Assembly: GCF_902833045.1 (NCBI RefSeq) | Contig: NZ_CADFDU010000003.1 | Coordinates: 372,001-436,000, forward strand | Reading direction: 5' to 3' | Origin: Burkholderia sp. BCC0322 | GTDB taxonomy: Bacteria > Pseudomonadota > Gammaproteobacteria > Burkholderiales > Burkholderiaceae | DNA length: 64,000 bases | Shown: positions 1 to 64,000 of the stretch, in pieces | Layout: each line of letters begins with the position of its first letter | How positions within the stretch are numbered: the stretch's first letter is position 1 | Program-made: the position numbers and the translations under genes | Notes under the pieces: model-generated | Told to the model about the DNA's origin: nothing | Seen by the model: the letters and a program-made list of their open reading frames with translations, nothing else | Database searches by the model: none

Positions 1-1371
1 GGCTATTTCCTGTTCCACAACACCGGCGATTCGATCTCGCGCGTGTCGTCGGTGTCGGAGGTCGGGCGCTTTCTGGTCGATGGCCTCGTCGGCGGGCTGC
101 TCAATATCGTCACCTGCACGCTGACGCTCGTGCTGATGCTGTACTACAGCCCGGTGCTGGCCGGCATCAGCCTGGCCGGGATGGTGCTGTTCGCGCTCAG
201 CCGGCTCGCGATCCAGCCGCAACTGCAGGACGCGATGTCGCAGATCCTCACGCGCGGCGCCGAAGCCGACGCGCTGCTGATCGAGAACATCCGCTCCGCG
301 CACTCGATCAAGCTGCTGTCGGCCGAGACCGCGCGCAGCAGCCTGTGGGTGAACGCGTTCACGCAGAAGCTGCAGGCGATGCGCCAGCAGGAGCGGCTGC
401 AACTGCTGTTCGACGCGATCTCGAAAGGCATCGTGCACGTCGAGCAGCTCGTGATCGTCACGTATGGCGCGTGGCTCGTGATGCACGGCCAGAGCACGAT
501 CGGCGTGATCTACGCGTTCATCCAGTACAAGAACCTGTTTGCCGACAAGTTCATCGATTCGATCCAGCTCTACGTGCGCCGCAAGGTGCTGCAGGTGCAC
601 ATGGATCGCGTCGCCGACGTGCTGCAGACCGAGACCGAGGAGCCCGCGCCGGACGCGGTCGTGCGTCCGGTCGACGGTTTCGACGGCGCGCTGTCGATTC
701 GCGCGCTGTCGTATACGCCGAAAGGCGGCCACCGCCCGATCCTGCGCGACATCGCGCTCGATGTGCCGGCGGGCGGCAAGGTCGCGATCGTCGGCCGCAC
801 CGGCAGCGGCAAGACGACGCTGCTGAACCTGATCTGCGGGCTCGTGCGGCCCGAGCCCGGCACGCTGTTCGTCGGCGGCGTCGATCTCGCGGAAGTGAAC
901 CTGCGGCAGTACCGCAAGCATCTCGCGGCCGTCACGCAGTCCGACCAGCTGTTTCGCGGGACGATCCGCGACAACATCACGAACTTCGCGCCCGCGCCGC
1001 GGATCGGCGCGATGTTCGACGCGGCGAGGCTCGCGTGCATCCACGACGAGATCGAGCGGCTCGACCATCGCTACGACACGCCGCTCGGCGATACGCAGAA
1101 ATTCCTGTCGGCCGGCCAGATGCAGCGGCTGCTGATCGCGCGGGCGCTGTATTGCGAGCCGCGCCTGCTGATTCTCGACGAATTCTCGTCGAACCTCGAC
1201 CAGGCGACGACGCACGAGATCTGCCGCAACGTGCTGACGCTGCCGTGCACGATCGTGCTCGTCACGCACGATGCGTCGATCCTGTCGATGGTCGACCGGA
1301 TCTACGAGATGCAGGACGGCGTGTTGACCGACGCGACCGACGCATGGCGTTCGGCCGAGGAGGCGCGGTGA
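1..1371 (+). CDS. ABC exporter, fused membrane and ATPase domains (5' truncated)
   Basis: The reading frame is open from base 1, so the start lies outside the window. The visible 456 residues hold the last transmembrane helices, a cytoplasmic linker and a complete ATPase domain. Walker A is GRTGSGKTT (bases 793-819), followed by the Q-loop VTQSDQLFRG, an ABC signature LSAGQ (usual LSGGQ), Walker B LLILDE and the switch His in VTHD. The architecture fits the type I secretion/bacteriocin exporter family (HlyB or C39-peptidase class); whether a peptidase domain is present cannot be seen. The stop overlaps the next ATG by 4 bp, and an HlyD adaptor and an outer-membrane protein follow, so an envelope-spanning export system is likely. 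The substrate is unknown. Confidence 0.88.
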   Translation, partial: GYFLFHNTGDSISRVSSVSEVGRFLVDGLVGGLLNIVTCTLTLVLMLYYSPVLAGISLAGMVLFALSRLAIQPQLQDAMSQILTRGAEADALLIENIRSAHSIKLLSAETARSSLWVNAFTQKLQAMRQQERLQLLFDAISKGIVHVEQLVIVTYGAWLVMHGQSTIGVIYAFIQYKNLFADKFIDSIQLYVRRKVLQVHMDRVADVLQTETEEPAPDAVVRPVDGFDGALSIRALSYTPKGGHRPILRDIALDVPAGGKVAIVGRTGSGKTTLLNLICGLVRPEPGTLFVGGVDLAEVNLRQYRKHLAAVTQSDQLFRGTIRDNITNFAPAPRIGAMFDAARLACIHDEIERLDHRYDTPLGDTQKFLSAGQMQRLLIARALYCEPRLLILDEFSSNLDQATTHEICRNVLTLPCTIVLVTHDASILSMVDRIYEMQDGVLTDATDAWRSAEEAR

Positions 1372-2372
1372 TGCTCGGACGGCTCTTTCTGCTCAACCCG
1401 TTTTCGTATGCGTTCCTGGTGCGGCGCGCGGTGCGCGCCGTCGCGCTGCGCACGTCCCCCGCGCGCGGGCTGCGGCTGATGCGCTGGTGCTCGGGCGCAT
1501 GCCTGCGCTGCTTTCCGTGCATTCGCGAGTCGATCGAGCGCGCGGTCGCATACATGCTGAGCGCGCACCTGAACGACGATCCGCGACGGGTGCGGGAGGT
1601 GTCGGCGGCGATCGTGCGCGAGCTGTTCGAGGCCGAGTTCGCGGGGCTCAAGCTGCGCACGCACAGCCTCGAATCGATGAAGTCGATGATCGACGGCATG
1701 GCGTGCGAAGGCGACGAGCAGTTGCGCACGGCGCTCGCGCGCGGCGGCCCGCTGATGCTCGCGGGGCTGCACTTCGGCAACCTGATGCTGTTCGTCACGA
1801 AGCTGCGCTTCATGATTCCCGACGACCGCAAGCTGATGGTGATCCTGCACCGCGATGCGCCGGGCGCATTCTTCGACGATGCGCTGCGGCTCGTCGCCGA
1901 ATACGGCGCCGGCGAAGTGGAGTTCATCGACATCGAGGAGCGCGTGCACCTGCGGCGGCTGATCACGAGCCTGCGGCGCGAGGCGCCCGTCTTCCTGCTG
2001 TTCTCCGATCTGCACGGCAAGTTCGGCAAGACCAATCGCTGCCGGCTCGGCGGCCGCTGGGTGCGGATGGCCGGCGGCGGCGTGAAGCTCGCGGTCGAGC
2101 AGGGGATTCCGCTGCTCGTCGCGTATGCGACGGGCGTGCCGTTCCGCGATCGCTGTGCGGTGCATTTCACCGAGCTCGCGGCCAGCCCGCTCGCGCCGAT
2201 GCTCGGCGCGGACGACGACGCGTCGCCCGTGCGCGCGACGCACCAGCGCATCGTCGACCGGCTCGAGCAGGCGCTGGTACGCCAGCCCGAGCAGTGGCAT
2301 TTCTGGGAACACTTCACGCCTTACCTAATGCCGACGCCGCTGCTCGATGCGGCCGCGCGGCGTCGCTCCTGA
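1371..2372 (+). CDS. LpxL/HtrB-like lysophospholipid acyltransferase family protein
   Basis: A 333-residue protein starting in an ATGA overlap with the ABC gene. It has the size and layout of the lipid A/PIM acyltransferase superfamily. The block around residues 131-137 (AGLHFGNLM) matches the family's catalytic HX4(D/E) region, but the acidic position (His+5) is Met. SDLHGKFGKTNRC and the GVKLAVEQGIPLLVAY block match the later conserved substrate region. The family moves acyl chains from acyl-ACP or acyl-CoA to lipids at the inner membrane. Its place between exporter and adaptor genes suggests it modifies or supports the exported molecule. Activity is uncertain because the dyad is incomplete. 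Confidence 0.75.
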   Translation: MLGRLFLLNPFSYAFLVRRAVRAVALRTSPARGLRLMRWCSGACLRCFPCIRESIERAVAYMLSAHLNDDPRRVREVSAAIVRELFEAEFAGLKLRTHSLESMKSMIDGMACEGDEQLRTALARGGPLMLAGLHFGNLMLFVTKLRFMIPDDRKLMVILHRDAPGAFFDDALRLVAEYGAGEVEFIDIEERVHLRRLITSLRREAPVFLLFSDLHGKFGKTNRCRLGGRWVRMAGGGVKLAVEQGIPLLVAYATGVPFRDRCAVHFTELAASPLAPMLGADDDASPVRATHQRIVDRLEQALVRQPEQWHFWEHFTPYLMPTPLLDAAARRRS

Positions 2373-2384
2373 CGAGCCCGCCCC

Positions 2385-3680
2385 ATGCCGACCTGGAACG
2401 CCACCCTCCGAGAACAGAAGCCGTCGCGCAAGCTTGCGCGCGGCACGACCTTCGGCACCGTGATCCACGGCGTCGTCGACGTGCCGGTGTCGCTGCGGTT
2501 CTTCTGCTACCTGTCACTTGCGATGTTCGCGATGTTCGTGACCGCGCTCGTCGAACTGAGCTACGCGAATACCGAGAGCGTGTCGGGGATGCTGACGCCG
2601 CGCTCGGGGCTGATCGGCGTCAGCGCGCCGCCGGGCTGGGCCGTGCGCGACGTCTACGTCGGCAAGGACCAGCACGTGAAGGCCGGCCAGCGGCTGCTGG
2701 CGGTGACGCGCGACACGAGCTTCGTGAGCCAGGCCAACAACGTGCAGGGGATGCGCGCGGCGCTCGACCGGCAGCGTGTCGAGGTGACGCAGCAGATCGA
2801 TGCCGCGCGGCTCGAATACAAGTCGTCGGTGCAGCAGATCAACCAGCAGATCGCCGCGCAGGGCGAGAGCCGCGGGCTGATCGACCGGCAGATCCAGGAC
2901 CAGAAGCGCATCGTCGACGAGTACGGCGAGCGGCGTGCGCGCGTGAAGCAGTTGCTCGACGAACAGGTCGTGACGCTCGAGCAGTACAACCAGGTCAACA
3001 CGCAGTACCTGCAGGCCGGGCAGGCGTACCAGGACCTGCTGCTGCGCCGCGCCGAGCTCGTGAAGAATGCGATGAAGCTGCGCGGCGACCTCGACACGAT
3101 GCAGAGCAAGTACGACGGCGCGAACGCGGAACTGAAGATCAAGCAGGAGGAACTGAACGCGAAGGAATACAACATCGACGAGAACGTGAACCAGGTGCTG
3201 TACGCGCCCGCCGACGGGCAGATCGTACGGCTCGACGTCGTGCAGGGCGGCGTGATCGACCCGCCGGGCACGCGCGTCGTCGAGATCCTGCCCGCGAAGG
3301 CCGACGGGCTGATCGCCGAGGTCTACATTCCGTCGTCGAAGGCCGGCTTCGTGAAGAAAGGGCAGGAAGTGAAGGTGGCGTACGCCAGCTATCCGGTCGA
3401 GAAGTTCGGCACCTATCGCGGCAAGGTGCTGTCGATTTCGCCCGTCGCGTTTTCCGCGAAGGAGTTGAACCTGCCGGGCGATGCCGCCACGCCGCAAACC
3501 TACTTCAAGACCTGGGTCGAGCTGGCCGACCGCACGCCGGCATTCGAAGGACGGGCACTGTCGCTGCGGGCCGGGATGATGCTGAAGGCCGATATCGTGC
3601 TGGAGCGGCGCAGCCTGCTCGAATGGCTGTTCGAGCCGTTGTATCGCATCCGTCAACGCCTGTTCGGCGTGCCGGCCTGA
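2385..3680 (+). CDS. HlyD-family periplasmic adaptor (membrane fusion protein)
   Basis: A 431-residue protein 12 bp after the acyltransferase gene. It has a short cytoplasmic N-terminus, one membrane segment at about residues 38-58, a beta-sandwich half-motif, a long Gln/Glu-rich coiled coil at about residues 120-260, then the second half of the lipoyl/barrel-sandwich (YAPADGQIVRLDVVQGG) and a C-terminal beta domain. This is the layout of HlyD/EmrA adaptors that join an inner-membrane ABC exporter to an outer-membrane channel. With the upstream ABC gene it forms the core of a type I-like exporter. No TolC homologue lies beside it; the next gene encodes an OmpW-like barrel instead. Confidence 0.9.
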   Translation: MPTWNATLREQKPSRKLARGTTFGTVIHGVVDVPVSLRFFCYLSLAMFAMFVTALVELSYANTESVSGMLTPRSGLIGVSAPPGWAVRDVYVGKDQHVKAGQRLLAVTRDTSFVSQANNVQGMRAALDRQRVEVTQQIDAARLEYKSSVQQINQQIAAQGESRGLIDRQIQDQKRIVDEYGERRARVKQLLDEQVVTLEQYNQVNTQYLQAGQAYQDLLLRRAELVKNAMKLRGDLDTMQSKYDGANAELKIKQEELNAKEYNIDENVNQVLYAPADGQIVRLDVVQGGVIDPPGTRVVEILPAKADGLIAEVYIPSSKAGFVKKGQEVKVAYASYPVEKFGTYRGKVLSISPVAFSAKELNLPGDAATPQTYFKTWVELADRTPAFEGRALSLRAGMMLKADIVLERRSLLEWLFEPLYRIRQRLFGVPA

Positions 3681-3684
3681 GCCG

Positions 3685-5076
3685 ATGGCGAGCCGGGACA
3701 AGGACCGCCGCCGCGCGCGGCCGGGCGCCGTGCGCCCGCTGTCGCGCTGGCTCGGTGCGGCACTGTGCGCTTGCGCGGCCGCCGCGCATGGCGCGCCGCA
3801 GCCGGACGGCGACGCCGCGCCGCGCTGGCAGGCCGGCGCCGACGGAATCGGCTTCTGGCCGGGCGGCGACGCGGACGGATTCGATGCGAGCGCGTGGGCG
3901 ACCGATGCAGGGCCGGCCCGCCGCGGGCGTGACGACCCGGGCGACGTGCCGCAACCCGACACCATACCGTTGACGGCACGCAAGATCACGCTCGGCCAGC
4001 GAACCAGCGGGGCCGGGCGCGCATGCGTGGCCACGCGCGACGATGGCGCGGACGGTATCGGCTTCGACGACAACGGCGCAGCTGGCGGCTGCGAGCCGGC
4101 CGCGCCCCGCGATGCGACGGCGGATCGCGCACCAGCCGGCGGTGTCGTCCACGCCGACCGGATGCCGTACGAACTGCATCCGATCGACCCGTCTCGGCTG
4201 CCCGATCTGCCGGCCGCCCAGGCGCCGCCGCTGCTGACGCAGTTGATGGGCGACGACCGCAACATGGTCGGCCTCGGCTGGCACTTCATCGGCACGACCG
4301 GCCGATCGACACCCGTGACGACGCGCACGGACGCCCTCGGGCTGAACAGCTTTCAGAACCAGGGTTCGAGCCTGTCGCTCAGCGATACGAACACGCTGGC
4401 GTTCACGTTGACCCACTTCTTCTCGGAGAACTGGGCGGCCGAACTCGGCGCGGGCATTCCGCCGGTGCTGACCCTGCGCGGGCACGGCAGCATCGCGCTG
4501 CCGCTCGACCGGATTTTTTCCGGCGTCCAGGGGCGCTTTCCGCTGATCGATCTCGCGAACACGCAAAGCAATCCGCTCGCGACCACGCGCGCGTGGCTCG
4601 GCTCCGTCGTGTTCAAGTATTACCTCGGCGAGCGCGACGATCGTTTCCGCCCGTTCGCGGGCATCGGCATCAGCTATACGCGCTTCACGAACACGAACCT
4701 GAATCCGGTGTTCCAGCGCAAGCTCGCGTCGCTCGGCGGGCTGCTCGCGGCGGGCGCGGACATCGGCAGCCTGCAGTCGCTGCTGCTCGACCCGTCGCTG
4801 TTCCAGCGTATCTGGGATGCCGGCGGCGACCTGCTGCTGTCGGGCAAGACCAACGTGTCGGCCAAGGTGAAGAGCGTGTGGGAGCCGGTGTTCACCGTCG
4901 GCGCGAGCTACCAGATCACGCGCCAGTTCTGGGTCACCGGCATGGTGACCTATATCCCGTTACGTACGAAGATTACGCTGGACATCGACCAGCCGAACCG
5001 GCAGCTCGCGTCGAACACGTTCGATATCTCCGCGAACCCCGTGCTGGCGAGCGTACTGCTCGCATTCCGCTTCTGA
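3685..5076 (+). CDS. OmpW-like outer-membrane protein with a long N-terminal extension
   Basis: A 463-residue protein starting 4 bp after the HlyD stop. A basic N-terminus and hydrophobic stretch (WLGAALCACAAAAHGA) give a Sec signal peptide. About 150 residues of Gly/Asp/Ala-rich low-complexity sequence follow, in which ADGIGF occurs twice. The C-terminal part (from about residue 185) has alternating beta-strand sequence, FRPFAGIGISYTRF and a terminal Phe (LLAFRF), typical of OmpW barrels. OmpW proteins are usually about 210-230 residues, so this is roughly twice the normal size. As last gene of the export operon it may form or aid the outer-membrane exit; that is inference. A terminator hairpin follows at once. 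Confidence 0.75.
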   Translation: MASRDKDRRRARPGAVRPLSRWLGAALCACAAAAHGAPQPDGDAAPRWQAGADGIGFWPGGDADGFDASAWATDAGPARRGRDDPGDVPQPDTIPLTARKITLGQRTSGAGRACVATRDDGADGIGFDDNGAAGGCEPAAPRDATADRAPAGGVVHADRMPYELHPIDPSRLPDLPAAQAPPLLTQLMGDDRNMVGLGWHFIGTTGRSTPVTTRTDALGLNSFQNQGSSLSLSDTNTLAFTLTHFFSENWAAELGAGIPPVLTLRGHGSIALPLDRIFSGVQGRFPLIDLANTQSNPLATTRAWLGSVVFKYYLGERDDRFRPFAGIGISYTRFTNTNLNPVFQRKLASLGGLLAAGADIGSLQSLLLDPSLFQRIWDAGGDLLLSGKTNVSAKVKSVWEPVFTVGASYQITRQFWVTGMVTYIPLRTKITLDIDQPNRQLASNTFDISANPVLASVLLAFRF

Positions 5077-5097
5077 CCGGCGCGCCGGCCCCTTTTT
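5077..5097 (+). terminator. Rho-independent terminator after the export operon
   Basis: The 12-bp palindrome CCGGCGCGCCGG (5077-5088) begins directly after the OmpW-like stop codon and is followed by CCCC and TTTTT. Folded with a CGCG loop it gives a short GC stem plus a U-tract, the usual intrinsic terminator layout. Confidence 0.7.
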
Positions 5098-5165
5098 CAT
5101 GATTTTGACGCGCGACACTGGGATAATGTCGGAGTTTGGCTGCGTCAATGATGGAAGGAGGCCCC

Positions 5166-6116
5166 ATGGGCGACAACGATACCCGTAACGAGACCGACGA
5201 CCGCACCGATGTCGAATCGATGGAGGTGCGCCAGCGCCGTTTCGAGGAAGACCTGGTCGACGCCTACGACGAAGAGCTCGAGATGGAGCTCGACGATCGC
5301 CGCTTCGACGACAGCGACGACCTGCTGTTTTCGCAGGAGCGTCGCGAAGCGCGCAAGCAGTATTTCCGCGAACTGTTCCGGCTGCAGGGCGAACTCGTGA
5401 AGCTGCAGGACTGGGTCGTGAGCACGGGGCACCGGCTCGTCGTCATTTTCGAGGGGCGCGACGCGGCCGGCAAGGGGGGGGCGATCAAGCGCATCACGCA
5501 GCGGCTGAACCCGCGCGTATGCCGCGTGGCGGCGCTGCCGGCGCCGAACAACCGCGAACGCACGCAATGGTATTTCCAGCGCTATGTCGCGCATCTGCCG
5601 GCCGGTGGCGAGATCGTGCTGTTCGACCGCAGCTGGTACAACCGCGCGGGCGTCGAGCGTGTGATGAACTTCTGCACCGACGAGGAATACGAGGAGTTTT
5701 TCCGTTCGGTGCCCGAGTTCGAGAAGATGCTGGTGCGTAGCGGGATCCAGATCGTCAAGTACTGGTTTTCGATCACCGATCACGAGCAGGAAGTGCGATT
5801 CCAGAGCCGGATCCAGGATCCGCTCAAGCAGTGGAAGCTGAGCCCGATGGATCTCGAGAGCCGCCGCCGCTGGGAAGCCTACACGGCCGCGAAGGAAGAG
5901 ATGCTGCTGCGTACGCACATTCCGGAAGCGCCGTGGTGGGTCGTGCAGGCCGTCGACAAGAAGCGCGCGCGGCTGAACTGCATTCACCACCTGCTGCAGC
6001 AGGTGCCGTATCACGAGGTGCCGCACGCATCGATCGACCTGCCGCCGCGCGAGCATCACGAGGATTACATCCGCCGGCCGGTGCCGGACAACATGATCGT
6101 GCCGGATATTTACTGA
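5166..6116 (+). CDS. ppk2: Polyphosphate kinase 2 (PPK2)
   Basis: A 316-residue protein. The start is the ATG at 5166, 7 nt after AAGGAGG; an in-frame ATG lies further upstream but has no such site. The first ~60 residues are acidic. The PPK2 core then shows Walker A GRDAAGKGGAIK, the lid segment LPAPNNRERTQWYFQRY, Walker B LFDRSWYNR and the C-terminal block LKQWKLSPMDLESRRRW. PPK2 enzymes use polyphosphate to phosphorylate nucleotides (NDP or NMP) or run in reverse. Length and motifs fit a single-domain class I-type enzyme, but subclass and nucleotide preference cannot be read safely. It appears monocistronic. Confidence 0.93.
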   Translation: MGDNDTRNETDDRTDVESMEVRQRRFEEDLVDAYDEELEMELDDRRFDDSDDLLFSQERREARKQYFRELFRLQGELVKLQDWVVSTGHRLVVIFEGRDAAGKGGAIKRITQRLNPRVCRVAALPAPNNRERTQWYFQRYVAHLPAGGEIVLFDRSWYNRAGVERVMNFCTDEEYEEFFRSVPEFEKMLVRSGIQIVKYWFSITDHEQEVRFQSRIQDPLKQWKLSPMDLESRRRWEAYTAAKEEMLLRTHIPEAPWWVVQAVDKKRARLNCIHHLLQQVPYHEVPHASIDLPPREHHEDYIRRPVPDNMIVPDIY

Positions 6117-6147
6117 GTGAGCGTGGCGGGTTCGATGCGATGAAGGG

Positions 6148-6170
6148 GCGCGCCGTGCAACGCGGCGCGC
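6148..6170. terminator. Stem-loop between convergent ppk2 and H-NS-like genes
   Basis: GCGCGCCG (6148-6155) and CGGCGCGC (6163-6170) form a perfect 8-bp stem with a 7-nt loop in the short gap between two convergent stop codons. No clear U-tract is seen on either strand, so it is a weak or bidirectional terminator candidate. Confidence 0.45.
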
Positions 6171-6171
6171 G

Positions 6172-6462
6172 TTACTCCCGGATCAGGAACGCGGTGCGGT
6201 CGCGCCCGACGATCCATGCGGGTGCGCGGCCGCGCCCGCTCCATGTCGCGCCGGTTGCCGGGTCGCGATACTTTATGCCGACGGTGAACAGCTTCGCGCG
6301 ATCGCTGTAACCCTGCCCGAAGATTTCCCGTGCGGTCAGCGCGTAGTTCGTGACGAGTTCGCGTACCTGCGCCAGCACCGCGTTGCGTTCGCGGCTTCGC
6401 GCCGCCTTGATGCGCCGATCGAGTTCCGCAAGCTGGGCTTGCAGTGCCTTCACTTGATGCAT
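6172..6462 (-). CDS. H-NS family nucleoid-associated protein
   Basis: A 96-residue protein. Residues 1-45 form a charged helical dimerisation region (KALQAQLAELDRRIKAARSR). The C-terminus carries the H-NS DNA-binding signature TWSGRGRAPAWI near residues 73-84, close to the (K/T)WxGxGR(A/P)PxW consensus. Such proteins bind curved AT-rich DNA in the minor groove and silence acquired genes. Burkholderia genomes carry many of these short paralogues. It is convergent with ppk2 and appears monocistronic. Its target genes cannot be inferred; the AT-rich intergenic regions of the exopolysaccharide locus are possible targets, which is speculation. Confidence 0.9.
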   Translation of the reverse strand: MHQVKALQAQLAELDRRIKAARSRERNAVLAQVRELVTNYALTAREIFGQGYSDRAKLFTVGIKYRDPATGATWSGRGRAPAWIVGRDRTAFLIRE

Positions 6463-6722
6463 GCGTCCGTTATCCCGTAGTCGAGTTTTGATTATTGGCG
6501 ACGCGTGGTGAACCGTACGTCGGCGCGCCTGGCCCAGGCGCGCCGCCTCGGCCGGTGGCGGTTGCGTGCTGCTTGCGCCGGCCTGCGGGAAACGTATGCG
6601 GCGCGAGTCGCCGGGAACCCGGTGAGATTAAGTGGCGGCGTGTGGTTTTTCTATCGGACGTATCTGATTTTTCGGCGGAATTTGCCGGCAGCGGAGGCGA
6701 CGGGGCGCGCGGTTGCCACGCG

Positions 6723-7310
6723 TCACAGATCGGGAAAGCCTGATCGCCCTTGCGTCAGGTCGAACAACTCGGCCCGCGCGTTCGCGTCGGCGGTCTCGGG
6801 CAGCTTGATCACGAGCCTGACCGTCATCCCGTACGCGCTGTCCACCAGTTCATAACCCGCCTGTTCGATCCAGCGGCGCACGCGCGCTTCCTCGGGATAG
6901 CCGATCTCGATCGCGAGCCGCGTGTAGCGGATGCGCTCGACGCGTTCGGCATCGAGCAGTGCCGACGCGATTGCATCGGTGTACGCGCGTACCAATCCGC
7001 CCGCGCCGAGCTTCACGCCACCGTAGTAACGCACGACCGCACCCAGTACGCCGTCGAGATCGTGATGGCGCAGCACTTCCAGGATCGGGCGGCCCGCGGT
7101 GCCCGATGGCTCGCCGTCGTCCGACATCCCGGATTGGCCGCCCGCCAGCAGTGCCCAGCACACATGCGTGGCCGTCGGGTGTTCTTCGCGCAGGCGTTGC
7201 AGTGCCTGCATCGCGGCGTCGCGGTCGTCGACGGGAATCGCGTACGCGATGAAGCGGCTCTTGCGGATCTCGAGTTCGCGGATGTAAGTGGTGGCGAGCG
7301 AGTACATCAT
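6723..7310 (-). CDS. YigZ / IMPACT family protein
   Basis: A 195-residue protein if it starts at the ATG at 7310 (a second ATG follows at once); an upstream in-frame extension to 7439 looks unlike family members. The N-terminal UPF0029 domain shows IRELEIRKSRFIAYAIPV and the family signature DDGEPSGTAGRPILEVL. VVRYYGGVKLGAGGLVRAY is also typical. The C-terminal DUF1949-like domain (EARVRRWIEQAG...) is ferredoxin-like. Eukaryotic IMPACT regulates GCN2; the bacterial role is unclear, with translation or RNA links suggested by structure. It stands alone here. Confidence 0.9.
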   Translation of the reverse strand: MMYSLATTYIRELEIRKSRFIAYAIPVDDRDAAMQALQRLREEHPTATHVCWALLAGGQSGMSDDGEPSGTAGRPILEVLRHHDLDGVLGAVVRYYGGVKLGAGGLVRAYTDAIASALLDAERVERIRYTRLAIEIGYPEEARVRRWIEQAGYELVDSAYGMTVRLVIKLPETADANARAELFDLTQGRSGFPDL

Positions 7311-7672
7311 GCGTCGCGACGGGGAAAGTGTAGGGAAATCAAGGTGATGATGGCGTGTCGACTCTTTCGATGCTGACCCGGGCAGGCATTGGCCAGTTGC
7401 ATGGGCGGGATGAAAACCGAATTTTACCGTGGTGCGCATCGAATCAACTCGATGCCGTCAGGGCCCGGTCTGGTTGATCTACCGGAAATGGAATGGCGAA
7501 GCGCGCCGATGCGAATGGTGCGGCAACGGCCATTCACATGTTGCGGCTTGATCGAGATTGCCGCGTTCGCGACCTTGCTGGCGCTGTTGCTCCGGTAAGG
7601 CCCGTCATCGGATGGGTGAATACGGAAGAGCCGGGCACGACATGCGCGGCTCTTCCGTCGGGTTATCGCCGC
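7311..7672. other. Intergenic region between YigZ start and beta-glucosidase stop
   Basis: This stretch holds the upstream region of the YigZ gene and the 3' flank of the beta-glucosidase gene. The only clear structure is the inverted repeat at 7622-7658. A plus-strand 69-codon frame (7389-7598) with a hydrophobic end has no convincing ribosome site, and I do not call it. Confidence 0.5.
7622..7658 (-). terminator. 12-bp stem-loop downstream of the beta-glucosidase gene
   Basis: ACGGAAGAGCCG (7622-7633) and CGGCTCTTCCGT (7647-7658) are perfectly complementary over 12 bp around a 13-nt loop, 14 bp past the beta-glucosidase stop on the minus strand. No run of T follows, so it may be a transcript-stabilising 3' hairpin or a non-canonical terminator. 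Confidence 0.5.
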
Positions 7673-9874
7673 TCAGTGCCCCTGCAGCCGGATATCCCGC
7701 GACGACGCACCGACATACACCGTCCCGCCCGGCACCACGCGCCAGCCGTTACGCGACGTATCCCACACGCTCTGCATGCGCGGCGACACGGTAACGCGCA
7801 CACGCCGTGTCTCGCCCGGGTTCAGCCAGATCTTCTCCCAGCCGACCAACCGCTTCGGCGGTTCGTCCTTATACGGCACGCCGAGATAGACCTGCGGCGT
7901 CTCCGCGCCCGCAACGCGCCCGTCGTTGCGTACCGTGAACGCGACGCTCAGCGACCCGTCCCATTGCTTCGACACCGACAGCCCCGAATACGCGAAGTGC
8001 GTGTACGACAGCCCGTAGCCGAACTCGAACATCGGCTTGATGTTGTGCGCGTCATACCAGCGATAGCCCATGTTCAGCTTTTCCGCATACACGGGATCGT
8101 TGTCGAACGCACCGTTTTGCCCCCAGGTCGGCGAATCCTGATCGCGCGCGGGGAACGTGACAGGCAGCTTGCCGGACGGATTGACCGCGCCGAACAGCAC
8201 GTTCGCGATCGCCTTGCCGCCGGCTTCGCCCGGATACCACGCCTCGACGATCGCGGATACCTGGTCCTTCCACGGCATCAGCACCGGGTTGCCGCTCTGG
8301 ACGACGACGATCGTGTGCGGATTCGCGCGCGCGACGGCTTCGACGAGCGCATCCTGGTTCGACGGGTTCGCGAGGCTCAGGCTCTGGAGATCACCGAAAT
8401 CCTCGCCGGCCGGCTGAGCGACCACGACGATCGCGACGTCCGAACGGCCCGCGAGTGCCGCGGCCTGGTCGATCTCCTGCTGCGTGTACGCGCGGAACGG
8501 CGACTGCTGATCGCTGTTGCCGGCGTACGTGACCTGCGCGGCCGGCGCGAGCGCGCGGATCGCGGCGACGATCGGCACGTCGACCTTCAGCCACGGATTG
8601 CGCCACCAGCTGCATCCCGTCGACGACCCGAACGTGAGGCCGCCGCAGCCCGCGAACGATCCCGATACGGGGTCGCGCGTGTTGCCCGAGCCGCCGCCGG
8701 ACAGCACCGCCGCATCGGCATCGCCGCCGATCACGGCGATATGCGACAGTGCCGACGCGGCAAGCGGCAACTGGTTGCCGTCGTTCTTCAGCAGCACGAT
8801 CGACTGCTCGGAAGCGGCCTGCGCGAATCGGCTCGCGGCCGCGAAATCGATCGTGCCGCCGCCCTTGGCCGGATCGTCCATCACGCCGACGCGGATCATC
8901 ACCGCGAGCTTGCGTCGCACCATGTCGTCGAGCCGTGCGGTCGAAACCGAGCCGTTCGCAATGGCCTGCTTGACGGCCGCCGGCGTCAGGTACACGGTCG
9001 ATCCGACGTCTTCTTCCTCGTCGAGCCCGGCGTTGATCGCGGCGACGGTGCTGTGCGTCGCCCCCCAGTCGGACTGCACCTGGCCCTGGAAGCCCCATTC
9101 GTTCTTGAGCACGTCGTTCAGCAGGTGAGGGTTCTCGCATGCATACGCGCCGTTCAGGCGGTTGTAGCTGCACATCACGCTGCCGGGCCGAGCGCGCTTC
9201 GCGGCGATCTCGAACGGCAGCAGGTAGAGTTCGCGCAGCGTGCGCTCGTCGATCTGCGTGTTGCCGCCCATCCGGCCGTGCTCCTGCTCGTTGCCCGCGT
9301 AGTGCTTGATGGTCGCGATGACCTTCTGCCGCTGCGTGGCGAGCGTGCGTTCGGCGAGCAGGTCGCCGGCGAGCAGCGGATCCTCGCCGAGATACTCGAA
9401 CAGGCGGCCGCCGCGCGGTTCGCGCGCGAGATTGGTGCCGCCGCCGAGACCCATGCCGAACCCTTGCGCGCGCAACTGGATCGCGACCTGCTTGCCGTAG
9501 TCGTACGACAGGCGGCGATCCCAGCTCGCGGCGACCGCGATCGTCGCGGGGAACGTCGTGCTGGCCTGCGACGTGCTGCCGGAACCCGTCGCCGAGTCGA
9601 CCATGTTCAGGTCGGGAATGCCCAGCCGCGGCACGCCCTGGATGTAGCCGGCACCGCCGCCCGGCACCTTTGACATTTCGTATTGCGAATGAATGAGTTG
9701 AAGTTTTTCGTCGAGTGTCATCTTGCGCACGAGCAGGTCGGCGCGCCGTTGCGCGGCGGCCGACGCGAACGCATCGGTGGCGTCGCCCTGCGCGTTGAAA
9801 TCGGCGTCGCCTGCGTAGGCGGTGGTGCAGAGGGTCGCTGCCAGCACGACGGCCGGCCAGAGTGTGTCCCGCAT
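7673..9874 (-). CDS. Secreted GH3 beta-glucosidase-like glycoside hydrolase
   Basis: A 733-residue protein. The start at 9874 is chosen because GGAGAG lies 6 nt upstream and it begins a clear signal peptide (MRDTLWPAVVLAATLCTTAYA). Domains in order: GH3 barrel (VIATIKHYAGNEQEHGR substrate-binding block, VMCSYNRLNG, catalytic nucleophile Asp in QVQSDWG near residue 268), GH3 alpha/beta sandwich (SIVLLKNDGNQLPL; GGGSGNTRDPVSG), and a C-terminal fibronectin III-like domain (GAETPQVYLGVPY). The family removes beta-linked sugars from non-reducing ends. It lies just downstream of the wza gene on the same strand, but 480 bp away with a hairpin between, so co-transcription is doubtful. It may trim polysaccharide or scavenge glucosides in the periplasm. 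Confidence 0.9.
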   Translation of the reverse strand: MRDTLWPAVVLAATLCTTAYAGDADFNAQGDATDAFASAAAQRRADLLVRKMTLDEKLQLIHSQYEMSKVPGGGAGYIQGVPRLGIPDLNMVDSATGSGSTSQASTTFPATIAVAASWDRRLSYDYGKQVAIQLRAQGFGMGLGGGTNLAREPRGGRLFEYLGEDPLLAGDLLAERTLATQRQKVIATIKHYAGNEQEHGRMGGNTQIDERTLRELYLLPFEIAAKRARPGSVMCSYNRLNGAYACENPHLLNDVLKNEWGFQGQVQSDWGATHSTVAAINAGLDEEEDVGSTVYLTPAAVKQAIANGSVSTARLDDMVRRKLAVMIRVGVMDDPAKGGGTIDFAAASRFAQAASEQSIVLLKNDGNQLPLAASALSHIAVIGGDADAAVLSGGGSGNTRDPVSGSFAGCGGLTFGSSTGCSWWRNPWLKVDVPIVAAIRALAPAAQVTYAGNSDQQSPFRAYTQQEIDQAAALAGRSDVAIVVVAQPAGEDFGDLQSLSLANPSNQDALVEAVARANPHTIVVVQSGNPVLMPWKDQVSAIVEAWYPGEAGGKAIANVLFGAVNPSGKLPVTFPARDQDSPTWGQNGAFDNDPVYAEKLNMGYRWYDAHNIKPMFEFGYGLSYTHFAYSGLSVSKQWDGSLSVAFTVRNDGRVAGAETPQVYLGVPYKDEPPKRLVGWEKIWLNPGETRRVRVTVSPRMQSVWDTSRNGWRVVPGGTVYVGASSRDIRLQGH

Positions 9875-10358
9875 GTTGCTCTCCATGATCGTATTGCCGG
9901 TTGTTCGAATGATGTCTGGAGCTGCGCACGTCCGGTGGATTCGCACCGGACGCATTCGGCTGGCAATGCTGGGTGGTTGCGCGTCGCATGCCAGGCCAGG
10001 CGGGGAATCGTTACGGCCGGTTGGGCTCGACCGGCGCACGCGGGCGGCGACGCACGGGCCGCCCGACGCTGCGAAATCGGATGTAGCGATTCTCTGCAGC
10101 GACTAATGGTATGAATGTAGTTTGACTACAGCATCGGTGTTTCTACCGATACGTACGATCTTTATTCGACACGGCCGTGAGACGCGATGAAAAGACGGTC
10201 ATCGTTCCCGATTGCGGTGGCGGCGCGGAGTAAGAAGTACCTGCGAACGGGCGTTTGCGCGGGGAAATGCGCCGATGAAGGCGGTACGGTTCGTTGCGTG
10301 CGCATCGAGCCTGGCCGGGTGCGCGGAGACCTGCGCGACCCGGCCGGCATGTGGAGCG
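9875..10358. other. Intergenic region upstream of the beta-glucosidase gene
   Basis: It holds the promoter side of the beta-glucosidase gene (minus strand) and the 3' flank of wza. Two adjacent short dyads stand out: TGTAG-N5-CTACA (10116-10130) and ATCGGT-N6-ACCGAT (10133-10150), which look like operator half-site pairs about 240 bp upstream of the beta-glucosidase start. The regulator is unknown. A GC-rich hairpin at 10313-10345 lies next to the wza stop. No gene is supported. Confidence 0.45.
10313..10345 (-). terminator. GC-rich stem-loop just after the wza stop
   Basis: GGCCGGGT (10313-10320) pairs with ACCCGGCC (10338-10345), and inside it GCGC pairs with GCGC with one bulged G. On the minus strand it sits 14 nt after the wza stop codon. 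There is no U-tract, so it is a likely 3' end structure rather than a proven terminator. Confidence 0.45.
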
Positions 10359-11537
10359 TTACTTGGTGACGAGTGCGCCGGTCAAGCCGGCGCTGATCGC
10401 CGGCAGCAGCAGGTTCAGCACGCGGCTCGCGCGGACGAGCCCGGTGTTGTCGACATAGACGATGTCCTTCGACGCCAGCGGGAACTGGTTCGCGAGCAGC
10501 ATCGAAACCGGCGACGCCATGTCGAGGTGATAGATGACGGGCGCGCTGTCGGCGTCCTTGCGCAGCACGAACACCTGCTTCGCATTCGAGGTCTGCTGGT
10601 TGAGCTGGCCGGCCTGCGTGAGCGCCTCGCTCAGCGTGAGCGAACCGTCGCGAAGCGGGGCAACGGCTTGCGGCCTGACCACTTCGCCCATCACGTACAC
10701 GGGATTGTCGTCGCGCGCGCCGACATGCACGATGTCGCCAGGCTTCAGCATGATGTCCGCCGGATTCTTCCCCGTCTTCATCATCCGCGCGACGTTCAGC
10801 GGATAGATCGTGCCATTGCGGGAGATCGTGACGCGGCTTTGATCCGCGGTCGGCGCAAAGCCGCCCGCACGGCTGACGGCTTCGATCAGCGTCATCGGAA
10901 TGTCGTTGATCGCCTGTGCGCCCGGGTTGCGCACTTCGCCGTCGATATAGACCTGCGTGGCGCGGAACGACGCCACGCGCACGGTGACCTGCGGCTTGAC
11001 GAATACCTTGCTGAGTTCGGTCGTGACCTCGTGCTGAATCTGCGCGGCGGTTTTCCCGACTGCATGGATCGGGCGCGGCACGTACGGAAACTGCACGTTG
11101 CCGTTGTTGTCGACGACGAAACCAGGCGCGGCGTCCGCGGCCTTCGTGTTCTGCACCGGTTGCCCAGCGGCCGTGGCGAATTCCGGGTGATCCCATACCG
11201 TGATCTGCAGCACGTCGCCGGCGCCGATCCGGTAGATGTCCGGCTTCGCGAACAGGTTCGGCGAGAGGGAGGTGGCGGGCGCATTTTTCTGTTCGGCCCG
11301 GATCCGCTCGATCTGCGTCAGGTCGATCTGCTTGACCGGTACCTGCATGTCGCTGGTCACGTCGCCGTTGTCGGCGGTCGTGACCGGCAACGCGGTCGAG
11401 CTCATGTGCTGCCCCGGCACCACCGTGCAAGCGGAAAGCATCGCGACGGTCGCGAAGGAGAGGGCCATGCACACGCGGCGCACGGCAGTGCGATGGTGAT
11501 CCGGCGTCACGGCATCGAACGGTCGATCGTTGTTCAT
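10359..11537 (-). CDS. bepA: Wza-type outer-membrane polysaccharide export lipoprotein (probable BepA)
   Basis: A 392-residue protein from the ATG at 11537 (an alternative ATG at 11552 adds 5 residues). A long basic N-terminus leads to a lipoprotein signal ending in the lipobox LSAC, with acylated Cys at about residue 37. The Poly_export domain follows (YRIGAGDVLQITVWDHPEF), then two SLBB-type domains (VYIDGEVRNPGAQ...; VYVMGEVVRPQAV...) and a C-terminal hydrophobic helix (VLNLLLPAISAGLTGALV) like the Wza barrel helix. Wza octamers form the outer-membrane exit pore and work with Wzc. It is divergent from the heptose/export operon. I map it to bepA of the B. cenocepacia Bep cluster from gene order remembered, not searched. 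Confidence 0.9.
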   Translation of the reverse strand: MNNDRPFDAVTPDHHRTAVRRVCMALSFATVAMLSACTVVPGQHMSSTALPVTTADNGDVTSDMQVPVKQIDLTQIERIRAEQKNAPATSLSPNLFAKPDIYRIGAGDVLQITVWDHPEFATAAGQPVQNTKAADAAPGFVVDNNGNVQFPYVPRPIHAVGKTAAQIQHEVTTELSKVFVKPQVTVRVASFRATQVYIDGEVRNPGAQAINDIPMTLIEAVSRAGGFAPTADQSRVTISRNGTIYPLNVARMMKTGKNPADIMLKPGDIVHVGARDDNPVYVMGEVVRPQAVAPLRDGSLTLSEALTQAGQLNQQTSNAKQVFVLRKDADSAPVIYHLDMASPVSMLLANQFPLASKDIVYVDNTGLVRASRVLNLLLPAISAGLTGALVTK

Positions 11538-12190
11538 TTTTTTATCCAGCATCGTTGAATCAGGAAATTCGGGGCAGTCATGTCGATGTCGGGGTATCGG
11601 GCTGCCGGCCGGCAGATTGCGAAGCAACGACTGCCCGGCGCAGTCGTTGCCGCAACGCGTCGGCGGCCGTTCATTTGATACGGTATCCGGATCGAATTCG
11701 GGCCTGCTGTCGCGAGCCCGCTTCGCTCTGCACATCGCCGTGACGCTCCTCAATGGCATTCGAATCCACGGCAATCGGTCCGTTCTTCATGGCGACGTCG
11801 CTTCCGGAATCGATTGTCAAAAATTGGCAATGACGGATTGACGTTTGCATGCCCGGCCGGGGGACGTGGCGGCGATTTCGATACCGATTCGCACGTCGCG
11901 ATTGCCGATCGTGAACAGAGCGTAACGCAGGTTGGCTGCTTCGATTTCGCGGAGGCGGCTTAATGTAAGCCATCGCACGCAGCGTGTTGCGCATCTATCG
12001 CATAGTTGCGCCAACGAACATGGTCGCGCATTCCCGGCGGCAAGGCAGCAGCTTCCTGGTCATGCGCATTCGTGGTCCGGCACCGGTGCCCGGCGCGATG
12101 CGTCAGGCGAGCGGCCCGGCATGTACGACGGACGCGCGGGTCGGGCACGGCATCGCGCCGGCTTCCGACTCATTGCCTGCGAGAAATTTC
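11538..12190. promoter_or_regulatory. Divergent control region between wza and the heptose/polysaccharide operon
   Basis: This 653-bp stretch must hold promoters for both divergent units. The clearest element is the 10-bp inverted repeat at 11624-11650. I looked for the sigma-54 pattern GG-N10-GC on both strands because the nearby BerB-like activator needs RpoN. Only imperfect matches were found; the best -24 half is GGGCACGG at 12143-12150, with its -12 half out of register. A 39-codon minus-strand frame (11671-11790) preceded by GGAAG could encode a small peptide ahead of wza, but this is weak. Confidence 0.5.
11624..11650. promoter_or_regulatory. 27-bp perfect inverted repeat upstream of wza
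   Basis: GCAACGACTG (11624-11633), a 7-nt spacer and CAGTCGTTGC (11641-11650) form a perfect 10-bp dyad. The right arm overlaps a second dyad, GTTGC-C-GCAAC (11646-11656), so the two folds would exclude each other if transcribed. It lies 87-113 bp upstream of the wza start, where an enhancer-type activator site could sit, or it could be a leader hairpin. Confidence 0.5.
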
Positions 12191-13237
12191 ATGACACGCT
12201 TCATTGCCCGTTCGAGGGCTCCTTTGCGGTTGGGTTTGGGCGGCGGCGGAACCGATGTGCCGCCTTATTCGGACCGGTTCGGCGGTCTGGCGCTCAATGT
12301 GACGATCGAAAAATTCGCGTATGCATCGATCGCGCCGCGCGACGACGCGAAGGTCGAACTGGTGGCGGCCGATACCGACACACGGTGGATCGGTCCCGTC
12401 TCGCCGGTGCTCGAGGTGCAGAACGGACTCGGCTTGCACGTCGGTGTCTACAACCGGATCGTCAGGGATTTTCATGGCGGCCACCCGTTGGCCGTCACGA
12501 TCACGACGTGCTCCGAAGCACCGCCGGGATCGGGGCTTGGATCGTCGTCGACGATCGTCGTCGCGCTGGTCAGGGCGTTCTGCGAACTGCTGTCGTTGCC
12601 GCTCGGCGAATACGACATCGCACACCTTGCGCACGACATCGAACGAGAGGATCTCGGGCTTGCCGGCGGCAAGCAGGATCAGTATGCGGCGACCTTCGGC
12701 GGGCTGAACTTCATGGAGTTCTACGGCGACCGCGTGATCGTCAATCCGTTGCGGATCAAGCAGGAAATCAAGGCCGAGATGGAGGCGTCGCTGGTGCTGT
12801 ATTACACCGGCGTCTCGCGCGAGTCGGCCAACATCATCAAGGAACAGAGCAGCAACGTGACGGAAGGCGTCGTCGATTCGCTGGCCGCGCTGCACGAAGT
12901 GAAGGATGAAGCCGTCCGGATGAAAGAGGCCGTGCTGCGCGCCGATTTCGACGCGTTCGCCGCGTCGATGCGCGACGCATGGGAATCGAAGAAGCGGATG
13001 GCGAAAAACATCTCGAACTCGATGATCGACGACCTGTACAAGGTCGCGGTCCGCGCCGGCGCGAAGGCCGGCAAGGTGTCCGGCGCCGGCGGCGGCGGTT
13101 TCATGATGTTCTTCGTCGATCCGGTCGAACGGTCGGCCGTGATGCGTGCGCTGGATACATACAAAGGAATCAACGGCCAGGTGCTCAACTGCACGTTCAC
13201 GGATATCGGCGCGCAGTCGTGGAGAAAGAATCAATGA
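12191..13237 (+). CDS. hddA: D-glycero-alpha-D-manno-heptose 7-phosphate kinase
   Basis: A 348-residue GHMP-superfamily kinase starting MTRFIARSRAPLRLGLGGGG. The N-terminal RAPLRLGLGGGGTD motif (residues 8-21) is typical of HddA/fucokinase-like sugar kinases. The phosphate-binding loop APPGSGLGSSSTIVVAL lies near residues 110-126, and the C-terminal GHMP motif SGAGGGGFMMFF near residues 297-308. It would phosphorylate the anomeric carbon of heptose 7-phosphate, giving D-glycero-alpha-D-manno-heptose 1,7-bisphosphate. It is first gene of a four-gene set whose stop and start codons overlap (ATGA into gmhA), so it heads the GDP-heptose pathway of the polysaccharide operon. The alpha rather than beta (HldE) route is assigned because HddC follows. 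Confidence 0.92.
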   Translation: MTRFIARSRAPLRLGLGGGGTDVPPYSDRFGGLALNVTIEKFAYASIAPRDDAKVELVAADTDTRWIGPVSPVLEVQNGLGLHVGVYNRIVRDFHGGHPLAVTITTCSEAPPGSGLGSSSTIVVALVRAFCELLSLPLGEYDIAHLAHDIEREDLGLAGGKQDQYAATFGGLNFMEFYGDRVIVNPLRIKQEIKAEMEASLVLYYTGVSRESANIIKEQSSNVTEGVVDSLAALHEVKDEAVRMKEAVLRADFDAFAASMRDAWESKKRMAKNISNSMIDDLYKVAVRAGAKAGKVSGAGGGGFMMFFVDPVERSAVMRALDTYKGINGQVLNCTFTDIGAQSWRKNQ

Positions 13238-13815
13238 CGATCGGAGTAGAGAGCGAAATTCGCCAGACGCTGTCGGTTTTGACGGCGCTCGTGTCCGACC
13301 GCGAGCAACTGGCGCGGATCGAACAGGTGGCGGATCGGGTGACGGAGGCGCTGCGCAGGGGCAACAAGATCCTGCTCGCGGGCAATGGCGGCAGCGCGGC
13401 GGATGCACAGCATATCGCCGGCGAATTCGTCAGCCGTTTCAACTTCGACCGACCGGGGCTCGCGGCCTTTGCACTGACCGTGGACAGCTCGGTCATGACC
13501 GCGATCGGCAACGACTACGGATACGAGAAGCTGTTCGAGCGCCAGATTCAGGCGACGGGGCGTCCCGGCGACATCTTCTGGGCCTATTCGACGTCCGGGC
13601 GTTCGCCGAACATTCTCCGTGCGCTGGAAGTGGCCAAGGCGGCCGGCATGTTCTCGGTCGGGTTCACCGGCAACGGGCCCGGTGCGGCCGAGATGCGTCA
13701 GCGTGCGGACATCAGCATCGAGATTCCGTGCGCGTCGACCCCGAAGATCCAGGAAGGGCATCTCGTGTGCGGCCACATCATTTGCGGCATCGTCGAAGAG
13801 CGGATCTTCGGATGA
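13234..13815 (+). CDS. gmhA: Sedoheptulose 7-phosphate isomerase
   Basis: A 193-residue SIS-domain protein starting in a 4-bp overlap with hddA. GNGGSAADAQHIAGEFVSRF (about residues 50-69) and WAYSTSGRSPNILRAL are the GmhA sugar-phosphate loops; TPKIQEGHLVCGHIICGIVE near the C-terminus carries the conserved Gln/His. It converts sedoheptulose 7-phosphate to D-glycero-D-manno-heptose 7-phosphate, the first step of the pathway. A housekeeping gmhA for lipopolysaccharide core is expected elsewhere in the genome, so this copy is probably dedicated to the exopolysaccharide. Confidence 0.93.
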   Translation: MTIGVESEIRQTLSVLTALVSDREQLARIEQVADRVTEALRRGNKILLAGNGGSAADAQHIAGEFVSRFNFDRPGLAAFALTVDSSVMTAIGNDYGYEKLFERQIQATGRPGDIFWAYSTSGRSPNILRALEVAKAAGMFSVGFTGNGPGAAEMRQRADISIEIPCASTPKIQEGHLVCGHIICGIVEERIFG

Positions 13816-14543
13816 GCACGATGTTGCCATGCCTGATCCTGGCGGGTGGCCTCGGCACGCGGCTGCGCCCGGTGTTGGGCGACACGATGCCGAAGGCACT
13901 CGCCTCGATCGATGGCGAGCCGTTTCTGTGCTGGATGCTACGCGGGCTCCAGCAGCAAGGCGTGACGGACGTGGTGCTGTCGCTCGGCTACGGCAGCGGC
14001 CCGATCAAGGAACTCGTGACGTCCCGCGACTTCGGGCTCGCGATTTCCGTGGTCGAGGAAGACGAACCGCTCGGCACCGGCGGCGCGATCGTTCACGCGA
14101 TGAAGGCCCACGGTGCGCCCGACATGATCGTGATGAACGGCGACACGTTGTCGAATCTGGATCTGAAGTCGTTGTCGGCGTTCTATCGCGCGACGGGTCC
14201 CGACCTCGTCGTGGCGGCGGCGCAGGTCGATGACGCTTCGCGCTACGGCACGCTCGATTTCGATGCGGCGTCGCGCCGGTTGGCGGCGTTCCGCGAGAAG
14301 CGTCCGGGACAGGGCTACATCAACGCTGGCACGTATGTCGTCAATGCGGGCAAGCTGCTTGGCTTCGATCACCCGGCGAAATTCTCGTTCGAACAGGATT
14401 TCCTGGGCGAGCGGGTCGCCGCGCTCGACATCCGCGTGTTCCCCGAGGTCACGGAGTTCATCGATATCGGGGTGCCGGCGGATTATGCGCGTGCGCAAAC
14501 CGTCATTCCGCTGATGCTGGAGACCGGGACCAGTGAAGCGTAA
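13812..14543 (+). CDS. hddC: D-glycero-alpha-D-manno-heptose 1-phosphate guanylyltransferase
   Basis: A 243-residue nucleotidyltransferase overlapping gmhA by 4 bp. The N-terminal LILAGGLGTRLRPVLGD loop (residues 8-24), DTMPKALASIDGEPFL, the EEDEPLGTGGAIVHA block and VMNGDT (metal-binding Asp) define the sugar-nucleotide pyrophosphorylase fold. EFIDIGVPADY at the end is typical of HddC/RmlA-like short enzymes. Given hddA, gmhA and gmhB beside it, the product is most likely GDP-D-glycero-alpha-D-manno-heptose, the donor for one of the cluster's glycosyltransferases. Nucleotide choice (GTP) is inferred from the pathway. Confidence 0.9.
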   Translation: MSTMLPCLILAGGLGTRLRPVLGDTMPKALASIDGEPFLCWMLRGLQQQGVTDVVLSLGYGSGPIKELVTSRDFGLAISVVEEDEPLGTGGAIVHAMKAHGAPDMIVMNGDTLSNLDLKSLSAFYRATGPDLVVAAAQVDDASRYGTLDFDAASRRLAAFREKRPGQGYINAGTYVVNAGKLLGFDHPAKFSFEQDFLGERVAALDIRVFPEVTEFIDIGVPADYARAQTVIPLMLETGTSEA

Positions 14544-15105
14544 AGCCCTTTTCCTGGATCGCGACGGCGTGATCAACGTCGACTACGGCTACGTCCATCG
14601 GCAGCAGGACTGCGTGTTCGTCGACGGGATCTTCGATCTCGTGCAGCTGGCCAATGCGACCGGCCACCGGGTGGTCGTCGTGACGAATCAGGCCGGAATC
14701 GGCCGCGGGTATTTTTCCGAGTTGCAGTTCGTCGCGTTCATGAACTGGATGCGCCGGAGTTTCGAGGAGCGCGGCGCGAGAATCGACCGCGTCTATTTCT
14801 GCCCGCATCACCCGGAGGCCGGTATCGGTCGCTACCGGCAGGCATGCGCGTGCAGGAAACCGCAGCCCGGGATGCTGAACGACGCACGGCGCGATCTCGA
14901 CCTGGATATGTCCACCTCGATCCTGGTCGGCGACAAGCGATCCGATCTCGATGCCGGCGCACGCGCCGGCGTGGGGCGCCGCTTCCTGTTCGTCGGCGAC
15001 CGGCCCGGCCGCGCGGAAACCGAATCGGGCATCGACGTCGTGACGCGGCTGTCCGACATCGGCGCGGCGCTGGAAGAGACCGGAATCGCTGCCGCGCGTG
15101 TTTAG
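14533..15105 (+). CDS. gmhB: D-glycero-D-manno-heptose 1,7-bisphosphate 7-phosphatase
   Basis: A 190-residue HAD-superfamily phosphatase with a GTG start at 14533, overlapping the hddC end by 11 bp. The HAD motif I is LFLDRDGVIN (residues 6-15), motif II VVVTNQAGIGRG, a zinc loop CPHH...CACRKP (residues about 96-115) and motif III LVGDKRSDLDAG. It removes the 7-phosphate from the bisphosphate made by HddA. The four genes hddA, gmhA, hddC and gmhB thus complete the pathway from sedoheptulose 7-phosphate to GDP-heptose. A 235-bp gap separates it from the wzc gene. Confidence 0.92.
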   Translation: MKRKALFLDRDGVINVDYGYVHRQQDCVFVDGIFDLVQLANATGHRVVVVTNQAGIGRGYFSELQFVAFMNWMRRSFEERGARIDRVYFCPHHPEAGIGRYRQACACRKPQPGMLNDARRDLDLDMSTSILVGDKRSDLDAGARAGVGRRFLFVGDRPGRAETESGIDVVTRLSDIGAALEETGIAAARV

Positions 15106-15340
15106 GCGTGGCGGCAGGATCGACGGCTGCATGCCGGAATGAAACGAACGAGGCCGCGATAACGGCTTGCCGGCCGTTGTGCCGATTCGAGCGGAAACAT
15201 CCGGGGAATTCAGGTTTCCGGCACGGTGGATCCCCGGTCGGCACTGAAGGGTTTTCAGCCGGATTTTCAAAGAAATGAATGTGAACAACAACGCGCGCAA
15301 AGCGGCGAAGCCAGCCGGATCTTCGATTCTGGAGTTCAGC

Positions 15341-17563
15341 ATGAAGATGGACCGACCTGCATTGACCGGGCACCCAAACGAAACGAAACCTGTTTCCCGG
15401 CATGTGACGCGGTTGTCGCCGATCGACTTGCTGGAGAACGTGCTCGACAACGGGCGCCTCTTCGCAGCCGTCTTCGCGACATGCCTGCTGCTGGCGATCG
15501 TCTATTCGATCGCGGCAACGCCGGTGTATTCGGCCGACACGCTGATCCAGATCGAGGAAAACAAGGCCAGCGCGCTGGGTTCGCTGTCGTCGATCTCGAA
15601 GGCGCTGGATATTCAGAATTCGGCCGTGGTCGGCGAAATCGACATCGTCCGCTCGCGCTCGGTCGTGATGGAAGCGATCAACGCGACGGGTGCCCAGGCC
15701 GAGGTGTCGGTCGAGAACCGCTTCCCGCTCGTCGGCGGCCTCATCGGCGCGTTCCTGTCGAAGGACGCCGATGGTCTCGCCGAGCCGCCGCTCGGGATGT
15801 CGTCGTGGGCGTGGGGCGGCGAGCGTCTTGAATTCAGGACGTTCGAGGTTCCGTCCGCGCAGATCGGCAAGGCACTGACGTTCGATTATCTCGACGACAA
15901 CCGGTTTCGGCTGAAGGATCGTAGCGGCAGGGAAGTGCTGAGCGGCGTGGTCGGCGTGCCGAGCGCGAGCAACGGTTATCAGGTCGACGTGGCGCGGATC
16001 GTCGCGCGCCCCGGTACCGAATTCCGCGTGCGGTGCGTGGCCGCCGACGTTCGCCTTGACGCGATCCTGAAGAAACTGGGCGTGACCGAGACGAAACGGC
16101 AGTCGGGCATCATGCAGCTGAATTTCGAGGATGCGGATCCGATCTTCGCTGCCCGCATGCTCAATGCGATCGCCGCGGCCTATCTGAGCTTCAACGCACG
16201 ACGCCGTGCCGACGATGCCGAGCGCAGCCTCACGTTCCTCAACGCACAGATGCCGATCGTCAGGGCCCGGCTGCAAAAGGCCGAGCAGGCGTTGAACGCG
16301 TTCCGCAATCAGCAGGGTTCGATCGACGCGCAGGGCGACGTCAGCCTGCTGGTCGATCAGCTCGCGTTCGTCGACAAATCGCGGCTCGAGACCAAGCTCG
16401 AATACCAGGACCTGTTGTCGAAATACGTTCCGGGGCAACCGCAGGTCGTCGCGGCGTCCAACAAGCTGAAGGAGCTCGACAAGCAGGCCGCCGCGCTGAA
16501 GGACAAGGCGGCGCGCCTGCCGTCGCAACAACAGACGTACCTGCGCCTCGCGCGCGACGTCGAGGTCAACAATCAGCTGTATGTCGGGCTGCTGAACAAC
16601 GCGCAGCAGTTGCAGATCGCGGAAGCCGGGACGGTCGGCAACGCATCGATCGTCGACAAGGCGGTCGTCAGCGACAAGCCGGTCCGGCCGAAGCGCCTGA
16701 TCGCGATCCTGGCCGGCGCCCTGATCGGGCTGATGCTGGGCTTCCTGGCCGCGCAGGGCCGTGCATTGCTGTCCGGGCGCATTCGCGATCCGCACGACCT
16801 GGAAGCGGCGTTCGGTATTCCGATGCTCGGCATCCTGCCGAATTCGCGACGCCAGGCCGACGCGGATGCGAACCGCACGCCGGCCTTCATCGCGACGAAG
16901 GAGCCCGCCGACGTGCCGCTGGCCGATGCGATGGACAGCCTCGCGCTGACGTTGCGGCACCGGCTGGCCGCCTATGGCGGCGACGCGAAGGTCGTGCTGG
17001 TGTCGTCCGCGGCGCCCGCGCAGGGCAAGTCGATGATCGCCGCCAATCTCGCCTACCTGTTTTCCGAGAGCGGGCTCAAGACGGTGATCGTGGACGCCAA
17101 CGTGCGCGCACCGGGGCTGCATCGCTACTTTCCGGTGACCGCGACGAAGGGTCTGTCCGAGGTGTTGAAGGGGGCGCTGCCGGCCGAGGAGGCGATCACC
17201 CGCGCGACCGAACGCCTCGATGCGCTGTCTGCCGGAAAGCCGAGCGCGTCGACGCGCAATCTGTTCGACGTGGGCCGCCTCGACAAGCTGGCCGCGTCGT
17301 TGCGAGGCCGGTACGACATGATCGTCGTGGATGCGCCGTCGGCGCTTCCGGTGGGCGATATCGCGGCATTGTCGCGCATCTCCGACATGACACTGCTGGT
17401 GGCGCGGCAGGGTTCGGCCAGTTCGGCCGGCATGACGGATGCGCTCGAGAGCCTGCGCAAGGTCGGCGTGCGCGTCGACGGGCTGGTGTTCAACGGCTTC
17501 GAGCCGTCGCCGTTGCATGGCGTTCGCCGAATCGGCGCCGGCTTCGCCGCGGCACGCACGTGA
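15341..17563 (+). CDS. bepB: Wzc-type polysaccharide co-polymerase / BY-kinase-like protein (probable BepB)
   Basis: A 740-residue inner-membrane protein. I choose the ATG at 15341 because GGAG lies 7 nt upstream; 15275 would add 22 residues. Order: Wzz domain with TM1 near residues 38-58, a periplasmic coiled-coil/GNVR region ending DKAVVSDKPVRPKR, TM2 (LIAILAGALIGLMLGFL, about 452-468), then a cytoplasmic P-loop domain with Walker A APAQGKSM (about 556-563), Walker A' VIVDANVR and Walker B MIVVDAP. Wzc proteins control chain length and drive export with Wza through cycles of tyrosine autophosphorylation. Here the C-terminus (PLHGVRRIGAGFAAART) has no tyrosine cluster, so control by the usual tail phosphorylation is doubtful. 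Confidence 0.9.
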   Translation: MKMDRPALTGHPNETKPVSRHVTRLSPIDLLENVLDNGRLFAAVFATCLLLAIVYSIAATPVYSADTLIQIEENKASALGSLSSISKALDIQNSAVVGEIDIVRSRSVVMEAINATGAQAEVSVENRFPLVGGLIGAFLSKDADGLAEPPLGMSSWAWGGERLEFRTFEVPSAQIGKALTFDYLDDNRFRLKDRSGREVLSGVVGVPSASNGYQVDVARIVARPGTEFRVRCVAADVRLDAILKKLGVTETKRQSGIMQLNFEDADPIFAARMLNAIAAAYLSFNARRRADDAERSLTFLNAQMPIVRARLQKAEQALNAFRNQQGSIDAQGDVSLLVDQLAFVDKSRLETKLEYQDLLSKYVPGQPQVVAASNKLKELDKQAAALKDKAARLPSQQQTYLRLARDVEVNNQLYVGLLNNAQQLQIAEAGTVGNASIVDKAVVSDKPVRPKRLIAILAGALIGLMLGFLAAQGRALLSGRIRDPHDLEAAFGIPMLGILPNSRRQADADANRTPAFIATKEPADVPLADAMDSLALTLRHRLAAYGGDAKVVLVSSAAPAQGKSMIAANLAYLFSESGLKTVIVDANVRAPGLHRYFPVTATKGLSEVLKGALPAEEAITRATERLDALSAGKPSASTRNLFDVGRLDKLAASLRGRYDMIVVDAPSALPVGDIAALSRISDMTLLVARQGSASSAGMTDALESLRKVGVRVDGLVFNGFEPSPLHGVRRIGAGFAAART

Positions 17564-17587
17564 TCGCGCGGGCGAGGAGCGCATCGC

Positions 17588-18769
17588 ATGAGTGAATCGA
17601 TGGCAAGCAAGGATGGACTGCGACGCGCGTCGCAAGCGGTGCGGGTCGTGTGGTTTCTCGGGCCGCGGCCGGTGAGCTGGAACGGCGTGATGCGGTACAG
17701 CCTCAAATGCATCGACTTCATCCCGGCATTTGCGGGGTTCGAGGTCGAGCCGATCGACATTCCGGCCGAGCCGCGTTCGCTGCGGCGCTACTGGACGCAG
17801 TTCGTGCTGTATCCGCTGCGTGCGATGTCGGCTGCACGCGCGGGGCACTTCGTGATGCTCTATCAGGAGGACCTGGCCTTCATGATTCCGCTGATCCAGT
17901 GGGTCGGCGGACGGGTCGGCATCGTGCTTCATCACGTGCAGCGTCCCGGCCAGGTGCGCGGCGTGGTCGAGAAGCTGAAGAACGCGTATATGCGGTTGAC
18001 GCAGTCGCTGATCGCGACGGCGGACGTGGTGCTCGCGCCGTCGGAGGTGACGGCGCAAGAGGCGCTGGCGGAGCTTCGTATCCAGGCCGACCGGATGCAG
18101 GTCGTACCCAATGCGTTCGACGATCGTTATGCGCCGATCGACGCCGGCGTACGCGAACAGGCGCGCGCGGCGCTGCTGGCACGCTTCGGCATCCGGATCG
18201 GCGAAGCGCTGGTCGTGCTGAACGTCGGCTCGGATGAAACGCGCAAGAACAACGCGACGCTGTTTCGCGCGCTGGCGTCGCTCGGGCGCAAGGACGTCGT
18301 GGTGCTGCGCGTGGGCAGTGCGCAAAACCAGGCCAACCGCGACGAGTGCCGGGCCATCGCCGCGCAGGCAGGCATTGTCGCCCATTTCGTCGAGAACGTC
18401 GGCGACGACGATCTCGGTCATTTCTTCCAGGCGTCGGACCTGTACGTGTCGCCGACGCTGCACGAAGGTTTCGGCCGCACGGTGATCGAGGCGCAGTTCG
18501 TCGGCGTGCCGGTCGTCGCATCGGATCTGCCGGTGTATCGCTACACGATGGGGGATTCGTTCGTGGCCGTTGCCGATCCGATGGATGCGGCCGAATGGGG
18601 CCGGCAGATCGAGCGCGTCGCGGGCGACCCGACCCTCCGCGCGAGACTGGTGAGCGACGGGCGGGCGAACGCACGGCGTTTTTCGTCTCGCGCGGTCAGC
18701 GCGCAGCTGCACGACGTGCTGGACCGGGTCGTGCACGACGGTTCGCGCGCACGCCGGGCCGAAGCGTGA
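17588..18769 (+). CDS. GT4-family glycosyltransferase
   Basis: A 393-residue GT-B fold enzyme; start ATG at 17588 with GAGGAG upstream. The C-terminal half shows LNVGSDETRKNNATLFRAL and the retaining-GT4 donor motif EGFGRTVIE (E-x7-E, near residue 298). QVVPNAFDDRYAP precedes it, as is usual at the domain junction. It probably adds a sugar from a nucleotide donor to the lipid-linked repeat unit at the cytoplasmic face of the inner membrane. Both GDP-heptose and GDP-mannose donors are made by neighbours, but the specificity cannot be read. By order it corresponds to the third Bep gene. Confidence 0.9.
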   Translation: MSESMASKDGLRRASQAVRVVWFLGPRPVSWNGVMRYSLKCIDFIPAFAGFEVEPIDIPAEPRSLRRYWTQFVLYPLRAMSAARAGHFVMLYQEDLAFMIPLIQWVGGRVGIVLHHVQRPGQVRGVVEKLKNAYMRLTQSLIATADVVLAPSEVTAQEALAELRIQADRMQVVPNAFDDRYAPIDAGVREQARAALLARFGIRIGEALVVLNVGSDETRKNNATLFRALASLGRKDVVVLRVGSAQNQANRDECRAIAAQAGIVAHFVENVGDDDLGHFFQASDLYVSPTLHEGFGRTVIEAQFVGVPVVASDLPVYRYTMGDSFVAVADPMDAAEWGRQIERVAGDPTLRARLVSDGRANARRFSSRAVSAQLHDVLDRVVHDGSRARRAEA

Positions 18770-18780
18770 AAGAGGCGGTG

Positions 18781-20214
18781 ATGCGAACGATTCGAGCCGA
18801 CGGCAGGGTCGAAGCGGCATTGGGGCTGACCGTCTCGACGCTGTTCGTGCTCGCGTTGACGGTCAACGCGATGCTGCCGGCGCTCGGCCTGATGGAACCG
18901 AGCGCGACCTGTACGTTGCTGTTGGCGGTGACGGGGGTGATCGCGCTGATCGTCGCGCTTCCGGTGTTCGCCGTGTCGATGCTTTACCCGCTGGTGATCG
19001 GGTTGACCGCTTTCGTGGCCGGCGTGGGGATCGAATCCGGCGGGTTTCTCCGGGAAACGGACATCTTCGGCGTCGCGAACGGCGCGTTCAGCCGGTTGCT
19101 GTCGTTCTACGTGATTTTCGTTGCGTGTGCGCGGTTCGGATTCGGCCGGTTTCTGAAGGTGCGTACCGCGCACGAGCCGATCCGCGCGCGGATGACGCTC
19201 CAGCCGATCAGCGTCGCACTCGGCCTGGGGCTGGTCGCCGCGATCCTTGCCACGGGCGTGCTGGCGGGCTTGTCGGGCGGCTTTGCGGTGCTGAGCGGCA
19301 TCAACCGCTACGCGCTGCGCAACGATGCGTCGAACAGTACGCTGTTCAACCTGTTCCTGAACAACCAGACCTTCGTTGCCGTGCTGCTCAGTACCTTCGG
19401 CACGAGTTCGAACAAGACCGTGCGATGGGTGTCCGTCTTCATGATGGTCGCCGATCTGGTGCTCGAGGCGTTGCACGGCGAGCAGTTCATGGCCGTATTG
19501 CATGTGTGCCTGACCTTCCTGACCCCGCTCGTCGCGATTCAGGCGATGAACGGCAAGCCGGTGATGCGCTATCTGGGAATCGGCTCGGCCATCGCGCTCG
19601 TGATCGGCGGCGTGTCCGTGTTCTACGCGTACAAGGGGCAGGGGCTGGACATCGCCGAGACGATGATGTCGCGTTTTCTCGAGCAGGGGCAGGCGTGGTA
19701 CGTGGTGGACGGCGACGCGCATCTGTTCGGCGCGCCGCCGCTCGGCGGGATGGCGGCGTTCGGGCGTTTCGTGGCATCGCTCGGCTCGTTCACGGAACCG
19801 ACGTTCTTCAGCGATGCGCCGGTGAGCGGCTTGCGCGACCTGATGCTGTCGTACGGCACGCCGGAGATCCTGAAGGCCTACGTGTTCGACGACGTCACGT
19901 TCACGATGGGAAACATGGCGGTGCCGGTCTACTGGTTCGGCTATGCGGGCGGTGCGCTCTTCGTTGCCTTGACCGGCGCGATATACGGTGCGGTGAGCGC
20001 GATGCTGATTCAGGTCGCGATGCGCGGCGGTGTCGTGATGCTGTGGTTGACCACGAAGATCTTTGCCTACGCAACCTACTCGATCCAGCAAGGCGACTAC
20101 TGGACGCTGTTCGGGGCGCGCACGCTCTTCTACCTGCTGATCGCGCTGATCTGGTGGGTGTGCATCGACGCGAGGCGCTCGAACGCCGATGCGACGCGGA
20201 CGGGGATATCTTGA
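18781..20214 (+). CDS. Wzy-like polysaccharide polymerase (multi-pass membrane protein)
   Basis: A 477-residue, strongly hydrophobic protein starting 11 bp after the glycosyltransferase stop, with GAGG upstream. About ten to twelve membrane helices are evident (for example LTVSTLFVLALTVNAMLPAL, TGVIALIVALPVFAVSMLY, ALIGLGLVAAILATG-like blocks, MLWLTTKIFAYATYS), with a large loop around residues 290-370 containing GDAHLFGAPPLGGM. No sequence signature exists for Wzy proteins; the call rests on topology, size and position between glycosyltransferase and flippase genes. Polymerases of this type join lipid-linked repeats in the periplasm. Confidence 0.75.
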   Translation: MRTIRADGRVEAALGLTVSTLFVLALTVNAMLPALGLMEPSATCTLLLAVTGVIALIVALPVFAVSMLYPLVIGLTAFVAGVGIESGGFLRETDIFGVANGAFSRLLSFYVIFVACARFGFGRFLKVRTAHEPIRARMTLQPISVALGLGLVAAILATGVLAGLSGGFAVLSGINRYALRNDASNSTLFNLFLNNQTFVAVLLSTFGTSSNKTVRWVSVFMMVADLVLEALHGEQFMAVLHVCLTFLTPLVAIQAMNGKPVMRYLGIGSAIALVIGGVSVFYAYKGQGLDIAETMMSRFLEQGQAWYVVDGDAHLFGAPPLGGMAAFGRFVASLGSFTEPTFFSDAPVSGLRDLMLSYGTPEILKAYVFDDVTFTMGNMAVPVYWFGYAGGALFVALTGAIYGAVSAMLIQVAMRGGVVMLWLTTKIFAYATYSIQQGDYWTLFGARTLFYLLIALIWWVCIDARRSNADATRTGIS

Positions 20215-21449
20215 ACGCGTTCGTCAGGCTCCTGTTTTCGTCGTTCGCGGGCGTGGTGTGCGAGAAGATCATCGGGGCGCTCGCCGCGATCGCGAGCAAT
20301 CACTTGTTCGCGAACATCTACGGCGCGCGCCTGTTCGGCGAACTGCAGTTCGCGCTGTCGCTCGCCTATGTGATCGGCAGCGTCGCGCTGATCTTCGGCG
20401 CGCAGGTGATCCAGCCGATCCTCGGCAAGCACCCGCGTTTGCGGCACATGGTCGTCTACCGCGCGTTTCGTCTTCGGCTGGCACTGACGCTGGCCGTCAT
20501 GCTGCTGTTCATGGGCATCGTGCTGATCGTCATGCGCCCGTCGAGCGTGTCCGAGCTTACGTTGATCGCGGCCTTCGCGTTGATCGTGGAGCCGATCGCG
20601 CTCGGCTCGCTGATGGCCTATGCCGAATCCAAGCCGTGGGTCATCACACGGGCGCGAGCCTATGCGAGCTGTGTCCGGGTGCTGTGGCTGTACGTCGCGG
20701 CACATGCGTCGATGGGCGTGATCGTGGCCGCGTTCGCGTGGCCGCTCGAGGCGTGCGTGGCCGCCGCAGCGCCGTTCAGTCGTTATCGCTCGCTGGCGCT
20801 GAAGTCGCCCAGACCGTTTCGCGGCGATGCAGCCGTGACGAAAGCGCTGGTCGTGCGCGGGCTGAGGATCTGGCCGGCCATCGCGGCCAGTGTCCTGGTA
20901 TTGCGGATGGACCGGCTGCTGCTCGGCGTGCTGGTCTCGAAGGCGGATCTCGGCATCTACGCGTCGGCAGCGTCGCTGGTCGAGCAGTGGAATTCGGTCG
21001 GAACGACGCTGGCACTGGCGTTGGCGCCGAGCATGGTCTTTGCGGCGCGGACCGAGTCGCTCGTGCGCGCCAAGGCGTTCAAGCTCGGCCTGTATCTCGG
21101 CCTGGTCGGCTGTGCCGCATGGGTGGGCAGCTATTTCATCGGCCAGAAAGTGTTCCTGATGATCTACGGGCCCGCGTTCGTCCACGGCGTGCCGATCATG
21201 ATCTACGCGACCGGATGCTCGATCGCCACGTTCGTCGATGCGGGGTTGAGCACGTGGCTGCTGGCCGTGCGCCGTTACCGGCTCGTCATGATCAAGCAGG
21301 TGCTGATCGTCGCAGCCATCGTCGCCGCGCCGTTCGTCATGCCGCGCTCGCTGGTGATGTATGCGCCGTCGACGGGCATCGCCGTATCGCTGCTCGTCTT
21401 CTGGAGCATCGTTCTCGGGAATCTCGCGTACAACCGGGAGCGCGCATGA
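20211..21449 (+). CDS. Wzx-like lipid-linked repeat-unit flippase
   Basis: A 412-residue multi-pass membrane protein, probably started by TTG at 20211 (TTGA overlap with the polymerase stop; GGGGAT upstream). There are about twelve hydrophobic helices. The N-terminal block SSFAGVVCEKIIGALAAIAS and the middle segment MDRLLLGVLVSKADLGIYA resemble the polysaccharide transporter (PST/MOP) family: the helix 7-8 'D-R-LLG...LG-YA' pattern is typical. It would flip the undecaprenyl-linked unit to the periplasm. The stop shares an ATGA with a 41-codon frame that leads into the next glycosyltransferase. Confidence 0.82.
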   Translation: MNAFVRLLFSSFAGVVCEKIIGALAAIASNHLFANIYGARLFGELQFALSLAYVIGSVALIFGAQVIQPILGKHPRLRHMVVYRAFRLRLALTLAVMLLFMGIVLIVMRPSSVSELTLIAAFALIVEPIALGSLMAYAESKPWVITRARAYASCVRVLWLYVAAHASMGVIVAAFAWPLEACVAAAAPFSRYRSLALKSPRPFRGDAAVTKALVVRGLRIWPAIAASVLVLRMDRLLLGVLVSKADLGIYASAASLVEQWNSVGTTLALALAPSMVFAARTESLVRAKAFKLGLYLGLVGCAAWVGSYFIGQKVFLMIYGPAFVHGVPIMIYATGCSIATFVDAGLSTWLLAVRRYRLVMIKQVLIVAAIVAAPFVMPRSLVMYAPSTGIAVSLLVFWSIVLGNLAYNRERA

Positions 21450-21571
21450 ACAGCCGCTTTCGTGCAGCCGGTGGTTCGCCGCGTCGGCGGCCGGCCGAAC
21501 GCGCGTGCCGCGATTCGCGTGCGGTGAATGCAATGAAAAGGGTTGTGGATCGATGGAGGGGCCGCTCGTGA
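21446..21571 (+). CDS. Candidate 41-residue coupling peptide
   Basis: A 41-codon frame beginning MNSRFRAAGGSPRRRPAERA and ending GRS. Its ATG overlaps the flippase stop (ATGA) and its TGA overlaps the GTG start of the next glycosyltransferase (GTGA). Bridging both junctions makes it a plausible device for translational coupling across the 118-bp gap. It is Arg-rich with no recognisable domain, so the peptide may have no function of its own, or the frame may be chance. Confidence 0.35.
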   Translation: MNSRFRAAGGSPRRRPAERACRDSRAVNAMKRVVDRWRGRS

Positions 21572-22776
21572 AGAATCGGGTGCTGATGGTGATGACGCGG
21601 GACATTCCGCAGGAAGTGACGAACGGGCGGGAGCGTACGCTGAGCTTCATCCGGAAGGCGCTTGGCGACCAGACGGAAGTGGCCGAATTCAAGATTCGCT
21701 CCGTGTTCGAGGATGGAGGCTTGCGCGCGAAGATCGGCGCGGCGGTGCGCGTCGGATGGAGCGTGTTGCGCGGCGCGCCGTGCGCGCTTCAGGTGGCGAT
21801 GTTCTCGCACCCGAGCAAGCGGACCGCGCTGTTGCACGCCGTCGATGCGTTCAAGCCGGATGTGATCTATTTCGACGGCATCCGGCTGGTGGATTACGCG
21901 ATCCTGGTTCGGCGCAACGTGCCCGCATGCCGGATCGTCGTGGATTTCGACGATCTCATGTCGCGCCGCGCGACCATCCTGCGCGAGCAGGATTTTCCGC
22001 TGTCGGCCGGGTATCTGGAGAAATCGATTCCGGGGCCGTTCGTCAGGCTCGCCAACGCGAAGATGATCCGCAACGCATTCCTGGGTTATGAAGCGTTCGC
22101 GCTCAAGCGGCAGGAGCGCGCGGCGATCGGGTCGTCGAATGCGGTCACGCTCGTTTCCGCGGAAGATGCGCATTCGTTGCGGATGTCGCTCACCGACGAC
22201 GAAGCGATCAAGACGCATGTGATTGCCCCGCCGATGAATTCGCTGAAACCGGTGCGTTATCCGGCGGCACCGTTGCGGTTCGTGTTTATCGGTTCGGACC
22301 GCCAGTTGCAGAACCGGCTCGCAATCGAGTACCTGGTGGCGTTATGGGCGCGCGTCAGGCCGGCCACGCCGCTGGTGATTTTCGGGCGCATGACCGGTCG
22401 ATACGATCCCGTTACGAATGTCGAATTCGCCGGATTTGCGCCGACGCAGGCGGACGTCTATACCGGCTCCTCCATCGCGCTGTGTCCCGCGTTCCTTCGC
22501 GGCGGCATCAAATCGAAGGTGCTGGAGGCCATTTCGTACGGGTGCGTGCCGGTCGGAAACGAAGCCGCGTACGAAGGACTCGGATTCCACGACGACGCGC
22601 TTGCGATGAGCGAAGCGCGGCTGGAGCGGTTCGTCGCCGAACCGTCCGCGGATCTGGGTGATGTCGTCGAAGCGGCGACGCGATTCGCGGCCTATTGCGA
22701 GCAGCACTTCAGCATGTCGGTATTCGATCGGCGTTGGCGCGACCTGATCGCGCCTGCGCCGGGCAGCCCGTCGTGA
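21568..22776 (+). CDS. Glycosyltransferase (GT4-like)
   Basis: A 402-residue protein. The GTG at 21568, 6 nt after GGAGGGG, is preferred over the in-frame ATG at 21553. The N-terminus KNRVLMVMTRDIPQEVTNGR and LHAVDAFKPDVIYFDGIRL are typical of the acceptor half of GT-B enzymes. The C-terminal half has VFIGSDRQLQNRLAIEYLV and SKVLEAISYGCVPVG in place of the usual donor loop. No clear E-x7-E is seen, so it is a more divergent GT4 relative. It probably builds the repeat unit of the exopolysaccharide. A 12-bp stem-loop and a 239-bp gap follow. Confidence 0.85.
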   Translation: MKNRVLMVMTRDIPQEVTNGRERTLSFIRKALGDQTEVAEFKIRSVFEDGGLRAKIGAAVRVGWSVLRGAPCALQVAMFSHPSKRTALLHAVDAFKPDVIYFDGIRLVDYAILVRRNVPACRIVVDFDDLMSRRATILREQDFPLSAGYLEKSIPGPFVRLANAKMIRNAFLGYEAFALKRQERAAIGSSNAVTLVSAEDAHSLRMSLTDDEAIKTHVIAPPMNSLKPVRYPAAPLRFVFIGSDRQLQNRLAIEYLVALWARVRPATPLVIFGRMTGRYDPVTNVEFAGFAPTQADVYTGSSIALCPAFLRGGIKSKVLEAISYGCVPVGNEAAYEGLGFHDDALAMSEARLERFVAEPSADLGDVVEAATRFAAYCEQHFSMSVFDRRWRDLIAPAPGSPS

Positions 22777-22942
22777 CGGGCCGGGCAGTGCGCCGCGCCC
22801 GATCCAACCGGAATGTCGGCGCAATGGAACGGAGGGCCTAGATGTCGTGATCTGAACGGTTCGCGGATGGCCGGTTTCCGGATCCTTGCATGGGGATGTC
22901 TGACTACCGGAAAGGGGAAAGCCTTCCGCGAGCGACTTGCCG

Positions 22943-22979
22943 TCCTTCGGCCGATCGATTCGGCACCTCGGCCGAAGGA
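22943..22979. promoter_or_regulatory. 12-bp inverted repeat in the gap before the tandem hydrolase gene
   Basis: TCCTTCGGCCGA (22943-22954) and TCGGCCGAAGGA (22968-22979) are perfectly complementary with a 13-nt loop. It sits 166 bp after the glycosyltransferase stop and 37 bp before the hydrolase ATG, inside otherwise continuous plus-strand genes. There is no U-tract. It may be an attenuator, a processing stem separating operon halves, or an operator. Confidence 0.45.
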
Positions 22980-23015
22980 TGCGATATCTCATTCTTCACC
23001 GATACCTAATTAAAA

Positions 23016-24806
23016 ATGAGACCGATCATATTTGGCGGGCGGTTCGGATGGCTGCATCCGGGCGAAGGGACGAGGGGTGTCGTCCTGTGCAACGCTTACG
23101 GGCACGAATCCGTCTGGAGTCACGGCGGCATGCGGAGCCTGGCGGACCGTCTGTCCGCCAGCGGGATTCCGGTGCTGCGTTTCGATTACCGTGGAACGGG
23201 CGATTCCGACGGGGCCGATGGCGCGAGCGACCAGTTCGAGACGGCCGTCGACGATGTGCGCGCGGCCATCGCGCGGCTTCGCGAAGAAACGGGCATTACG
23301 CGGGTGACACTGTGCGGCCTGCGGCTGGGCGCGGCATTCGCGCTGCTCGCGGCGAGCCAATGCGACGTGGATGCGCTCGTGCTGCTGGCTCCGGTGGCGA
23401 GCGGGCGCAGCTACGTGCGCGAGTTGTCGATCATGCGCAACATCTGGCTCGACCAGTTGCCGGCGCCATTGCGTGAGGCCCAACCGAAAGACGCGCCATT
23501 CAACGTGCTCGGGCAGGTCTACAGTCCGGTGTTCCGTGCGCGGCTCAATGCGTTCGACGCGGTCGATGCGTTGAAGGATTACGTACGCGCGCCGGCACCG
23601 GACACGCTGATCGTCGACGTGAATGTCGGCGGCAGCGAACCGCTGAAAAAGAAGCTGGAAGCGCTGGGCAGTGAAGTCGAGTCGAGGTCGTTCGAAGGCT
23701 ACGCCGCGTTCATGCAGGAAACGACGTTCTCGAGCATGCCGACGCGTGTATTCGACGCCGTGGTCGATTGGATCGCGGCCAGGGAGGCCGGGCAGGCGCC
23801 GTCGCCCGGCGTCGCGTTGAAAGCGGATTGGGATTCCGGCCTGATGCTCCGGACGCCGGAAGCCTGCGAACAACCGGTCAGGTTCGGCGTTGCCGGCTTG
23901 TTCGGCATCCTGTGCATGCCGCCGGCCATGCGCGATCGTGGCCCGGTTCTGCTGATCACGAACACGTCGGCCAGCGCGCATGTCGGCGACAGCCGGCTAT
24001 CGGTACGCATCGCCCGGGAACTGGCGCGTCGCGGCATCGCGTCGCTGCGGTTCGACGGACGCGGGATCGGCGACAGTGTATCCGGGTGTGGTGCTCGCGC
24101 GCCGGTCTATTCGAGTGCCGTCGTCGAGGATGTCGCGACGGCTGCCCATTGGTTGAAGGAACAAGGCTATCGCCACGTCGTGTCCTTCGGCATCTGCTCG
24201 GGCGCATACAGCGCGTTGCGTGCGGCCCTCTTGGGGGGCGCGCTGTCGGGTGTCATATCGGTGAACCTGCAGAGTTTCCATATGCCCGACGACATGCCGA
24301 CTGACGCGTTGCGCAGGCATCGACCCAATTCGATCGCCGGTTACCGGTCGTCGTTCTTCGAGCTGAAGAAATGGAAGCAGGTGCTGAGCGGCGATCGAAA
24401 GATCATGCCGTTCGTGCGGCTCGTCATGAAGCGCATGGCGACGTTTGCGGCGGTCCGGATCGGCGCGTGGCGACGCCGGATCGCCGGATGGTCGTGCGCG
24501 GAGACGATACCGGTCGATCCTCATGAAATCCTGCGTACGTTGCAGCGCAAGGAGGTGAGCACCCTGTTCATATGCGGCGCATACGACAGCAGTCTGGACC
24601 TGATGACGATGTATTTCGGCCCGCGCGGAAAGCGGCTGTCGCGCTACTCGGGCGCGCGCACGGTCGTGCTCGACGATCTCGATCACAGTCTGTTCGGTTC
24701 GCATGCGGTCGAACGGGTGGTCGGGTTGTGCAGCGAATTCGTCAAGGGTCTCGATTCCCGCCGCGCGTCGCTCGGCAGGATCGTCAAGGCTGAATCCCCC
24801 GCGTGA
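23016..24806 (+). CDS. Tandem alpha/beta-hydrolase, exosortase-system-hydrolase-like
   Basis: A 596-residue cytoplasmic protein (no signal peptide) made of two alpha/beta-hydrolase domains. Domain 1 (about 1-260) has VLRFDYRGTGDSDG and, at the nucleophile elbow, LCGLRLGAAFAL, where Arg replaces the catalytic Ser. Domain 2 (about 280-585) has SLRFDGRGIGDS and an elbow FGICSGAYSAL, where Cys stands at the nucleophile position. The first elbow resembles exosortase-A-associated 'hydrolase 2' and the second 'hydrolase 1', normally separate genes in polysaccharide/EpsH clusters. Domain 2 keeps a late DDLDHSLFG His block. It probably acts on acyl or thioester groups linked to polysaccharide assembly; the substrate is unknown. 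The ribosome site is weak (AT-rich CTAATTAAAA). Confidence 0.78.
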   Translation: MRPIIFGGRFGWLHPGEGTRGVVLCNAYGHESVWSHGGMRSLADRLSASGIPVLRFDYRGTGDSDGADGASDQFETAVDDVRAAIARLREETGITRVTLCGLRLGAAFALLAASQCDVDALVLLAPVASGRSYVRELSIMRNIWLDQLPAPLREAQPKDAPFNVLGQVYSPVFRARLNAFDAVDALKDYVRAPAPDTLIVDVNVGGSEPLKKKLEALGSEVESRSFEGYAAFMQETTFSSMPTRVFDAVVDWIAAREAGQAPSPGVALKADWDSGLMLRTPEACEQPVRFGVAGLFGILCMPPAMRDRGPVLLITNTSASAHVGDSRLSVRIARELARRGIASLRFDGRGIGDSVSGCGARAPVYSSAVVEDVATAAHWLKEQGYRHVVSFGICSGAYSALRAALLGGALSGVISVNLQSFHMPDDMPTDALRRHRPNSIAGYRSSFFELKKWKQVLSGDRKIMPFVRLVMKRMATFAAVRIGAWRRRIAGWSCAETIPVDPHEILRTLQRKEVSTLFICGAYDSSLDLMTMYFGPRGKRLSRYSGARTVVLDDLDHSLFGSHAVERVVGLCSEFVKGLDSRRASLGRIVKAESPA

Positions 24807-24976
24807 TACGAGGCCGGCGCCGGTTTTTGCCACGTGCGCCGGCCTCGTCGTTGCCCGGCGGAACGCGATATCGCCACGGGGCTATGTCAGATGTCGCACA
24901 GTTGGCGAGCGGGTGCGGTGATACGGTAACTCGCCTGTCCCTGGCCACGCTGCCTGCCCACTATACGACCCCAACG

Positions 24977-26143
24977 ATGAACTCCAAAGGCTCCGGACGT
25001 CTGGATCATATCGACGCGATGCGCGCCGTCGCGGTCCTGCTCGTCATCTGGACGCACTTCGCCGAGCGGTTCGTCGCGCTGGCGGGCGCCCAACAATGGC
25101 TCGACACTCTGCAACGCTCCCTCAATTTCGGGCGGATCGGCGTCGTGGTGTTCTTCGGCATCAGCGGCCTGCTGATTCCGAGCAGCCTGCGCGGCGCGCT
25201 TGGACAAGGCACGCGGCGCTTCCTGATCCGCCGCTTCCTGCGGTTGTATCCGGCGTTCTGGTTGTCCATTCCGGTCGGCTGCCTCGTCTTCTGGACGTTG
25301 TTCGGAAAACCGGTAAGCGCGTCGCTTCTCGTTGCCAACGCAACGATGATTCCGACCGCGTTCGGGCAGGAGCCGGTCATGGGACATTACTGGACGCTCG
25401 AAACGGAGCTGTATTTCTACGCGCTGTGTCTCGTGTTGTTCTGGTGGGGCGGGCTGCACCGGATGCGCGATCTCGCGCTCGTCTGCATCGCGCTGTGCAC
25501 GGTATTCGTGATCACCCTCGGGTTGCGCATCATTCCCGAGAATGCGCTGGGCCAGTACAAGGCCATGCTGTATCACCTCGCGATCATGTTCTGGGGCGCC
25601 TGTTTTCGTCAGGCGTACGACCATCCGCTCGACGTGTTGCGTGTGAGATGGGGGCGCGGCGAGCATGCCGGAATCACGCTGACCTACCGGTCCGTGGTTG
25701 GCCTGCTGGCGGCGATGATCGTGGGCGTCGCACTGCTTGGAGCCGCCAACGATTGGCGGCATCACAACCTGGTTCATCTGCCGTCGTCGCTCGCTTACGT
25801 GATCGGCATCGTGATATTCGCGGCAATGGCGACGGTATTGAAGATCCGCGCGCGGTCTTTCGCGAAGCTGGGCGAAGTCAGCTACTCGATTTACCTGTTT
25901 CATGCGATCCCGCTGTTCGGGTTTTACTGGCTGTGCGAGCGCTATCAATGGACCGGGTGGCCGCTGGGCGTCTACATGATCGTGCCCGTTGCGCCGTTGA
26001 TCGCGTTGTCGTACGCAAGCTACCGGTATTGCGAGGCGCCATGTGTCCGGCTTGCGCACCGTCTGACCACGTCGCGGCAACGCGGCGATCTGCCGGTCGG
26101 CAATCGTCAGGTCAACGCAGCGCAGGATCCGGTTCGAAACTGA
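24977..26143 (+). CDS. Acyltransferase-3 (OafA/YrhL-type) membrane O-acyltransferase
   Basis: A 388-residue protein with about ten membrane helices. The N-terminus SGRLDHIDAMRAVAVLLVIW-THF carries the family's conserved Arg and catalytic His, followed by VVFFGISGLLIPSSL and RRFLRLYPAFW. FAKLGEVSYSIYLFHAIPLF near the end is also typical. I take the ATG at 24977; a GTG overlapping the upstream stop (24803) would add a 58-residue tail unlike the family. It probably moves acetyl or another acyl group onto sugars of the exopolysaccharide at the inner membrane. Confidence 0.88.
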   Translation: MNSKGSGRLDHIDAMRAVAVLLVIWTHFAERFVALAGAQQWLDTLQRSLNFGRIGVVVFFGISGLLIPSSLRGALGQGTRRFLIRRFLRLYPAFWLSIPVGCLVFWTLFGKPVSASLLVANATMIPTAFGQEPVMGHYWTLETELYFYALCLVLFWWGGLHRMRDLALVCIALCTVFVITLGLRIIPENALGQYKAMLYHLAIMFWGACFRQAYDHPLDVLRVRWGRGEHAGITLTYRSVVGLLAAMIVGVALLGAANDWRHHNLVHLPSSLAYVIGIVIFAAMATVLKIRARSFAKLGEVSYSIYLFHAIPLFGFYWLCERYQWTGWPLGVYMIVPVAPLIALSYASYRYCEAPCVRLAHRLTTSRQRGDLPVGNRQVNAAQDPVRN

Positions 26144-26293
26144 CCGGGCGCGGGAGCGTCGCGGCTGAAAGGAGCGACCCCGTGTCGCCTACGTGAATGG
26201 AATGGACTGCATGGAGTGGGAGATGAGGGTGGCGAGTGATGAAGGCGGCGTGCCGCGATATCGAATGTTTCAACCGATGTCCGGGAAGCCCAA

Positions 26294-27508
26294 TTGAATA
26301 GCTTCCCGTCGGTTGACTCCCGCGCGGAAACGACGCGCATTGTCGTGATCAATGACTACGCGCGAAAGGGCGGCGCGGAAGAGGTCTACCGGACCTCCAT
26401 CGAGATGCTGCGAAAGATTCCGGGCGTCTGCGTGTACTCGTTCGACGAGACGAATTTCCCGCCGGGCGAAGGCTCGCTGGCGCGCGGCTGGAACCGTGCC
26501 GCGGCGAGCGCCCTTGCGGCGCTGCTCGACGAGGTGCGCCCGCATCGCGTGCTCGTGCACAACTATCACAATCTGCTGACGCAATCGATCCTGCCGGTAC
26601 TCGCGCGTTACCGCCGCGAACAGGGATTCCGCACGTATCTCACGTGCCACGACTACCACCTGGTCTTTTACAACCCGAATCTGCTGGCCTATCGCAACGG
26701 GCGCCCGGTGCCGGTGCCGGTCGATGCGCTGTCGAAGCCGGCGCGCCTGTTCAGGCTCGCGAGCCCTCGGGGCCGTATTCACGACACGGTGAAGAAACTG
26801 CACTGGCATGCGGTGTACGCCTATTGCAATCCGCAACACGTATTTGACCTGTTCCTGTGCCCGAGCCCGTATATGCGCACCGCGCTGGCACAGCGCGGCA
26901 TCACGCGAAGCGCATTGCTGCCGAACCCGGTGAGCACGCTGGCGGAGCCGTTCCCGCCGCGCGTGTGTCATCGTGATCGGTTCGATCTCGCCTATGTGGG
27001 ACGCCTCGATGCCGAGAAGGGCATTCACGAGTTCATCGAACTGGCGCGCCAGACCGGTTTTCATCGTATCGGCAGCCTGACGCTTTACGGCGACGGGGCG
27101 ATGCGCGCGCAGCTCGAAGAGCGCCACCAGGATCTGGTTCAGGCGCAGCGGCTGCGCTTTGCCGGGCGGCTTGACCACGGCGAGCTGTTTCACGCACTGC
27201 GCGCACATGACGCGCTGGTGCTGCCGTCCGTCTGGGCCGAGAACGCGCCGCTCGTGCTGGTCGAGGCGGCCACGCTCGGCTTGCCGGTGCTCGCGCACGA
27301 GATCGGCAGTCTGTCGACGTTCGGCAGCGAGATCGGCAACAAGATCCTGTACCGGAATTCGCCGGCCGGCCTGACGAGCGCACTCGATGAGTTGAACCGT
27401 CATTTGCGCACCGACGATCGACACTACGATTGCTCGGCATACACGCCGTCGCGCTACGCGGCGCAGCTTGCGTCGTGGATGGAAATCGGCGGGCGACAGA
27501 ACGTCTAG
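26294..27508 (+). CDS. GT4-family glycosyltransferase
   Basis: A 404-residue GT-B enzyme, apparently started by TTG at 26294 with GGGAAG upstream. The N-terminus shows TRIVVINDYARKGGAEEVYR, the middle CPSPYMRTALAQRG and LLPNPV. The C-terminal domain has LAYVGRLDAEKGIHEFIEL, LYGDGAMRAQLEER and the donor motif ENAPLVLVE (E-x7-E, near residue 316). This is a confident retaining GT4. It comes after a 150-bp gap and lies 13 bp before the secreted hydrolase gene. It likely adds one of the mannose- or heptose-type residues; specificity is not readable. Confidence 0.9.
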   Translation: MNSFPSVDSRAETTRIVVINDYARKGGAEEVYRTSIEMLRKIPGVCVYSFDETNFPPGEGSLARGWNRAAASALAALLDEVRPHRVLVHNYHNLLTQSILPVLARYRREQGFRTYLTCHDYHLVFYNPNLLAYRNGRPVPVPVDALSKPARLFRLASPRGRIHDTVKKLHWHAVYAYCNPQHVFDLFLCPSPYMRTALAQRGITRSALLPNPVSTLAEPFPPRVCHRDRFDLAYVGRLDAEKGIHEFIELARQTGFHRIGSLTLYGDGAMRAQLEERHQDLVQAQRLRFAGRLDHGELFHALRAHDALVLPSVWAENAPLVLVEAATLGLPVLAHEIGSLSTFGSEIGNKILYRNSPAGLTSALDELNRHLRTDDRHYDCSAYTPSRYAAQLASWMEIGGRQNV

Positions 27509-27521
27509 GAAGGAGAACATC

Positions 27522-28805
27522 ATGCGGGCACTTCGACGCAACGCGGCGGCCGTGCTCGGCGCATTGGCCTTGTCGGCGGGGCACGGTTACGGCGACGAGC
27601 GGGTGGCGACGATCGCGCCCGCCAATACATCCGGCAGCCGCGATTTCAAGGGTTCATCGAATGGGCTGCTCGCCGGCACGTCTTCGATATCGAAAATCGA
27701 TGTGCATACGTTGCTGTATCCGGGCAGCACGACCCGAGTGCTGGCCCACTACCTGCCGTGGTGGGGCCCCGACCCGCGCGGCGTGGACGTCGGCTATCGA
27801 TCCGACGATCCTAGCCAGGCCTATCGTACCTTCGCCGACATGCAGTCGCGCGGTATCGACGGCGTGATCGTCGACTGGTACGGCCAGGGCCATTTCGTCG
27901 ACACGGCGTGGCAGGCATCCATGCCCGAGCTGGCGAAGTTTCCCGGGATGACGTTCTCGATCATGATCGACAGCGGCAGCTTCAAGTTCAATGCATGTCA
28001 CGGGTGCGACCTGACCGAAACGATCCTGAACAACCTCGCGTATATCAGCCGCGAATACTTCACGTCGACTCAGTATCTGCGTTACGACGGCCATCCGATC
28101 GTGTCCGAGTTCGGGATGGATGCGGTCGGGAAGGCGGACTGGGCGCGTATTCATGCCGCATACCCGGACGTCTACTGGATCCATACGCTTGCGCCGGGTT
28201 TCGATCTGCCGTACAGCAAGGGGGCGTATGTCTGGGAGCAGCCGTCGTCGTGGTCCGCGCCGCAACCGGCCGGCACGCGGCACGACCTGCTGTATCGCGA
28301 TCGCTTCTACAACATCGCCCGGAACCAGCCGCCGGGGATGATCGCGGTCGGTGGCGTGTGGAGCGGGTTCGACGACAGGAAGGCGTCGTGGGGCGCCGCC
28401 GCGCCGCGCTTTCTTGCGCCTGCGTGCGGCCGCACCTGGCTCGACACGTTCAAGAGCATCAACGAGCGCTACAACGCGCGCCAGCAGCTCCCGTTCGTTC
28501 AACTGATTACGTGGAACGACTACGAGGAGGGGAGCGCGCTCGAAACCGGCATCGCCAGTTGCACGGAGATCGACGCGCAGCCGTTGGGCGCGAGCGTGAC
28601 CGTCCGGATCACCCATCCGGACACCGTCGATCATCTGGAGCTCTACGAGCAGCTTGGTCCGTCGTCGTTCAGGCTGGTCGGACGCTATCCGGCCGATGCG
28701 ACGAGCATGTCGCTGCCTGATACGCGGGCGGGCACGTATTTCGTCAAGGCGGTCGGCAAGCCGTTCATCCAGAACGTCGTTTCGGCGGCCATCGTCGTGC
28801 GCTGA
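27522..28805 (+). CDS. Secreted GH99/GH71-like glycoside hydrolase
   Basis: A 427-residue protein; start ATG at 27522 with AAGGAGAA upstream and a signal peptide (MRALRRNAAAVLGALALSAG). Barrel strands typical of the GH99/GH71 group are seen: VLAHYLPWWGPD, GIDGVIVDWYGQG, YLRYDGHPIVSEFGMD and LITWNDYEEGSALETG. A short beta-sandwich end (VTVRITHPDTVDHLELYEQLG) follows. GH99 enzymes cleave internal alpha-mannosidic bonds and GH71 alpha-1,3-glucans. In a cluster that makes GDP-mannose, an endo-acting hydrolase that trims or releases the exopolysaccharide is the likely role. The exact family is not settled. Confidence 0.82.
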   Translation: MRALRRNAAAVLGALALSAGHGYGDERVATIAPANTSGSRDFKGSSNGLLAGTSSISKIDVHTLLYPGSTTRVLAHYLPWWGPDPRGVDVGYRSDDPSQAYRTFADMQSRGIDGVIVDWYGQGHFVDTAWQASMPELAKFPGMTFSIMIDSGSFKFNACHGCDLTETILNNLAYISREYFTSTQYLRYDGHPIVSEFGMDAVGKADWARIHAAYPDVYWIHTLAPGFDLPYSKGAYVWEQPSSWSAPQPAGTRHDLLYRDRFYNIARNQPPGMIAVGGVWSGFDDRKASWGAAAPRFLAPACGRTWLDTFKSINERYNARQQLPFVQLITWNDYEEGSALETGIASCTEIDAQPLGASVTVRITHPDTVDHLELYEQLGPSSFRLVGRYPADATSMSLPDTRAGTYFVKAVGKPFIQNVVSAAIVVR

Positions 28806-28829
28806 CGTGCGGGGATGCCGGCTGCGCCG

Positions 28830-30386
28830 CTATTCTGCCGTCGATCGAGCGAGCGGCGCCGCCATCGCCGCTTCGAGTTCCGCCGGCGGGCACGTCGGCC
28901 GGCCATATTGATCGTCGAAGCGGACGATGTCGTCCTCGCCGAGATAGTTGCCTGACTGCACCTCGATGATTTCGAGCGGGATCCGGCCGGGATTCTCGAG
29001 TCGATGCACTTCGCCGACCGCGATGTATGTGGACTCGTTCTCGCACAGCAGGAACGTCTCGTTGCCGCGCGTCACCTTCGCGGTGCCGCGCACGACGATC
29101 CAGTGCTCGGCGCGGTGATAGTGCATTTGCAACGACAGCTGCTTGCCGGGCTCGACCACGATCCGTTTCACCTGGAAGCGCTCGCCGAGATCGATCGAAT
29201 CGTAATGGCCCCACGGCCGCTGCACCTTGCGGTGCTCGCTTGCCTGCGGGCGCCGGTCGGTCTTCAGGCGCGCGACGACGTTCTTCACGCGCTGCACGTC
29301 GTGCTTGTTCGCGACCAGCACCGCATCGGGCGTCTCGATCACGACGACGTCCTTCATCCCGACGCAGGCGATGAGGCGCCCCTCCGAGCGCACGAAGCTG
29401 TCCTGCGTATCCTCGAACACGATCGGGCCGCGCGCGACGTTGCCGTGATCGTCCTTCGGCATGATTTCCCAGATCGCATCCCAGGTGCCGACGTCCGACC
29501 AGCCGGCCGCGAGCGGCACCACGATGCCTTCGATACCGAGTTCGCCGTGTTCCGCGAGGCGCTCCATCACCGCGTAGTCGATCGAGTCCGACGGGCACGC
29601 GTCGAAGGCCGCCGCATCGATCCGGAAGAACGGATCCTCGGCGATGCCCGCACGCCATGCGGTTTCGCAGGCCGCGTGGATGTCAGGCGCGAGCGCGGCG
29701 ATCGCCTTTAGCCAGACCGATGCGCGCGTGACGTAAATCCCGCTGTTCCACCAGTAGTCGCCCGATTGCAGATAGCGCTCGGCGAGCGCCGCGTCGGGCT
29801 TTTCGACGAAGCGACCGATCGCGTAGCCGCCCTGGCCGCCGTGGGGGCCCGTGCGCGGCTCGCCGACCTGGATGTAGCCGTAGCCCGTTTCGGCGCGGCG
29901 CGGCAGCACGCCGAGCGTGACGATTGCGCCTTCCTGTGCGTAACGGGCCGCACGCGCGATCGCATCCTGGAAGGCGCCGATGTCGGCGATCACATGATCG
30001 GCCGGCATCACCGCGAGCACGGGATCGTCCGCGAGCTGGCTTGCGTCGAGTGCCGCAAGCGTCAGCGCAGGCGCGGTATTGCGTGCGGCCGGCTCGAGCA
30101 GGATGCGGGCGGGTGCCGCGCGGCCGAGCACCTGTGCGGCACTCATGACACGATGCTGCTCGCCGCAGACCAGCAGCAGCGTGTCGCCCAGCGATGCATT
30201 CGCGATGCCGTTCAGGCGGCGCGCCGTCGCCGACAACGGCGATTCGTTCGAGGTCAGCTCGATCAACTGCTTGGGATACTGCTCGCGCGACAGCGGCCAC
30301 AGCCGCGTGCCGGAGCCGCCCGCGAGAATCACCGGCAGGATGCACGGCAGGTCGGGCTCGGGAACCGGACGAAGGGTGCGGGTCAT
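28830..30386 (-). CDS. manC: Mannose-1-phosphate guanylyltransferase / mannose-6-phosphate isomerase
   Basis: A 518-residue bifunctional enzyme starting at the ATG at 30386 (ATGA overlap with the upstream GNAT stop). The N-terminal domain has VILAGGSGTRLWPLSREQYPKQ-type pyrophosphorylase loop, MPADHVI and NSGIYVTRASVW. The C-terminal cupin isomerase domain has RPWGHYDSIDLGERFQVK, PGKQLSLQMHYHRAEHW and RLENPGRIPLEIIEVQ. It makes GDP-mannose, a donor and precursor for exopolysaccharide sugars. It is convergent with the secreted hydrolase gene (24-bp gap). Confidence 0.95.
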   Translation of the reverse strand: MTRTLRPVPEPDLPCILPVILAGGSGTRLWPLSREQYPKQLIELTSNESPLSATARRLNGIANASLGDTLLLVCGEQHRVMSAAQVLGRAAPARILLEPAARNTAPALTLAALDASQLADDPVLAVMPADHVIADIGAFQDAIARAARYAQEGAIVTLGVLPRRAETGYGYIQVGEPRTGPHGGQGGYAIGRFVEKPDAALAERYLQSGDYWWNSGIYVTRASVWLKAIAALAPDIHAACETAWRAGIAEDPFFRIDAAAFDACPSDSIDYAVMERLAEHGELGIEGIVVPLAAGWSDVGTWDAIWEIMPKDDHGNVARGPIVFEDTQDSFVRSEGRLIACVGMKDVVVIETPDAVLVANKHDVQRVKNVVARLKTDRRPQASEHRKVQRPWGHYDSIDLGERFQVKRIVVEPGKQLSLQMHYHRAEHWIVVRGTAKVTRGNETFLLCENESTYIAVGEVHRLENPGRIPLEIIEVQSGNYLGEDDIVRFDDQYGRPTCPPAELEAAMAAPLARSTAE

Positions 30387-30967
30387 CGATTGGCTCCGGT
30401 GTCGGCGGGCTGCCGGTTGAGTGTGCGGCTGTCGGCTCGCGTGTCGTCGTTGCGCGACCGGTGTGCCGACACGGCTCGCGACAGCAGGTTGCGCAACGCG
30501 CCTGCAGCGCGGTCGGACGATCGCACCAGGCCGACGAATGGCGCCCCCTGTTCGAGATACGGGCCATAGGCCTTGCGGAATCCGAAACGCTTGTAGAACG
30601 CCTGACGCGGCGCCGGGACGTGCGTGCGCACCGCGGCCGCGGGCCACGCGGCCTGCGCGGCGGTGAGGGCGCGCTCGATCAGCCGCTCGAGCGTATCGTC
30701 GTCGCGGCGGCTCTCGCTCGTGAGCACCTTGTCGATCACGACGTCCGGGTCGATGTCGTCGCCGGGCAGGATGCGTGCGTAGGCCGCGACTTCCATGGTG
30801 TCGCCGTCGCGCGTGGTCGCATAGACATGCAGCGCGCCCGCGTCCTTGCCGTCGATGTCGAGATGCGTGTGCGCGTCCTCGACCACCAGCACGGCGTTGC
30901 GGGCGCGCAGGATTGCGTAGAGGTCGACGGCGCCCAGATGTTCGAATTCACAACAATGCCATTCCAT
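30383..30967 (-). CDS. ElaA-like GNAT-family acetyltransferase
   Basis: A 194-residue protein; ATG at 30967 with GAGGA upstream. The N-terminal LYAILRARNAVLVVEDAHTHLDIDGKD block follows the ElaA subfamily pattern (usually VFVVEQ...DxDGxD). The GNAT core has VAAYARILPG, then RRDDDTLERLIERAL and a C-terminal QAFYKRFGFRKAYGPYLEQG acetyl-CoA-fold motif; residues after about 165 are a charged tail absent from ElaA. It overlaps manC by 4 bp, so the two form one operon. Possible roles are acylation of an amino sugar or of a small molecule; the substrate is unknown. Confidence 0.82.
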   Translation of the reverse strand: MEWHCCEFEHLGAVDLYAILRARNAVLVVEDAHTHLDIDGKDAGALHVYATTRDGDTMEVAAYARILPGDDIDPDVVIDKVLTSESRRDDDTLERLIERALTAAQAAWPAAAVRTHVPAPRQAFYKRFGFRKAYGPYLEQGAPFVGLVRSSDRAAGALRNLLSRAVSAHRSRNDDTRADSRTLNRQPADTGANR

Positions 30968-31888
30968 GATGCTGTCCTCGCGTGATGCCTTCGGCATGCC
31001 TTGCCGCATGGACGCGATCGTCCCGTGCAGCGCGGCGATCCTCATCATCCGGGTACGCGCTGCGCCGGTCTGTTCGAAAGCGTACTCACGATCCGGATTC
31101 GCCTCGCCGGTGCGGCTTGCGCAGCCAGGAAGCGCCGCGCGAGCGCCGCAAGGTGCGGTAGCACACACCGGGATGGCCGGTGCTTTTTCATAATTGCCCC
31201 ATCCTGGCTGCCCGCCTCGATGCGAGGCCAGTCAACATCGAATGTCAATAAAGAACCGGGGGCCGGACTTGAAGATTGCGAGCGTTCACGACGGGCCGGT
31301 CGTGCATGGCGGCGCCGGGCACACACTCACGCACGTGGTCGGCTGTACCGCGCAGGCCGACCGTGTGCCGCCTCGTCGGATCCCTGCAGGGCAGTGCGTG
31401 CCCGTGCGGCGTACACGTCCTCCATCCGCATGCCGTTGTTGCGACTTGGGATCAGGCGACGCGGCCTGGCCGATGGCGACAACGGGCGGCCCGCATCCGA
31501 GCCGACGAAACGCCGGATCCGGTCGCGACGATCCTGAGCGGCACGTGGCGGATCGCCATGCTGCATTGCGGGGGGCCTGCGTCGGCGCGACCGATTTCAC
31601 ACGTGGTCGCAACGACTCGCCGGAGAGCGATCGGCGTGCGCCGCACGCGTTTCGCCGCGCGTCGACGCCGCGAACCGGGATACGTGACGTGGTGCGGTTG
31701 ATTACGGTATGTAACGGACGAGCGGAGCGCGAGCGGGCCGGGCGTCGCCGCGATACGATTCGGCCGTCCGGCGGCGCGCGCGATTATGTGGCAAGTGGAA
31801 TGCGGTATCGGCCATTCCCGGGGATTTCGGTAAAAATCACTAGCAATCCACCGTGCCCATCTTGGGGAAAAGTAGTATTTGCCACTGA

Positions 31889-31917
31889 TTGACTGGAATG
31901 CTCGTAGATAATCAAAT
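31889..31917 (+). promoter_or_regulatory. Candidate sigma-70-type promoter for berB
   Basis: TTGACT (31889-31894), a 17-bp spacer and TCAAAT (31912-31917) give a fair -35/-10 pair (5/6 and 4/6 matches) in an AT-richer stretch on the berB strand. The two palindromes just downstream would be well placed for repression. No experimental start is known to me. Confidence 0.4.
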
Positions 31918-31945
31918 CTCAGTGGTCAAACGCGCGTGGTGCGGG

Positions 31946-31980
31946 GCAACCGGTTGCATTATCGGTCGCGTAACCGGTTG
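31946..31980. promoter_or_regulatory. Tandem AACCGGTT palindromes upstream of berB
   Basis: GCAACCGGTTGC (31946-31957) is a perfect 12-bp palindrome. A second AACCGGTT core lies at 31972-31979, with centres 24 bp apart. The CG-centred shape is like LacI/GalR-family half-site pairs. The positions just after a candidate promoter suggest a repressor site. Confidence 0.5.
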
Positions 31981-32395
31981 ATTCAGGTTTATCGTTTGGT
32001 AACAAGACCATCTCGAAACGGGGTGTAAATTCAAGTGCGGGTGAAATGCGGCGGTCATTCCGGAAGCGGGTTGGCGGCCATCCGGTTCAGCATCGGGCGC
32101 AACGGTCCTGTACGACGTGACGCACATGCCGACGGCATTCCCGTCTGCCGACGCGTTCCGCCTGGATGGCGGGTCGCGTCAAAGCGGGGACGTCGTGGCT
32201 CCCTCAGCCGCGCGTTCCCTTCGAGTTCGATGACAACGAGGCCGGATGACATCCGGCTCGACCTCCCGGGGCTCTCGCCGTGTGCAGTTTCGATCTTCGC
32301 CAAAGCTGCGGAAACGCAGCGCGGAAAGGTGGCCATGCGCCGCCGGCCGCAGCGCACGCGAACGGTTCGCGGAGTGGAGAAAGTGATGGTTCGTT

Positions 32396-33787
32396 ATGAA
32401 TATGCCAATAACGCGCGATAAGAGCGCCGGCGCGGGGAGTGGTAACGGGCAGCGTCCGCTGATTTACTGGACGCAGTCGCCGTCCGTCATGCTGCGAAAG
32501 GAACTGGCGCGACGCGACTGGAAAGTGTCGATCGTTGCGCAGGCGAGCGAACTGCGCGACACGTCCGGTGAAATCACCTGCGGCATCCTCGACCTGAGCG
32601 GCGGTCATGCCGACGCGATCGGAAGCATTGCGTCGACCTGCGCGTCGATGCGCGACGTCGTCTGGGTCGCACTCGTCGACGTCGGCCAGACCGCTTCGCC
32701 GAACGTGCGCGCGCTGTTGCGCGACTATTGCTTCGACTACGTCACGTTGCCCGCCTCGCATCAGCGGATCGCCGATACGGTCGGCCATGCGTACGGCATG
32801 GAGTGCCTGTTCGCGCGCGATCGCGAACGGCTCGAATCGGAGGAGAAAGGCATCGTCGGCACCTGCAGCGCGATGCTGCGGCTGTTCGATACGGTGCGGC
32901 GCTTCGCGCGCACGGACGCACCGGTGTTCGTGTTCGGCGAAACGGGGACCGGCAAGGAGTTGACGGCGGTCGCGATCCATCGCCATTCGGAGCGCCGCAA
33001 CGGCCCGTTCGTCGCGGTCAACTGCGGCGCCATTCCGCCGCATCTGCTGCAATCCGAGCTGTTCGGCTATGAACGCGGCGCGTTTACCGGCGCGAACGCA
33101 CGCAAGATCGGCTATGTGGAAGCGGCGAGCGGCGGCACGCTACTGCTCGACGAGATCGGCGACCTGCCGCACGAGAGTCAGGCGAGCCTGCTGCGTTTCC
33201 TGCAGGAGCGCGCAATTCATCGCCTGGGCGGCAGCGATCCGGTGCCGGTCGATGTCCGGATCGTGTCGGCGACGCACGTGGACCTGCGGGAGGCGATGGA
33301 GGAAGGGCGCTTCCGGCCGGACCTGTTCCACCGTCTGTGCGTGATGCGCATCGACCAGCCGCCGCTGCGCGCGCGCGGCAAGGACATCGAGCTGCTCGCG
33401 CATCACATGCTCGAACGTTTCCGTGGCGACGCGCGCCATCGCGTGCGCGGCTTCTCGACGGATGCGATCACGGCACTTTACAAGCACGACTGGCCCGGCA
33501 ATGTCCGCGAGTTGATCAACCGCGTACGCCGCGCGGTCGTGATGACGGAAGGGCGCCTGATTACCGCGCAGGATCTCGAACTCGAATACTGCCTCGATGC
33601 CGCGTCGCCGTCGGTGGCCGACATCCGCAAGTCGATCGAGCGCGAGGCGATCGAAACCGCCTTGCTGCGCACGCGCGGGCGCGTCGCGGCGTCGGCCCGC
33701 GAGCTCGGCGTGTCGCGCGCCACGCTGTATCGCTGGATGGAGGCATACGGGATCGAGCGGCCGCGCGGCACGGGCTCGTCCGACTGA
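32396..33787 (+). CDS. berB: VpsR-like sigma-54-dependent activator (probable BerB)
   Basis: A 463-residue enhancer-binding protein. Residues 1-150 form a receiver-like domain resembling VpsR (LIYWTQSPSVMLRKELARRD) without an obvious typical phosphoryl-Asp pocket. The AAA+ domain has Walker A GETGTGKE (about 181-188), the sigma-54 contact loop GAFTGA (about 227-232) and Walker B GGTLLLDEIGDLP (about 246-258). A Fis-type HTH is at the C-terminus (ASARELGVSRATLYRWMEAYG). In B. cenocepacia, BerB is a c-di-GMP-binding RpoN activator of the Bep exopolysaccharide and, as I recall, follows bepL; position and architecture match. c-di-GMP binding here is inferred from that homology. Confidence 0.87.
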   Translation: MNMPITRDKSAGAGSGNGQRPLIYWTQSPSVMLRKELARRDWKVSIVAQASELRDTSGEITCGILDLSGGHADAIGSIASTCASMRDVVWVALVDVGQTASPNVRALLRDYCFDYVTLPASHQRIADTVGHAYGMECLFARDRERLESEEKGIVGTCSAMLRLFDTVRRFARTDAPVFVFGETGTGKELTAVAIHRHSERRNGPFVAVNCGAIPPHLLQSELFGYERGAFTGANARKIGYVEAASGGTLLLDEIGDLPHESQASLLRFLQERAIHRLGGSDPVPVDVRIVSATHVDLREAMEEGRFRPDLFHRLCVMRIDQPPLRARGKDIELLAHHMLERFRGDARHRVRGFSTDAITALYKHDWPGNVRELINRVRRAVVMTEGRLITAQDLELEYCLDAASPSVADIRKSIEREAIETALLRTRGRVAASARELGVSRATLYRWMEAYGIERPRGTGSSD

Positions 33788-33798
33788 GATTCGACAGG

Positions 33799-33830
33799 GG
33801 CGCTCGCGGCTTTCAGACGCCGCGAGCGCC
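33799..33830. terminator. Bidirectional stem-loop between berB and the GH2 gene
   Basis: GGCGCTCGCGGC (33799-33810) pairs perfectly with GCCGCGAGCGCC (33819-33830) around an 8-nt loop, filling the 46-bp gap between two convergent stop codons. It has no long T-run but is a strong 12-bp GC stem. Confidence 0.6.
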
Positions 33831-33833
33831 GCG

Positions 33834-36311
33834 TCAACCGGCCTGCGTGGCGCGCACCGTGCGCGCGGCGTTGACAGCCCGGACCTCCACGGCCGGCGGC
33901 ACATCGGCCGCGGCGCCATGCTTCCCGGTCAGGTCAAGCGGAACGAGGGTGACGCGCGCCGGCGTATCGGGCGCGAGATGGAACCAGTCGTCGCGCGGCA
34001 GGTAGCCCGGCGCATCGATCTGCACGTGACGCGCAACGTGCCGTGTGTCGATGTCGACATGCCACGTGTCACCGGTGCGCGACACGCACGCTTCCAGCCC
34101 GAGTTCACGGCGCGCCAGGGCGGCCGGATGCGAGCGGGACGGGAAATGGAACGCCTGCGACAGCAGCGTGCCGTCGTCCGCGCGGAGTGTCGCGACGACG
34201 GTGTCGTGTTCGCAGGGCCCGAACCGGTACGCGTAAGTCCAGTCGAAGAACCGGCCGAGCAGCTCGGCCGAGCCGATCCGCACGGCGTCGTGCGCCGCGA
34301 CTCGCACCGGGCAGCCGGCCCGCGCGACCGGCGTGCGGCCGTCGCGCAGCGCGACCAGCTCGAGCGCGGCCGACAGCGGCGCGGGGCGCTCGTTGACGAC
34401 ATGCACGTCGAGCCCGTTCAAGCCTTCGTCGACGAGCAGCAGCTGCACCGGCTGCAGGACCTGGCGCAACGCATACCACGCCGATTTCGGCCGGTGCGCG
34501 GCGTCGATCACTCCCCAGCCGGCGCCGGGCATCACGTCCTGGAACTGCCAGACGAGCGCGCCGGCGCAGCGCGAGCCGGTGCGCCGCCATTCGGAAAACG
34601 TTTCGCGCATCAGGTCCGCAATGACCGCGCGCGACAGCTCGAAGTAGCGCGCCGGATCCTCGCGCCGCAGCCGGTCGGGCACGACGTCGTAGAGCGTCTG
34701 CAGATAGTGGTCGCGTACGTCCTCGAAATCCCACGACGTGCCGGGATCGCGCGGTACGGCTGCCTTCCAGCGCGGCTCGTGCACGCCGGGCCAGCCGAGC
34801 TCGGCGAGCGTCGCGTCGCACGGCACGTTCGAGAACGCGAGGCATTCGCTCGCGAAGCGCACGTCCGCGCGGCGCGCGTCGTCGAGCGGGCGCAGGTAGG
34901 CACCGACGCCGTAGTAGTGCGACACGCGTTCGCGCGGTGCGAACGGCAGCACGCCGCCATCGGGCGAATCGGGCACGTACGGGACGTCGGGCCGGCACGC
35001 GGCCGCGTGGCCGGCCAGCCGGTCGGCGGTCAGCTCGACGAAGCGCTGCTTCGGGCCGAGCCCGGACATCGCGGCCTGTTGCGCGATCTCGCTGCCGCCG
35101 CACAGTACGGCGAGAGACGGCGATGCGCCGTGACGCGAGAGGAACTGCCGGGCTTCGCGATCGACGTTGTCCGCGAACGCGGGATCGTCGAACGCATAGT
35201 CGAAGTTCGCGAACATGAAATCCTGCCAGACCAGCAGCCCGAGCCGGTCGCACCACGCGTGAAAGGCATCGGCCTCGTAGGTCATCGTGCCGCCGACGCG
35301 GATCATGTTGAAGCCGGCGTCGCGCGCGAGCCCGAGCAGGCGGGCGTAGGTCGCGTCGTCCGCGTGCAGCGCGAGCGGCGCGGCGCTACTCCAGCATGCG
35401 CCGCGCGCGAACACGGGCACGCCGTTGATGCGCAGCCCGAAGCCCTTGCCGTCGGCGCCGGCGTCGACTTCGATCGTGCGGAAACCCGTTGCACCGAGCG
35501 GCCGCACCTCGTCGCAGAGATGCAGCGCAACGTCGTACAGCACCGGCTCGCCGTGCGTATGCGGCCACCAGCGGCATACGTTGGGTACCGCGACGCTGGC
35601 GCGCAGACGGTCGGCACCGGCACGTTCGAGCGTGGCGTGGTGCTGGCCGCACGACAGCCGCGCCGCGATCGCGTCGGGCAGCGGCGCGGCGAACGTCAGT
35701 TCCGCATCGAGCCAGCCCGTGTCGCCTTCGATGCGCGCGTGCAGGTCGCAATCGACGAGAACGGGCCCGTCGGCCGGATCGAGCACATCCACGGGCCGCC
35801 ACGGGCCCGTCGGCACATACGGCGGAAACCAGCCCGGCATGTGGCCGAACAGCGATGTGCGGATCGTGCGCAGCGCCGCCGGCTCGGCGAGCCGCGTGCG
35901 CCAGCGTGCCCGGCGCGGCGCGCGCGTGTCGCGCAGGTGCGGGGCGAGCGCCCGGAAACACAGGGTCAGCCGGTGCGCACCGTCGAGCGACACGGATACG
36001 TCGTGTGCGACGAACATGCTGTCGGAGCGGAGGATCGGCGTGTCGTCGAGCCACGCTTGCGCGAGCGTCGCGAGGCCGTGAAAGCGCAGCACGCGCGGCC
36101 CGTGTCCGCGCAGTTCGATCCGGTACCAGTGGTCGCGCTCGTCGAGCGATTCGGCTTCGTCGAGCCGGCCCGCCAGCGCGAGCGACTGCGCGACCGTGCC
36201 GGGCACGGTCGCCGGGATCCAGCCGGCGGCCGGGAGGTCGCGCGGTTCCCGTGCGACCCCCGCGGCCGTCGCCAGCATCGACCACGCGGGCAGGGCGCGC
36301 GTGCGCGTCAC
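33834..36311 (-). CDS. GH2 beta-mannosidase-like protein
   Basis: An 825-residue protein started by GTG at 36311 (GTGA overlap with the DUF1839 stop). No signal peptide is seen, so it is cytoplasmic. Order: N-terminal sugar-binding jelly-roll (WIPATVPGTVAQSL; RDHWYRIEL), Ig-like domain (PPYVPTGPWRPV), TIM barrel (GFNMIRVGGTMTYEADAFHAWCDRLGLLVWQDFMFANFDY) and C-terminal beta domains. The nucleophile Glu appears in RFASECLAFSN. The acid/base block is AVLCGGSEIAQQ, where GH2 enzymes have an Asn-Glu pair; here Ser precedes Glu. It ends a five-gene coupled operon with carrier-protein genes, so it may act on an aminoacylated glycan or glycoside, or have a non-hydrolytic role. Confidence 0.85.
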   Translation of the reverse strand: MTRTRALPAWSMLATAAGVAREPRDLPAAGWIPATVPGTVAQSLALAGRLDEAESLDERDHWYRIELRGHGPRVLRFHGLATLAQAWLDDTPILRSDSMFVAHDVSVSLDGAHRLTLCFRALAPHLRDTRAPRRARWRTRLAEPAALRTIRTSLFGHMPGWFPPYVPTGPWRPVDVLDPADGPVLVDCDLHARIEGDTGWLDAELTFAAPLPDAIAARLSCGQHHATLERAGADRLRASVAVPNVCRWWPHTHGEPVLYDVALHLCDEVRPLGATGFRTIEVDAGADGKGFGLRINGVPVFARGACWSSAAPLALHADDATYARLLGLARDAGFNMIRVGGTMTYEADAFHAWCDRLGLLVWQDFMFANFDYAFDDPAFADNVDREARQFLSRHGASPSLAVLCGGSEIAQQAAMSGLGPKQRFVELTADRLAGHAAACRPDVPYVPDSPDGGVLPFAPRERVSHYYGVGAYLRPLDDARRADVRFASECLAFSNVPCDATLAELGWPGVHEPRWKAAVPRDPGTSWDFEDVRDHYLQTLYDVVPDRLRREDPARYFELSRAVIADLMRETFSEWRRTGSRCAGALVWQFQDVMPGAGWGVIDAAHRPKSAWYALRQVLQPVQLLLVDEGLNGLDVHVVNERPAPLSAALELVALRDGRTPVARAGCPVRVAAHDAVRIGSAELLGRFFDWTYAYRFGPCEHDTVVATLRADDGTLLSQAFHFPSRSHPAALARRELGLEACVSRTGDTWHVDIDTRHVARHVQIDAPGYLPRDDWFHLAPDTPARVTLVPLDLTGKHGAAADVPPAVEVRAVNAARTVRATQAG

Positions 36312-37366
36312 CGCATGACCGGCACGGCTGCCGCGGTGTCGCTGCGCACGGGCGTCATGTGCCGCAGCGGCAACGCGATTTGCCGCGCGCAGGCAACCAC
36401 ATCCGCGTACGCGGCCCCGATCGCTTCGAGCGTCGACTCGCCGCGCTCCTCCTTGCCGCGCGCGCAGGCGCGCGCGAGCCGGAATTCGAGCACCATCGCT
36501 TCGGACGCGATGCGGTCGCACGCGGCGCGGATCTCGGCGAACGGCCCGACGCAGCCGCTGGCCTGCAGCCAGCGCGCGTAATGGCCGAACAGCTCGAAAT
36601 TCGCGCCGAGCTGCCGTACCGAGTTGAACGAGTACGCATGGAAATGCTCGAGCGGCGAATCGGCGAGCGTCCGTGCATCGGTCTGCAACTGCCGCCGGAA
36701 TGCGGCGATCGGGTCGACGACCGGCAGGCGCCGCAGGTGGCGCTGCAGCGCGGCGAGCGACGTTTCGCACAGCGCACGCTCGTCGAGCGGCGCAAACCGC
36801 CGCTTTGCGCATTCGACGTACGGCGGCAGCGTCATCGGCGAGTTGCCGCCGACGAGCCCGTCGTAGTCGAAGTCCTCGGCCACGTAATAGCCGCTGTTGT
36901 GGAAGTAGCCGATCTGGCGCTTTGCGCGGTCGATCGCATCGATGCCGATCGTCGTCTTCGTGTGCTGCGTGCGGTAGCTGCTGCCGCGCGTATCGGGCAG
37001 GAACCACGCGTCGACCTCGACGATCATCAGGTGGCCGCGCGCAACCTGCGTCTCGATGTGCTGGTCCAGCGGCTCGTAGATCGAGTGCTCCTGCACGACG
37101 ATGCCGTACAGCCGCTCCAGTTCGTCGTGCGGAAACTTGAAGAACGTGAACTGGTCGCCTTCGAAATCGAGTGCGATCGTAAACGGCAGCGCCGCGTACG
37201 GATTGAAGCCCCACCACCGGAGCACCTCGAGCCACATGTCGACGTAGCAGTTGGTCTGTTTCCAGACCATCTCCTGGCCGTGCAGCGGATGCGGCCGGTA
37301 GTGGCGCGCGCGGTGGCGCACATCCTCGAACGACGCGTCGTCGCCGTCGCGGGACACGAATCTCAT
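36308..37366 (-). CDS. DUF1839 protein, putative Cys-dependent aminoacyl transferase
   Basis: A 352-residue protein; its ATG at 37366 overlaps the ligase stop (ATGA) and its TGA overlaps the GH2 GTG. The N-terminal half matches DUF1839: KQTNCYVDMWLEVLRWWGFN with Cys40, VEVDAWFLPDTRG with Asp119 and YRTQHTKTTIGID with His135. This Cys/His/Asp order resembles the BtrH-type papain-like fold, which in butirosin synthesis moves an aminoacyl group from a carrier protein to an aminoglycoside. The C-terminal half is helical and Ala/Arg-rich. Beside a carrier protein and an amino acid:carrier ligase, a role moving the aminoacyl group from the carrier to an acceptor is likely. The acceptor is unknown. 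Confidence 0.78.
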   Translation of the reverse strand: MRFVSRDGDDASFEDVRHRARHYRPHPLHGQEMVWKQTNCYVDMWLEVLRWWGFNPYAALPFTIALDFEGDQFTFFKFPHDELERLYGIVVQEHSIYEPLDQHIETQVARGHLMIVEVDAWFLPDTRGSSYRTQHTKTTIGIDAIDRAKRQIGYFHNSGYYVAEDFDYDGLVGGNSPMTLPPYVECAKRRFAPLDERALCETSLAALQRHLRRLPVVDPIAAFRRQLQTDARTLADSPLEHFHAYSFNSVRQLGANFELFGHYARWLQASGCVGPFAEIRAACDRIASEAMVLEFRLARACARGKEERGESTLEAIGAAYADVVACARQIALPLRHMTPVRSDTAAAVPVMR

Positions 37367-38337
37367 GGCGTGCCCCACAGCACGTCGCGCACTGCGCGCG
37401 GCCATGCATCGATGTCGAGGCCGTGATGGCGGAACAGCGCGAGCGTGAGCCGTTCGAGGCCGAAGCCGACGCAGCCCGTGTGCGCGACGTCGCCCGTGGC
37501 GGTGCGGATGTCCCACAGCAGCCCGAAATGGTCCATGTGGTAGTTGAAGCTCAGGCAGGCGGTCTGGCGACCATCGTGCTCGATCGGGATCAGCAGCTCG
37601 AACTTCAGGTTCTGCTCGCGCTGGCTGTTCGCGACGATCTTGCCGCCGCGCCCGAAGAACGGATCGTTCGCGAGGTCGATCGCGTTGGGCAGGCGCAGCA
37701 TCTCGATCATCCGCGTGCCGCGTTCGATCCAGGTCTCGCGGAACGCGACGATCTGCTCGGGCGTGCCGATCCGCACGTACTCGCGCATCCGGAACAGCTG
37801 CATGCGGGTCGGATCGAGCGACGGCTCGTGGCGGAAGCAGTACGAGAAGACGTCGACGATCCGGCCGTCGGCCGGCAGCGCGCCTGCGCGTGCGACGACC
37901 GGGTAGACCGGGTAGCACGCGGCCGGCGTCATCACGACGTAGGTCGGCTTCTGGCTTTCCGTCCAGTCGTCGCCGCGATCGAGGCACTGCAATACGCGCT
38001 GGTGCTGGTGTTCGTCGCCACAGAACGCATGCACGCTGCCCGCGAGCTGCGGGAAGCTCTTCATGTATTCGCTGCGCTCGAACTCGGTGCGGCTCATCGC
38101 CGGCGGGAAGCGCAGCACTTCGGCCTGCTGGTCGGTGCCGATGCGCGTGACGAACGCGTCGAGCGCTTCCACGACGCGCTCGAACCGTTCGCTGCGGCCG
38201 AACAGGCCCTGGATGCCGGTGGAGACCAGCAGGCCCGCGTCGATCAGTTCGTCGCGCAGCGGGTTGACGCCCGCGCGGTCGATTGGTGCATCGGCGGGAG
38301 CGGAGGCGGCGGAGGGCACGGCAAGGCGATCGTTCAC
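37363..38337 (-). CDS. Amino acid:[carrier protein] ligase (class II aminoacyl-tRNA synthetase-like)
   Basis: A 324-residue protein started by GTG at 38337 (GTGA overlap with the flavoprotein stop). It is a shortened seryl-tRNA-synthetase-like catalytic core without the tRNA-binding coiled coil. Class II motif 2 is seen at residues 168-183 (FRHE...R...F), motif 3 at 291-297 (GFGLERL), and zinc-type Cys residues at 141 (TPAACYPVYP) and 289. Members of this family adenylate a small amino acid (Gly or Ala in studied cases) and load it on the phosphopantetheine arm of a dedicated carrier protein rather than tRNA. The carrier gene is two genes upstream in the same operon. Which amino acid is used cannot be read. 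Confidence 0.9.
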   Translation of the reverse strand: MNDRLAVPSAASAPADAPIDRAGVNPLRDELIDAGLLVSTGIQGLFGRSERFERVVEALDAFVTRIGTDQQAEVLRFPPAMSRTEFERSEYMKSFPQLAGSVHAFCGDEHQHQRVLQCLDRGDDWTESQKPTYVVMTPAACYPVYPVVARAGALPADGRIVDVFSYCFRHEPSLDPTRMQLFRMREYVRIGTPEQIVAFRETWIERGTRMIEMLRLPNAIDLANDPFFGRGGKIVANSQREQNLKFELLIPIEHDGRQTACLSFNYHMDHFGLLWDIRTATGDVAHTGCVGFGLERLTLALFRHHGLDIDAWPRAVRDVLWGTP

Positions 38338-39530
38338 GTATGTTTCTCCAGCGTCGCAGGACGCAGCGCGAGCAGCAGGTTCGAGGTGTTGACGGCAATG
38401 CGGTCGTTGCTGATCATCAGCGCCGCCGCATACAGGTCACGAATGTGGCGGCCGATGCTGAACGGCGTGCCTTGCTTGTAGCCGGCCATCCCGCAGATCA
38501 TCATGGCCTGGTGCGCGACTTCCAGCGCGGTCGTCGACACGTAGGTCTTCAGCGTGTTGATTTCGGCGGCCCGGGCCATGCCGGCCGACCACGAGCGGGA
38601 CGCCGGATTCGCGTGAAGGCGCAGCACGTTGTCGACGCGGGCCTGCATCGCCTGCATCAGCGCGAGCGATTCGGCGATGCGCCGCGACGCGGGCGACGGC
38701 GCGCCATCGGTCTGGCGTGCCTGTGCGCGGAAGAACTGGTGCGCGCGGTGGAATGCGTCGCCGGCCACGCCGATCCATACCGCGGCCCACAGGATGTGCG
38801 ACACCGGCACCATCGTTTCCTCGGCGATCTTCGCGAACGGCACCGGCAGGCACTGGACGGCAGCGCCTTGCGCATCGAGCTCGAAACCGTTGCTGCAGGT
38901 GCCGCGCATCCCGAGCGTGTCCCATTCGCCGCGGCGCGTGAGCGTGTAGCCGTCGCGCAACAGCGTGACGAGCACCTGCTCGGAAGCCGGCGCGTCCGCA
39001 TCGCGTCGTGCGGTCGCGAGGATGCCGTCCGCATAGTCGCCATACGAGATCGTCGGCGCGGATTTGCGCAGCCGGAACTCGCCGCCGTTGATTTCGAGCG
39101 CACACTGGCTCGCACGCAGGTTGCCGCCGACGCCGTCTTCCGACGTGGCCGATGCAAGCAGCCACTGGTGACGCACGAGCTGCTGCAGGAACAGCTTGTG
39201 CCAGCCCTGGTCGAGCGCGTGGTCGACGATGCAGGCGACCTGGATCTGGTGCATCGCGAACACCATCGCCGACGACGCACAGGCCTGGCCGAGAATCGAG
39301 CAGGCCGACGCGATATCTTCCAGCGACGCGCCAGCGCCGCCGAGATGGGGCGGCACCATCGCGCCGAGCAGGCGGCGCGCGCGCATGGCCTCGATCGCCT
39401 CGACGGGGCAGCGCGCGTCGCGGTCGACCGCGTCCGCGTGCTGCGCGGCGATCTGGGCGACGGCATGCGCGGCCTCGTCGAGCCGACGCGAATCGCTGTC
39501 GGCCGCGAGTTCGGGAAGCAGCGCGCTCAT
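38334..39530 (-). CDS. Acyl-CoA dehydrogenase-like flavoprotein
   Basis: A 398-residue protein overlapping the carrier gene (ATGA at 39527-39530) and the ligase gene (GTGA). The fold is clear: N-terminal helices (MVPPHLGGAGASLEDIASAC), middle beta domain (LASATSEDGVGGN; LRKSAPTISYGDYADGIL) and C-terminal helical domain (MMICGMAGYKQGTPFSIGRHIRDLYAAALM). The usual catalytic Glu in the last helix region (YEGTxx in short-chain dehydrogenases) is absent; ISNDRIAVNTSN stands there. It may therefore be a carrier-bound aminoacyl desaturase/oxidase of atypical type, or a monooxygenase-like member of the superfamily. Acting on the aminoacyl-carrier thioester is inferred from the operon. Confidence 0.85.
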   Translation of the reverse strand: MSALLPELAADSDSRRLDEAAHAVAQIAAQHADAVDRDARCPVEAIEAMRARRLLGAMVPPHLGGAGASLEDIASACSILGQACASSAMVFAMHQIQVACIVDHALDQGWHKLFLQQLVRHQWLLASATSEDGVGGNLRASQCALEINGGEFRLRKSAPTISYGDYADGILATARRDADAPASEQVLVTLLRDGYTLTRRGEWDTLGMRGTCSNGFELDAQGAAVQCLPVPFAKIAEETMVPVSHILWAAVWIGVAGDAFHRAHQFFRAQARQTDGAPSPASRRIAESLALMQAMQARVDNVLRLHANPASRSWSAGMARAAEINTLKTYVSTTALEVAHQAMMICGMAGYKQGTPFSIGRHIRDLYAAALMISNDRIAVNTSNLLLALRPATLEKHT

Positions 39531-39778
39531 GCCGAATGCTCGGTGCGTTGCAGCGTGGCGATCGTGTCCGCGAGCGCGTCGATGCTGCGGAACAGGTTGC
39601 GGTTCAGCATCTCGTCGGGAATCTCGATGTTGAATTGCTTCTCGATCGCGAGCATCAGCTGGATCGTGTCGAGCGACGAAAGGCCCGCTTCGTAGAGATC
39701 GTCCCCGTCGCCGATCGAGTCGATCGCGGCTTCGAGATGGGCGACGTGCTTCAGGATGGTTCTGATTTCGTTTTTCAC
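39527..39778 (-). CDS. Acyl/aminoacyl carrier protein
   Basis: An 83-residue acidic helical protein, first gene of the five-gene operon. The phosphopantetheine site is AGLSSLDTIQL, with Ser35 as the modified residue (SSL replaces the usual DSL). The following helix LMLAIEKQFNIEIPDEMLN is typical of carrier proteins. It should be converted to holo form by a phosphopantetheinyl transferase encoded elsewhere and charged by the synthetase-like ligase downstream. No fatty-acid or NRPS genes are nearby. Confidence 0.92.
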   Translation of the reverse strand: MKNEIRTILKHVAHLEAAIDSIGDGDDLYEAGLSSLDTIQLMLAIEKQFNIEIPDEMLNRNLFRSIDALADTIATLQRTEHSA

Positions 39779-39958
39779 GTGCTGCTCCGGCGTGCGTGGT
39801 GTCGTCCGCTCGGGCAGACGCGCGCTACGCGCTGACGTCCCCCCGGCAGTCCGGCATCAGTAGACCATTGGCAGACGCGGCGTTCTGTTCGCCACCCTAC
39901 AAACAGCTAACCCGGCAGGCAGGCGGCGCGCCGGCGCCGTCCCGCTGCGGCCCGCCAA

Positions 39959-40741
39959 TCAGGCGCGCGCCGCGGCCGGCACGCCCGAATCGGCCGACAG
40001 GATGCGCTTCATCTCGTCGCGCACGATCGCGCGGCAGCCGCACGACATTTTTTCGAGGCCGGCGAGGTCGGCGAGCTCGATCGAGCTCCGGTATTGCCGG
40101 ATCAGGCCCAGCTTCTGGATTTCGCCGGCGGCATCGGTGACCGTTTCGCGCCGCACGCCGAGCATCTGCGCCAGCATGCTGTGCGTCACCTGGATCTCGA
40201 TGCTGCGCGTCCGGTCGTACGCGAGCAGGAACCATCTGCATAACTGATGTTTGAGCACGTGGTGACGGCTGCAGAACGTGATCTGGGAGACCTGCGCCAT
40301 CAGCAGCCGCACGCACAGGAACACGAGATGGCGGATCACCGGCGATGCGTCGAACGCCGCGGCGAACACGCGCCGGTCGAGCCGATAGACGAAGCCGTCG
40401 CGGCAGGCCACGGCACGGCAGGGCATCCGGCCGCTGCCGCCGATCACGTCGTCGCACACCACGCTTTCGCTGCCGATCTCCGCGACTTCCAGCGTCATGC
40501 CGCCGGACGACACGTATTGCAACGAAATCGCGGTCGTGACGGGCAGGTAGACCGCGGCGAGCATTTCGCCGGGCTCGCAGAGCACTTGCCCGGATTTCAG
40601 GTGGACGAGTTGAAGGTGGGGGGCCAGGGTCGCGAGCTCTTCGCGGTCGACGGCCGCGAGAAAGCGGTTCGCATCGAAGCTGTGGGAAAGCTCGATCATG
40701 CCGTTCGCATACGCGACGGTGTCAGGGGCCTGATGAGTCAC
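39959..40741 (-). CDS. Crp/Fnr-family transcription regulator
   Basis: A 260-residue protein. I choose the GTG at 40741 because GAGGAT lies upstream; ATGs at 40768 and 40699 are possible. The N-terminal cyclic-nucleotide-binding-like beta-barrel (FLAAVDREELATLAPHLQLVHLKSG...) lacks the classic cAMP phosphate cassette. The C-terminal winged HTH is LAQMLGVRRETVTDAAGEIQKLGLI. It is a paralogue of the BerA-like protein 0.9 kb away (shared HLQLV, CSRHHVLKHQLCRWFLLAYDR pattern). It faces the carrier-protein operon on the same strand, 180 bp upstream of the carrier gene, and may control it. The ligand is unknown. Confidence 0.88.
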   Translation of the reverse strand: MTHQAPDTVAYANGMIELSHSFDANRFLAAVDREELATLAPHLQLVHLKSGQVLCEPGEMLAAVYLPVTTAISLQYVSSGGMTLEVAEIGSESVVCDDVIGGSGRMPCRAVACRDGFVYRLDRRVFAAAFDASPVIRHLVFLCVRLLMAQVSQITFCSRHHVLKHQLCRWFLLAYDRTRSIEIQVTHSMLAQMLGVRRETVTDAAGEIQKLGLIRQYRSSIELADLAGLEKMSCGCRAIVRDEMKRILSADSGVPAAARA

Positions 40742-41663
40742 GGCGCATCCTCGTAGGGTGGCGGTCACGCGTCGTCGCGGCGATACCCCGAAAATGGGGA
40801 ATTCGCACGATCGTGCAGACTTGTGTTCGTCAAAAATGGAGTGACGATACTGGCGAAAAGGCTAGCACGGCATTGAAACCGAACAATTGCATATTGCGTC
40901 ATTTCACAAAGTTTGACGATTTTTGCCGAGTGAAAACGTCATCCGGATTTAATGATTCATTTCGGCGAAATTAATCATCCTGAATCCGAATGTGACTTCG
41001 GACATTCATTCCATGTCGGCAGGGAGTCAATCGGTCAGGCGGGTGCATCGCACGGGGAAAGTGCCCGGAGGGCATTGAACATTATTTGACAAATAAATGG
41101 ATGCCGATAAAAAACATATAAAAATCAAAGGCTTGTTGTTGAATTGTGCGGTGGGTTACAGAGTCGAAAATTAGTGTGCCGATTCAAATTTGAGACAGTT
41201 TCAAACAGCCGTGTGAGGCGCGGCGCGGCGGCGGAGTGCTACCCGGCACATCATGGAAACAATTGAAAATCGACAGTAAGTATATGAACGACAAGCCTCG
41301 CGGCGCCGGTGCGGCTGCCTCGGTTGGATGCACGCGAAATGATCAGTCAAATGCCGCGCAGTGTCCATCACTCGGAAGAGTGTCCGGAAATGAGACGCTT
41401 TTTTTGTTTTTCAACGAGTTATTCGGGTGATCTAAATCCGGCGTGATTCACATATTAAGGATAGGCATGTATTGGCACGTAAATCGCTTATTCGGGATGG
41501 CGTGTCGAAACGGAACGGCCGACTCGATCCGGCGGCGAACAAGCCGAGGGTCAGTCGGAATCAGGGTTGTGGCCGCAACCCCTGCAACGTCCGGGCGCGC
41601 ATCGCGATAACGAGTTCCATGCACGCGGCAGCAGGCGGCACGGACGATAAAAGGGATACAGAC
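40742..41663. promoter_or_regulatory. AT-rich divergent control region between two Crp-family genes
   Basis: This 0.9-kb region is far more AT-rich than its surroundings. It holds a 27-bp dyad (40952-40978), a candidate promoter on the plus strand (TTGACA 41086-41091, 16-bp spacer, TAAAAA 41108-41113), the palindrome TCAAATTTGA (41184-41193) followed by a further TCAAA (41201), and a T-run (TTTTTTT at 41399-41405) preceded by the small stem CACTC-GGAA-GAGTG (41369-41382). The parts could form a long berA leader with an attenuator or a small RNA. A 48-codon frame from 41284 is not convincing. Confidence 0.5.
40952..40978. promoter_or_regulatory. 27-bp dyad operator candidate
   Basis: From 40952 to 40978 the sequence is symmetric about G40965: ATGATT ... 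ATTTCG-G-CGAAAT ... AATCAT, with 12 of 13 base pairs matching. It lies about 210 bp upstream of the Crp-family gene at 40741 and about 690 bp upstream of berA. Length and symmetry fit a dimeric regulator site. Confidence 0.6.
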
Positions 41664-42446
41664 ATGCTTCATCTTCACTCGAGCTACTCGGCGAATGCCA
41701 TCCTCGATGCCCTCCCCGAGGACAGCATCCGCACCATCGCACCGCATCTCGAACTGGTCAGGGTCAAGGCCGGGATGCTCGACCGGGTCGGCGAGCCGAT
41801 GCGTCACGTGCATTTCCCGACGACGTCGATGATGTCGGTGCAGCACCTGATGGAGGACGGTGCGATGGTCGAGGTGGCGCAGGTCGGCCGCGAAGGGGTG
41901 GTCGGGCTGGCGACGATGGTCGGTGGCGCCGCGGCGTCGCACCGGGTCGAGGTCCGCATCGGCGGGATGGCCTATCGTGTGCCGAGCTGCGTGATGCGCG
42001 CCGAATTCGAGCGCTCGCCGCAGACCTACCGGCTGTTGCTCAACTACTGCCAGGCGGCGATGGCGCAGATCTCGCGCAGCGCGCTGTGCAACCGGCATCA
42101 CTCGGTCAGCGAGCAGCTCAGCCGCTGGCTGCTGCTGGCGCATGACCGCATTGACGGCGACGAACTGGCTGTCACGCAACAGACGATCGCGAACATGCTC
42201 GGCGTGCGGCGCGAAGGCGTGACGGAGGCGGCGGGCAACCTGCAGGAAGCCGGGTTGATCCGGCAGCGCCGCGGCCGCATCACGGTGCTCGACCGCGACG
42301 GCCTCGAACATCACGCGTGCGAATGCTACGACCTGATTCGCGCGGACTATCGCAGGCTGCTCGGCACGCGCGGGACGGCGCGGCCGACACCGGTTCGGCC
42401 CCGCATGCCGGAGGCGCATCGCGGGTTCCCGGCACATGGTGCGTGA
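41664..42446 (+). CDS. berA: Crp/Fnr-family regulator, probable c-di-GMP effector BerA
   Basis: A 260-residue protein; ATG at 41664 with AAGGG upstream. The cyclic-nucleotide-binding-like domain (AILDALPEDSIRTIAPHLEL; FPTTSMMSVQHLMEDGAMVEV; VGREGVVGLATMVGG) is followed by a winged HTH (TQQTIANMLGVRREGVTEAAGNLQEAGLI). The last 25 residues are Pro/Arg-rich. BerA of B. cenocepacia is a Crp-family c-di-GMP receptor that raises exopolysaccharide production. Size, partner gene (a WcaJ-type transferase next door) and distance from berB match the locus as I recall it. c-di-GMP binding is inferred, not visible. Confidence 0.82.
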   Translation: MLHLHSSYSANAILDALPEDSIRTIAPHLELVRVKAGMLDRVGEPMRHVHFPTTSMMSVQHLMEDGAMVEVAQVGREGVVGLATMVGGAAASHRVEVRIGGMAYRVPSCVMRAEFERSPQTYRLLLNYCQAAMAQISRSALCNRHHSVSEQLSRWLLLAHDRIDGDELAVTQQTIANMLGVRREGVTEAAGNLQEAGLIRQRRGRITVLDRDGLEHHACECYDLIRADYRRLLGTRGTARPTPVRPRMPEAHRGFPAHGA

Positions 42447-42448
42447 CG

Positions 42449-43864
42449 ATGCAGTCGAAGCCCGGTGGAACGAATGCGATGCGGCGCGCCGCGATCGCGG
42501 CGACCGACGTCGTGCTCGTGCTGGCAGGCGCGCTCGCCGCGCAGGCGGCGTCGGGCCTCGCGTGGCGCGAGCTGTCCGACGCGCAGCGCGGCGCGATCGC
42601 GCTGCTGTGCGTGCTGACCGTGGCATTGCTGCCGCGCTACCTGCGCACCGTACGCGGCAGCATGGCGCCGCACGGCGGCACGCATGCGCTGACGCAAACG
42701 CTCGTGGGGCTCGTCTGCGCGAGCGTGCTGACGGTGGCCGCCGCGCTGTGGATCATGAACCGCGGCGGCACGATCACGACACGCTGGATCGTGCGCACGG
42801 TGCTGGCCGGCGACGCGGCGTTGCTGCTCGGCCGTACCGCGCTGCTGGCGCTCGCGCTGACGCGTGACGATCCGCGCGCGCGGCAGCGCCGCGTCGCAGT
42901 GGTCGGCGCAACGGCCTACGGGCGTGTCGCGGTCGAGCGGATGCAGCTCGCGCCGCAGGGCCCGTTCGTGGCGGCGTGCGTTTTCGATGACGACGCACAG
43001 GCTGCGTCCGGCGGGATTGGCGGCGTGCCGGTGATCGACGACTGGAATGCATTGCGCGACCTGATTCGCGGCGGCGAGATCGACGAGGTATGGCTCACGC
43101 TGCCGATGTCGCACGAGTGGCGGATCCAGCGCATCGTCCGCGAGTTGCGCGACGAGTTCGTGGAATTGCGGCTGCTGCCCGACGTGCGGCAGATGGCGGT
43201 GGTCGATCGCTCGGCGACCGACGTGCTCGGCATGCCGGCCATCAACCTCGCGACCACGCCACGCTCGGCGCCGGAGCTGTGGGCGAAGTTCGCGTTCGAC
43301 CGGTTGTTCGCCTTCGGCGTGCTGATTCCGTTGCTGCCGCTGCTGTCGCTGCTGGCGATCGCGGTCAAGCTGTCGTCGCCGGGGCCCGTGCTGTTCAGGC
43401 AGCGCCGCAAGGGCGTCGATGGCCGGGAGTTCGACATTCTGAAGTTCCGGACGATGCGCGTGCATCGTGCACAGCCGGGAGTCGTGCGGCAGGCGTCGCG
43501 CAACGATACGCGCATCACGCGCGTCGGCGCGTTCCTGCGGCGCACATCCCTCGACGAGCTGCCGCAGTTCTTCAACGTGCTGTTCGGGCAGATGTCGGTC
43601 GTCGGCCCGCGTCCCCATGCGATCGAACATGACGACTTCTACCGGCAACTGATCGACTGTTACATGTATCGCTACCGCGTGCGGCCCGGCATCACCGGAT
43701 GGGCACAGGTGAACGGCTATCGCGGTGAGACCCGCAAGGTCGAGGCGATGGAAGCGCGTGTGAAGTTCGATCTGTTCTACATGCAGAACTGGAGCTTCTG
43801 GTTCGACATGAAGATCATCCTGTTGACGGTCGTGCGGGGATTCGTCGGGCGCAACGCGTTCTGA
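42449..43864 (+). CDS. WcaJ-type undecaprenyl-phosphate sugar-1-phosphate transferase
   Basis: A 471-residue PHPT-family initiating transferase starting 2 bp after berA. The N-terminal four-helix membrane region and a Rossmann-like CoA-binding-type domain (RRVAVVGATAYGRVAVERM) precede a transmembrane hairpin (LFAFGVLIPLLPLLSLLAIAVKL) and the catalytic bacterial sugar transferase domain: PVLFRQRRKGVDGREFDILKFRTM, DELPQFFNVLFGQMSVVGPRPH and RPGITGWAQVNGYRGE. It starts repeat-unit synthesis by moving hexose-1-phosphate to undecaprenyl phosphate. The polysaccharide cluster at 10-31 kb has no such enzyme, so this is the likely initiator for it. Confidence 0.93.
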   Translation: MQSKPGGTNAMRRAAIAATDVVLVLAGALAAQAASGLAWRELSDAQRGAIALLCVLTVALLPRYLRTVRGSMAPHGGTHALTQTLVGLVCASVLTVAAALWIMNRGGTITTRWIVRTVLAGDAALLLGRTALLALALTRDDPRARQRRVAVVGATAYGRVAVERMQLAPQGPFVAACVFDDDAQAASGGIGGVPVIDDWNALRDLIRGGEIDEVWLTLPMSHEWRIQRIVRELRDEFVELRLLPDVRQMAVVDRSATDVLGMPAINLATTPRSAPELWAKFAFDRLFAFGVLIPLLPLLSLLAIAVKLSSPGPVLFRQRRKGVDGREFDILKFRTMRVHRAQPGVVRQASRNDTRITRVGAFLRRTSLDELPQFFNVLFGQMSVVGPRPHAIEHDDFYRQLIDCYMYRYRVRPGITGWAQVNGYRGETRKVEAMEARVKFDLFYMQNWSFWFDMKIILLTVVRGFVGRNAF

Positions 43865-44214
43865 CGAAGCCTGGCCCGGAAACGTGTGCGTCCGGCCGGG
43901 GCTGCCGACGGCGGCGCGCGCGGCGCTCGAATCGACGCCCGCCATCGGAGATGCCGCTTCGCTTTGCGATCGTGTCGCGATTTCGCGTCCGTCCCCAGTT
44001 TGGCAGCGCGTATCGCGAGCGCTGCAGTGCACGCTGATTCCGGTCAACACATGCGTGTTCAATGGGTTTATCCTGCGTCGAATGCGTCCGGCCCTTCGTG
44101 TCTCCGGGCGCACATCCGGACACGGTGGCAGGCGGTAACGCCTGTCCGCCGCGCACCGGCGCGACACCGCGCGCCGCAACGCCCAGCGCGGAACCCGGAA
44201 CAGGAGAGACGGCC
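43865..44214. other. Intergenic region upstream of the DksA-like gene
   Basis: No gene is supported here. A short dyad AACAC-ATGC-GTGTT (44046-44059) lies about 155 bp upstream of the zinc-finger gene and is the only clear symmetric element. The 3' flank of the sugar transferase gene has no convincing terminator. Confidence 0.4.
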
Positions 44215-44607
44215 ATGTCGCTCGACCCACAACAACGGCAGACGCTGAAACAGCGGCTGAACGAGAGCGAGCAGACTTTGCGCGCGGAGATCCGCGCCAG
44301 CGAAGACCAGCGCGCGTCGGAATCCTACGCAGATCTTGCCGGCGCGGCGCCGGACGAGGGCGACGAGGCCAATGCGGATCTCTTCGTCGACGTCGATCAT
44401 GCGTTGATCGGCATGAAACTGACCGAGCTGCGCGCGATCGGCCGCGCCCAGCAGCGGATGCGCGACGGCAGCTACGGCGAGTGCATCGACTGCGACGGCT
44501 CGGTGGGCTACGAGCGGCTGCTGGCACGCCCGGCCGCCGAGCGCTGCACGCATTGCCAGTCGATCTACGAGCGGCACTACGCCACGACGCCGCGCGCCAC
44601 CCTCTGA
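44215..44607 (+). CDS. DksA/TraR-type zinc-finger protein
   Basis: A 130-residue protein; ATG at 44215 with AGGAGA upstream. An N-terminal coiled coil (residues 1-35 and 65-85) precedes a four-cysteine zinc finger: Cys90, Cys93, Cys111 and Cys114 (GECIDCDG...ERCTHCQSIYE). DksA proteins enter the RNA polymerase secondary channel and act with ppGpp. The coiled-coil tip here has no clear DxxDxA motif, so it may be a TraR/YbiI-like paralogue. It precedes polX by 155 bp with no certain link. Confidence 0.88.
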   Translation: MSLDPQQRQTLKQRLNESEQTLRAEIRASEDQRASESYADLAGAAPDEGDEANADLFVDVDHALIGMKLTELRAIGRAQQRMRDGSYGECIDCDGSVGYERLLARPAAERCTHCQSIYERHYATTPRATL

Positions 44608-44762
44608 CGCCGGCGTCCCGGCCATATCGGCGCTGCACGCGTGGCACGGCCGGCGTACGATGACGAACGGATGCCCGGCGGCGTCAGCATGCGGCGCCGG
44701 GCGGGCAGACGCCGTCGCGCACGCGCGCGGCGCCATCCACGTGGAAGGGAGCCACGCCGATC

Positions 44763-46532
44763 ATGCCGATCCACAATGCCGAGTGTGCGGCCGTGTTCGC
44801 CGAGATTGCCGACATGCTCGAGATCCAGGGCGCCAATCCGTTCCGGGTGCGCGCCTATCGCAATGCCGCACGGACGATTGCGGACTACGGGCGCGATATC
44901 CCGACGATGATCGCGAACGGCGACGATCTCGGGACGATTCCGTCGATCGGGCCCGATCTCGCGTCGAAGCTGCGCGAGATCGCCGCGACCGGCACCTGCG
45001 AATTGCAGCAAACGCTGCGTCACGCGTTGCCGGGCGCGATCGTCGAGCTGCTCGACGTGCCGGGGCTCGGCGCGAAGCGCGTGAAGGCGCTCCATGACGC
45101 GCTGCACGTCGATTCGCTCGAGCAGCTTCGCGCGCAAGCAAAGAGCGGGCACGTGCGCGAGCTGCCGGGCTTTGGCGCGAAAACCGAAGCGCATCTGCTC
45201 GAAGCGATCGACGACCGGCTCAAGCGCGAACCGCAACGTTTCCTGCTGCCGGATGCGGCGCACGCGCTGCGGCCGTTGCTCGAACGCCTGCGCGCGATTG
45301 CCGGCGTCGGCAAGGCCGTGCCGGCCGGCAGTTTCCGCCGCCGCCGCGAGACGGTCGGCGATCTCGACATCCTCGTCACCGCACGCGACCCGGCGGCCGT
45401 CGCCGACGCGTTCGTCGGCTATGGCGAGGTGGTGCGCGTGCTGGCGCACGGCAAGACGAAGTCGAGCGTGGTGCTCGCCAGCGGGTTGCAGGTCGACCTG
45501 CGCGTCGTCGATGCCGACGCGTTCGGCGCGGCGCTCGTCTACTTCACGGGATCGAAGGCGCACAACATCGCGTTGCGCAGGATCGCGCAGGCCGGCGGGC
45601 TGAAGATCAACGAGTATGGCGTGTTTCGCGGCGACGAGCGGATTGCCGGCGCGACCGAGGCGTCGATCTATGCCGCGATTGGCCTGCACGAGGTGCCGCC
45701 CGAATTGCGCGAGGATCGCGGCGAGATCGACGCAGCGCGCGCGGGCACGCTGCCGGCGCTGGTCGAGCGCAAGCACGTCCACGGCGACCTGCATGCGCAT
45801 ACCGACGCATCGACCGGTCGCGACAGCCTGCGGGCGATGGCCGATGCGGCGCGCGCACGCGGGTTCGCGTACCTGGCCATCACCGACCGGGCGCCGCATG
45901 CCGGCGGCGGCCGCCACCCCTTCGACTGGCTTGCCGGGCAGCTCGACGAGATCGATCGCCTCAACGCGTCGTTCGACGATTTCGTGCTGCTCAAGGGCGT
46001 GGAGGCCGGCATTCGCGAGGACGGCAGCCTCGACGTGCCCGATGCAATGCTCGGCCGGCTCGATCTCGTGGTCGGTGCGGTACGCGACGGCTTCGAACTG
46101 TCGCGCGACGCACAGACCGCGCGCATGCTGCGTGCGTTGGATCATCCGTATTTCACGATTCTCGCGCACCCGACGGGCCGCGTGCTCGGCGAGCGAGACG
46201 CATGCGAACTCGACGTGCCGCGCTTGATCGAGCATGCCGCGGCGCGCGGCTGCTTCGTCGAACTCGATGCGCAGCCGCGGCGGCTCGACCTGCCGGACAT
46301 CTGGTGCCGCGCGGCCGCGCAGGCCGGCGTGCCGGTGGCGATCGGCTCGGATGCGTGCAGTGTGGACGAGCTCGACAATCTTGCGTACGGCGTCGATCAG
46401 GCGCGTCGTGGCTGGCTCACGCGGCCCGACGTGCTGAACACGCGCACGCTCGCGCAATTGAGGCCGCTGCTTGCGCGCACGATGGGCGCGGGCGGCGCGT
46501 CGAAACGCAGCGGCGGTGCGAAGGGCGCGTGA
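44763..46532 (+). CDS. polX: DNA polymerase X family (PolX) with PHP domain
   Basis: A 589-residue protein. The N-terminal pol-beta-like 8-kDa and HhH regions (GANPFRVRAYRNAARTI; IPSIGPDLASKLREI; VPGLGAKRVKAL) lead to the nucleotidyltransferase palm with metal ligands in TVGDLDILV (DxD) and VDLRVV. The C-terminal PHP phosphoesterase/exonuclease domain starts HGDLHAHTDAS and includes ITDRAPHAGGG, LKGVEAGI, ILAHPTGR and VAIGSDACS. PolX repairs gapped DNA and its PHP domain removes 3' nucleotides or phosphates. Length and order are normal for the bacterial family. Confidence 0.94.
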   Translation: MPIHNAECAAVFAEIADMLEIQGANPFRVRAYRNAARTIADYGRDIPTMIANGDDLGTIPSIGPDLASKLREIAATGTCELQQTLRHALPGAIVELLDVPGLGAKRVKALHDALHVDSLEQLRAQAKSGHVRELPGFGAKTEAHLLEAIDDRLKREPQRFLLPDAAHALRPLLERLRAIAGVGKAVPAGSFRRRRETVGDLDILVTARDPAAVADAFVGYGEVVRVLAHGKTKSSVVLASGLQVDLRVVDADAFGAALVYFTGSKAHNIALRRIAQAGGLKINEYGVFRGDERIAGATEASIYAAIGLHEVPPELREDRGEIDAARAGTLPALVERKHVHGDLHAHTDASTGRDSLRAMADAARARGFAYLAITDRAPHAGGGRHPFDWLAGQLDEIDRLNASFDDFVLLKGVEAGIREDGSLDVPDAMLGRLDLVVGAVRDGFELSRDAQTARMLRALDHPYFTILAHPTGRVLGERDACELDVPRLIEHAAARGCFVELDAQPRRLDLPDIWCRAAAQAGVPVAIGSDACSVDELDNLAYGVDQARRGWLTRPDVLNTRTLAQLRPLLARTMGAGGASKRSGGAKGA

Positions 46533-46586
46533 GCGCGGCTGACGGCGTGTGCCGCCAGTTGCCGGCCATGCGTGAACGCGGTCACG

Positions 46587-47702
46587 TCATGCCAGTACGC
46601 CGGCCGCAGGCACATAAGGCCGGCCGAGCGCCAGCGCGACCGCTTCGTACGTGATGTGTCCGTCGCACACGTTCAGGCCCGCGCGCAGATGCGGATCGTC
46701 GGTCATCGCTTGCTTCCAGCCCTTGTCGGCGAGCGCGAGCGCATGGGTGAGCGTTGCATTGTTCAGCGCGAAGGTCGACGTGCGCGCGACTGCACCGGGC
46801 ATGTTCGCGACGCAGTAGTGCACGACGCCGTCAACGACGAAGGTCGGGGCCGCGTGCGTCGTCGCATGCGAGGTCTCGAAGCAGCCGCCCTGGTCGATCG
46901 CGACGTCGACGACGACGGACCCCGCGCGCATCGTCGCGATCATGTCGCGCGTGACGAGCCGCGGCGCAGATGCGCCCGGTACGAGCACCGCGCCGATCAC
47001 GACGTCGGCATCGCGCACGGCTTCGTCGATCGTGTGCGCGTTCGAGCAGACGGTCGTGATCCGGTTGGCGAAGACGAGGTCGAGCTGGCGCAGCCGGTTC
47101 ACGTTGGTGTCGAGCACGGTGACGCGTGCGCCGAGGCCGACCGCCATCTGCAGCGCGCCGGTGCCCACCACGCCCGCGCCGAGCACGACGACATGCGCGG
47201 CCGGCACGCCGGGCACACCGGCCATCAGCAAGCCACGCCCGCCGCGCGGGCTCTCGAGGTGGGTCGCCGCGACCTGGATCGACATGCGCCCGGCCACCTC
47301 GCTCATCGGTGCGAGCAGCGGAAGGCCGCCGCCGGGGCCCGTCACGGTTTCGTATGCGATGCAGACGGCGCCGGACTTCAAGAGCGCGGCCGCCTGGTCG
47401 GGATCGGGCGCGAGATGCAGGTACGTGTAGAGAATCTGGCCGCGTCGCAACATGGCGCATTCCGCCGGTTGCGGCTCCTTGACCTTGATGATCATGTCGG
47501 CCCGCGCGAAGACTTCGTCGGCGCCGTCGCAAAGCGATGCGCCCGCGGCCGTGTAGTCGCTGTCGAGCAGGCCGATCGCCGTACCCGCGCCGCGCTGCAC
47601 CAGTACGCGATGGCCGTGCCGCGTCAGTTCGAGCGCGCCGGCCGGCGTGAGGCCGACACGGTATTCGTGGTTCTTGATCTCTTTCGGCACACCGATCAGC
47701 AT
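46587..47702 (-). CDS. ald: Alanine dehydrogenase
   Basis: A 371-residue NAD-dependent enzyme; ATG at 47702 with GGAGGCGA upstream. The N-terminal signature GVPKEIKNHEYRVGLTPAGA, the Rossmann loop VVVLGAGVVGTGALQMAVGLGA, and MRAGSVVVDVAIDQGGCFETS are all typical. It interconverts L-alanine and pyruvate plus ammonia. The stop is convergent with polX (54-bp gap). No regulator of the Lrp type is adjacent. Confidence 0.95.
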   Translation of the reverse strand: MLIGVPKEIKNHEYRVGLTPAGALELTRHGHRVLVQRGAGTAIGLLDSDYTAAGASLCDGADEVFARADMIIKVKEPQPAECAMLRRGQILYTYLHLAPDPDQAAALLKSGAVCIAYETVTGPGGGLPLLAPMSEVAGRMSIQVAATHLESPRGGRGLLMAGVPGVPAAHVVVLGAGVVGTGALQMAVGLGARVTVLDTNVNRLRQLDLVFANRITTVCSNAHTIDEAVRDADVVIGAVLVPGASAPRLVTRDMIATMRAGSVVVDVAIDQGGCFETSHATTHAAPTFVVDGVVHYCVANMPGAVARTSTFALNNATLTHALALADKGWKQAMTDDPHLRAGLNVCDGHITYEAVALALGRPYVPAAGVLA

Positions 47703-48040
47703 GAGTCGCCTCCATGGCCTTCGTTATCGTTGTCGTGCAGGTGCGCAATGCGCCGAACGATGCACGTGCGGCCGATCGCGCGGGGGCGTATCGACCGCAG
47801 TACTGGAATAACAGGGTAGTGGCGCGCGGAGGGATGTCAAGCGGCCGGCCCGCGTGCGCCTGCTTGCGTACTGCATCGCAACAGGCGCTGTCACGGGCGG
47901 CGGGTTGCGACCGGGCGTCGCAATGCAGGTGGCGCCGGGTTTCGGTATCGTCACGTGTGTCGCGGACCGAGGCCGCATGCCGGAACCTTGCCGGCAACAC
48001 ATCGAGATCACGAGACGACGAGACGAGGACATTGACCGAC

Positions 48041-48457
48041 ATGACCGGAGCGTATTTCAGCGTGCCGACGCTTTGCGCGATCGCGCTCATTCACGTCTAC
48101 TGGGCGTTGGGCGGGCGGCGCGGCAAGGGGGCGGCCATTCCGGAGCAGGACGGCGAGCCGCTGCTGCGGCCGACCGCCATCGGCACGCTCGCGGTCGCGG
48201 CGGCATTGCTGGGCGGCGCGGGCGTGGTTGCCGCGCGTGCCGGGTGGCTGGGGCAGAACGCGAATCACGGCACGATCTCGTTCGCGGTCGTTGCGCTCGC
48301 ACTCATCTTCGCGGTGCGGGCCGTCGGCGATTTCCGTTACGTCGGCTTCTTCAAGCGGATTCGCGGGTCGCGTTTCGCACGCATGGACACGCTGTACTAC
48401 TCGCCGCTTTGCGCGGCGCTGGCGCTTGCCATCGCGTCGATGTACTGGCCGTGGTGA
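48041..48457 (+). CDS. DUF3995 membrane protein
   Basis: A 138-residue hydrophobic protein starting MTGAYFSVPTLCAIALIHVYW. Four membrane segments are evident (7-24, 46-66, 78-98 and 118-136). The family motifs ALIHVYWALGG and AVRAVGDFRYVGFFKRIRGSRFARMDTLYYSPLC are present. Function is unknown. It is divergent from alanine dehydrogenase and convergent with kptA; a short GCGCGC-N6-GCGCGC repeat spans its stop and the kptA end. Confidence 0.85.
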   Translation: MTGAYFSVPTLCAIALIHVYWALGGRRGKGAAIPEQDGEPLLRPTAIGTLAVAAALLGGAGVVAARAGWLGQNANHGTISFAVVALALIFAVRAVGDFRYVGFFKRIRGSRFARMDTLYYSPLCAALALAIASMYWPW

Positions 48458-48466
48458 GCGCGCGTC

Positions 48467-49051
48467 TCAGCGCGCGGGCCTCTCCATCTCCTTAAGGAAT
48501 TCCGCCGGCACGGTGTCGGTCAGCCATACGCCGTTTTCCGCGACGAAGAACGCGTGGCCTTGCCGATGCATGCGCTGCGCATCGACCTCGAGGATCACCG
48601 GCACGCCGTAGCGCTTGCCGACGGCCAGCGCCGTTTGGATCTCCGGCGACAGATGCACGTGATGACGGGCGCCCGGTTTCAGCCCTTGCGCCCGAATCGA
48701 ATCCAGGAAGCGCGTCGCGGTGCCGTGATAGAGGCGCTCGGGCGGCTGCGCGGCCGGATAGCGGCGCTGCACGGCGGGCGTCGAATGGCCTTGTACTGCC
48801 CGGATGCGACGGCCGTCGTCGGAGAGGGCGAAGCGTTGCTTGTCGCTGGTCGCACAGACGGTTTCGATCGTCGCGCGATCGAGAGGGTGCCCCTGGCGGA
48901 CGGCACCGGTGATCAGTTCGTCGATGTCGGCCCAGCCTTCCGGGTCAAGTTGCAGCCCGATCGTCTCCGGCGCGTGGCGCAGCAGGTAGCTGAGGGTTCG
49001 GCTGATGCGGGTCGCGTCGGGCGCCGGCAGTTCTTTCTTCGATGTATTCAT
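48467..49051 (-). CDS. kptA: RNA 2'-phosphotransferase (KptA/Tpt1)
   Basis: A 194-residue protein. ISRTLSYLLRHAPETIGLQLDPEGW, the RIRAVQGHS block, LYHGTATRFLDSI and HHVHLSPE match the Tpt1 family, including its conserved Arg/His residues that bind NAD+ and the 2'-phosphate. The yeast enzyme removes the splice-junction 2'-phosphate from tRNA and makes ADP-ribose cyclic phosphate; the bacterial substrate is uncertain because this tRNA splicing is absent. It is divergent from the gluconate dehydrogenase operon and appears monocistronic. Confidence 0.93.
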   Translation of the reverse strand: MNTSKKELPAPDATRISRTLSYLLRHAPETIGLQLDPEGWADIDELITGAVRQGHPLDRATIETVCATSDKQRFALSDDGRRIRAVQGHSTPAVQRRYPAAQPPERLYHGTATRFLDSIRAQGLKPGARHHVHLSPEIQTALAVGKRYGVPVILEVDAQRMHRQGHAFFVAENGVWLTDTVPAEFLKEMERPAR

Positions 49052-49260
49052 GCGTCGCGGAGGCTACCAGAACGCGACGCAAATCGGCCCCTTCGGGTGC
49101 TGTGCGTGGCTGGAAAGAGACAGCCTTCGGCGCAGCTCGCCACACAACAATCCTCTCCCTGACGCCCGCATCAGCCGGTAATCACACGATCCTTGCGGGT
49201 TCCAGCTTCCGGATTTTTCAATTGTTGCAATTTTCGATGCATTGAATTGCACTGGCGCGA

Positions 49261-49289
49261 TTCCGAATGGAACCGGTTCCATTTATAAT
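49261..49289 (+). promoter_or_regulatory. Promoter with overlapping GntR(LacI)-type operator
   Basis: A perfect -10 TATAAT (49284-49289) lies 17 bp after a weak -35 TTCCGA (49261-49266). The spacer is filled by an 18-bp perfect palindrome (49266-49283) with core ATGGAACCGGTTCCAT. This closely resembles the ATGTTACCGGTAACAT consensus bound by the LacI-family gluconate repressor GntR of enteric bacteria. Binding here would block the polymerase, giving sugar-acid-inducible control of the dehydrogenase operon. The repressor gene is not in the window. Confidence 0.65.
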
Positions 49290-49490
49290 CCGCGGCACGT
49301 GTCGCCGGACCCGAAAGAGCGCCGCGCACGTCGTGCTTGCTGTCGGCAAACGCGGCGTCTAAGTTGAATGAGGGTCATGAGCGATGAGGGGCAGATGCAG
49401 GCAGATGCCTGTATTTGTCGGACGATACGGCTCATAAAGAAGCCGATCCGTGCAGCGCAGCCTGAATGGGCGCGGTGCACGGCTGCATGA

Positions 49491-49522
49491 AGGCGCAGCC
49501 GCGCATTGCGCGGACGGCGCCT
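49491..49522 (+). other. GC-rich stem-loop in the dehydrogenase operon leader
   Basis: AGGCGC (49491-49496) pairs with GCGCCT (49517-49522) and, inside an internal loop, CCGCGC (49499-49504) pairs with GCGCGG (49508-49513) around ATT. It lies 130-160 nt upstream of the first subunit gene. It could be a leader attenuator or a stability element. Confidence 0.35.
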
Positions 49523-49651
49523 GCATCGTGGTTGTTCGCAACAGACAAAGAACAGGGCGGCCAGCCGCGTGCGGCATGGCTGCCGTGCCGGACATGCCGC
49601 ATGCGGAGTGCGCGCGTCCGGGCCCCGATCCCCAACGATCAACATCCGACC

Positions 49652-50389
49652 ATGTCCACGCCACCAGACAAACCCAACTCGCGCCGCCGTTTCCTGCGCA
49701 CGTCGGTCGCGCTCGTGCCGATCGCGTCGGTCGCCGGCTGCGACCTGCGCTCGTCGTCGCCTTCCGCGACGACCGGCAATGCGCCCGGTGCATCGGCCAG
49801 CGCCGAGCGCGCCCCGTACAAGCCGACCTTTTTCGATGCAAAGGAATGGGCGTTCGTCCAGGCCGCCGTCGACCGGCTGATTCCGGCCGACGCCGAAGGC
49901 CCCGGCGCCCTCGAATCGGGCGTGCCCGAATTCATCGACCGCCAGATGGAGACGCCGTATGCGCACGGCGCCACCTGGTACATGCAGGGGCCGTTCCAGC
50001 AAGGCGTGCCCGAGCTCGGCTATCAGCTGAAGCTGGTGCCGCGCGACATCTACCGGCTCGGCATCGCGGCGGTCAACCGCTATTGCGAGAAGACCCACGG
50101 CAAGGCGTTCGCGGATCTCGACGCACCGACGCGCGACACCGTGCTCGGCGCGCTGGAGAAGGGCGGCGCGCAGATCGACGACGTGCCGCCGGGCGTGTTC
50201 TTCGGTCAGTTGCTGCAGAACACGCGCGAAGGCTACTTCTGCGATCCGGTGCATGGCGGCAATCACGACATGGCTGCGTGGAAGATGATCGGCTTTCCGG
50301 GCGCGCGCGCGGACTTCATGGATTTCGTCAACCAGAACGGCAAGCCGTATCCGTACGGCCCCGTCTCGATCAACGGGGAGCGCAGCTGA
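49652..50389 (+). CDS. Gluconate 2-dehydrogenase gamma-type small subunit
   Basis: A 245-residue protein from the ATG at 49652. The N-terminus has a twin-arginine signal (NSRRRFLRTSVALVPIASVAGC); the Cys after AG may also serve as a lipobox. The rest matches the gluconate 2-dehydrogenase subunit 3 family: FFDAKEWAFVQAAVDRLIPAD, MQGPFQQGVPELGYQ, GVFFGQLLQNTREGYFCDPVHGGN and MIGFPGARADF. This subunit acts as a folding/export escort for the flavoprotein, which has no signal of its own. It overlaps the GMC gene by 1 bp. Confidence 0.93.
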   Translation: MSTPPDKPNSRRRFLRTSVALVPIASVAGCDLRSSSPSATTGNAPGASASAERAPYKPTFFDAKEWAFVQAAVDRLIPADAEGPGALESGVPEFIDRQMETPYAHGATWYMQGPFQQGVPELGYQLKLVPRDIYRLGIAAVNRYCEKTHGKAFADLDAPTRDTVLGALEKGGAQIDDVPPGVFFGQLLQNTREGYFCDPVHGGNHDMAAWKMIGFPGARADFMDFVNQNGKPYPYGPVSINGERS

Positions 50390-52167
50390 TGGCCGCAGAG
50401 AAAAAACCGCATGTCGATGCGGTGATCGTCGGCTTCGGCTGGACCGGTGCGATTCTCGCGAAGGAACTGACCGAAGCGGGCCTGAACGTCGTCGCGCTCG
50501 AGCGCGGCGAGTATCGCGACACCTACCCGGACGGCGCGTATCCGAACACGATCGACGAGCTGACCTACAACGTCCGCAAGAAGCTGTTCCTCGACCTGTC
50601 GAAGACGACCGTGTCGATCCGCCACGGCCTGCAGGACACCGCGCTGCCGTACCGGCAGCTCGCCGCATTCCTGCCGGGCGAGGGCGTGGGCGGCGCGGGG
50701 CTGCACTGGTCGGGCGTGCACTTCCGGATCACGCCGGAAGAGCTGCGCCTGCGCAGCCACTATGAAGAGCGCTACGGCAAGAAGTTCATCCCCGAAGGGA
50801 TGACGATCCAGGACACGGGCGTGACCTACGACGAGCTTGAGCCGCATTTCGACTTCGCCGAGAAGGTGTTCGGCACGTCGGGGCAGGCGTACAAGGTCGG
50901 CGGCAAGGTGGTCGGTGACGGCAACGTGTTCGACGCGAATCGCAGCGACCACTTCCCGCTGCCCGCGCAGCTCAACACCTATTCGGCACAGCGCTTCTTC
51001 GACGCGGCCAAATCGCTCGGCCTGCATCCGTACCGGCTGCCGTCGGCGAACACGTCGGGCCCGTACACGAACCCGTACGGCGTGCAGATGGGCCCGTGCA
51101 ACTTCTGCGGCTACTGCAGCGGCTACGCGTGCTACATGTACTCGAAGGCGTCGCCGAACCTGAACATCCTGCCCGCGCTGAAACAGGCGCCGAACTTCGA
51201 GCTGCGCTCGAAGTGCCACGTGCTGCGCGTCGACCTCGACGATACGAAGAAGCGCGCGACGGGCGTGACCTACGTCGACCCGGCCGGACGTGAAGTACAC
51301 CAGCCGGCCGATCTCGTGATCGTGGCCGCGTTCCAGTACCACAACGTGCACCTGCTGCTGCTGTCGGGTATCGGCAAGCCGTACGATCCGATCTCGGGCG
51401 AAGGCGTCGTGGGCCGCAATTTCGCGTACCAGAACCTGTCGACGATCAAGGCGTTCTTCGACAAGGACACCTACACGAATCCGTTCATCGGCGCGGGCGG
51501 CAACGGCGTCGCGGTGGACGATTTCAACGCGGACAACTTCGACCACGGCCCGCTCGGCTTCGTCGGCGGCTCGCCGCTGTGGGTGAACCAGGCCGGCGTG
51601 AAGCCGATCAGCGGCATCGCGACGCCGCCCGGTACGCCGCAGTGGGGCTCGGCGTGGAAGAAGGCGGTCAAGGACAACTACGCGCACACGATCTCGATGG
51701 ACGCGCACGGCACCAACATGTCGTACCGCGACGTCTATCTCGACCTCGATCCGACCTATCGCGATTCGTACGGCCAGCCGCTGTTGCGGATGACCTTCGA
51801 CTGGAAGGACAACGACATCAAGATGGCGCAGTACGTGACCGGGCAGATGAAGAAGATCGCGGAGGCGATGGGGCCGAAGGCGATCGGCGTGTCGACGCGC
51901 GAGTTCGGCAAGCACTTCGATTCGCGTGCGTACCAGACGACTCACCTCGTCGGCGGCGCGATCATGGGCACCGACCCGAAGACGAGCGTGCTGAACCGCT
52001 ACCTGCAGTGCTGGGACGTGCACAACGTGTTCGTGATGGGCGCATCGGCGCTCCCGCAGGGCATCGGCTACAACCCGACCGGGATCATCGCGGCGCTGGC
52101 CTACTGGTCGGCCCGTGCGATCCGCGAGCAATACCTGAAAAATCCCGCCCCGCTGGTGACTGCATGA
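50389..52167 (+). CDS. GMC-type FAD-dependent gluconate/polyol dehydrogenase, catalytic subunit
   Basis: A 592-residue flavoprotein starting in a TGATG overlap. The FAD-binding GFGWTGAILAKELTEAG loop is near residues 15-31, and the GMC active-site C-terminus GYNPTGIIAALAYWSARAIREQYL is present. A cysteine cluster CNFCGYCSGYACYMYS (about residues 238-253) resembles the iron-sulfur site of the Burkholderia FAD-glucose dehydrogenase, which passes electrons to the cytochrome subunit. It is carried across the membrane by the small subunit's Tat signal. Likely substrate is gluconate or a related sugar acid/polyol; the operator upstream favours gluconate. Confidence 0.93.
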   Translation: MAAEKKPHVDAVIVGFGWTGAILAKELTEAGLNVVALERGEYRDTYPDGAYPNTIDELTYNVRKKLFLDLSKTTVSIRHGLQDTALPYRQLAAFLPGEGVGGAGLHWSGVHFRITPEELRLRSHYEERYGKKFIPEGMTIQDTGVTYDELEPHFDFAEKVFGTSGQAYKVGGKVVGDGNVFDANRSDHFPLPAQLNTYSAQRFFDAAKSLGLHPYRLPSANTSGPYTNPYGVQMGPCNFCGYCSGYACYMYSKASPNLNILPALKQAPNFELRSKCHVLRVDLDDTKKRATGVTYVDPAGREVHQPADLVIVAAFQYHNVHLLLLSGIGKPYDPISGEGVVGRNFAYQNLSTIKAFFDKDTYTNPFIGAGGNGVAVDDFNADNFDHGPLGFVGGSPLWVNQAGVKPISGIATPPGTPQWGSAWKKAVKDNYAHTISMDAHGTNMSYRDVYLDLDPTYRDSYGQPLLRMTFDWKDNDIKMAQYVTGQMKKIAEAMGPKAIGVSTREFGKHFDSRAYQTTHLVGGAIMGTDPKTSVLNRYLQCWDVHNVFVMGASALPQGIGYNPTGIIAALAYWSARAIREQYLKNPAPLVTA

Positions 52168-53579
52168 AGAGGACGATGAACCACAACATGGCGCGCCGGA
52201 TGTCGCGCGCGCTGGCGGCCGGTGCGGCCTGGGCCGCGTTCGGCTTCGCCGGCTCGACGGCGTTCGCGCAACCGGCCGCGGCGCCCGCGGCGGCTTCCGG
52301 CGCGGCGGCCGCACCCGCGGCGCAGTCCGCCGACGCGGCCCTGATCAAGCGCGGCGAATACCTCGCGCGTGCAGGCGACTGCATCGCATGCCACACGGCG
52401 AGCGGCGGTAAGCCGTTCGCGGGCGGGCTGAAATTCGACACGCCGATCGGCGGGATCTATTCGACCAACATCACGCCGGACCCGAAAACGGGCCTGGGCG
52501 GCTGGACGGTCGAGGACTTCACGCGGGCGGTGCGCGAAGGCGTGCGCAAGAACGGCGACACGATGTATCCGGCCATGCCGTTCCCGTCCTACGCGCGCCT
52601 GAGCGACGACGACATGAAGGCGCTGTACGCGTACTTCATGCATGGTGTCGCGCCGGTCGAGCACGCGAACCGCGCGGTCGACATCGTGTGGCCGCTGTCG
52701 ATGCGCTGGCCGCTCGGGGTCTGGCGCAAGATGTTCGCGCCGACACCGAAGCCGTTCGACGCGGCGCCGTACAGCGATCCGGTGGTCGCGCGCGGTGCGT
52801 ATCTCGTGCAGGGTCTCGGCCACTGCGGCGCGTGCCATACGCCCCGCGCGCCGACGATGCAGGAGCGCGGGCTGACCGACGCGGACGGCCCGGATTTCCT
52901 GGCCGGCGGCGCGGCAATCGACGGCTGGGTGCCGACGAGCCTGCGCGGCGAGCCGCGCACGGGCCTCGGCACGTGGACGGAGACCGAGATCGTGCAGTTC
53001 CTGAAGACGGGCCGCACGCTGCGCACGGCCGCGTTCGGCGGGATGACGGACGTGGTCGGCCACAGCATGCAGCACATGACCGACGACGACCTGAACGCGA
53101 TCGCGCGCTACCTGAAGACGCTGCCGCCGCGCGTGCAGGGCGAGCAGCCCCACGTGTACGACGTGGCTGCCGCGAAGGCGCTGCAGACCGGCGATGCGAG
53201 CAAGCCGGGGGCCGCCGTCTATCGCGACAACTGCATGGCCTGCCACCGCAGCGACGGCCACGGCTACACGCGGGTGTTCCCGGCGCTCGCCGGCAACCCG
53301 GTCGTGCAGGGTGACGATCCGACCTCGCTGATCCACGTCGTGCTGGAAGGCAGCGCCCTGCAGGGCACGCGCACCGCGCCGTCGACGTTCACGATGCCGC
53401 CGTTCGGGTGGCGTCTGTCGGACCAGGAAGTCGCGGACGTGTCCAACTTCGTGCGCACGAGCTGGGGCAACACGGGGGCGCCGGTGACGGCTGCTCAGGT
53501 CGCGAAGGTGCGCAAGAGCGTGCCGTCGACCCGACCCGAACCGCCGCCGGGCGCGCGGTTCCCGCAAGCGTCGCGCTGA
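52164..53579 (+). CDS. Tri-haem cytochrome c subunit of the dehydrogenase
   Basis: A 471-residue protein overlapping the GMC gene by 4 bp (ATGA). A signal peptide (about residues 1-35) is followed by an Ala-rich linker and three c-type haem sites: CIACH, CGACH and CMACH, each in its own cytochrome domain. It takes electrons from the flavoprotein to the ubiquinone pool at the inner membrane. The three genes form the complete periplasmic oxidation complex. Two GC hairpins follow the stop. Confidence 0.94.
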   Translation: MKRTMNHNMARRMSRALAAGAAWAAFGFAGSTAFAQPAAAPAAASGAAAAPAAQSADAALIKRGEYLARAGDCIACHTASGGKPFAGGLKFDTPIGGIYSTNITPDPKTGLGGWTVEDFTRAVREGVRKNGDTMYPAMPFPSYARLSDDDMKALYAYFMHGVAPVEHANRAVDIVWPLSMRWPLGVWRKMFAPTPKPFDAAPYSDPVVARGAYLVQGLGHCGACHTPRAPTMQERGLTDADGPDFLAGGAAIDGWVPTSLRGEPRTGLGTWTETEIVQFLKTGRTLRTAAFGGMTDVVGHSMQHMTDDDLNAIARYLKTLPPRVQGEQPHVYDVAAAKALQTGDASKPGAAVYRDNCMACHRSDGHGYTRVFPALAGNPVVQGDDPTSLIHVVLEGSALQGTRTAPSTFTMPPFGWRLSDQEVADVSNFVRTSWGNTGAPVTAAQVAKVRKSVPSTRPEPPPGARFPQASR

Positions 53580-53585
53580 TGGGGC

Positions 53586-53650
53586 GGCGGGGCGCCCGCC
53601 CCGCCTGTCCGAGGTGTTTCAGGGCGCCGCCGCACCCGCGCGGCGCCTTT
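53586..53650 (+). terminator. Double stem-loop terminator of the dehydrogenase operon
   Basis: Hairpin 1 pairs GGCGGGGC (53586-53593) with GCCCCGCC (53598-53605). Hairpin 2 pairs GGCGCCGC (53623-53630) with GCGGCGCC (53640-53647) and is followed by TTTCGTTTCG, a reasonable U-tract. Confidence 0.65.
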
Positions 53651-53786
53651 CGTTTCGCCGGGGTTGCACCCCGCAGAGGCGCGCCGCCGCGTGAATTTTT
53701 CGCGGGGGCACGCCATTTGTCCGCCTCATCCCTTATCCTTTCATTCTTGAACCTTACTAAATAGTTACAAGAACTTGGGAGGGGGG

Positions 53787-55505
53787 ATGCCTCATGACGT
53801 CAGCCTGATTGCATTGCTCGCGGCCGGTTTCGGTCTCGCGATGGTCTTCGGTTATTTCGCGTCGCTGTTGAAAATGCCGCCGCTCGTCGGCTATCTGCTC
53901 GCCGGGATCGTGATCGGCCCCGGCACGCCCGGCTTCGTCGGCGACCTGTCGCTCGCGCAGCAGCTCGCCGAAGTCGGCGTGATGCTGCTGATGTTCGGCG
54001 TCGGCCTGCATTTCTCGCTCGGCGACCTGCTCGCGGTGCGCAAGATCGCGCTGCCGGGCGCAATCGTCCAGATTACGGTGGCCACGCTGCTCGGCGGCGG
54101 GCTCGCGCTCACCTGGGGCTGGAGTGTCGGGGCGGCGCTCGTGTTCGGGCTCGCGCTGTCGGTCGCGAGTACCGTCGTGCTGCTGCGTGCGCTCGAAGGG
54201 CGCGGGCTGGTCGAGACGGTCAACGGGCGCATCGCGGTCGGTTGGCTCGTCGTCGAGGATCTCGTGATGGTGCTCGTGCTGGTGCTGCTGCCGCCCGTCG
54301 CGGGGTTGCTCGGCGGCACGCCGCCCGGCGACGCGCAGGCGGCCGGCGGCAGCGTGTGGGGCACGCTCGGCGTCACGATGCTGAAGGTCGCGGCGTTCAT
54401 CGCGCTGATGCTGGTGGTCGGCAAGCGTGTGTTTCCGCGCATTCTGTGGCTCGTCGCGCGCACGGGCTCGCGCGAGCTGTTCACGCTGTGCATGATCGCG
54501 GCCGCGGTGGGCATCGCGTTCGGTGCGGCGAAGCTGTTCGACGTCTCGTTCGCGCTCGGCGCGTTCTTTGCCGGCATGATGATGCGCGAGTCGGAGTTCA
54601 GCCGGCGCGCAGCCGACGAGACTTTGCCGCTGCGCGACGCGTTCTCGGTGCTGTTCTTCATCTCGGTCGGGATGCTGTTCGACCCGAAGATCCTGCTCGC
54701 CGAGCCGCTGCACGTGATCGAGGTCGCGGCGATCGTGGTGATCGGCAAGACGCTGGCGGCGGTCGCGCTCGTGATCGCGTTCCGCTATCCGCTGAATACA
54801 GCGCTGACGGTCGGCGCGGGTCTCGCGCAGATCGGCGAGTTCTCGTTCATTCTTGCAGGGCTCGGCCGCGCGCTCGGGCTGCTGTCGGCCGAGGGGCAGA
54901 GCCTGATTCTGGCGGTCGCGCTGATCTCGATCGCGATGAACACGCTGCTGTTCGCGATGATCGATCCGGCGCTCGCGTGGATCCGCAAGCATTCGGCGTT
55001 CGCGCGCAAGCTCGAGGCGCGCGACGATCCGCTCGCCGCGCTGCCGATGTCGACGCCGCAGACGCACCTCACCGGGCAGGTCGTGATCGTCGGCTACGGC
55101 AAGGTCGGCACGCGGATCGCGCATGCGCTGGACGAGCGCGGCATCGCGTATGTCGTCGTCGAGCAGAATCGCGAGCTCGTCGAGAAGCTGCGCGCGGAGG
55201 GTGTTGCCGCCGTGTCGGGCGACGCGATCGAGCCGATCGTGCTCGTGCAGGCGCATATCGCGCGCGCCGGGATGCTGGTCGTCACGCTGCCCGACGTGTT
55301 CGACGTGCGGCAGATCGTCGAGATCTCGCGCACGCTGAACCCCACGCTCGAGGTCGTGCTGTGCACGAACAGCGGCGACGAGGCCGCGCTGTTGTCGCAC
55401 GAGGGCATCGGCACCGTGTTCATGGGCGAGACCGAACTCGCGCGCGGAATGACCGAGCACGTGCTCGGCAGGATGACGAAGCCGGCTGCGGCCGCTGCGC
55501 ATTGA
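53787..55505 (+). CDS. CPA2 cation:proton antiporter with TrkA-N domain (YbaL/KefC type)
   Basis: A 572-residue protein; ATG at 53787 directly after GGGAGGGGGG. Twelve to thirteen membrane helices occupy residues 1-385, including LLAGIVIGPGTPGFVGDLSLAQQLAEVGVMLLMFGVGL and LGAFFAGMMMRESEFS of the KefB/YbaL group. A Rossmann TrkA-N domain follows (VVIVGYGKVGTRIAHALDERG, about residues 432-450), ending in an Ala-rich tail. These proteins exchange K+ or Na+ for protons under nucleotide or glutathione control. No KefF/KefG partner is beside it, which favours the YbaL-like class. It is monocistronic. Confidence 0.92.
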   Translation: MPHDVSLIALLAAGFGLAMVFGYFASLLKMPPLVGYLLAGIVIGPGTPGFVGDLSLAQQLAEVGVMLLMFGVGLHFSLGDLLAVRKIALPGAIVQITVATLLGGGLALTWGWSVGAALVFGLALSVASTVVLLRALEGRGLVETVNGRIAVGWLVVEDLVMVLVLVLLPPVAGLLGGTPPGDAQAAGGSVWGTLGVTMLKVAAFIALMLVVGKRVFPRILWLVARTGSRELFTLCMIAAAVGIAFGAAKLFDVSFALGAFFAGMMMRESEFSRRAADETLPLRDAFSVLFFISVGMLFDPKILLAEPLHVIEVAAIVVIGKTLAAVALVIAFRYPLNTALTVGAGLAQIGEFSFILAGLGRALGLLSAEGQSLILAVALISIAMNTLLFAMIDPALAWIRKHSAFARKLEARDDPLAALPMSTPQTHLTGQVVIVGYGKVGTRIAHALDERGIAYVVVEQNRELVEKLRAEGVAAVSGDAIEPIVLVQAHIARAGMLVVTLPDVFDVRQIVEISRTLNPTLEVVLCTNSGDEAALLSHEGIGTVFMGETELARGMTEHVLGRMTKPAAAAAH

Positions 55506-55509
55506 CGGC

Positions 55510-55528
55510 GCGCGGCGTCGCGCCGCGC
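55510..55528. terminator. Stem-loop between convergent antiporter and SDR genes
   Basis: GCGCGGCG (55510-55517), loop TCG and CGCCGCGC (55521-55528) make a perfect 8-bp stem just after the antiporter stop. No U-tract is evident on either strand. Confidence 0.45.
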
Positions 55529-55583
55529 ACCGGATGGGGCGCGACGGCCCGGGCGGCCGCCGGCCCCGCGCACCGCTTCACGA

Positions 55584-56348
55584 TCAGTAGAACGTCTCGA
55601 GCGTCAGTTCCTGCGCCATCACGCGGTTGCCGGCCAGCAGGCCGCCATCGACGGGCAGCGCGACACCGGTGATGATCCGCGCGGCCGGCGAGCACAGGAA
55701 CAGCGCAGCCTGCGCGACGTCGTCGGGCGTCGCGAAATCGTCGAGCGGATACCACTTCCTCAATGCCTCGAACACCTGCGGGTTGCGCACCACGCGCGCT
55801 TCCCAGGCAGGTGTCTTCACGGTGCCCGGCAGCACGATGTTCGCGCGCACGCCGTCGCGGCCGAACTCGATCGCGAGCGATTTCGTGTAGCTGACCAGCC
55901 CGGCCTTCGCCGCGCTGTACGCCGGATGCCCGAGCGCATGCACGCCGTTGACCGAACCGATGATCGCGATCGCGCCGCGCCCGCGTGCGCGCATGCCGGG
56001 CAGCACGGCTTCGACGCTCATGTAGGTGGCCGTCAGGTTCGCGTCGAGATCCGTGCGCCAGGTGGCGGGCGTCGTGTCGCGCAGCGTGGTCGACGCCGCC
56101 GTGCCCGCGTTCGCGACGAGCACGTCGACCGGCGGCTGCGATTCGAGCAGGGAACGCAGCCGCTCGGCGTCGGTGAGATCGTCGACGACCGGTGCCGCGT
56201 GCGCGTCGCCGAGCGTATCGAGGAAGCGGTCGAGCGCCGCGCGGTCGCGATCGAGCGCGAGCACGCGGTCGCCGGCCGCGAGGAAGGTGCGGCACAGCGC
56301 CTGGCCGATGCCGCCGGCGGCGCCCGTGACGAGCGTGGTGCGTGTCAT
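55584..56348 (-). CDS. Short-chain dehydrogenase/reductase
   Basis: A 254-residue classical SDR: cofactor loop TLVTGAAGGIGQAL, Asp at the end of strand 2 (LALDRD, suggesting NAD), VANAG, catalytic Ser in IIGSVNG, YSAAK (Tyr-x3-Lys) and the C-terminal PVDGGLLAGN. It lies 19 bp downstream of the arabinose-type binding-protein gene on the same strand, so it is probably a sugar (arabinose-like) dehydrogenase of an oxidative pathway; that is inference from context. Confidence 0.88.
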   Translation of the reverse strand: MTRTTLVTGAAGGIGQALCRTFLAAGDRVLALDRDRAALDRFLDTLGDAHAAPVVDDLTDAERLRSLLESQPPVDVLVANAGTAASTTLRDTTPATWRTDLDANLTATYMSVEAVLPGMRARGRGAIAIIGSVNGVHALGHPAYSAAKAGLVSYTKSLAIEFGRDGVRANIVLPGTVKTPAWEARVVRNPQVFEALRKWYPLDDFATPDDVAQAALFLCSPAARIITGVALPVDGGLLAGNRVMAQELTLETFY

Positions 56349-56367
56349 GTCGGCTCCTTGGACGGGC

Positions 56368-57363
56368 TCACAGCCCGAGCGCGGCGCGCGCCTGCTTTTC
56401 GTTGTCGCGCGTGATCAGCGTGCCGGAGGTCAGCACGAGCGGCGGCGGCGCCTGGTTCTTCGTGATCCAGTCATACATGTTGACGCCCGTCTGGTAGCCG
56501 TGCTGGCGCGGATTCAGGAGGATCGAGCCGTAGAAGCCCGTCGGCTTCGGCTTCGCGAATTCGTTGAGCGCGACCTGGCTGCCGTTGATGCCGACCGCGA
56601 CCATCGCGTCGGCGCCGATGCCGCGCCCCTCGGCGGCGCGTACCGCGCCGACCGTCGTGTCGTCGTTCGAGCCGAACGCCACCCAGCGCTTGAAATTCGC
56701 ATGCTTGGTGAGCGCGATGTTCGCCGCATTGAACGCGCCTTCGGTGTCGGCGGTCATTTCGGGGGCGTCGATCACGTTCGCGGCCGGGAAACCGGCGGCC
56801 TTGAGCGCGTCCACCGCGCCGGTCGTGCGTTCCTTCGCGGTCGGCAACTGGTCGTACGCGATCCGGATGATGCCGACCTCGGCCGGATTCCAGCCGCGCC
56901 GCTTCGTCTCGTCCGCGATCGCCTGGCCGACCTGCTGGCCGATCTTGTACGCGGAGATGCCCATGTGCGGCACGCCCTGGAGCGGCGCGCCGCGGCCGTC
57001 GACGAGCTGGTCGTCGACCGACATCAGCTTGATCCCCGCGCGCTTCGCTTTCGCCGCGATGCCGGGGCCGAGCTTCACGTCGGGGGCGCAGATGATCACG
57101 CCCTGTGCCTTTTGCGCGGCGAGGCTGTCGAGCGCGGTCGATACCTTTTCACCGCTCGGCGTCGCGATCTTGATCAGCGTGAAGTGCTTTTCCTTCGCCG
57201 CCTGGTCGGCGAAGCGCCATTCGTCCTGGAACCACGGATCGTCCGGCTGTTTGACGAGGAAGCCGATTTTCACGTCGGCCGGGTCGGCGGCATGGGCGGG
57301 CACCCCGCCGACCAGCGCCGCGCTCGCCATGGCCAGTGCGAGCGTCTTCCAGTGGAATCGCAT
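56368..57363 (-). CDS. Periplasmic sugar-binding protein (AraF-like)
   Basis: A 331-residue protein; ATG at 57363 with GGAGAGA upstream (an ATG 10 codons earlier lacks one). Signal peptide MRFHWKTLALAMASAALVGGVPAHA. The type I periplasmic-binding fold shows VKIGFLVKQPDDPWFQDEWRFADQAAKEKHF, ALDSLAAQKAQGVIICAPD, KLMSVDDQLVDG and VGINGSQVALNEFAKPKPTGFYGSILL, matching L-arabinose-binding protein AraF. The transporter ATPase and permease genes (araG, araH) are absent from both sides, so the partner must be elsewhere or the system is incomplete. Confidence 0.9.
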   Translation of the reverse strand: MRFHWKTLALAMASAALVGGVPAHAADPADVKIGFLVKQPDDPWFQDEWRFADQAAKEKHFTLIKIATPSGEKVSTALDSLAAQKAQGVIICAPDVKLGPGIAAKAKRAGIKLMSVDDQLVDGRGAPLQGVPHMGISAYKIGQQVGQAIADETKRRGWNPAEVGIIRIAYDQLPTAKERTTGAVDALKAAGFPAANVIDAPEMTADTEGAFNAANIALTKHANFKRWVAFGSNDDTTVGAVRAAEGRGIGADAMVAVGINGSQVALNEFAKPKPTGFYGSILLNPRQHGYQTGVNMYDWITKNQAPPPLVLTSGTLITRDNEKQARAALGL

Positions 57364-57579
57364 GCGTCTCTCTCCTTTGTCTTCGTCGCGCATGCGGGCC
57401 GGGCTGCCCGACGCACGGAAAAATTGTAGGAGGAGGCAGCGGGAACGCTCAAATGATGCGCGGCGTTCCTAGAAAGTGGGACGGTGCCCGATGGCGGGGA
57501 GGGGTGAGGAGGCGACTAGGCGGTCGGGGCGGGACGCGCGCGCCGGGGGCGGGGCGGCGCATCGCGCGGGCTGCGTCGA

Positions 57580-59439
57580 TCACCCCGCGGCCGTGTTGGT
57601 CTGCGCCGGCGCTCTCGACGGCGCGGCGGTATTCAGCGGCGCCGCCGCTTTCGGCGCGGCCACCGTCTTCTGCGGCGCAATGGCCTTCGCCGGCGGCGCC
57701 TTCTCGGGCTCGACCGGTGCATCAGGCGGCACGCCGAGCAACTGCAGCGAACCGCTCGTGACCGATGCGAACACCGGGCCGGCCACCGTGCCGCCGTAAT
57801 AGCCCTTGCCGCGCGGCTCGTCGATCATCACCGCGACGATCAGGCGCGGGTTGCTCATCGGCGCCATCCCCGCGAACAGCGCGCGGTACTTGCCCTTCGC
57901 ATAGGTCGCGCCGACCTGCTTGCGCGCGGTGCCCGTCTTGCCGCCGATCCGGTAGCCGTCGACGCGCGCGCGGCGCCCCGTGCCGCCTTCGCCGACCGCC
58001 ATCTCGAGCATCGAGCGGATCGCCGCCGCCGTCTGCGGCGACGTCACGCGGTGGCCGCGATGCGCGTCGATCGTCTGCGGGTCGGTGCCGTTCTTCAGCA
58101 GCGACACCGGGTGCAGCGTGCCGTCGCCCGCATAGGCCGTGTAGGTTTGCGCGATCTGCAGCAGCGACATCGACAGGCCGTAGCCGTATGCCATCGTCGC
58201 CTGCTCGATCGGCCGCCAGCGCTTGTAGCCGCGCAGCCGGCCCGACGCGACGCCCGGGAACGTCAGTTCCGGCGCGCGGCCGATCCCGTATTCCTGGTAC
58301 TTGTTCCAGATCGTTTCAGCGGGCAGGTTCAGCGCGAGCTTCGCGAGCGCGACGTTGCTCGACTTCTGCAGCGCCTGCGCGACCGTCAGCGAGCCATGGT
58401 TCGACGTGTCGTGGATCACGGCCGGCCCGATCTTGTAGCTGCCCGGCGACGTGTTGATGATCGTGTTCGGCGTGACCTTGCGCTCGTCGATCGACAGCGC
58501 GACGACGAGCGGCTTGATCGTCGAGCCCGGTTCGAACGTGTCGATCACCGCACGGTTGCGCAACTGCTGGCCGGTGAGGCGCGCGCGGTCGTTCGGGTCG
58601 AAGGTCGGGTAGTTCGCCAGCGCGAGGATCTCGCCGTTCTGCGCATCGAGCACCACGACGCTGCCGGCCACCGCGTTGTTTTCGATCACGGCCGCCTTGA
58701 GCTGGCTGAACGCGAGCTGCTGGATGCGGCGATCGATCGTCAGTTCGATCGTCGCGCCGTGCTGCGCCGGGACGAGCGGGCGCGTGTCCGACACGATGCG
58801 GCCGAGCCGGTCGCGGATCACCTCGCGCTGCCCGGACGTACCCACCAGGCGAGCATTTGCCGCGAGTTCGACGCCTTCCTGGCCCTTGTCCTCGACGTTC
58901 GTGAAGCCGACCACGTGCGCGGCCGATTCGCCTTCCGGGTAGAAGCGCTTCGAATCGGCGATCTGCGTGATGCCGTCGATCGCGAGCTTGTCGAGCTTGC
59001 CCGCGGTGTCCGCGTCGACCTGCCGCTTGAGCAGCACGAACGTCTTGTCGTTGCCGAGGCGCCGCTTGACCTCGACGAGCGGCATGTCGAGCAGCTTCGA
59101 GATCTGCGGGTAGTCGGTGTCGGCGACCTGTTTCGGGTTCGCCCAGATTTCATAGGTCAACAGGCTGACGGCGAGCATCGCGCCGTTGCGATCGACGATG
59201 CGCCCACGCGTCGCGTCGAGCTCGATCGTGCGCTGGTAGCGTTTCTGGCCCTGGCCGACGTAGAACGCTTTGTTCGCGACCTGCACCCAGAAGGCGCGGC
59301 CGATCAGCGCGGCGAACGCGACGAACACGACGATCACGATCAGCTTCGAGCGCCACATCGGCAGGCGCGATGCAAGCATCGGATTCTTGGTCGCGGCCGC
59401 GTACGGATCGGCGGGGTGGGTCTTCTTTTTCACGCTCAT
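57580..59439 (-). CDS. ftsI: Penicillin-binding protein 3 paralogue (FtsI-like transpeptidase)
   Basis: A 619-residue protein; ATG at 59439. A short cytoplasmic tail and one membrane helix (LIVIVVFVAFAALIGRAFWVQV, about 40-61) precede the pedestal domain (RGRIVDRNGAMLAVS) and the transpeptidase domain with FEPGSTIKPL (SxxK, near residue 306), SSNVAL (SxN) and GGKTGTA (KTG). The end is an Ala/Pro-rich tail. FtsI cross-links septal peptidoglycan. Here it is not in a dcw cell-division cluster, so it is a second copy, possibly expressed under particular conditions or altering beta-lactam response. Confidence 0.92.
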   Translation of the reverse strand: MSVKKKTHPADPYAAATKNPMLASRLPMWRSKLIVIVVFVAFAALIGRAFWVQVANKAFYVGQGQKRYQRTIELDATRGRIVDRNGAMLAVSLLTYEIWANPKQVADTDYPQISKLLDMPLVEVKRRLGNDKTFVLLKRQVDADTAGKLDKLAIDGITQIADSKRFYPEGESAAHVVGFTNVEDKGQEGVELAANARLVGTSGQREVIRDRLGRIVSDTRPLVPAQHGATIELTIDRRIQQLAFSQLKAAVIENNAVAGSVVVLDAQNGEILALANYPTFDPNDRARLTGQQLRNRAVIDTFEPGSTIKPLVVALSIDERKVTPNTIINTSPGSYKIGPAVIHDTSNHGSLTVAQALQKSSNVALAKLALNLPAETIWNKYQEYGIGRAPELTFPGVASGRLRGYKRWRPIEQATMAYGYGLSMSLLQIAQTYTAYAGDGTLHPVSLLKNGTDPQTIDAHRGHRVTSPQTAAAIRSMLEMAVGEGGTGRRARVDGYRIGGKTGTARKQVGATYAKGKYRALFAGMAPMSNPRLIVAVMIDEPRGKGYYGGTVAGPVFASVTSGSLQLLGVPPDAPVEPEKAPPAKAIAPQKTVAAPKAAAPLNTAAPSRAPAQTNTAAG

Positions 59440-59860
59440 GCAATGGCCGGGTCGGGCCGCCGAAAGGCGGCTGGTCAGTCTGGATATGCGATTGTAATAA
59501 ATGAGTAAACCCCGTGTGGGGAAACTGTGTTCCGGCCCCGAGAAATAACGGGCATTGGCCCGCCGGCTCGGGGCAAAAAGGTGGGAAGGGAAGGCGGGGC
59601 GAAAGCGGAACCTCGCCGGTGCGACAGGCGATGAAGAGCGGGGCGATTCGCTGCGTGTCGATCCGGGGGGGCGCAATATTCCGTGCGGTCGATGCCGACC
59701 ATCGCCGGTGTGCGATCAATTGACCGGCGCGCGATTATTTCTTTAAGCCGGAAAATGGAAAACGCCCCGAAACGGGGCGCCGTTAATGCTGAATATCGAA
59801 ATGAATATCACCGAACCCGAAATAAACCCGAAAACCGCAGACGAATTACATCGATTATTT
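59440..59860. other. Intergenic region upstream of the PBP gene
   Basis: It holds the upstream region of the FtsI paralogue and the 3' end of the small gene at 59861. The only clear element is the terminator at 59750-59779. Several short frames are not supported. Confidence 0.4.
59750..59779 (-). terminator. Rho-independent terminator after the 114-residue gene
   Basis: CGCCCCG (59763-59769) and CGGGGCG (59773-59779) form a perfect 7-bp stem with a 3-nt loop. On the minus strand it is followed by TTTTCCATTTTCC, about 80 bp after the stop of the small gene. This is a classic intrinsic terminator. Confidence 0.75.
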
Positions 59861-60205
59861 CTATCGGGCGACAGAAATGAATTCCCGGTATTCCGGCTCG
59901 CTCGTGCAGCGATCGACGGCCTGCAGCCGCCACGCGCCGGCGTGATTGCCGGCGAGCACCGCGGGACCCTGTTCGCGCTGCGTCGCATCGAACGACAGTC
60001 CCTTCAACTGGCACAAGGCATTCCCGCCGTCGGCCGCGCAGAGCGCCATTGCGCCCTCGACGTCGCGGACCTTGCCCCAGGTCGGCAGATCCATGCCCTG
60101 ATGTGCCTCGCGCGACCACAGCCCCTCGTCGGTATCGACCCACAGTACCGCGAAAGCGTGCCGGGTTGCCGATTCGCTGCCGTTAATCCGAATGGTGAGG
60201 CGCAT
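59861..60205 (-). CDS. Hypothetical protein, 114 residues
   Basis: ATG at 60205 with AGGAGA 7 nt upstream and a terminator 80 bp downstream, so it is a real small transcription unit. It begins MRLTIRINGSESATRHAFAV and contains VRDVEGAMALCAADGGNALC. No signal peptide or membrane segment is seen, and I do not recognise a family. An inverted repeat AGTCTA-GA-TAGACT (60254-60267) sits about 50 bp upstream, in the likely promoter. Confidence 0.7.
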   Translation of the reverse strand: MRLTIRINGSESATRHAFAVLWVDTDEGLWSREAHQGMDLPTWGKVRDVEGAMALCAADGGNALCQLKGLSFDATQREQGPAVLAGNHAGAWRLQAVDRCTSEPEYREFISVAR

Positions 60206-60845
60206 TGTGATCGTCTCCTGAAAAATGACACATTCGACCGTTTTGACTTGAATAGTCTAGATAGACTGGTGTGAAACGCAAGTGATAAACCGCAATAAAT
60301 CCGTAACGAGTTCATTGCGGTTTCAGATGGAACGACGTCTGATGATTCGTGATGATTCCGGCGGCGCGCGCGAACACCCGCGTACCGGCGATCGCGGTGC
60401 CGATGGGGGCCGGGCCGATCATCACGACATGGGATGACATGGCCGCGAGGCGCGTCGATCTGTCGCGTGTGTCCTGCTGCGGAAACCGGGTCGATCCGGG
60501 ACGGCACCGCACTGTCGGAAGGCGGCCCGACCGGATGTGGCGGCGATTTGACGGCACACCCGGTACGACAGACTCAGACAATCCCGTACAAATCGGCACA
60601 CTTTCACGAAACTTTCGGGACAGACTTGCCTGCGGTCGGGCCCCACACTGGGATCTTTCCGATCCAGTGCCGCGGACGCCCGTCCTCGGCGGCTGCCGCC
60701 GCCTCGTGCCAGAGACGCGATCGCGGGCCGCACGCCCGATCGGGACTGCCGGAGCGCGCGTCAAGCCCCGGCCCGGCCGGTGAGCCGTGCGCAGCCTGCA
60801 ACCGCGGGGGCGCGACGCCCGGCCGATTCTTCGAAGGAGACTATC
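60206..60845. promoter_or_regulatory. Divergent region upstream of the small gene and the extended SDR
   Basis: Two dyads stand out. AGTCTA-GA-TAGACT (60254-60267) lies in the probable promoter of the 114-residue gene. AAACCGCAAT (60287-60296) and ATTGCGGTTT (60314-60323) form a perfect 10-bp stem with a 17-nt loop. The stem overlaps the stop of a possible 42-codon minus-strand frame (60312-60440, starting MSSHVVMIGPAPIGTAIAG), which has no good ribosome site; I do not call it. The remainder to 60845 is GC-rich with no supported gene. Confidence 0.45.
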
Positions 60846-62057
60846 GTGCTGATCTGGAAAACCGCGCTGTCGCTCAACTGGCGGACGAGCCTCGTGTCGC
60901 CGGCCAGCGCACCGGTCGCGGCGGCGAACGTCGGGCGCCTGGTGCTGACCGGCGCCACCGGCTTCATCGGCAGTACCGTACTGACGGCGCTGGTCAACGC
61001 GGGGCTGCTCGACCGCGTCGTCTGCGTCGTACGGGCGCAGGACCGCGGCCACGCCGTCGCGCGGCTGCGCGAAGCGGCGCTGCGCGCGGGGCTGGCGCCG
61101 TACTGGGCGTCGCGCCTGACCGATGCGAACGTGATCGTCGGTGCGCTCGGCGACGTGTGGCAGGGCGCCGACGCGTCGCGCCTCGCCGCCGCGACGCACG
61201 TGATTCATTGCGCGGGCCATGCGTCACCGGCTGACGGCGCGCACCTGCGGGCCGACATCGCCGATGCGGTGCGCTTCGCCGAACGCTTCGCTCGGGCCCC
61301 GCGACTGCAGCGCTTCGTGTATGTCGGCACGGCCTACGCGCATGCGGGCCGCGGCGGGATCGTGCAGGAAGCGGCCGCGGGCGGCGTGACGAGCGACGTC
61401 GCGAGCGACGAGGAAGGCTTGCCGGGTGCCGTGCTGGCGGCGGACTACCTGCACGCGAAGGCGGAGACCGAGCATCGTCTGCGCGCGCTCGGGCTGCCGC
61501 TCGTCGTGGTGCGGCCGTCGCATGTGGTCGGCCACACGGTGCTCGGTACGCGGCCCGCGCCGAACTCGTTCTGGATGTTCCGGCTGGCGCATGCCGCGCG
61601 CCGCTTCACTGCGCGGCCGATGACGCGCATCGACATCGTGTCGGTGGACGACGTGGCGCGTGCGACGATGCTGCTGGCCGTCAAGCCGACGCTCGCGCAC
61701 GACCTGTATCACGTGTCGGCCGGCGACGAGGCGCCTCAGGTCGCACAGATCGTGCGCGCGATGGACGAGGCGGCGGGGATGACGGGCGCGCCGCGCTACG
61801 CGGCGTGCGCACCAGCCGAGTTGCCGCTCGTGGTGCGTGATGTGCTCGGGCGGACCGATCCGGCACTCGAACGCGTGATCGGTCGCGCACTGAAGCGCTG
61901 CGGGGAATTCGCGACGGTCGATCGCGTGTTCGACAACCGCCGCGTGCGCGACGAAATCGATTTCGAACCGTTGCCGTTCATCGATTACGTCGAGGAGTGC
62001 ATGCGCACGTCGCGCGGCATGGCCGTGACCGACCTGATGCGCGGCGCGGTGCACTGA
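60846..62057 (+). CDS. Extended SDR, thioester-reductase-like (NAD_binding_4)
   Basis: A 403-residue protein; GTG at 60846 with GAAGGAG upstream is preferred over an upstream GTG. The Rossmann loop is LVLTGATGFIGSTVLTALV (about residues 37-55). VIVGALGDVWQGADASRLA, VIHCAGHASPADG, FVYVGTAYAHAG, the catalytic YLHAKAETE (Tyr-x3-Lys) and VVRPSHVVG fit the male-sterility/thioester reductase group of SDRs. In NRPS and carboxylate reductases this domain frees a carrier-bound acyl chain as aldehyde or alcohol. Here it stands alone; no carrier is fused. The stop is followed by a strong terminator. Confidence 0.83.
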   Translation: MLIWKTALSLNWRTSLVSPASAPVAAANVGRLVLTGATGFIGSTVLTALVNAGLLDRVVCVVRAQDRGHAVARLREAALRAGLAPYWASRLTDANVIVGALGDVWQGADASRLAAATHVIHCAGHASPADGAHLRADIADAVRFAERFARAPRLQRFVYVGTAYAHAGRGGIVQEAAAGGVTSDVASDEEGLPGAVLAADYLHAKAETEHRLRALGLPLVVVRPSHVVGHTVLGTRPAPNSFWMFRLAHAARRFTARPMTRIDIVSVDDVARATMLLAVKPTLAHDLYHVSAGDEAPQVAQIVRAMDEAAGMTGAPRYAACAPAELPLVVRDVLGRTDPALERVIGRALKRCGEFATVDRVFDNRRVRDEIDFEPLPFIDYVEECMRTSRGMAVTDLMRGAVH

Positions 62058-62073
62058 TTGCCCGCACTGCATC

Positions 62074-62108
62074 GGCTCCCGTTCCCGCGTCTGGCGGGAG
62101 CGGGAGCC
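62074..62108. terminator. Bidirectional terminator between the extended SDR and hpaR
   Basis: GGCTCCCGTTCCCGC (62074-62088) pairs with GCGGGAGCGGGAGCC (62094-62108) over 15 bp with one G-T wobble and a 5-nt loop, filling the 55-bp gap between two convergent stops. Confidence 0.7.
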
Positions 62109-62112
62109 GTCA

Positions 62113-62553
62113 TCACGTGTTGCCGCCGAGCTCGATGAGCCGGTCGAGCGCGCGATAGATGTCTTCGAGGCCGTCCCGGCCGAACCGCGATTCGAGCTGC
62201 CGGTACTGCTCGTCGATCCGCGGGCCGATTTCCGTGACCAGTTTCCTGCTTTGCGGCGTCAGGCTGACCAGCAGCCGGCGCTGATCTTCCTGCGCGCGCG
62301 TGCGCGTGATCAGCCCGTCGCGCTCCATGCGTTCCAGCACGCCCGTGAGGCTCGGGCTCAGGATGCAGCAGCGCCGCGCGATCTGTCCCGCTTCGAGCGC
62401 TTGCGCCGGTTCGCCGTCGAGCACGCGGATGATCCGCCATTGCTGTTCGGTCAGCGCGAATTCCTTGAGAATGGGGCGGAACAGACCCATCAGCGTTTCG
62501 CGAGCCTCGAGCAGGAGCATGGCCAGGTTGCGATGGTCGAGCGTACGGTTCAT
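62113..62553 (-). CDS. hpaR: MarR-family regulator of homoprotocatechuate degradation
   Basis: A 146-residue protein if started at the ATG at 62553 (ATG 62580 is an alternative). The MarR winged helix shows FALTEQQWRIIRVLDGEPAQALEAGQIARRCCILSPSLTGVLERMERDGLI, then TRAQEDQRRLLVSLT and a dimerisation helix. The N-terminal RNLAMLLLEARETLMGLFRPIL and the divergent position relative to hpaG1 match HpaR, a repressor relieved by 4-hydroxyphenylacetate or homoprotocatechuate. The 150-bp AT-rich gap to hpaG1, with TTTACTTAAGATATTAAC near 62648-62666, is the likely operator region. Confidence 0.9.
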   Translation of the reverse strand: MNRTLDHRNLAMLLLEARETLMGLFRPILKEFALTEQQWRIIRVLDGEPAQALEAGQIARRCCILSPSLTGVLERMERDGLITRTRAQEDQRRLLVSLTPQSRKLVTEIGPRIDEQYRQLESRFGRDGLEDIYRALDRLIELGGNT

Positions 62554-62705
62554 CGGGGTGGGCAGTGGACGGGGACGCATCAATCTTAACAGCCGCGGGG
62601 AGTGAATTTCGCGTATCAGGGTAATCGAGGTTGCCCGCGCGAGATTGTTTACTTAAGATATTAACTATTGACGATGCGCCGCGACGCGCGGCAGGGGAAT
62701 GACGC

Positions 62706-63395
62706 ATGGAGCTGTCTTGCACGACCGCCGCGGCGCCGCCGTTGCCGGTCGCCATCGGTACCGTCTACGGTGCGCTGCTCAACGAGCGCGCGGCGCTCGA
62801 CGCGCTCGGCGAAGCCGTGAACGCGCCGCCATACGGCCGCCTGCCGCAGGCGCCGATCCTGTACATCAAGCCCGCCAACACGCATGCGAGCGACGGCGCG
62901 GCCGTCGTCGTGCCGGCCGGCATCGACGCGCTGGAGATCGGCGCGTCGGTGGCCGTCGTGTTCGCCCGCCGCGCGACGCGCGTGCCGGCCGCGCAGGCGC
63001 TCGACTACCTTCACGGCTTCACGCTCGCGAGCGACGTGTCGGTGCCGCATCCCGATTACTACCGTCCGGCCGTGCGCTTCAAGTGCCGCGATGGGTTCTG
63101 CCCGCTGGGCCCGGCCATCGTGCCGGCCGCCGCGCTGGGCGAGGTCGACGCGATCGGCCTGACCGTGCGGATCGACGGCGAGGTAGTCGTGTCCGCGTCG
63201 ACGGCCACGCTGATTCGCTCCGTGCGCGAGTTGATCGCCGACGTGACGGCCTTCATGTCGTTCGACGCGGGCGATGTCCTGATGCTCGGCGTCGCGGGCG
63301 GCGCACCGCATGCCCGCGCGGGCAGCACGATCGAGATCGCCGCCGCCGGCATCGGCACGTTGCGGCACACGCTGATTGCGGAGGAAACACGATGA
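62706..63395 (+). CDS. hpaG1: Homoprotocatechuate pathway FAH-fold enzyme, subunit 1
   Basis: A 229-residue fumarylacetoacetate-hydrolase-fold protein: IGTVYGALLNERAAL, PILYIKPANTHA and LHGFTLASDVSVPHPDYYRP. HpaG opens as 5-oxopent-3-ene-1,2,5-tricarboxylate decarboxylase / 2-hydroxyhepta-2,4-diene-1,7-dioate isomerase; here the two halves are separate genes. It overlaps hpaG2 by 4 bp (ATGA). The metal-binding E-x-E triad is less clear than in the second subunit, as expected for the N-terminal half. Confidence 0.92.
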   Translation: MELSCTTAAAPPLPVAIGTVYGALLNERAALDALGEAVNAPPYGRLPQAPILYIKPANTHASDGAAVVVPAGIDALEIGASVAVVFARRATRVPAAQALDYLHGFTLASDVSVPHPDYYRPAVRFKCRDGFCPLGPAIVPAAALGEVDAIGLTVRIDGEVVVSASTATLIRSVRELIADVTAFMSFDAGDVLMLGVAGGAPHARAGSTIEIAAAGIGTLRHTLIAEETR

Positions 63396-64000
63396 AGACG
63401 GCGCGCGTGATCTACAACGGCGCACTGCATGCGGCCGAACCGGCCGGCGACGGCGCGATCCGTCTCGATACGGGGCGAGTCGTCGCCGAGGACGGGGTGG
63501 AGTGGCTGCCGCCCGTCGCGCCGCGCACGACGTTCGCGCTCGGCCTCAACTATGCCGACCACGCGAAGGAACTCGCGTTCAAGGCGCCGAGCGAGCCGCT
63601 GATCTTCCTGAAGGGGCCGAACACGTTCATCGGCCACCGGTCGCACACCGTGCGCCCGGCGGATGCCACCTACATGCACTACGAGTGCGAGCTGGCCGTC
63701 GTGATCGGCCGGCCCGCGCGCAACGTGGGCCGCGCGCAGGCGCTCGACTACGTGGCCGGCTATACGGTCGCGAACGACTACGCGATCCGCGACTATCTCG
63801 AGAACTACTACCGCCCGAACCTGCGCGTGAAGAACCGCGACACCTGTACGCCGCTCGGGCCGTGGTTCGTCAGCCGCGACGAGATCGGCGATGCCGGCGA
63901 CCTGACGCTGCGCACGACGGTAAACGGCCGGGAGACGCAGCGCGGCAGCACGCGCGACCTGATCTTCGACGTGCCGGCGTTGATCGAGCACATCAGCGGC
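63392..64000 (+). CDS. hpaG2: Homoprotocatechuate pathway FAH-fold enzyme, subunit 2 (3' truncated)
   Basis: 203 codons are visible before the window ends. FALGLNYADHAKELAFKAPSEPLIFLKGPN, the metal-ligand pattern HYECELAVVIG (E-x-E) with a later Asp in VANDYAIRDYLENYYRPNL, and LGPWFVSRDEI are typical of HpaG2 / FAH enzymes. It starts in a 4-bp overlap with hpaG1. The remaining hpa genes should follow beyond the window. Confidence 0.92.
   Translation, partial: MKTARVIYNGALHAAEPAGDGAIRLDTGRVVAEDGVEWLPPVAPRTTFALGLNYADHAKELAFKAPSEPLIFLKGPNTFIGHRSHTVRPADATYMHYECELAVVIGRPARNVGRAQALDYVAGYTVANDYAIRDYLENYYRPNLRVKNRDTCTPLGPWFVSRDEIGDAGDLTLRTTVNGRETQRGSTRDLIFDVPALIEHISG

Follow-up and report, generated by a model that had tools for sequence, protein, structure and literature searches.

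The window considered here (the whole 64,000-nucleotide stretch) carries on its minus strand, at positions 33834-39778, an operon of five genes that, read directly as open reading frames, encode a carrier protein (39527..39778; 83 aa), an acyl-CoA-dehydrogenase-fold flavoprotein (38334..39530; 398 aa), a class II synthetase-like amino acid:[carrier protein] ligase (37363..38337; 324 aa), a DUF1839 protein (36308..37366; 352 aa) and a GH2 beta-mannosidase-like protein (33834..36311; 825 aa). As a preliminary description of this DNA had it, neighbours overlap by 4 bp at all four junctions (ATGA, GTGA, ATGA and GTGA). The fixed stoichiometry that it read from these overlaps is unsupported: according to a gene caller, 9 of the 35 same-strand neighbours in the window overlap by 4 bp, 3 of these 9 inside the operon (3 rather than 4 because the caller picked a different DUF1839 start), and at other loci gene spacing varies and overlap lengths are not conserved, so that the tightness of the operon as such says little.

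The operon lies beside a Bep-type exopolysaccharide (EPS) region (11984..31048, with glycosyltransferases, a Wzc-like protein, GMP/PMI, acyltransferase 3 and a GHMP kinase), inside which sits a tandem alpha/beta-hydrolase (23016..24806, plus strand). Next to the operon is a sigma-54 enhancer-binding regulator (32396..33787, plus strand), the BerB candidate by position and family (as described in the accessible part of PMC5552954), and upstream of the operon, on its strand, a CRP/FNR-type regulator (39959..40741) that falls in the homology cluster of the BerA candidate and has a weak NCBIfam match. The BerA candidate, so named from its position (41502..42446, plus strand), is followed by an EPS priming enzyme, undecaprenyl-phosphate glucose phosphotransferase (42449..43864, plus strand; TIGR03023 over cut-off). 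A scan of the window for sigma-54-like sites with up to two mismatches gave 17, fewer than the 23 expected by chance, and none convincing for the operon itself; just one of the 17, at 41473-41488, has fewer than two mismatches (it has one).

The carrier protein matches NF005480 (146.6 bits, cut-off 72) and PF00550, with its phosphopantetheine site in GLSSLD (residues 32-37). The ligase matches the equivalog model NF005479, amino acid--[acyl-carrier-protein] ligase (560.1 bits, cut-off 357), and PDB 4h2w (1.6e-93), and its Cys141, Glu186 and Cys289 align at zinc-ligand positions, which in Bll0957 we take to be C131, E176 and C279. By sequence, ligase and carrier are members of a family whose loading of small amino acids is known, as previously claimed. 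The GH2 protein, with a galactose-binding domain and a profile match to GH2 beta-mannosidases over nearly its whole length (1.2e-82), has Glu408 and Glu489 (invariant in 19 sequences) at places that correspond in the alignment to the acid/base and nucleophile of mannosidases, and these are presumably its own acid/base and nucleophile, respectively. The residue before the acid/base is Ser407, Ser in 18 of 19 sequences and Asn in one, whereas mannosidases have Asn. No signal peptide was seen by eye. The protein is a beta-mannosidase relative with both catalytic Glu, apparently cytoplasmic.

DUF1839 matches PF08893 (423.1 bits, gathering cut-off 22.5), which is its only Pfam match at E<=1. Since its profile found a single, insignificant match among PDB sequences (E 0.18), a fold search was used instead. 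The predicted structure has a papain-like fold, in line with the class given to DUF1839 in the accessible part of PMC10318531, plus a helical C-terminal domain, and it resembles over its full length carrier-dependent amide-bond enzymes, CcbD being the best match, alongside CtaG and the AziU2/U3 complex. This predicted likeness suggests that DUF1839 is, as had been proposed, probably a carrier-dependent transferase. The Cys40, Asp119 and His135 from which a BtrH-like enzyme had been envisaged are present, but BtrH family membership by sequence was rejected for lack of a Pfam BtrH_N (PF14399) match. An alignment of 16 copies shows His135 and Asp119 in every one and Cys40 in 14; a further invariant residue, His156, follows His135, which Asp119 precedes (positions from the sequence alignment). 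The sequence pattern assigns Cys40 and His135 as catalytic. In one genus (g4), where operon copies of DUF1839 have lost the cysteine, a second copy has kept it, and each of the 20 two-copy loci read retains a copy with Cys.

A survey of genomes for co-occurrence of the five families, run on 398 genomes of the phylum, did not find them rarely together: all 16 DUF1839-bearing genomes have the five genes in the same order (raw counts, kinship ignored), and the same holds for 78 of 80 named loci; contig ends interrupt the remaining two. The set is therefore not a chance assembly but one conserved unit. What had been missed is a sixth partner, the tandem hydrolase of the Bep cluster, which was found in all 16 of the genomes with DUF1839 and in 1 of the 382 without (kinship ignored; 3 first-look candidates were scored per genome, so that some may have been missed); 8 more genomes gave partial matches. 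It resembles TIGR03100 (109.3 of 168.45 bits) and TIGR03101 (91.0 of 202.75 bits) below their cut-offs, and its second domain has a GxCSG elbow with Cys394. A genus-level search showed one stop codon within the matched stretch in 7 full-length rows, and 8 of the 46 g4 genomes that carry the ligase lack the gene. In several lineages the five-gene form has EPS genes next to it. An EPS seed test was positive for 12 of 14 five-gene loci (sampled from 16), 3 of 8 three-gene loci (sampled from 12) and 1 of 15 controls, a result that is partly circular because several seeds were taken from the tested loci, and glycosyltransferase enrichment is modest (p 0.035). A setting in glycan biosynthesis is supported. 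EF-P/EpmA/EpmB-like neighbours in three Rhizobiaceae-type loci were taken as local synteny.

These elements outline a pathway. The ligase would activate an amino acid with ATP and load it onto the carrier phosphopantetheine (an activity that published work documents for the family), the flavoprotein would oxidise the aminoacyl-carrier, and DUF1839 would accept the acyl group on Cys40, with His135 as base, and pass it to a sugar, at an amino (or hydroxyl) group, a step that predicted fold, conserved residues and context liken to that of CcbD for lincosamides. The GH2 enzyme would process a beta-glycoside of the acceptor sugar in the cytosol, and the tandem Cys-type alpha/beta-hydrolase would be a second acyl-handling enzyme, working with the acyl-carrier at the lipid-linked glycan/flippase step; the final acceptor would be an exopolysaccharide or lipopolysaccharide repeat. 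In its general form, that is, a cytoplasmic module by which a small amino acid, probably oxidised, is readied on a carrier and then linked to a cell-surface glycan sugar, this is a reading that we moderately favour. The full version is more tentative and falls somewhat short of an even chance: a tRNA- and NRPS-free decoration of an EPS/LPS repeat with an oxidised amino acid, through aaRS-like charging of a stand-alone carrier, CcbD-fold amide formation on an amino sugar of the lipid-linked repeat, cytoplasmic GH2 sugar processing and a tandem Cys-hydrolase at the flippase.

Individual steps could be otherwise. The 'oxidise or desaturate' step proposed for the flavoprotein is possible but only one option: the acyl-CoA dehydrogenase fold and domains (Acyl-CoA_dh_N and Acyl-CoA_dh_1) are there, and the protein is a redox enzyme, probably acting on the carrier-bound amino acid, that may be a dehydrogenase or a monooxygenase, as sequence and fold comparisons do not separate the two. 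A profile search at E<=1e-30 gave no match, the nearest sequences mix the nitrososynthases DnmZ and KijD3, TdsC and MsuC with dehydrogenases, and the best Foldseek match is DszC, with dehydrogenases and DszC/DnmZ/MsuC tying in comparisons. These neighbours point away from a dehydrogenase and towards a flavin-dependent N- or C-monooxygenase, as does the fact that no Glu was seen at what we take to be the dehydrogenase catalytic-base positions (in pairwise alignments that end before the position); Asp376, nearby in 18 of 20 flavoproteins, softens the latter argument, and we give the monooxygenase a chance close to, if just under, one half. As for DUF1839, its role could instead be hydrolysis or editing, in the manner of a thioesterase or peptidase, the tandem hydrolase then being the real glycan acyltransferase. 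This would fit the papain-like class (as given in the accessible part of PMC10318531), the presence of the tandem hydrolase alongside carrier charging by two unrelated activating enzymes, and genome G410, where ligase, carrier and tandem hydrolase sit close to EPS genes and DUF1839 is missing. It would also fit the persistence of DUF1839 where the ligase is missing, in 13 of 60 g4 genomes (one, G474, with partial DUF1839 matches only), in which GH2 is shortened or not called; nine DUF1839 genes of this ligase-less type (among their genomes, G494 carries a ligase at another place) gave 36 pairwise dN/dS values of 0.10-0.22, implying that the protein serves without this charging system. This reading seems somewhat unlikely to us.

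The product and the acceptor could differ as well. That the product is instead a small, diffusible metabolite, an aminoacyl-sugar or a peptide-like compound (in the manner of lincosamides or closthioamide), with EPS adjacency incidental, is suggested by the small-molecule pathways in which CcbD and CtaG work, and by the 12 of 28 ligase genomes (among the 398) that have ligase and flavoprotein amid other metabolic genes but no DUF1839, and no GH2 in the stretch read. We consider it quite improbable in view of the EPS genes beside the five-gene form, the co-occurrence of ligase/DUF1839 with the tandem hydrolase in two data sets and, in 18 of 80 named loci, a single gene that matches both tandem hydrolase and flippase. 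Bep itself, previously put forward as acceptor, is doubtful, since its published repeat consists of alpha-linked Gal/Glc/Man with no amino sugar and no beta linkage. However, Bep was extracted with 0.3 M NaOH and its NMR recorded in NaOD, and such extraction would strip esters, so the published structure could have lost them. An aminoacyl ester on Bep would suit an operon that sits between the Bep regulators and beside the Bep cluster, with the tandem hydrolase inside the latter, but CcbD-like chemistry yields amides and a beta-mannosidase-type GH2 would have no beta-linked target in the published repeat, which makes this ester unlikely. Against the glycan-decorating pathway as a whole stand the ligase-less DUF1839 (13/60 in g4), the tandem-hydrolase gaps (8/46), G410, the Bep repeat and the modest glycosyltransferase enrichment.

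Literature searches for Bcam1343-1347, and for amino acid acyl-carrier-protein ligase with exopolysaccharide and gene cluster, gave no match; 'acyl carrier' is absent from the accessible part of PMC5552954, and neither it nor 'DUF1839' is present in PMC9684580. The set is not undescribed, as had been thought: in a 2010 note in proof (PMC2922099, accessible part), Iyer and colleagues predicted that the same module ligates an amino acid to a cell-surface sugar through the amino group of the latter. The structural and co-occurrence evidence firms up this published idea and makes the pathway directly testable. If true, such a decoration route would give a function to amino acid:carrier ligases, whose role was still called unknown in a 2022 review (PMC9437257, accessible part). 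With the predicted fold and the sixth partner, the attachment of amino acids to surface sugars becomes a testable pathway in relatives of Burkholderia and in rhizobia and agrobacteria, where it could affect biofilm, symbiosis and plant contact. There is also a warning here, that EPS structures obtained after base extraction may miss labile substituents.

How does this module compare with known systems? Exosortase A (XrtA) EPS systems have hydrolases 1 and 2, an AMP-forming ligase and an ACP. Shared with them are a tandem hydrolase akin to TIGR03100 plus TIGR03101, an activating enzyme and carrier within an EPS cluster, and a BerB candidate that resembles TIGR02915 below the family cut-off; here, in contrast, a single protein carries both hydrolase domains, activation falls to an aaRS-like enzyme and scores stay under family cut-offs. 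With the Bradyrhizobium ligases (Bll0957; PDB 3mey/4h2w), the ligase shares family and zinc-position residues; the difference lies in the partners, since 12 of the 28 ligase genomes lack DUF1839, and GH2 in the stretch read. The GH2 protein shares a near full-length profile and both catalytic Glu positions with beta-mannosidases (PDB 5n6u and 2je8), but has GGSE instead of GNNE at the acid/base and an apparently cytoplasmic location. The lincosamide amide synthetases CcbD/LmbD have a fold like that predicted for DUF1839 over its full length, Cys plus His and a carrier partner, CcbD forming an amide between an amino sugar and an amino acid held by the carrier; the acidic third catalytic residue is Glu in CcbD and, by its PDB variants, Asp144 in CtaG. 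DUF1839 is 12-16% identical to them, an aaRS-like ligase would charge its amino acid and its setting is a surface glycan. BtrH of butirosin has in common with it a papain-like fold and carrier-dependent acyl transfer, in that case to an aminoglycoside (PMC10318531, accessible part), although DUF1839 has no Pfam BtrH_N match. The 2010 set has the same genes: SerRS-like ligase, ACP, redox enzyme, a conserved ORF (Agrobacterium Atu2574, which gene context suggests is DUF1839) and glycosidase. The accessible text (PMC2922099) argues from context and gives no fold match, no catalytic residues, no tandem hydrolase and no counts of co-occurrence; the present analysis adds the CcbD-like predicted fold of DUF1839, the tandem-hydrolase partner and the second DUF1839 copy that keeps its Cys.

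Direct reading of the window exactly reproduces the five minus-strand reading frames (33834-39778) of the preliminary description, together with their four 4-bp overlaps, and the observation of a five-gene operon is confirmed. Profile searches assign the carrier to NF005480 and PF00550, find acyl-CoA dehydrogenase domains in the flavoprotein, match the ligase to NF005479 (560 bits) and the DUF1839 protein to PF08893 (423 bits), and place a GH2 N-terminal domain in the fifth gene. The fixed stoichiometry that had been read into the overlaps does not follow from them, since gene spacing varies among loci and such overlaps are frequent in the window. The operon is flanked by one sigma-54-type regulator on one side and two CRP-type regulators on the other, which we infer by position to be BerB and BerA. 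The placement between berB and berA fits in this positional sense, with six genes separating the candidates, as expected from the numbering Bcam1342/Bcam1349 in the source of the names (PMC5552954). The two upstream regulators (39959-40741 and 41502-42446) fall in a common homology cluster; the nearer (39959-40741), on the operon's strand, may be co-transcribed with it.

The five families do travel together. Among 398 genomes of the phylum, NF005479 exceeds its cut-off in 28 (44 at E<=0.001) and PF08893 is found in 16, all of them among the 28 and all with carrier, flavoprotein, ligase, DUF1839 and GH2 in this order. A scan of named genomes gave at least 576 relatives of DUF1839 among at least 594 stretches; the best 80, from Rhizobium, Agrobacterium, Shinella, Mesorhizobium and relatives plus two MAGs labelled only Proteobacteria, have the five genes in order on one strand in 78 cases, contig ends interrupting L138 and L154. 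The co-occurrence survey suggested in the preliminary description thus finds the set together in 16/16 and 78/80 cases, the two samples sharing at least four genomes (L086, L094, L146 and L161). The other 12 ligase genomes (loci L066-L077) have flavoprotein and ligase, lack DUF1839 and show no GH2 in the stretch read; a carrier was detected in ten (not in L076 or L077), which suggests another use of an aminoacyl-carrier. Detected carriers there are mostly divergently oriented, and some of these loci adjoin an AMP-binding enzyme, an SDR and esterase, or PLP enzymes. A divergent ligase-family branch, scoring below cut-off (101-175 bits), occurs in 16 of the 398 genomes (eight stretches, L078-L085).

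A sixth partner emerges in a tandem alpha/beta-hydrolase recurrent near the operon (23016-24806 in the window, within the Bep cluster), which resembles two exosortase-A-associated hydrolases at scores below their cut-offs. The GxCSG elbow invariant in its second domain (seven aligned) makes a Cys nucleophile probable. Full-length copies occur in 17 of the 398 genomes, 16/16 with DUF1839 and 1/382 without (G323), an association of Fisher 1.2e-27 with kinship ignored; partial matches turn up in eight further genomes. In the genus of the nearest genome, treated as that of the window (65 genomes), the tandem protein accompanies the ligase in 57 of 57 genomes (54 full length, two as adjacent halves, one as a half), and is absent or weakly and partially matched in the eight ligase-negative ones. 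The association is looser in another genus, g4 (60 genomes), where 38 of 46 ligase-positive genomes and 2 of 14 others have it. The best 80 named loci include 18 in which hydrolase and Wzx-type flippase matches fall within a single gene (domains displayed for L021). Two ligase-less genomes (G323 and G501) have an NF005480-family carrier and an adenylation enzyme for amino acids (TIGR01733, above its cut-off) followed by the tandem protein; at these loci (L218:7514-11309 and L271:6885-10608) an NRPS-type enzyme apparently replaces the aaRS-like ligase, a different activating enzyme seemingly serving the same job. Genome G410, with ligase, carrier and tandem protein within ~15 kb near exopolysaccharide genes, is a minimal variant of the module: DUF1839 is absent from the genome, and flavoprotein and GH2 from the 35 kb read. 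Ligase and carrier there adjoin a gene for a 357-aa protein (L266:10666-13207).

The flavoprotein model (pLDDT 80) ties among dehydrogenases, ColB1, which dehydrogenates tethered cysteine, and DszC/MsuC monooxygenases. Its alignments show no Glu at the usual dehydrogenase base positions, but Asp376 lies in the same region (of 20 aligned flavoproteins, 18 have Asp, one has Glu and one has His), and the protein may be either a dehydrogenase or a monooxygenase. For GH2, a profile built from 19 orthologues aligns almost end to end with solved beta-mannosidases of that family (5n6u, 1.2e-82); Glu408 at the acid/base position and Glu489 at the nucleophile position are both invariant. The Asn preceding the acid/base in mannosidases is Ser in 18 of the 19 (Ser407 in the window); as exo-beta-glucosaminidases have a Ser-Asp pair in place of Asn-Glu, this residue may hint at a sugar with a 2-amino group.

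What counts against the proposed module is DUF1839 without ligase, seen in 13 of the 60 g4 genomes (partial matches in G474). At nine such loci (L253, L255, L257-L259, L261 and L263-L265) carrier, flavoprotein and ligase are gone and GH2 is a ~260 aa fragment or not called in five and 704-759 aa, as delimited by gene calling, in four, and dN/dS among the nine DUF1839 genes is 0.10-0.22 (36 pairs; G494 has a ligase elsewhere), so DUF1839 there works without the ligase charging system. Most of these genes lie next to a Wzc gene and what is probably a CRP-type regulator. A published classification counts DUF1839 among the papain-like families, gives its site as C(T/S)H and proposes a role in cell-wall glycan processing (PMC10318531). 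Two copies are frequent in g4 (noted at L020:6401-7381 and L028:8935-9921), and at 17 of 20 loci (L226-L245) the catalytic Cys is Arg, Gln or Ser in one copy and kept in the other, likely an enzyme/pseudoenzyme pair.

The setting is one of glycan synthesis. The 108 neighbours of 12 five-gene loci include eight group 1 glycosyltransferases, five GNVR and three Wzz proteins, versus fewer than two of each among 108 controls from the same genomes (p 0.035 for glycosyltransferases, 8 versus at most 1). Bep itself is a possible but not likely acceptor, since its published repeat is alpha-Gal/Glc/Gal/Man with neither amino sugar nor beta linkage; extraction was in 0.3 M NaOH, which could have removed an ester but would hardly have removed an amide. 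The segment 11984-15105 resembles a GDP-heptose pathway, with a GHMP kinase, an HddC-like nucleotidyltransferase (score under the cut-off) and genes judged by eye to be isomerase- and phosphatase-like, although heptose is missing from the published Bep repeat.

The reading of the operon in the preliminary description is a good hypothesis and is strengthened here, although largely anticipated in print: the core idea, a tRNA-independently activated amino acid attached to a surface sugar, was predicted for the same module in 2010 (PMC2922099) and is not new, whereas its support from the predicted DUF1839 fold, Cys retention and the sixth partner is. That earlier set includes Agrobacterium Atu2574, close by number to the A. 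tumefaciens Atu2577-2592 genes, whose cluster makes an uncharacterised glycan reported to be needed for phenazine tolerance (PMC9790009).
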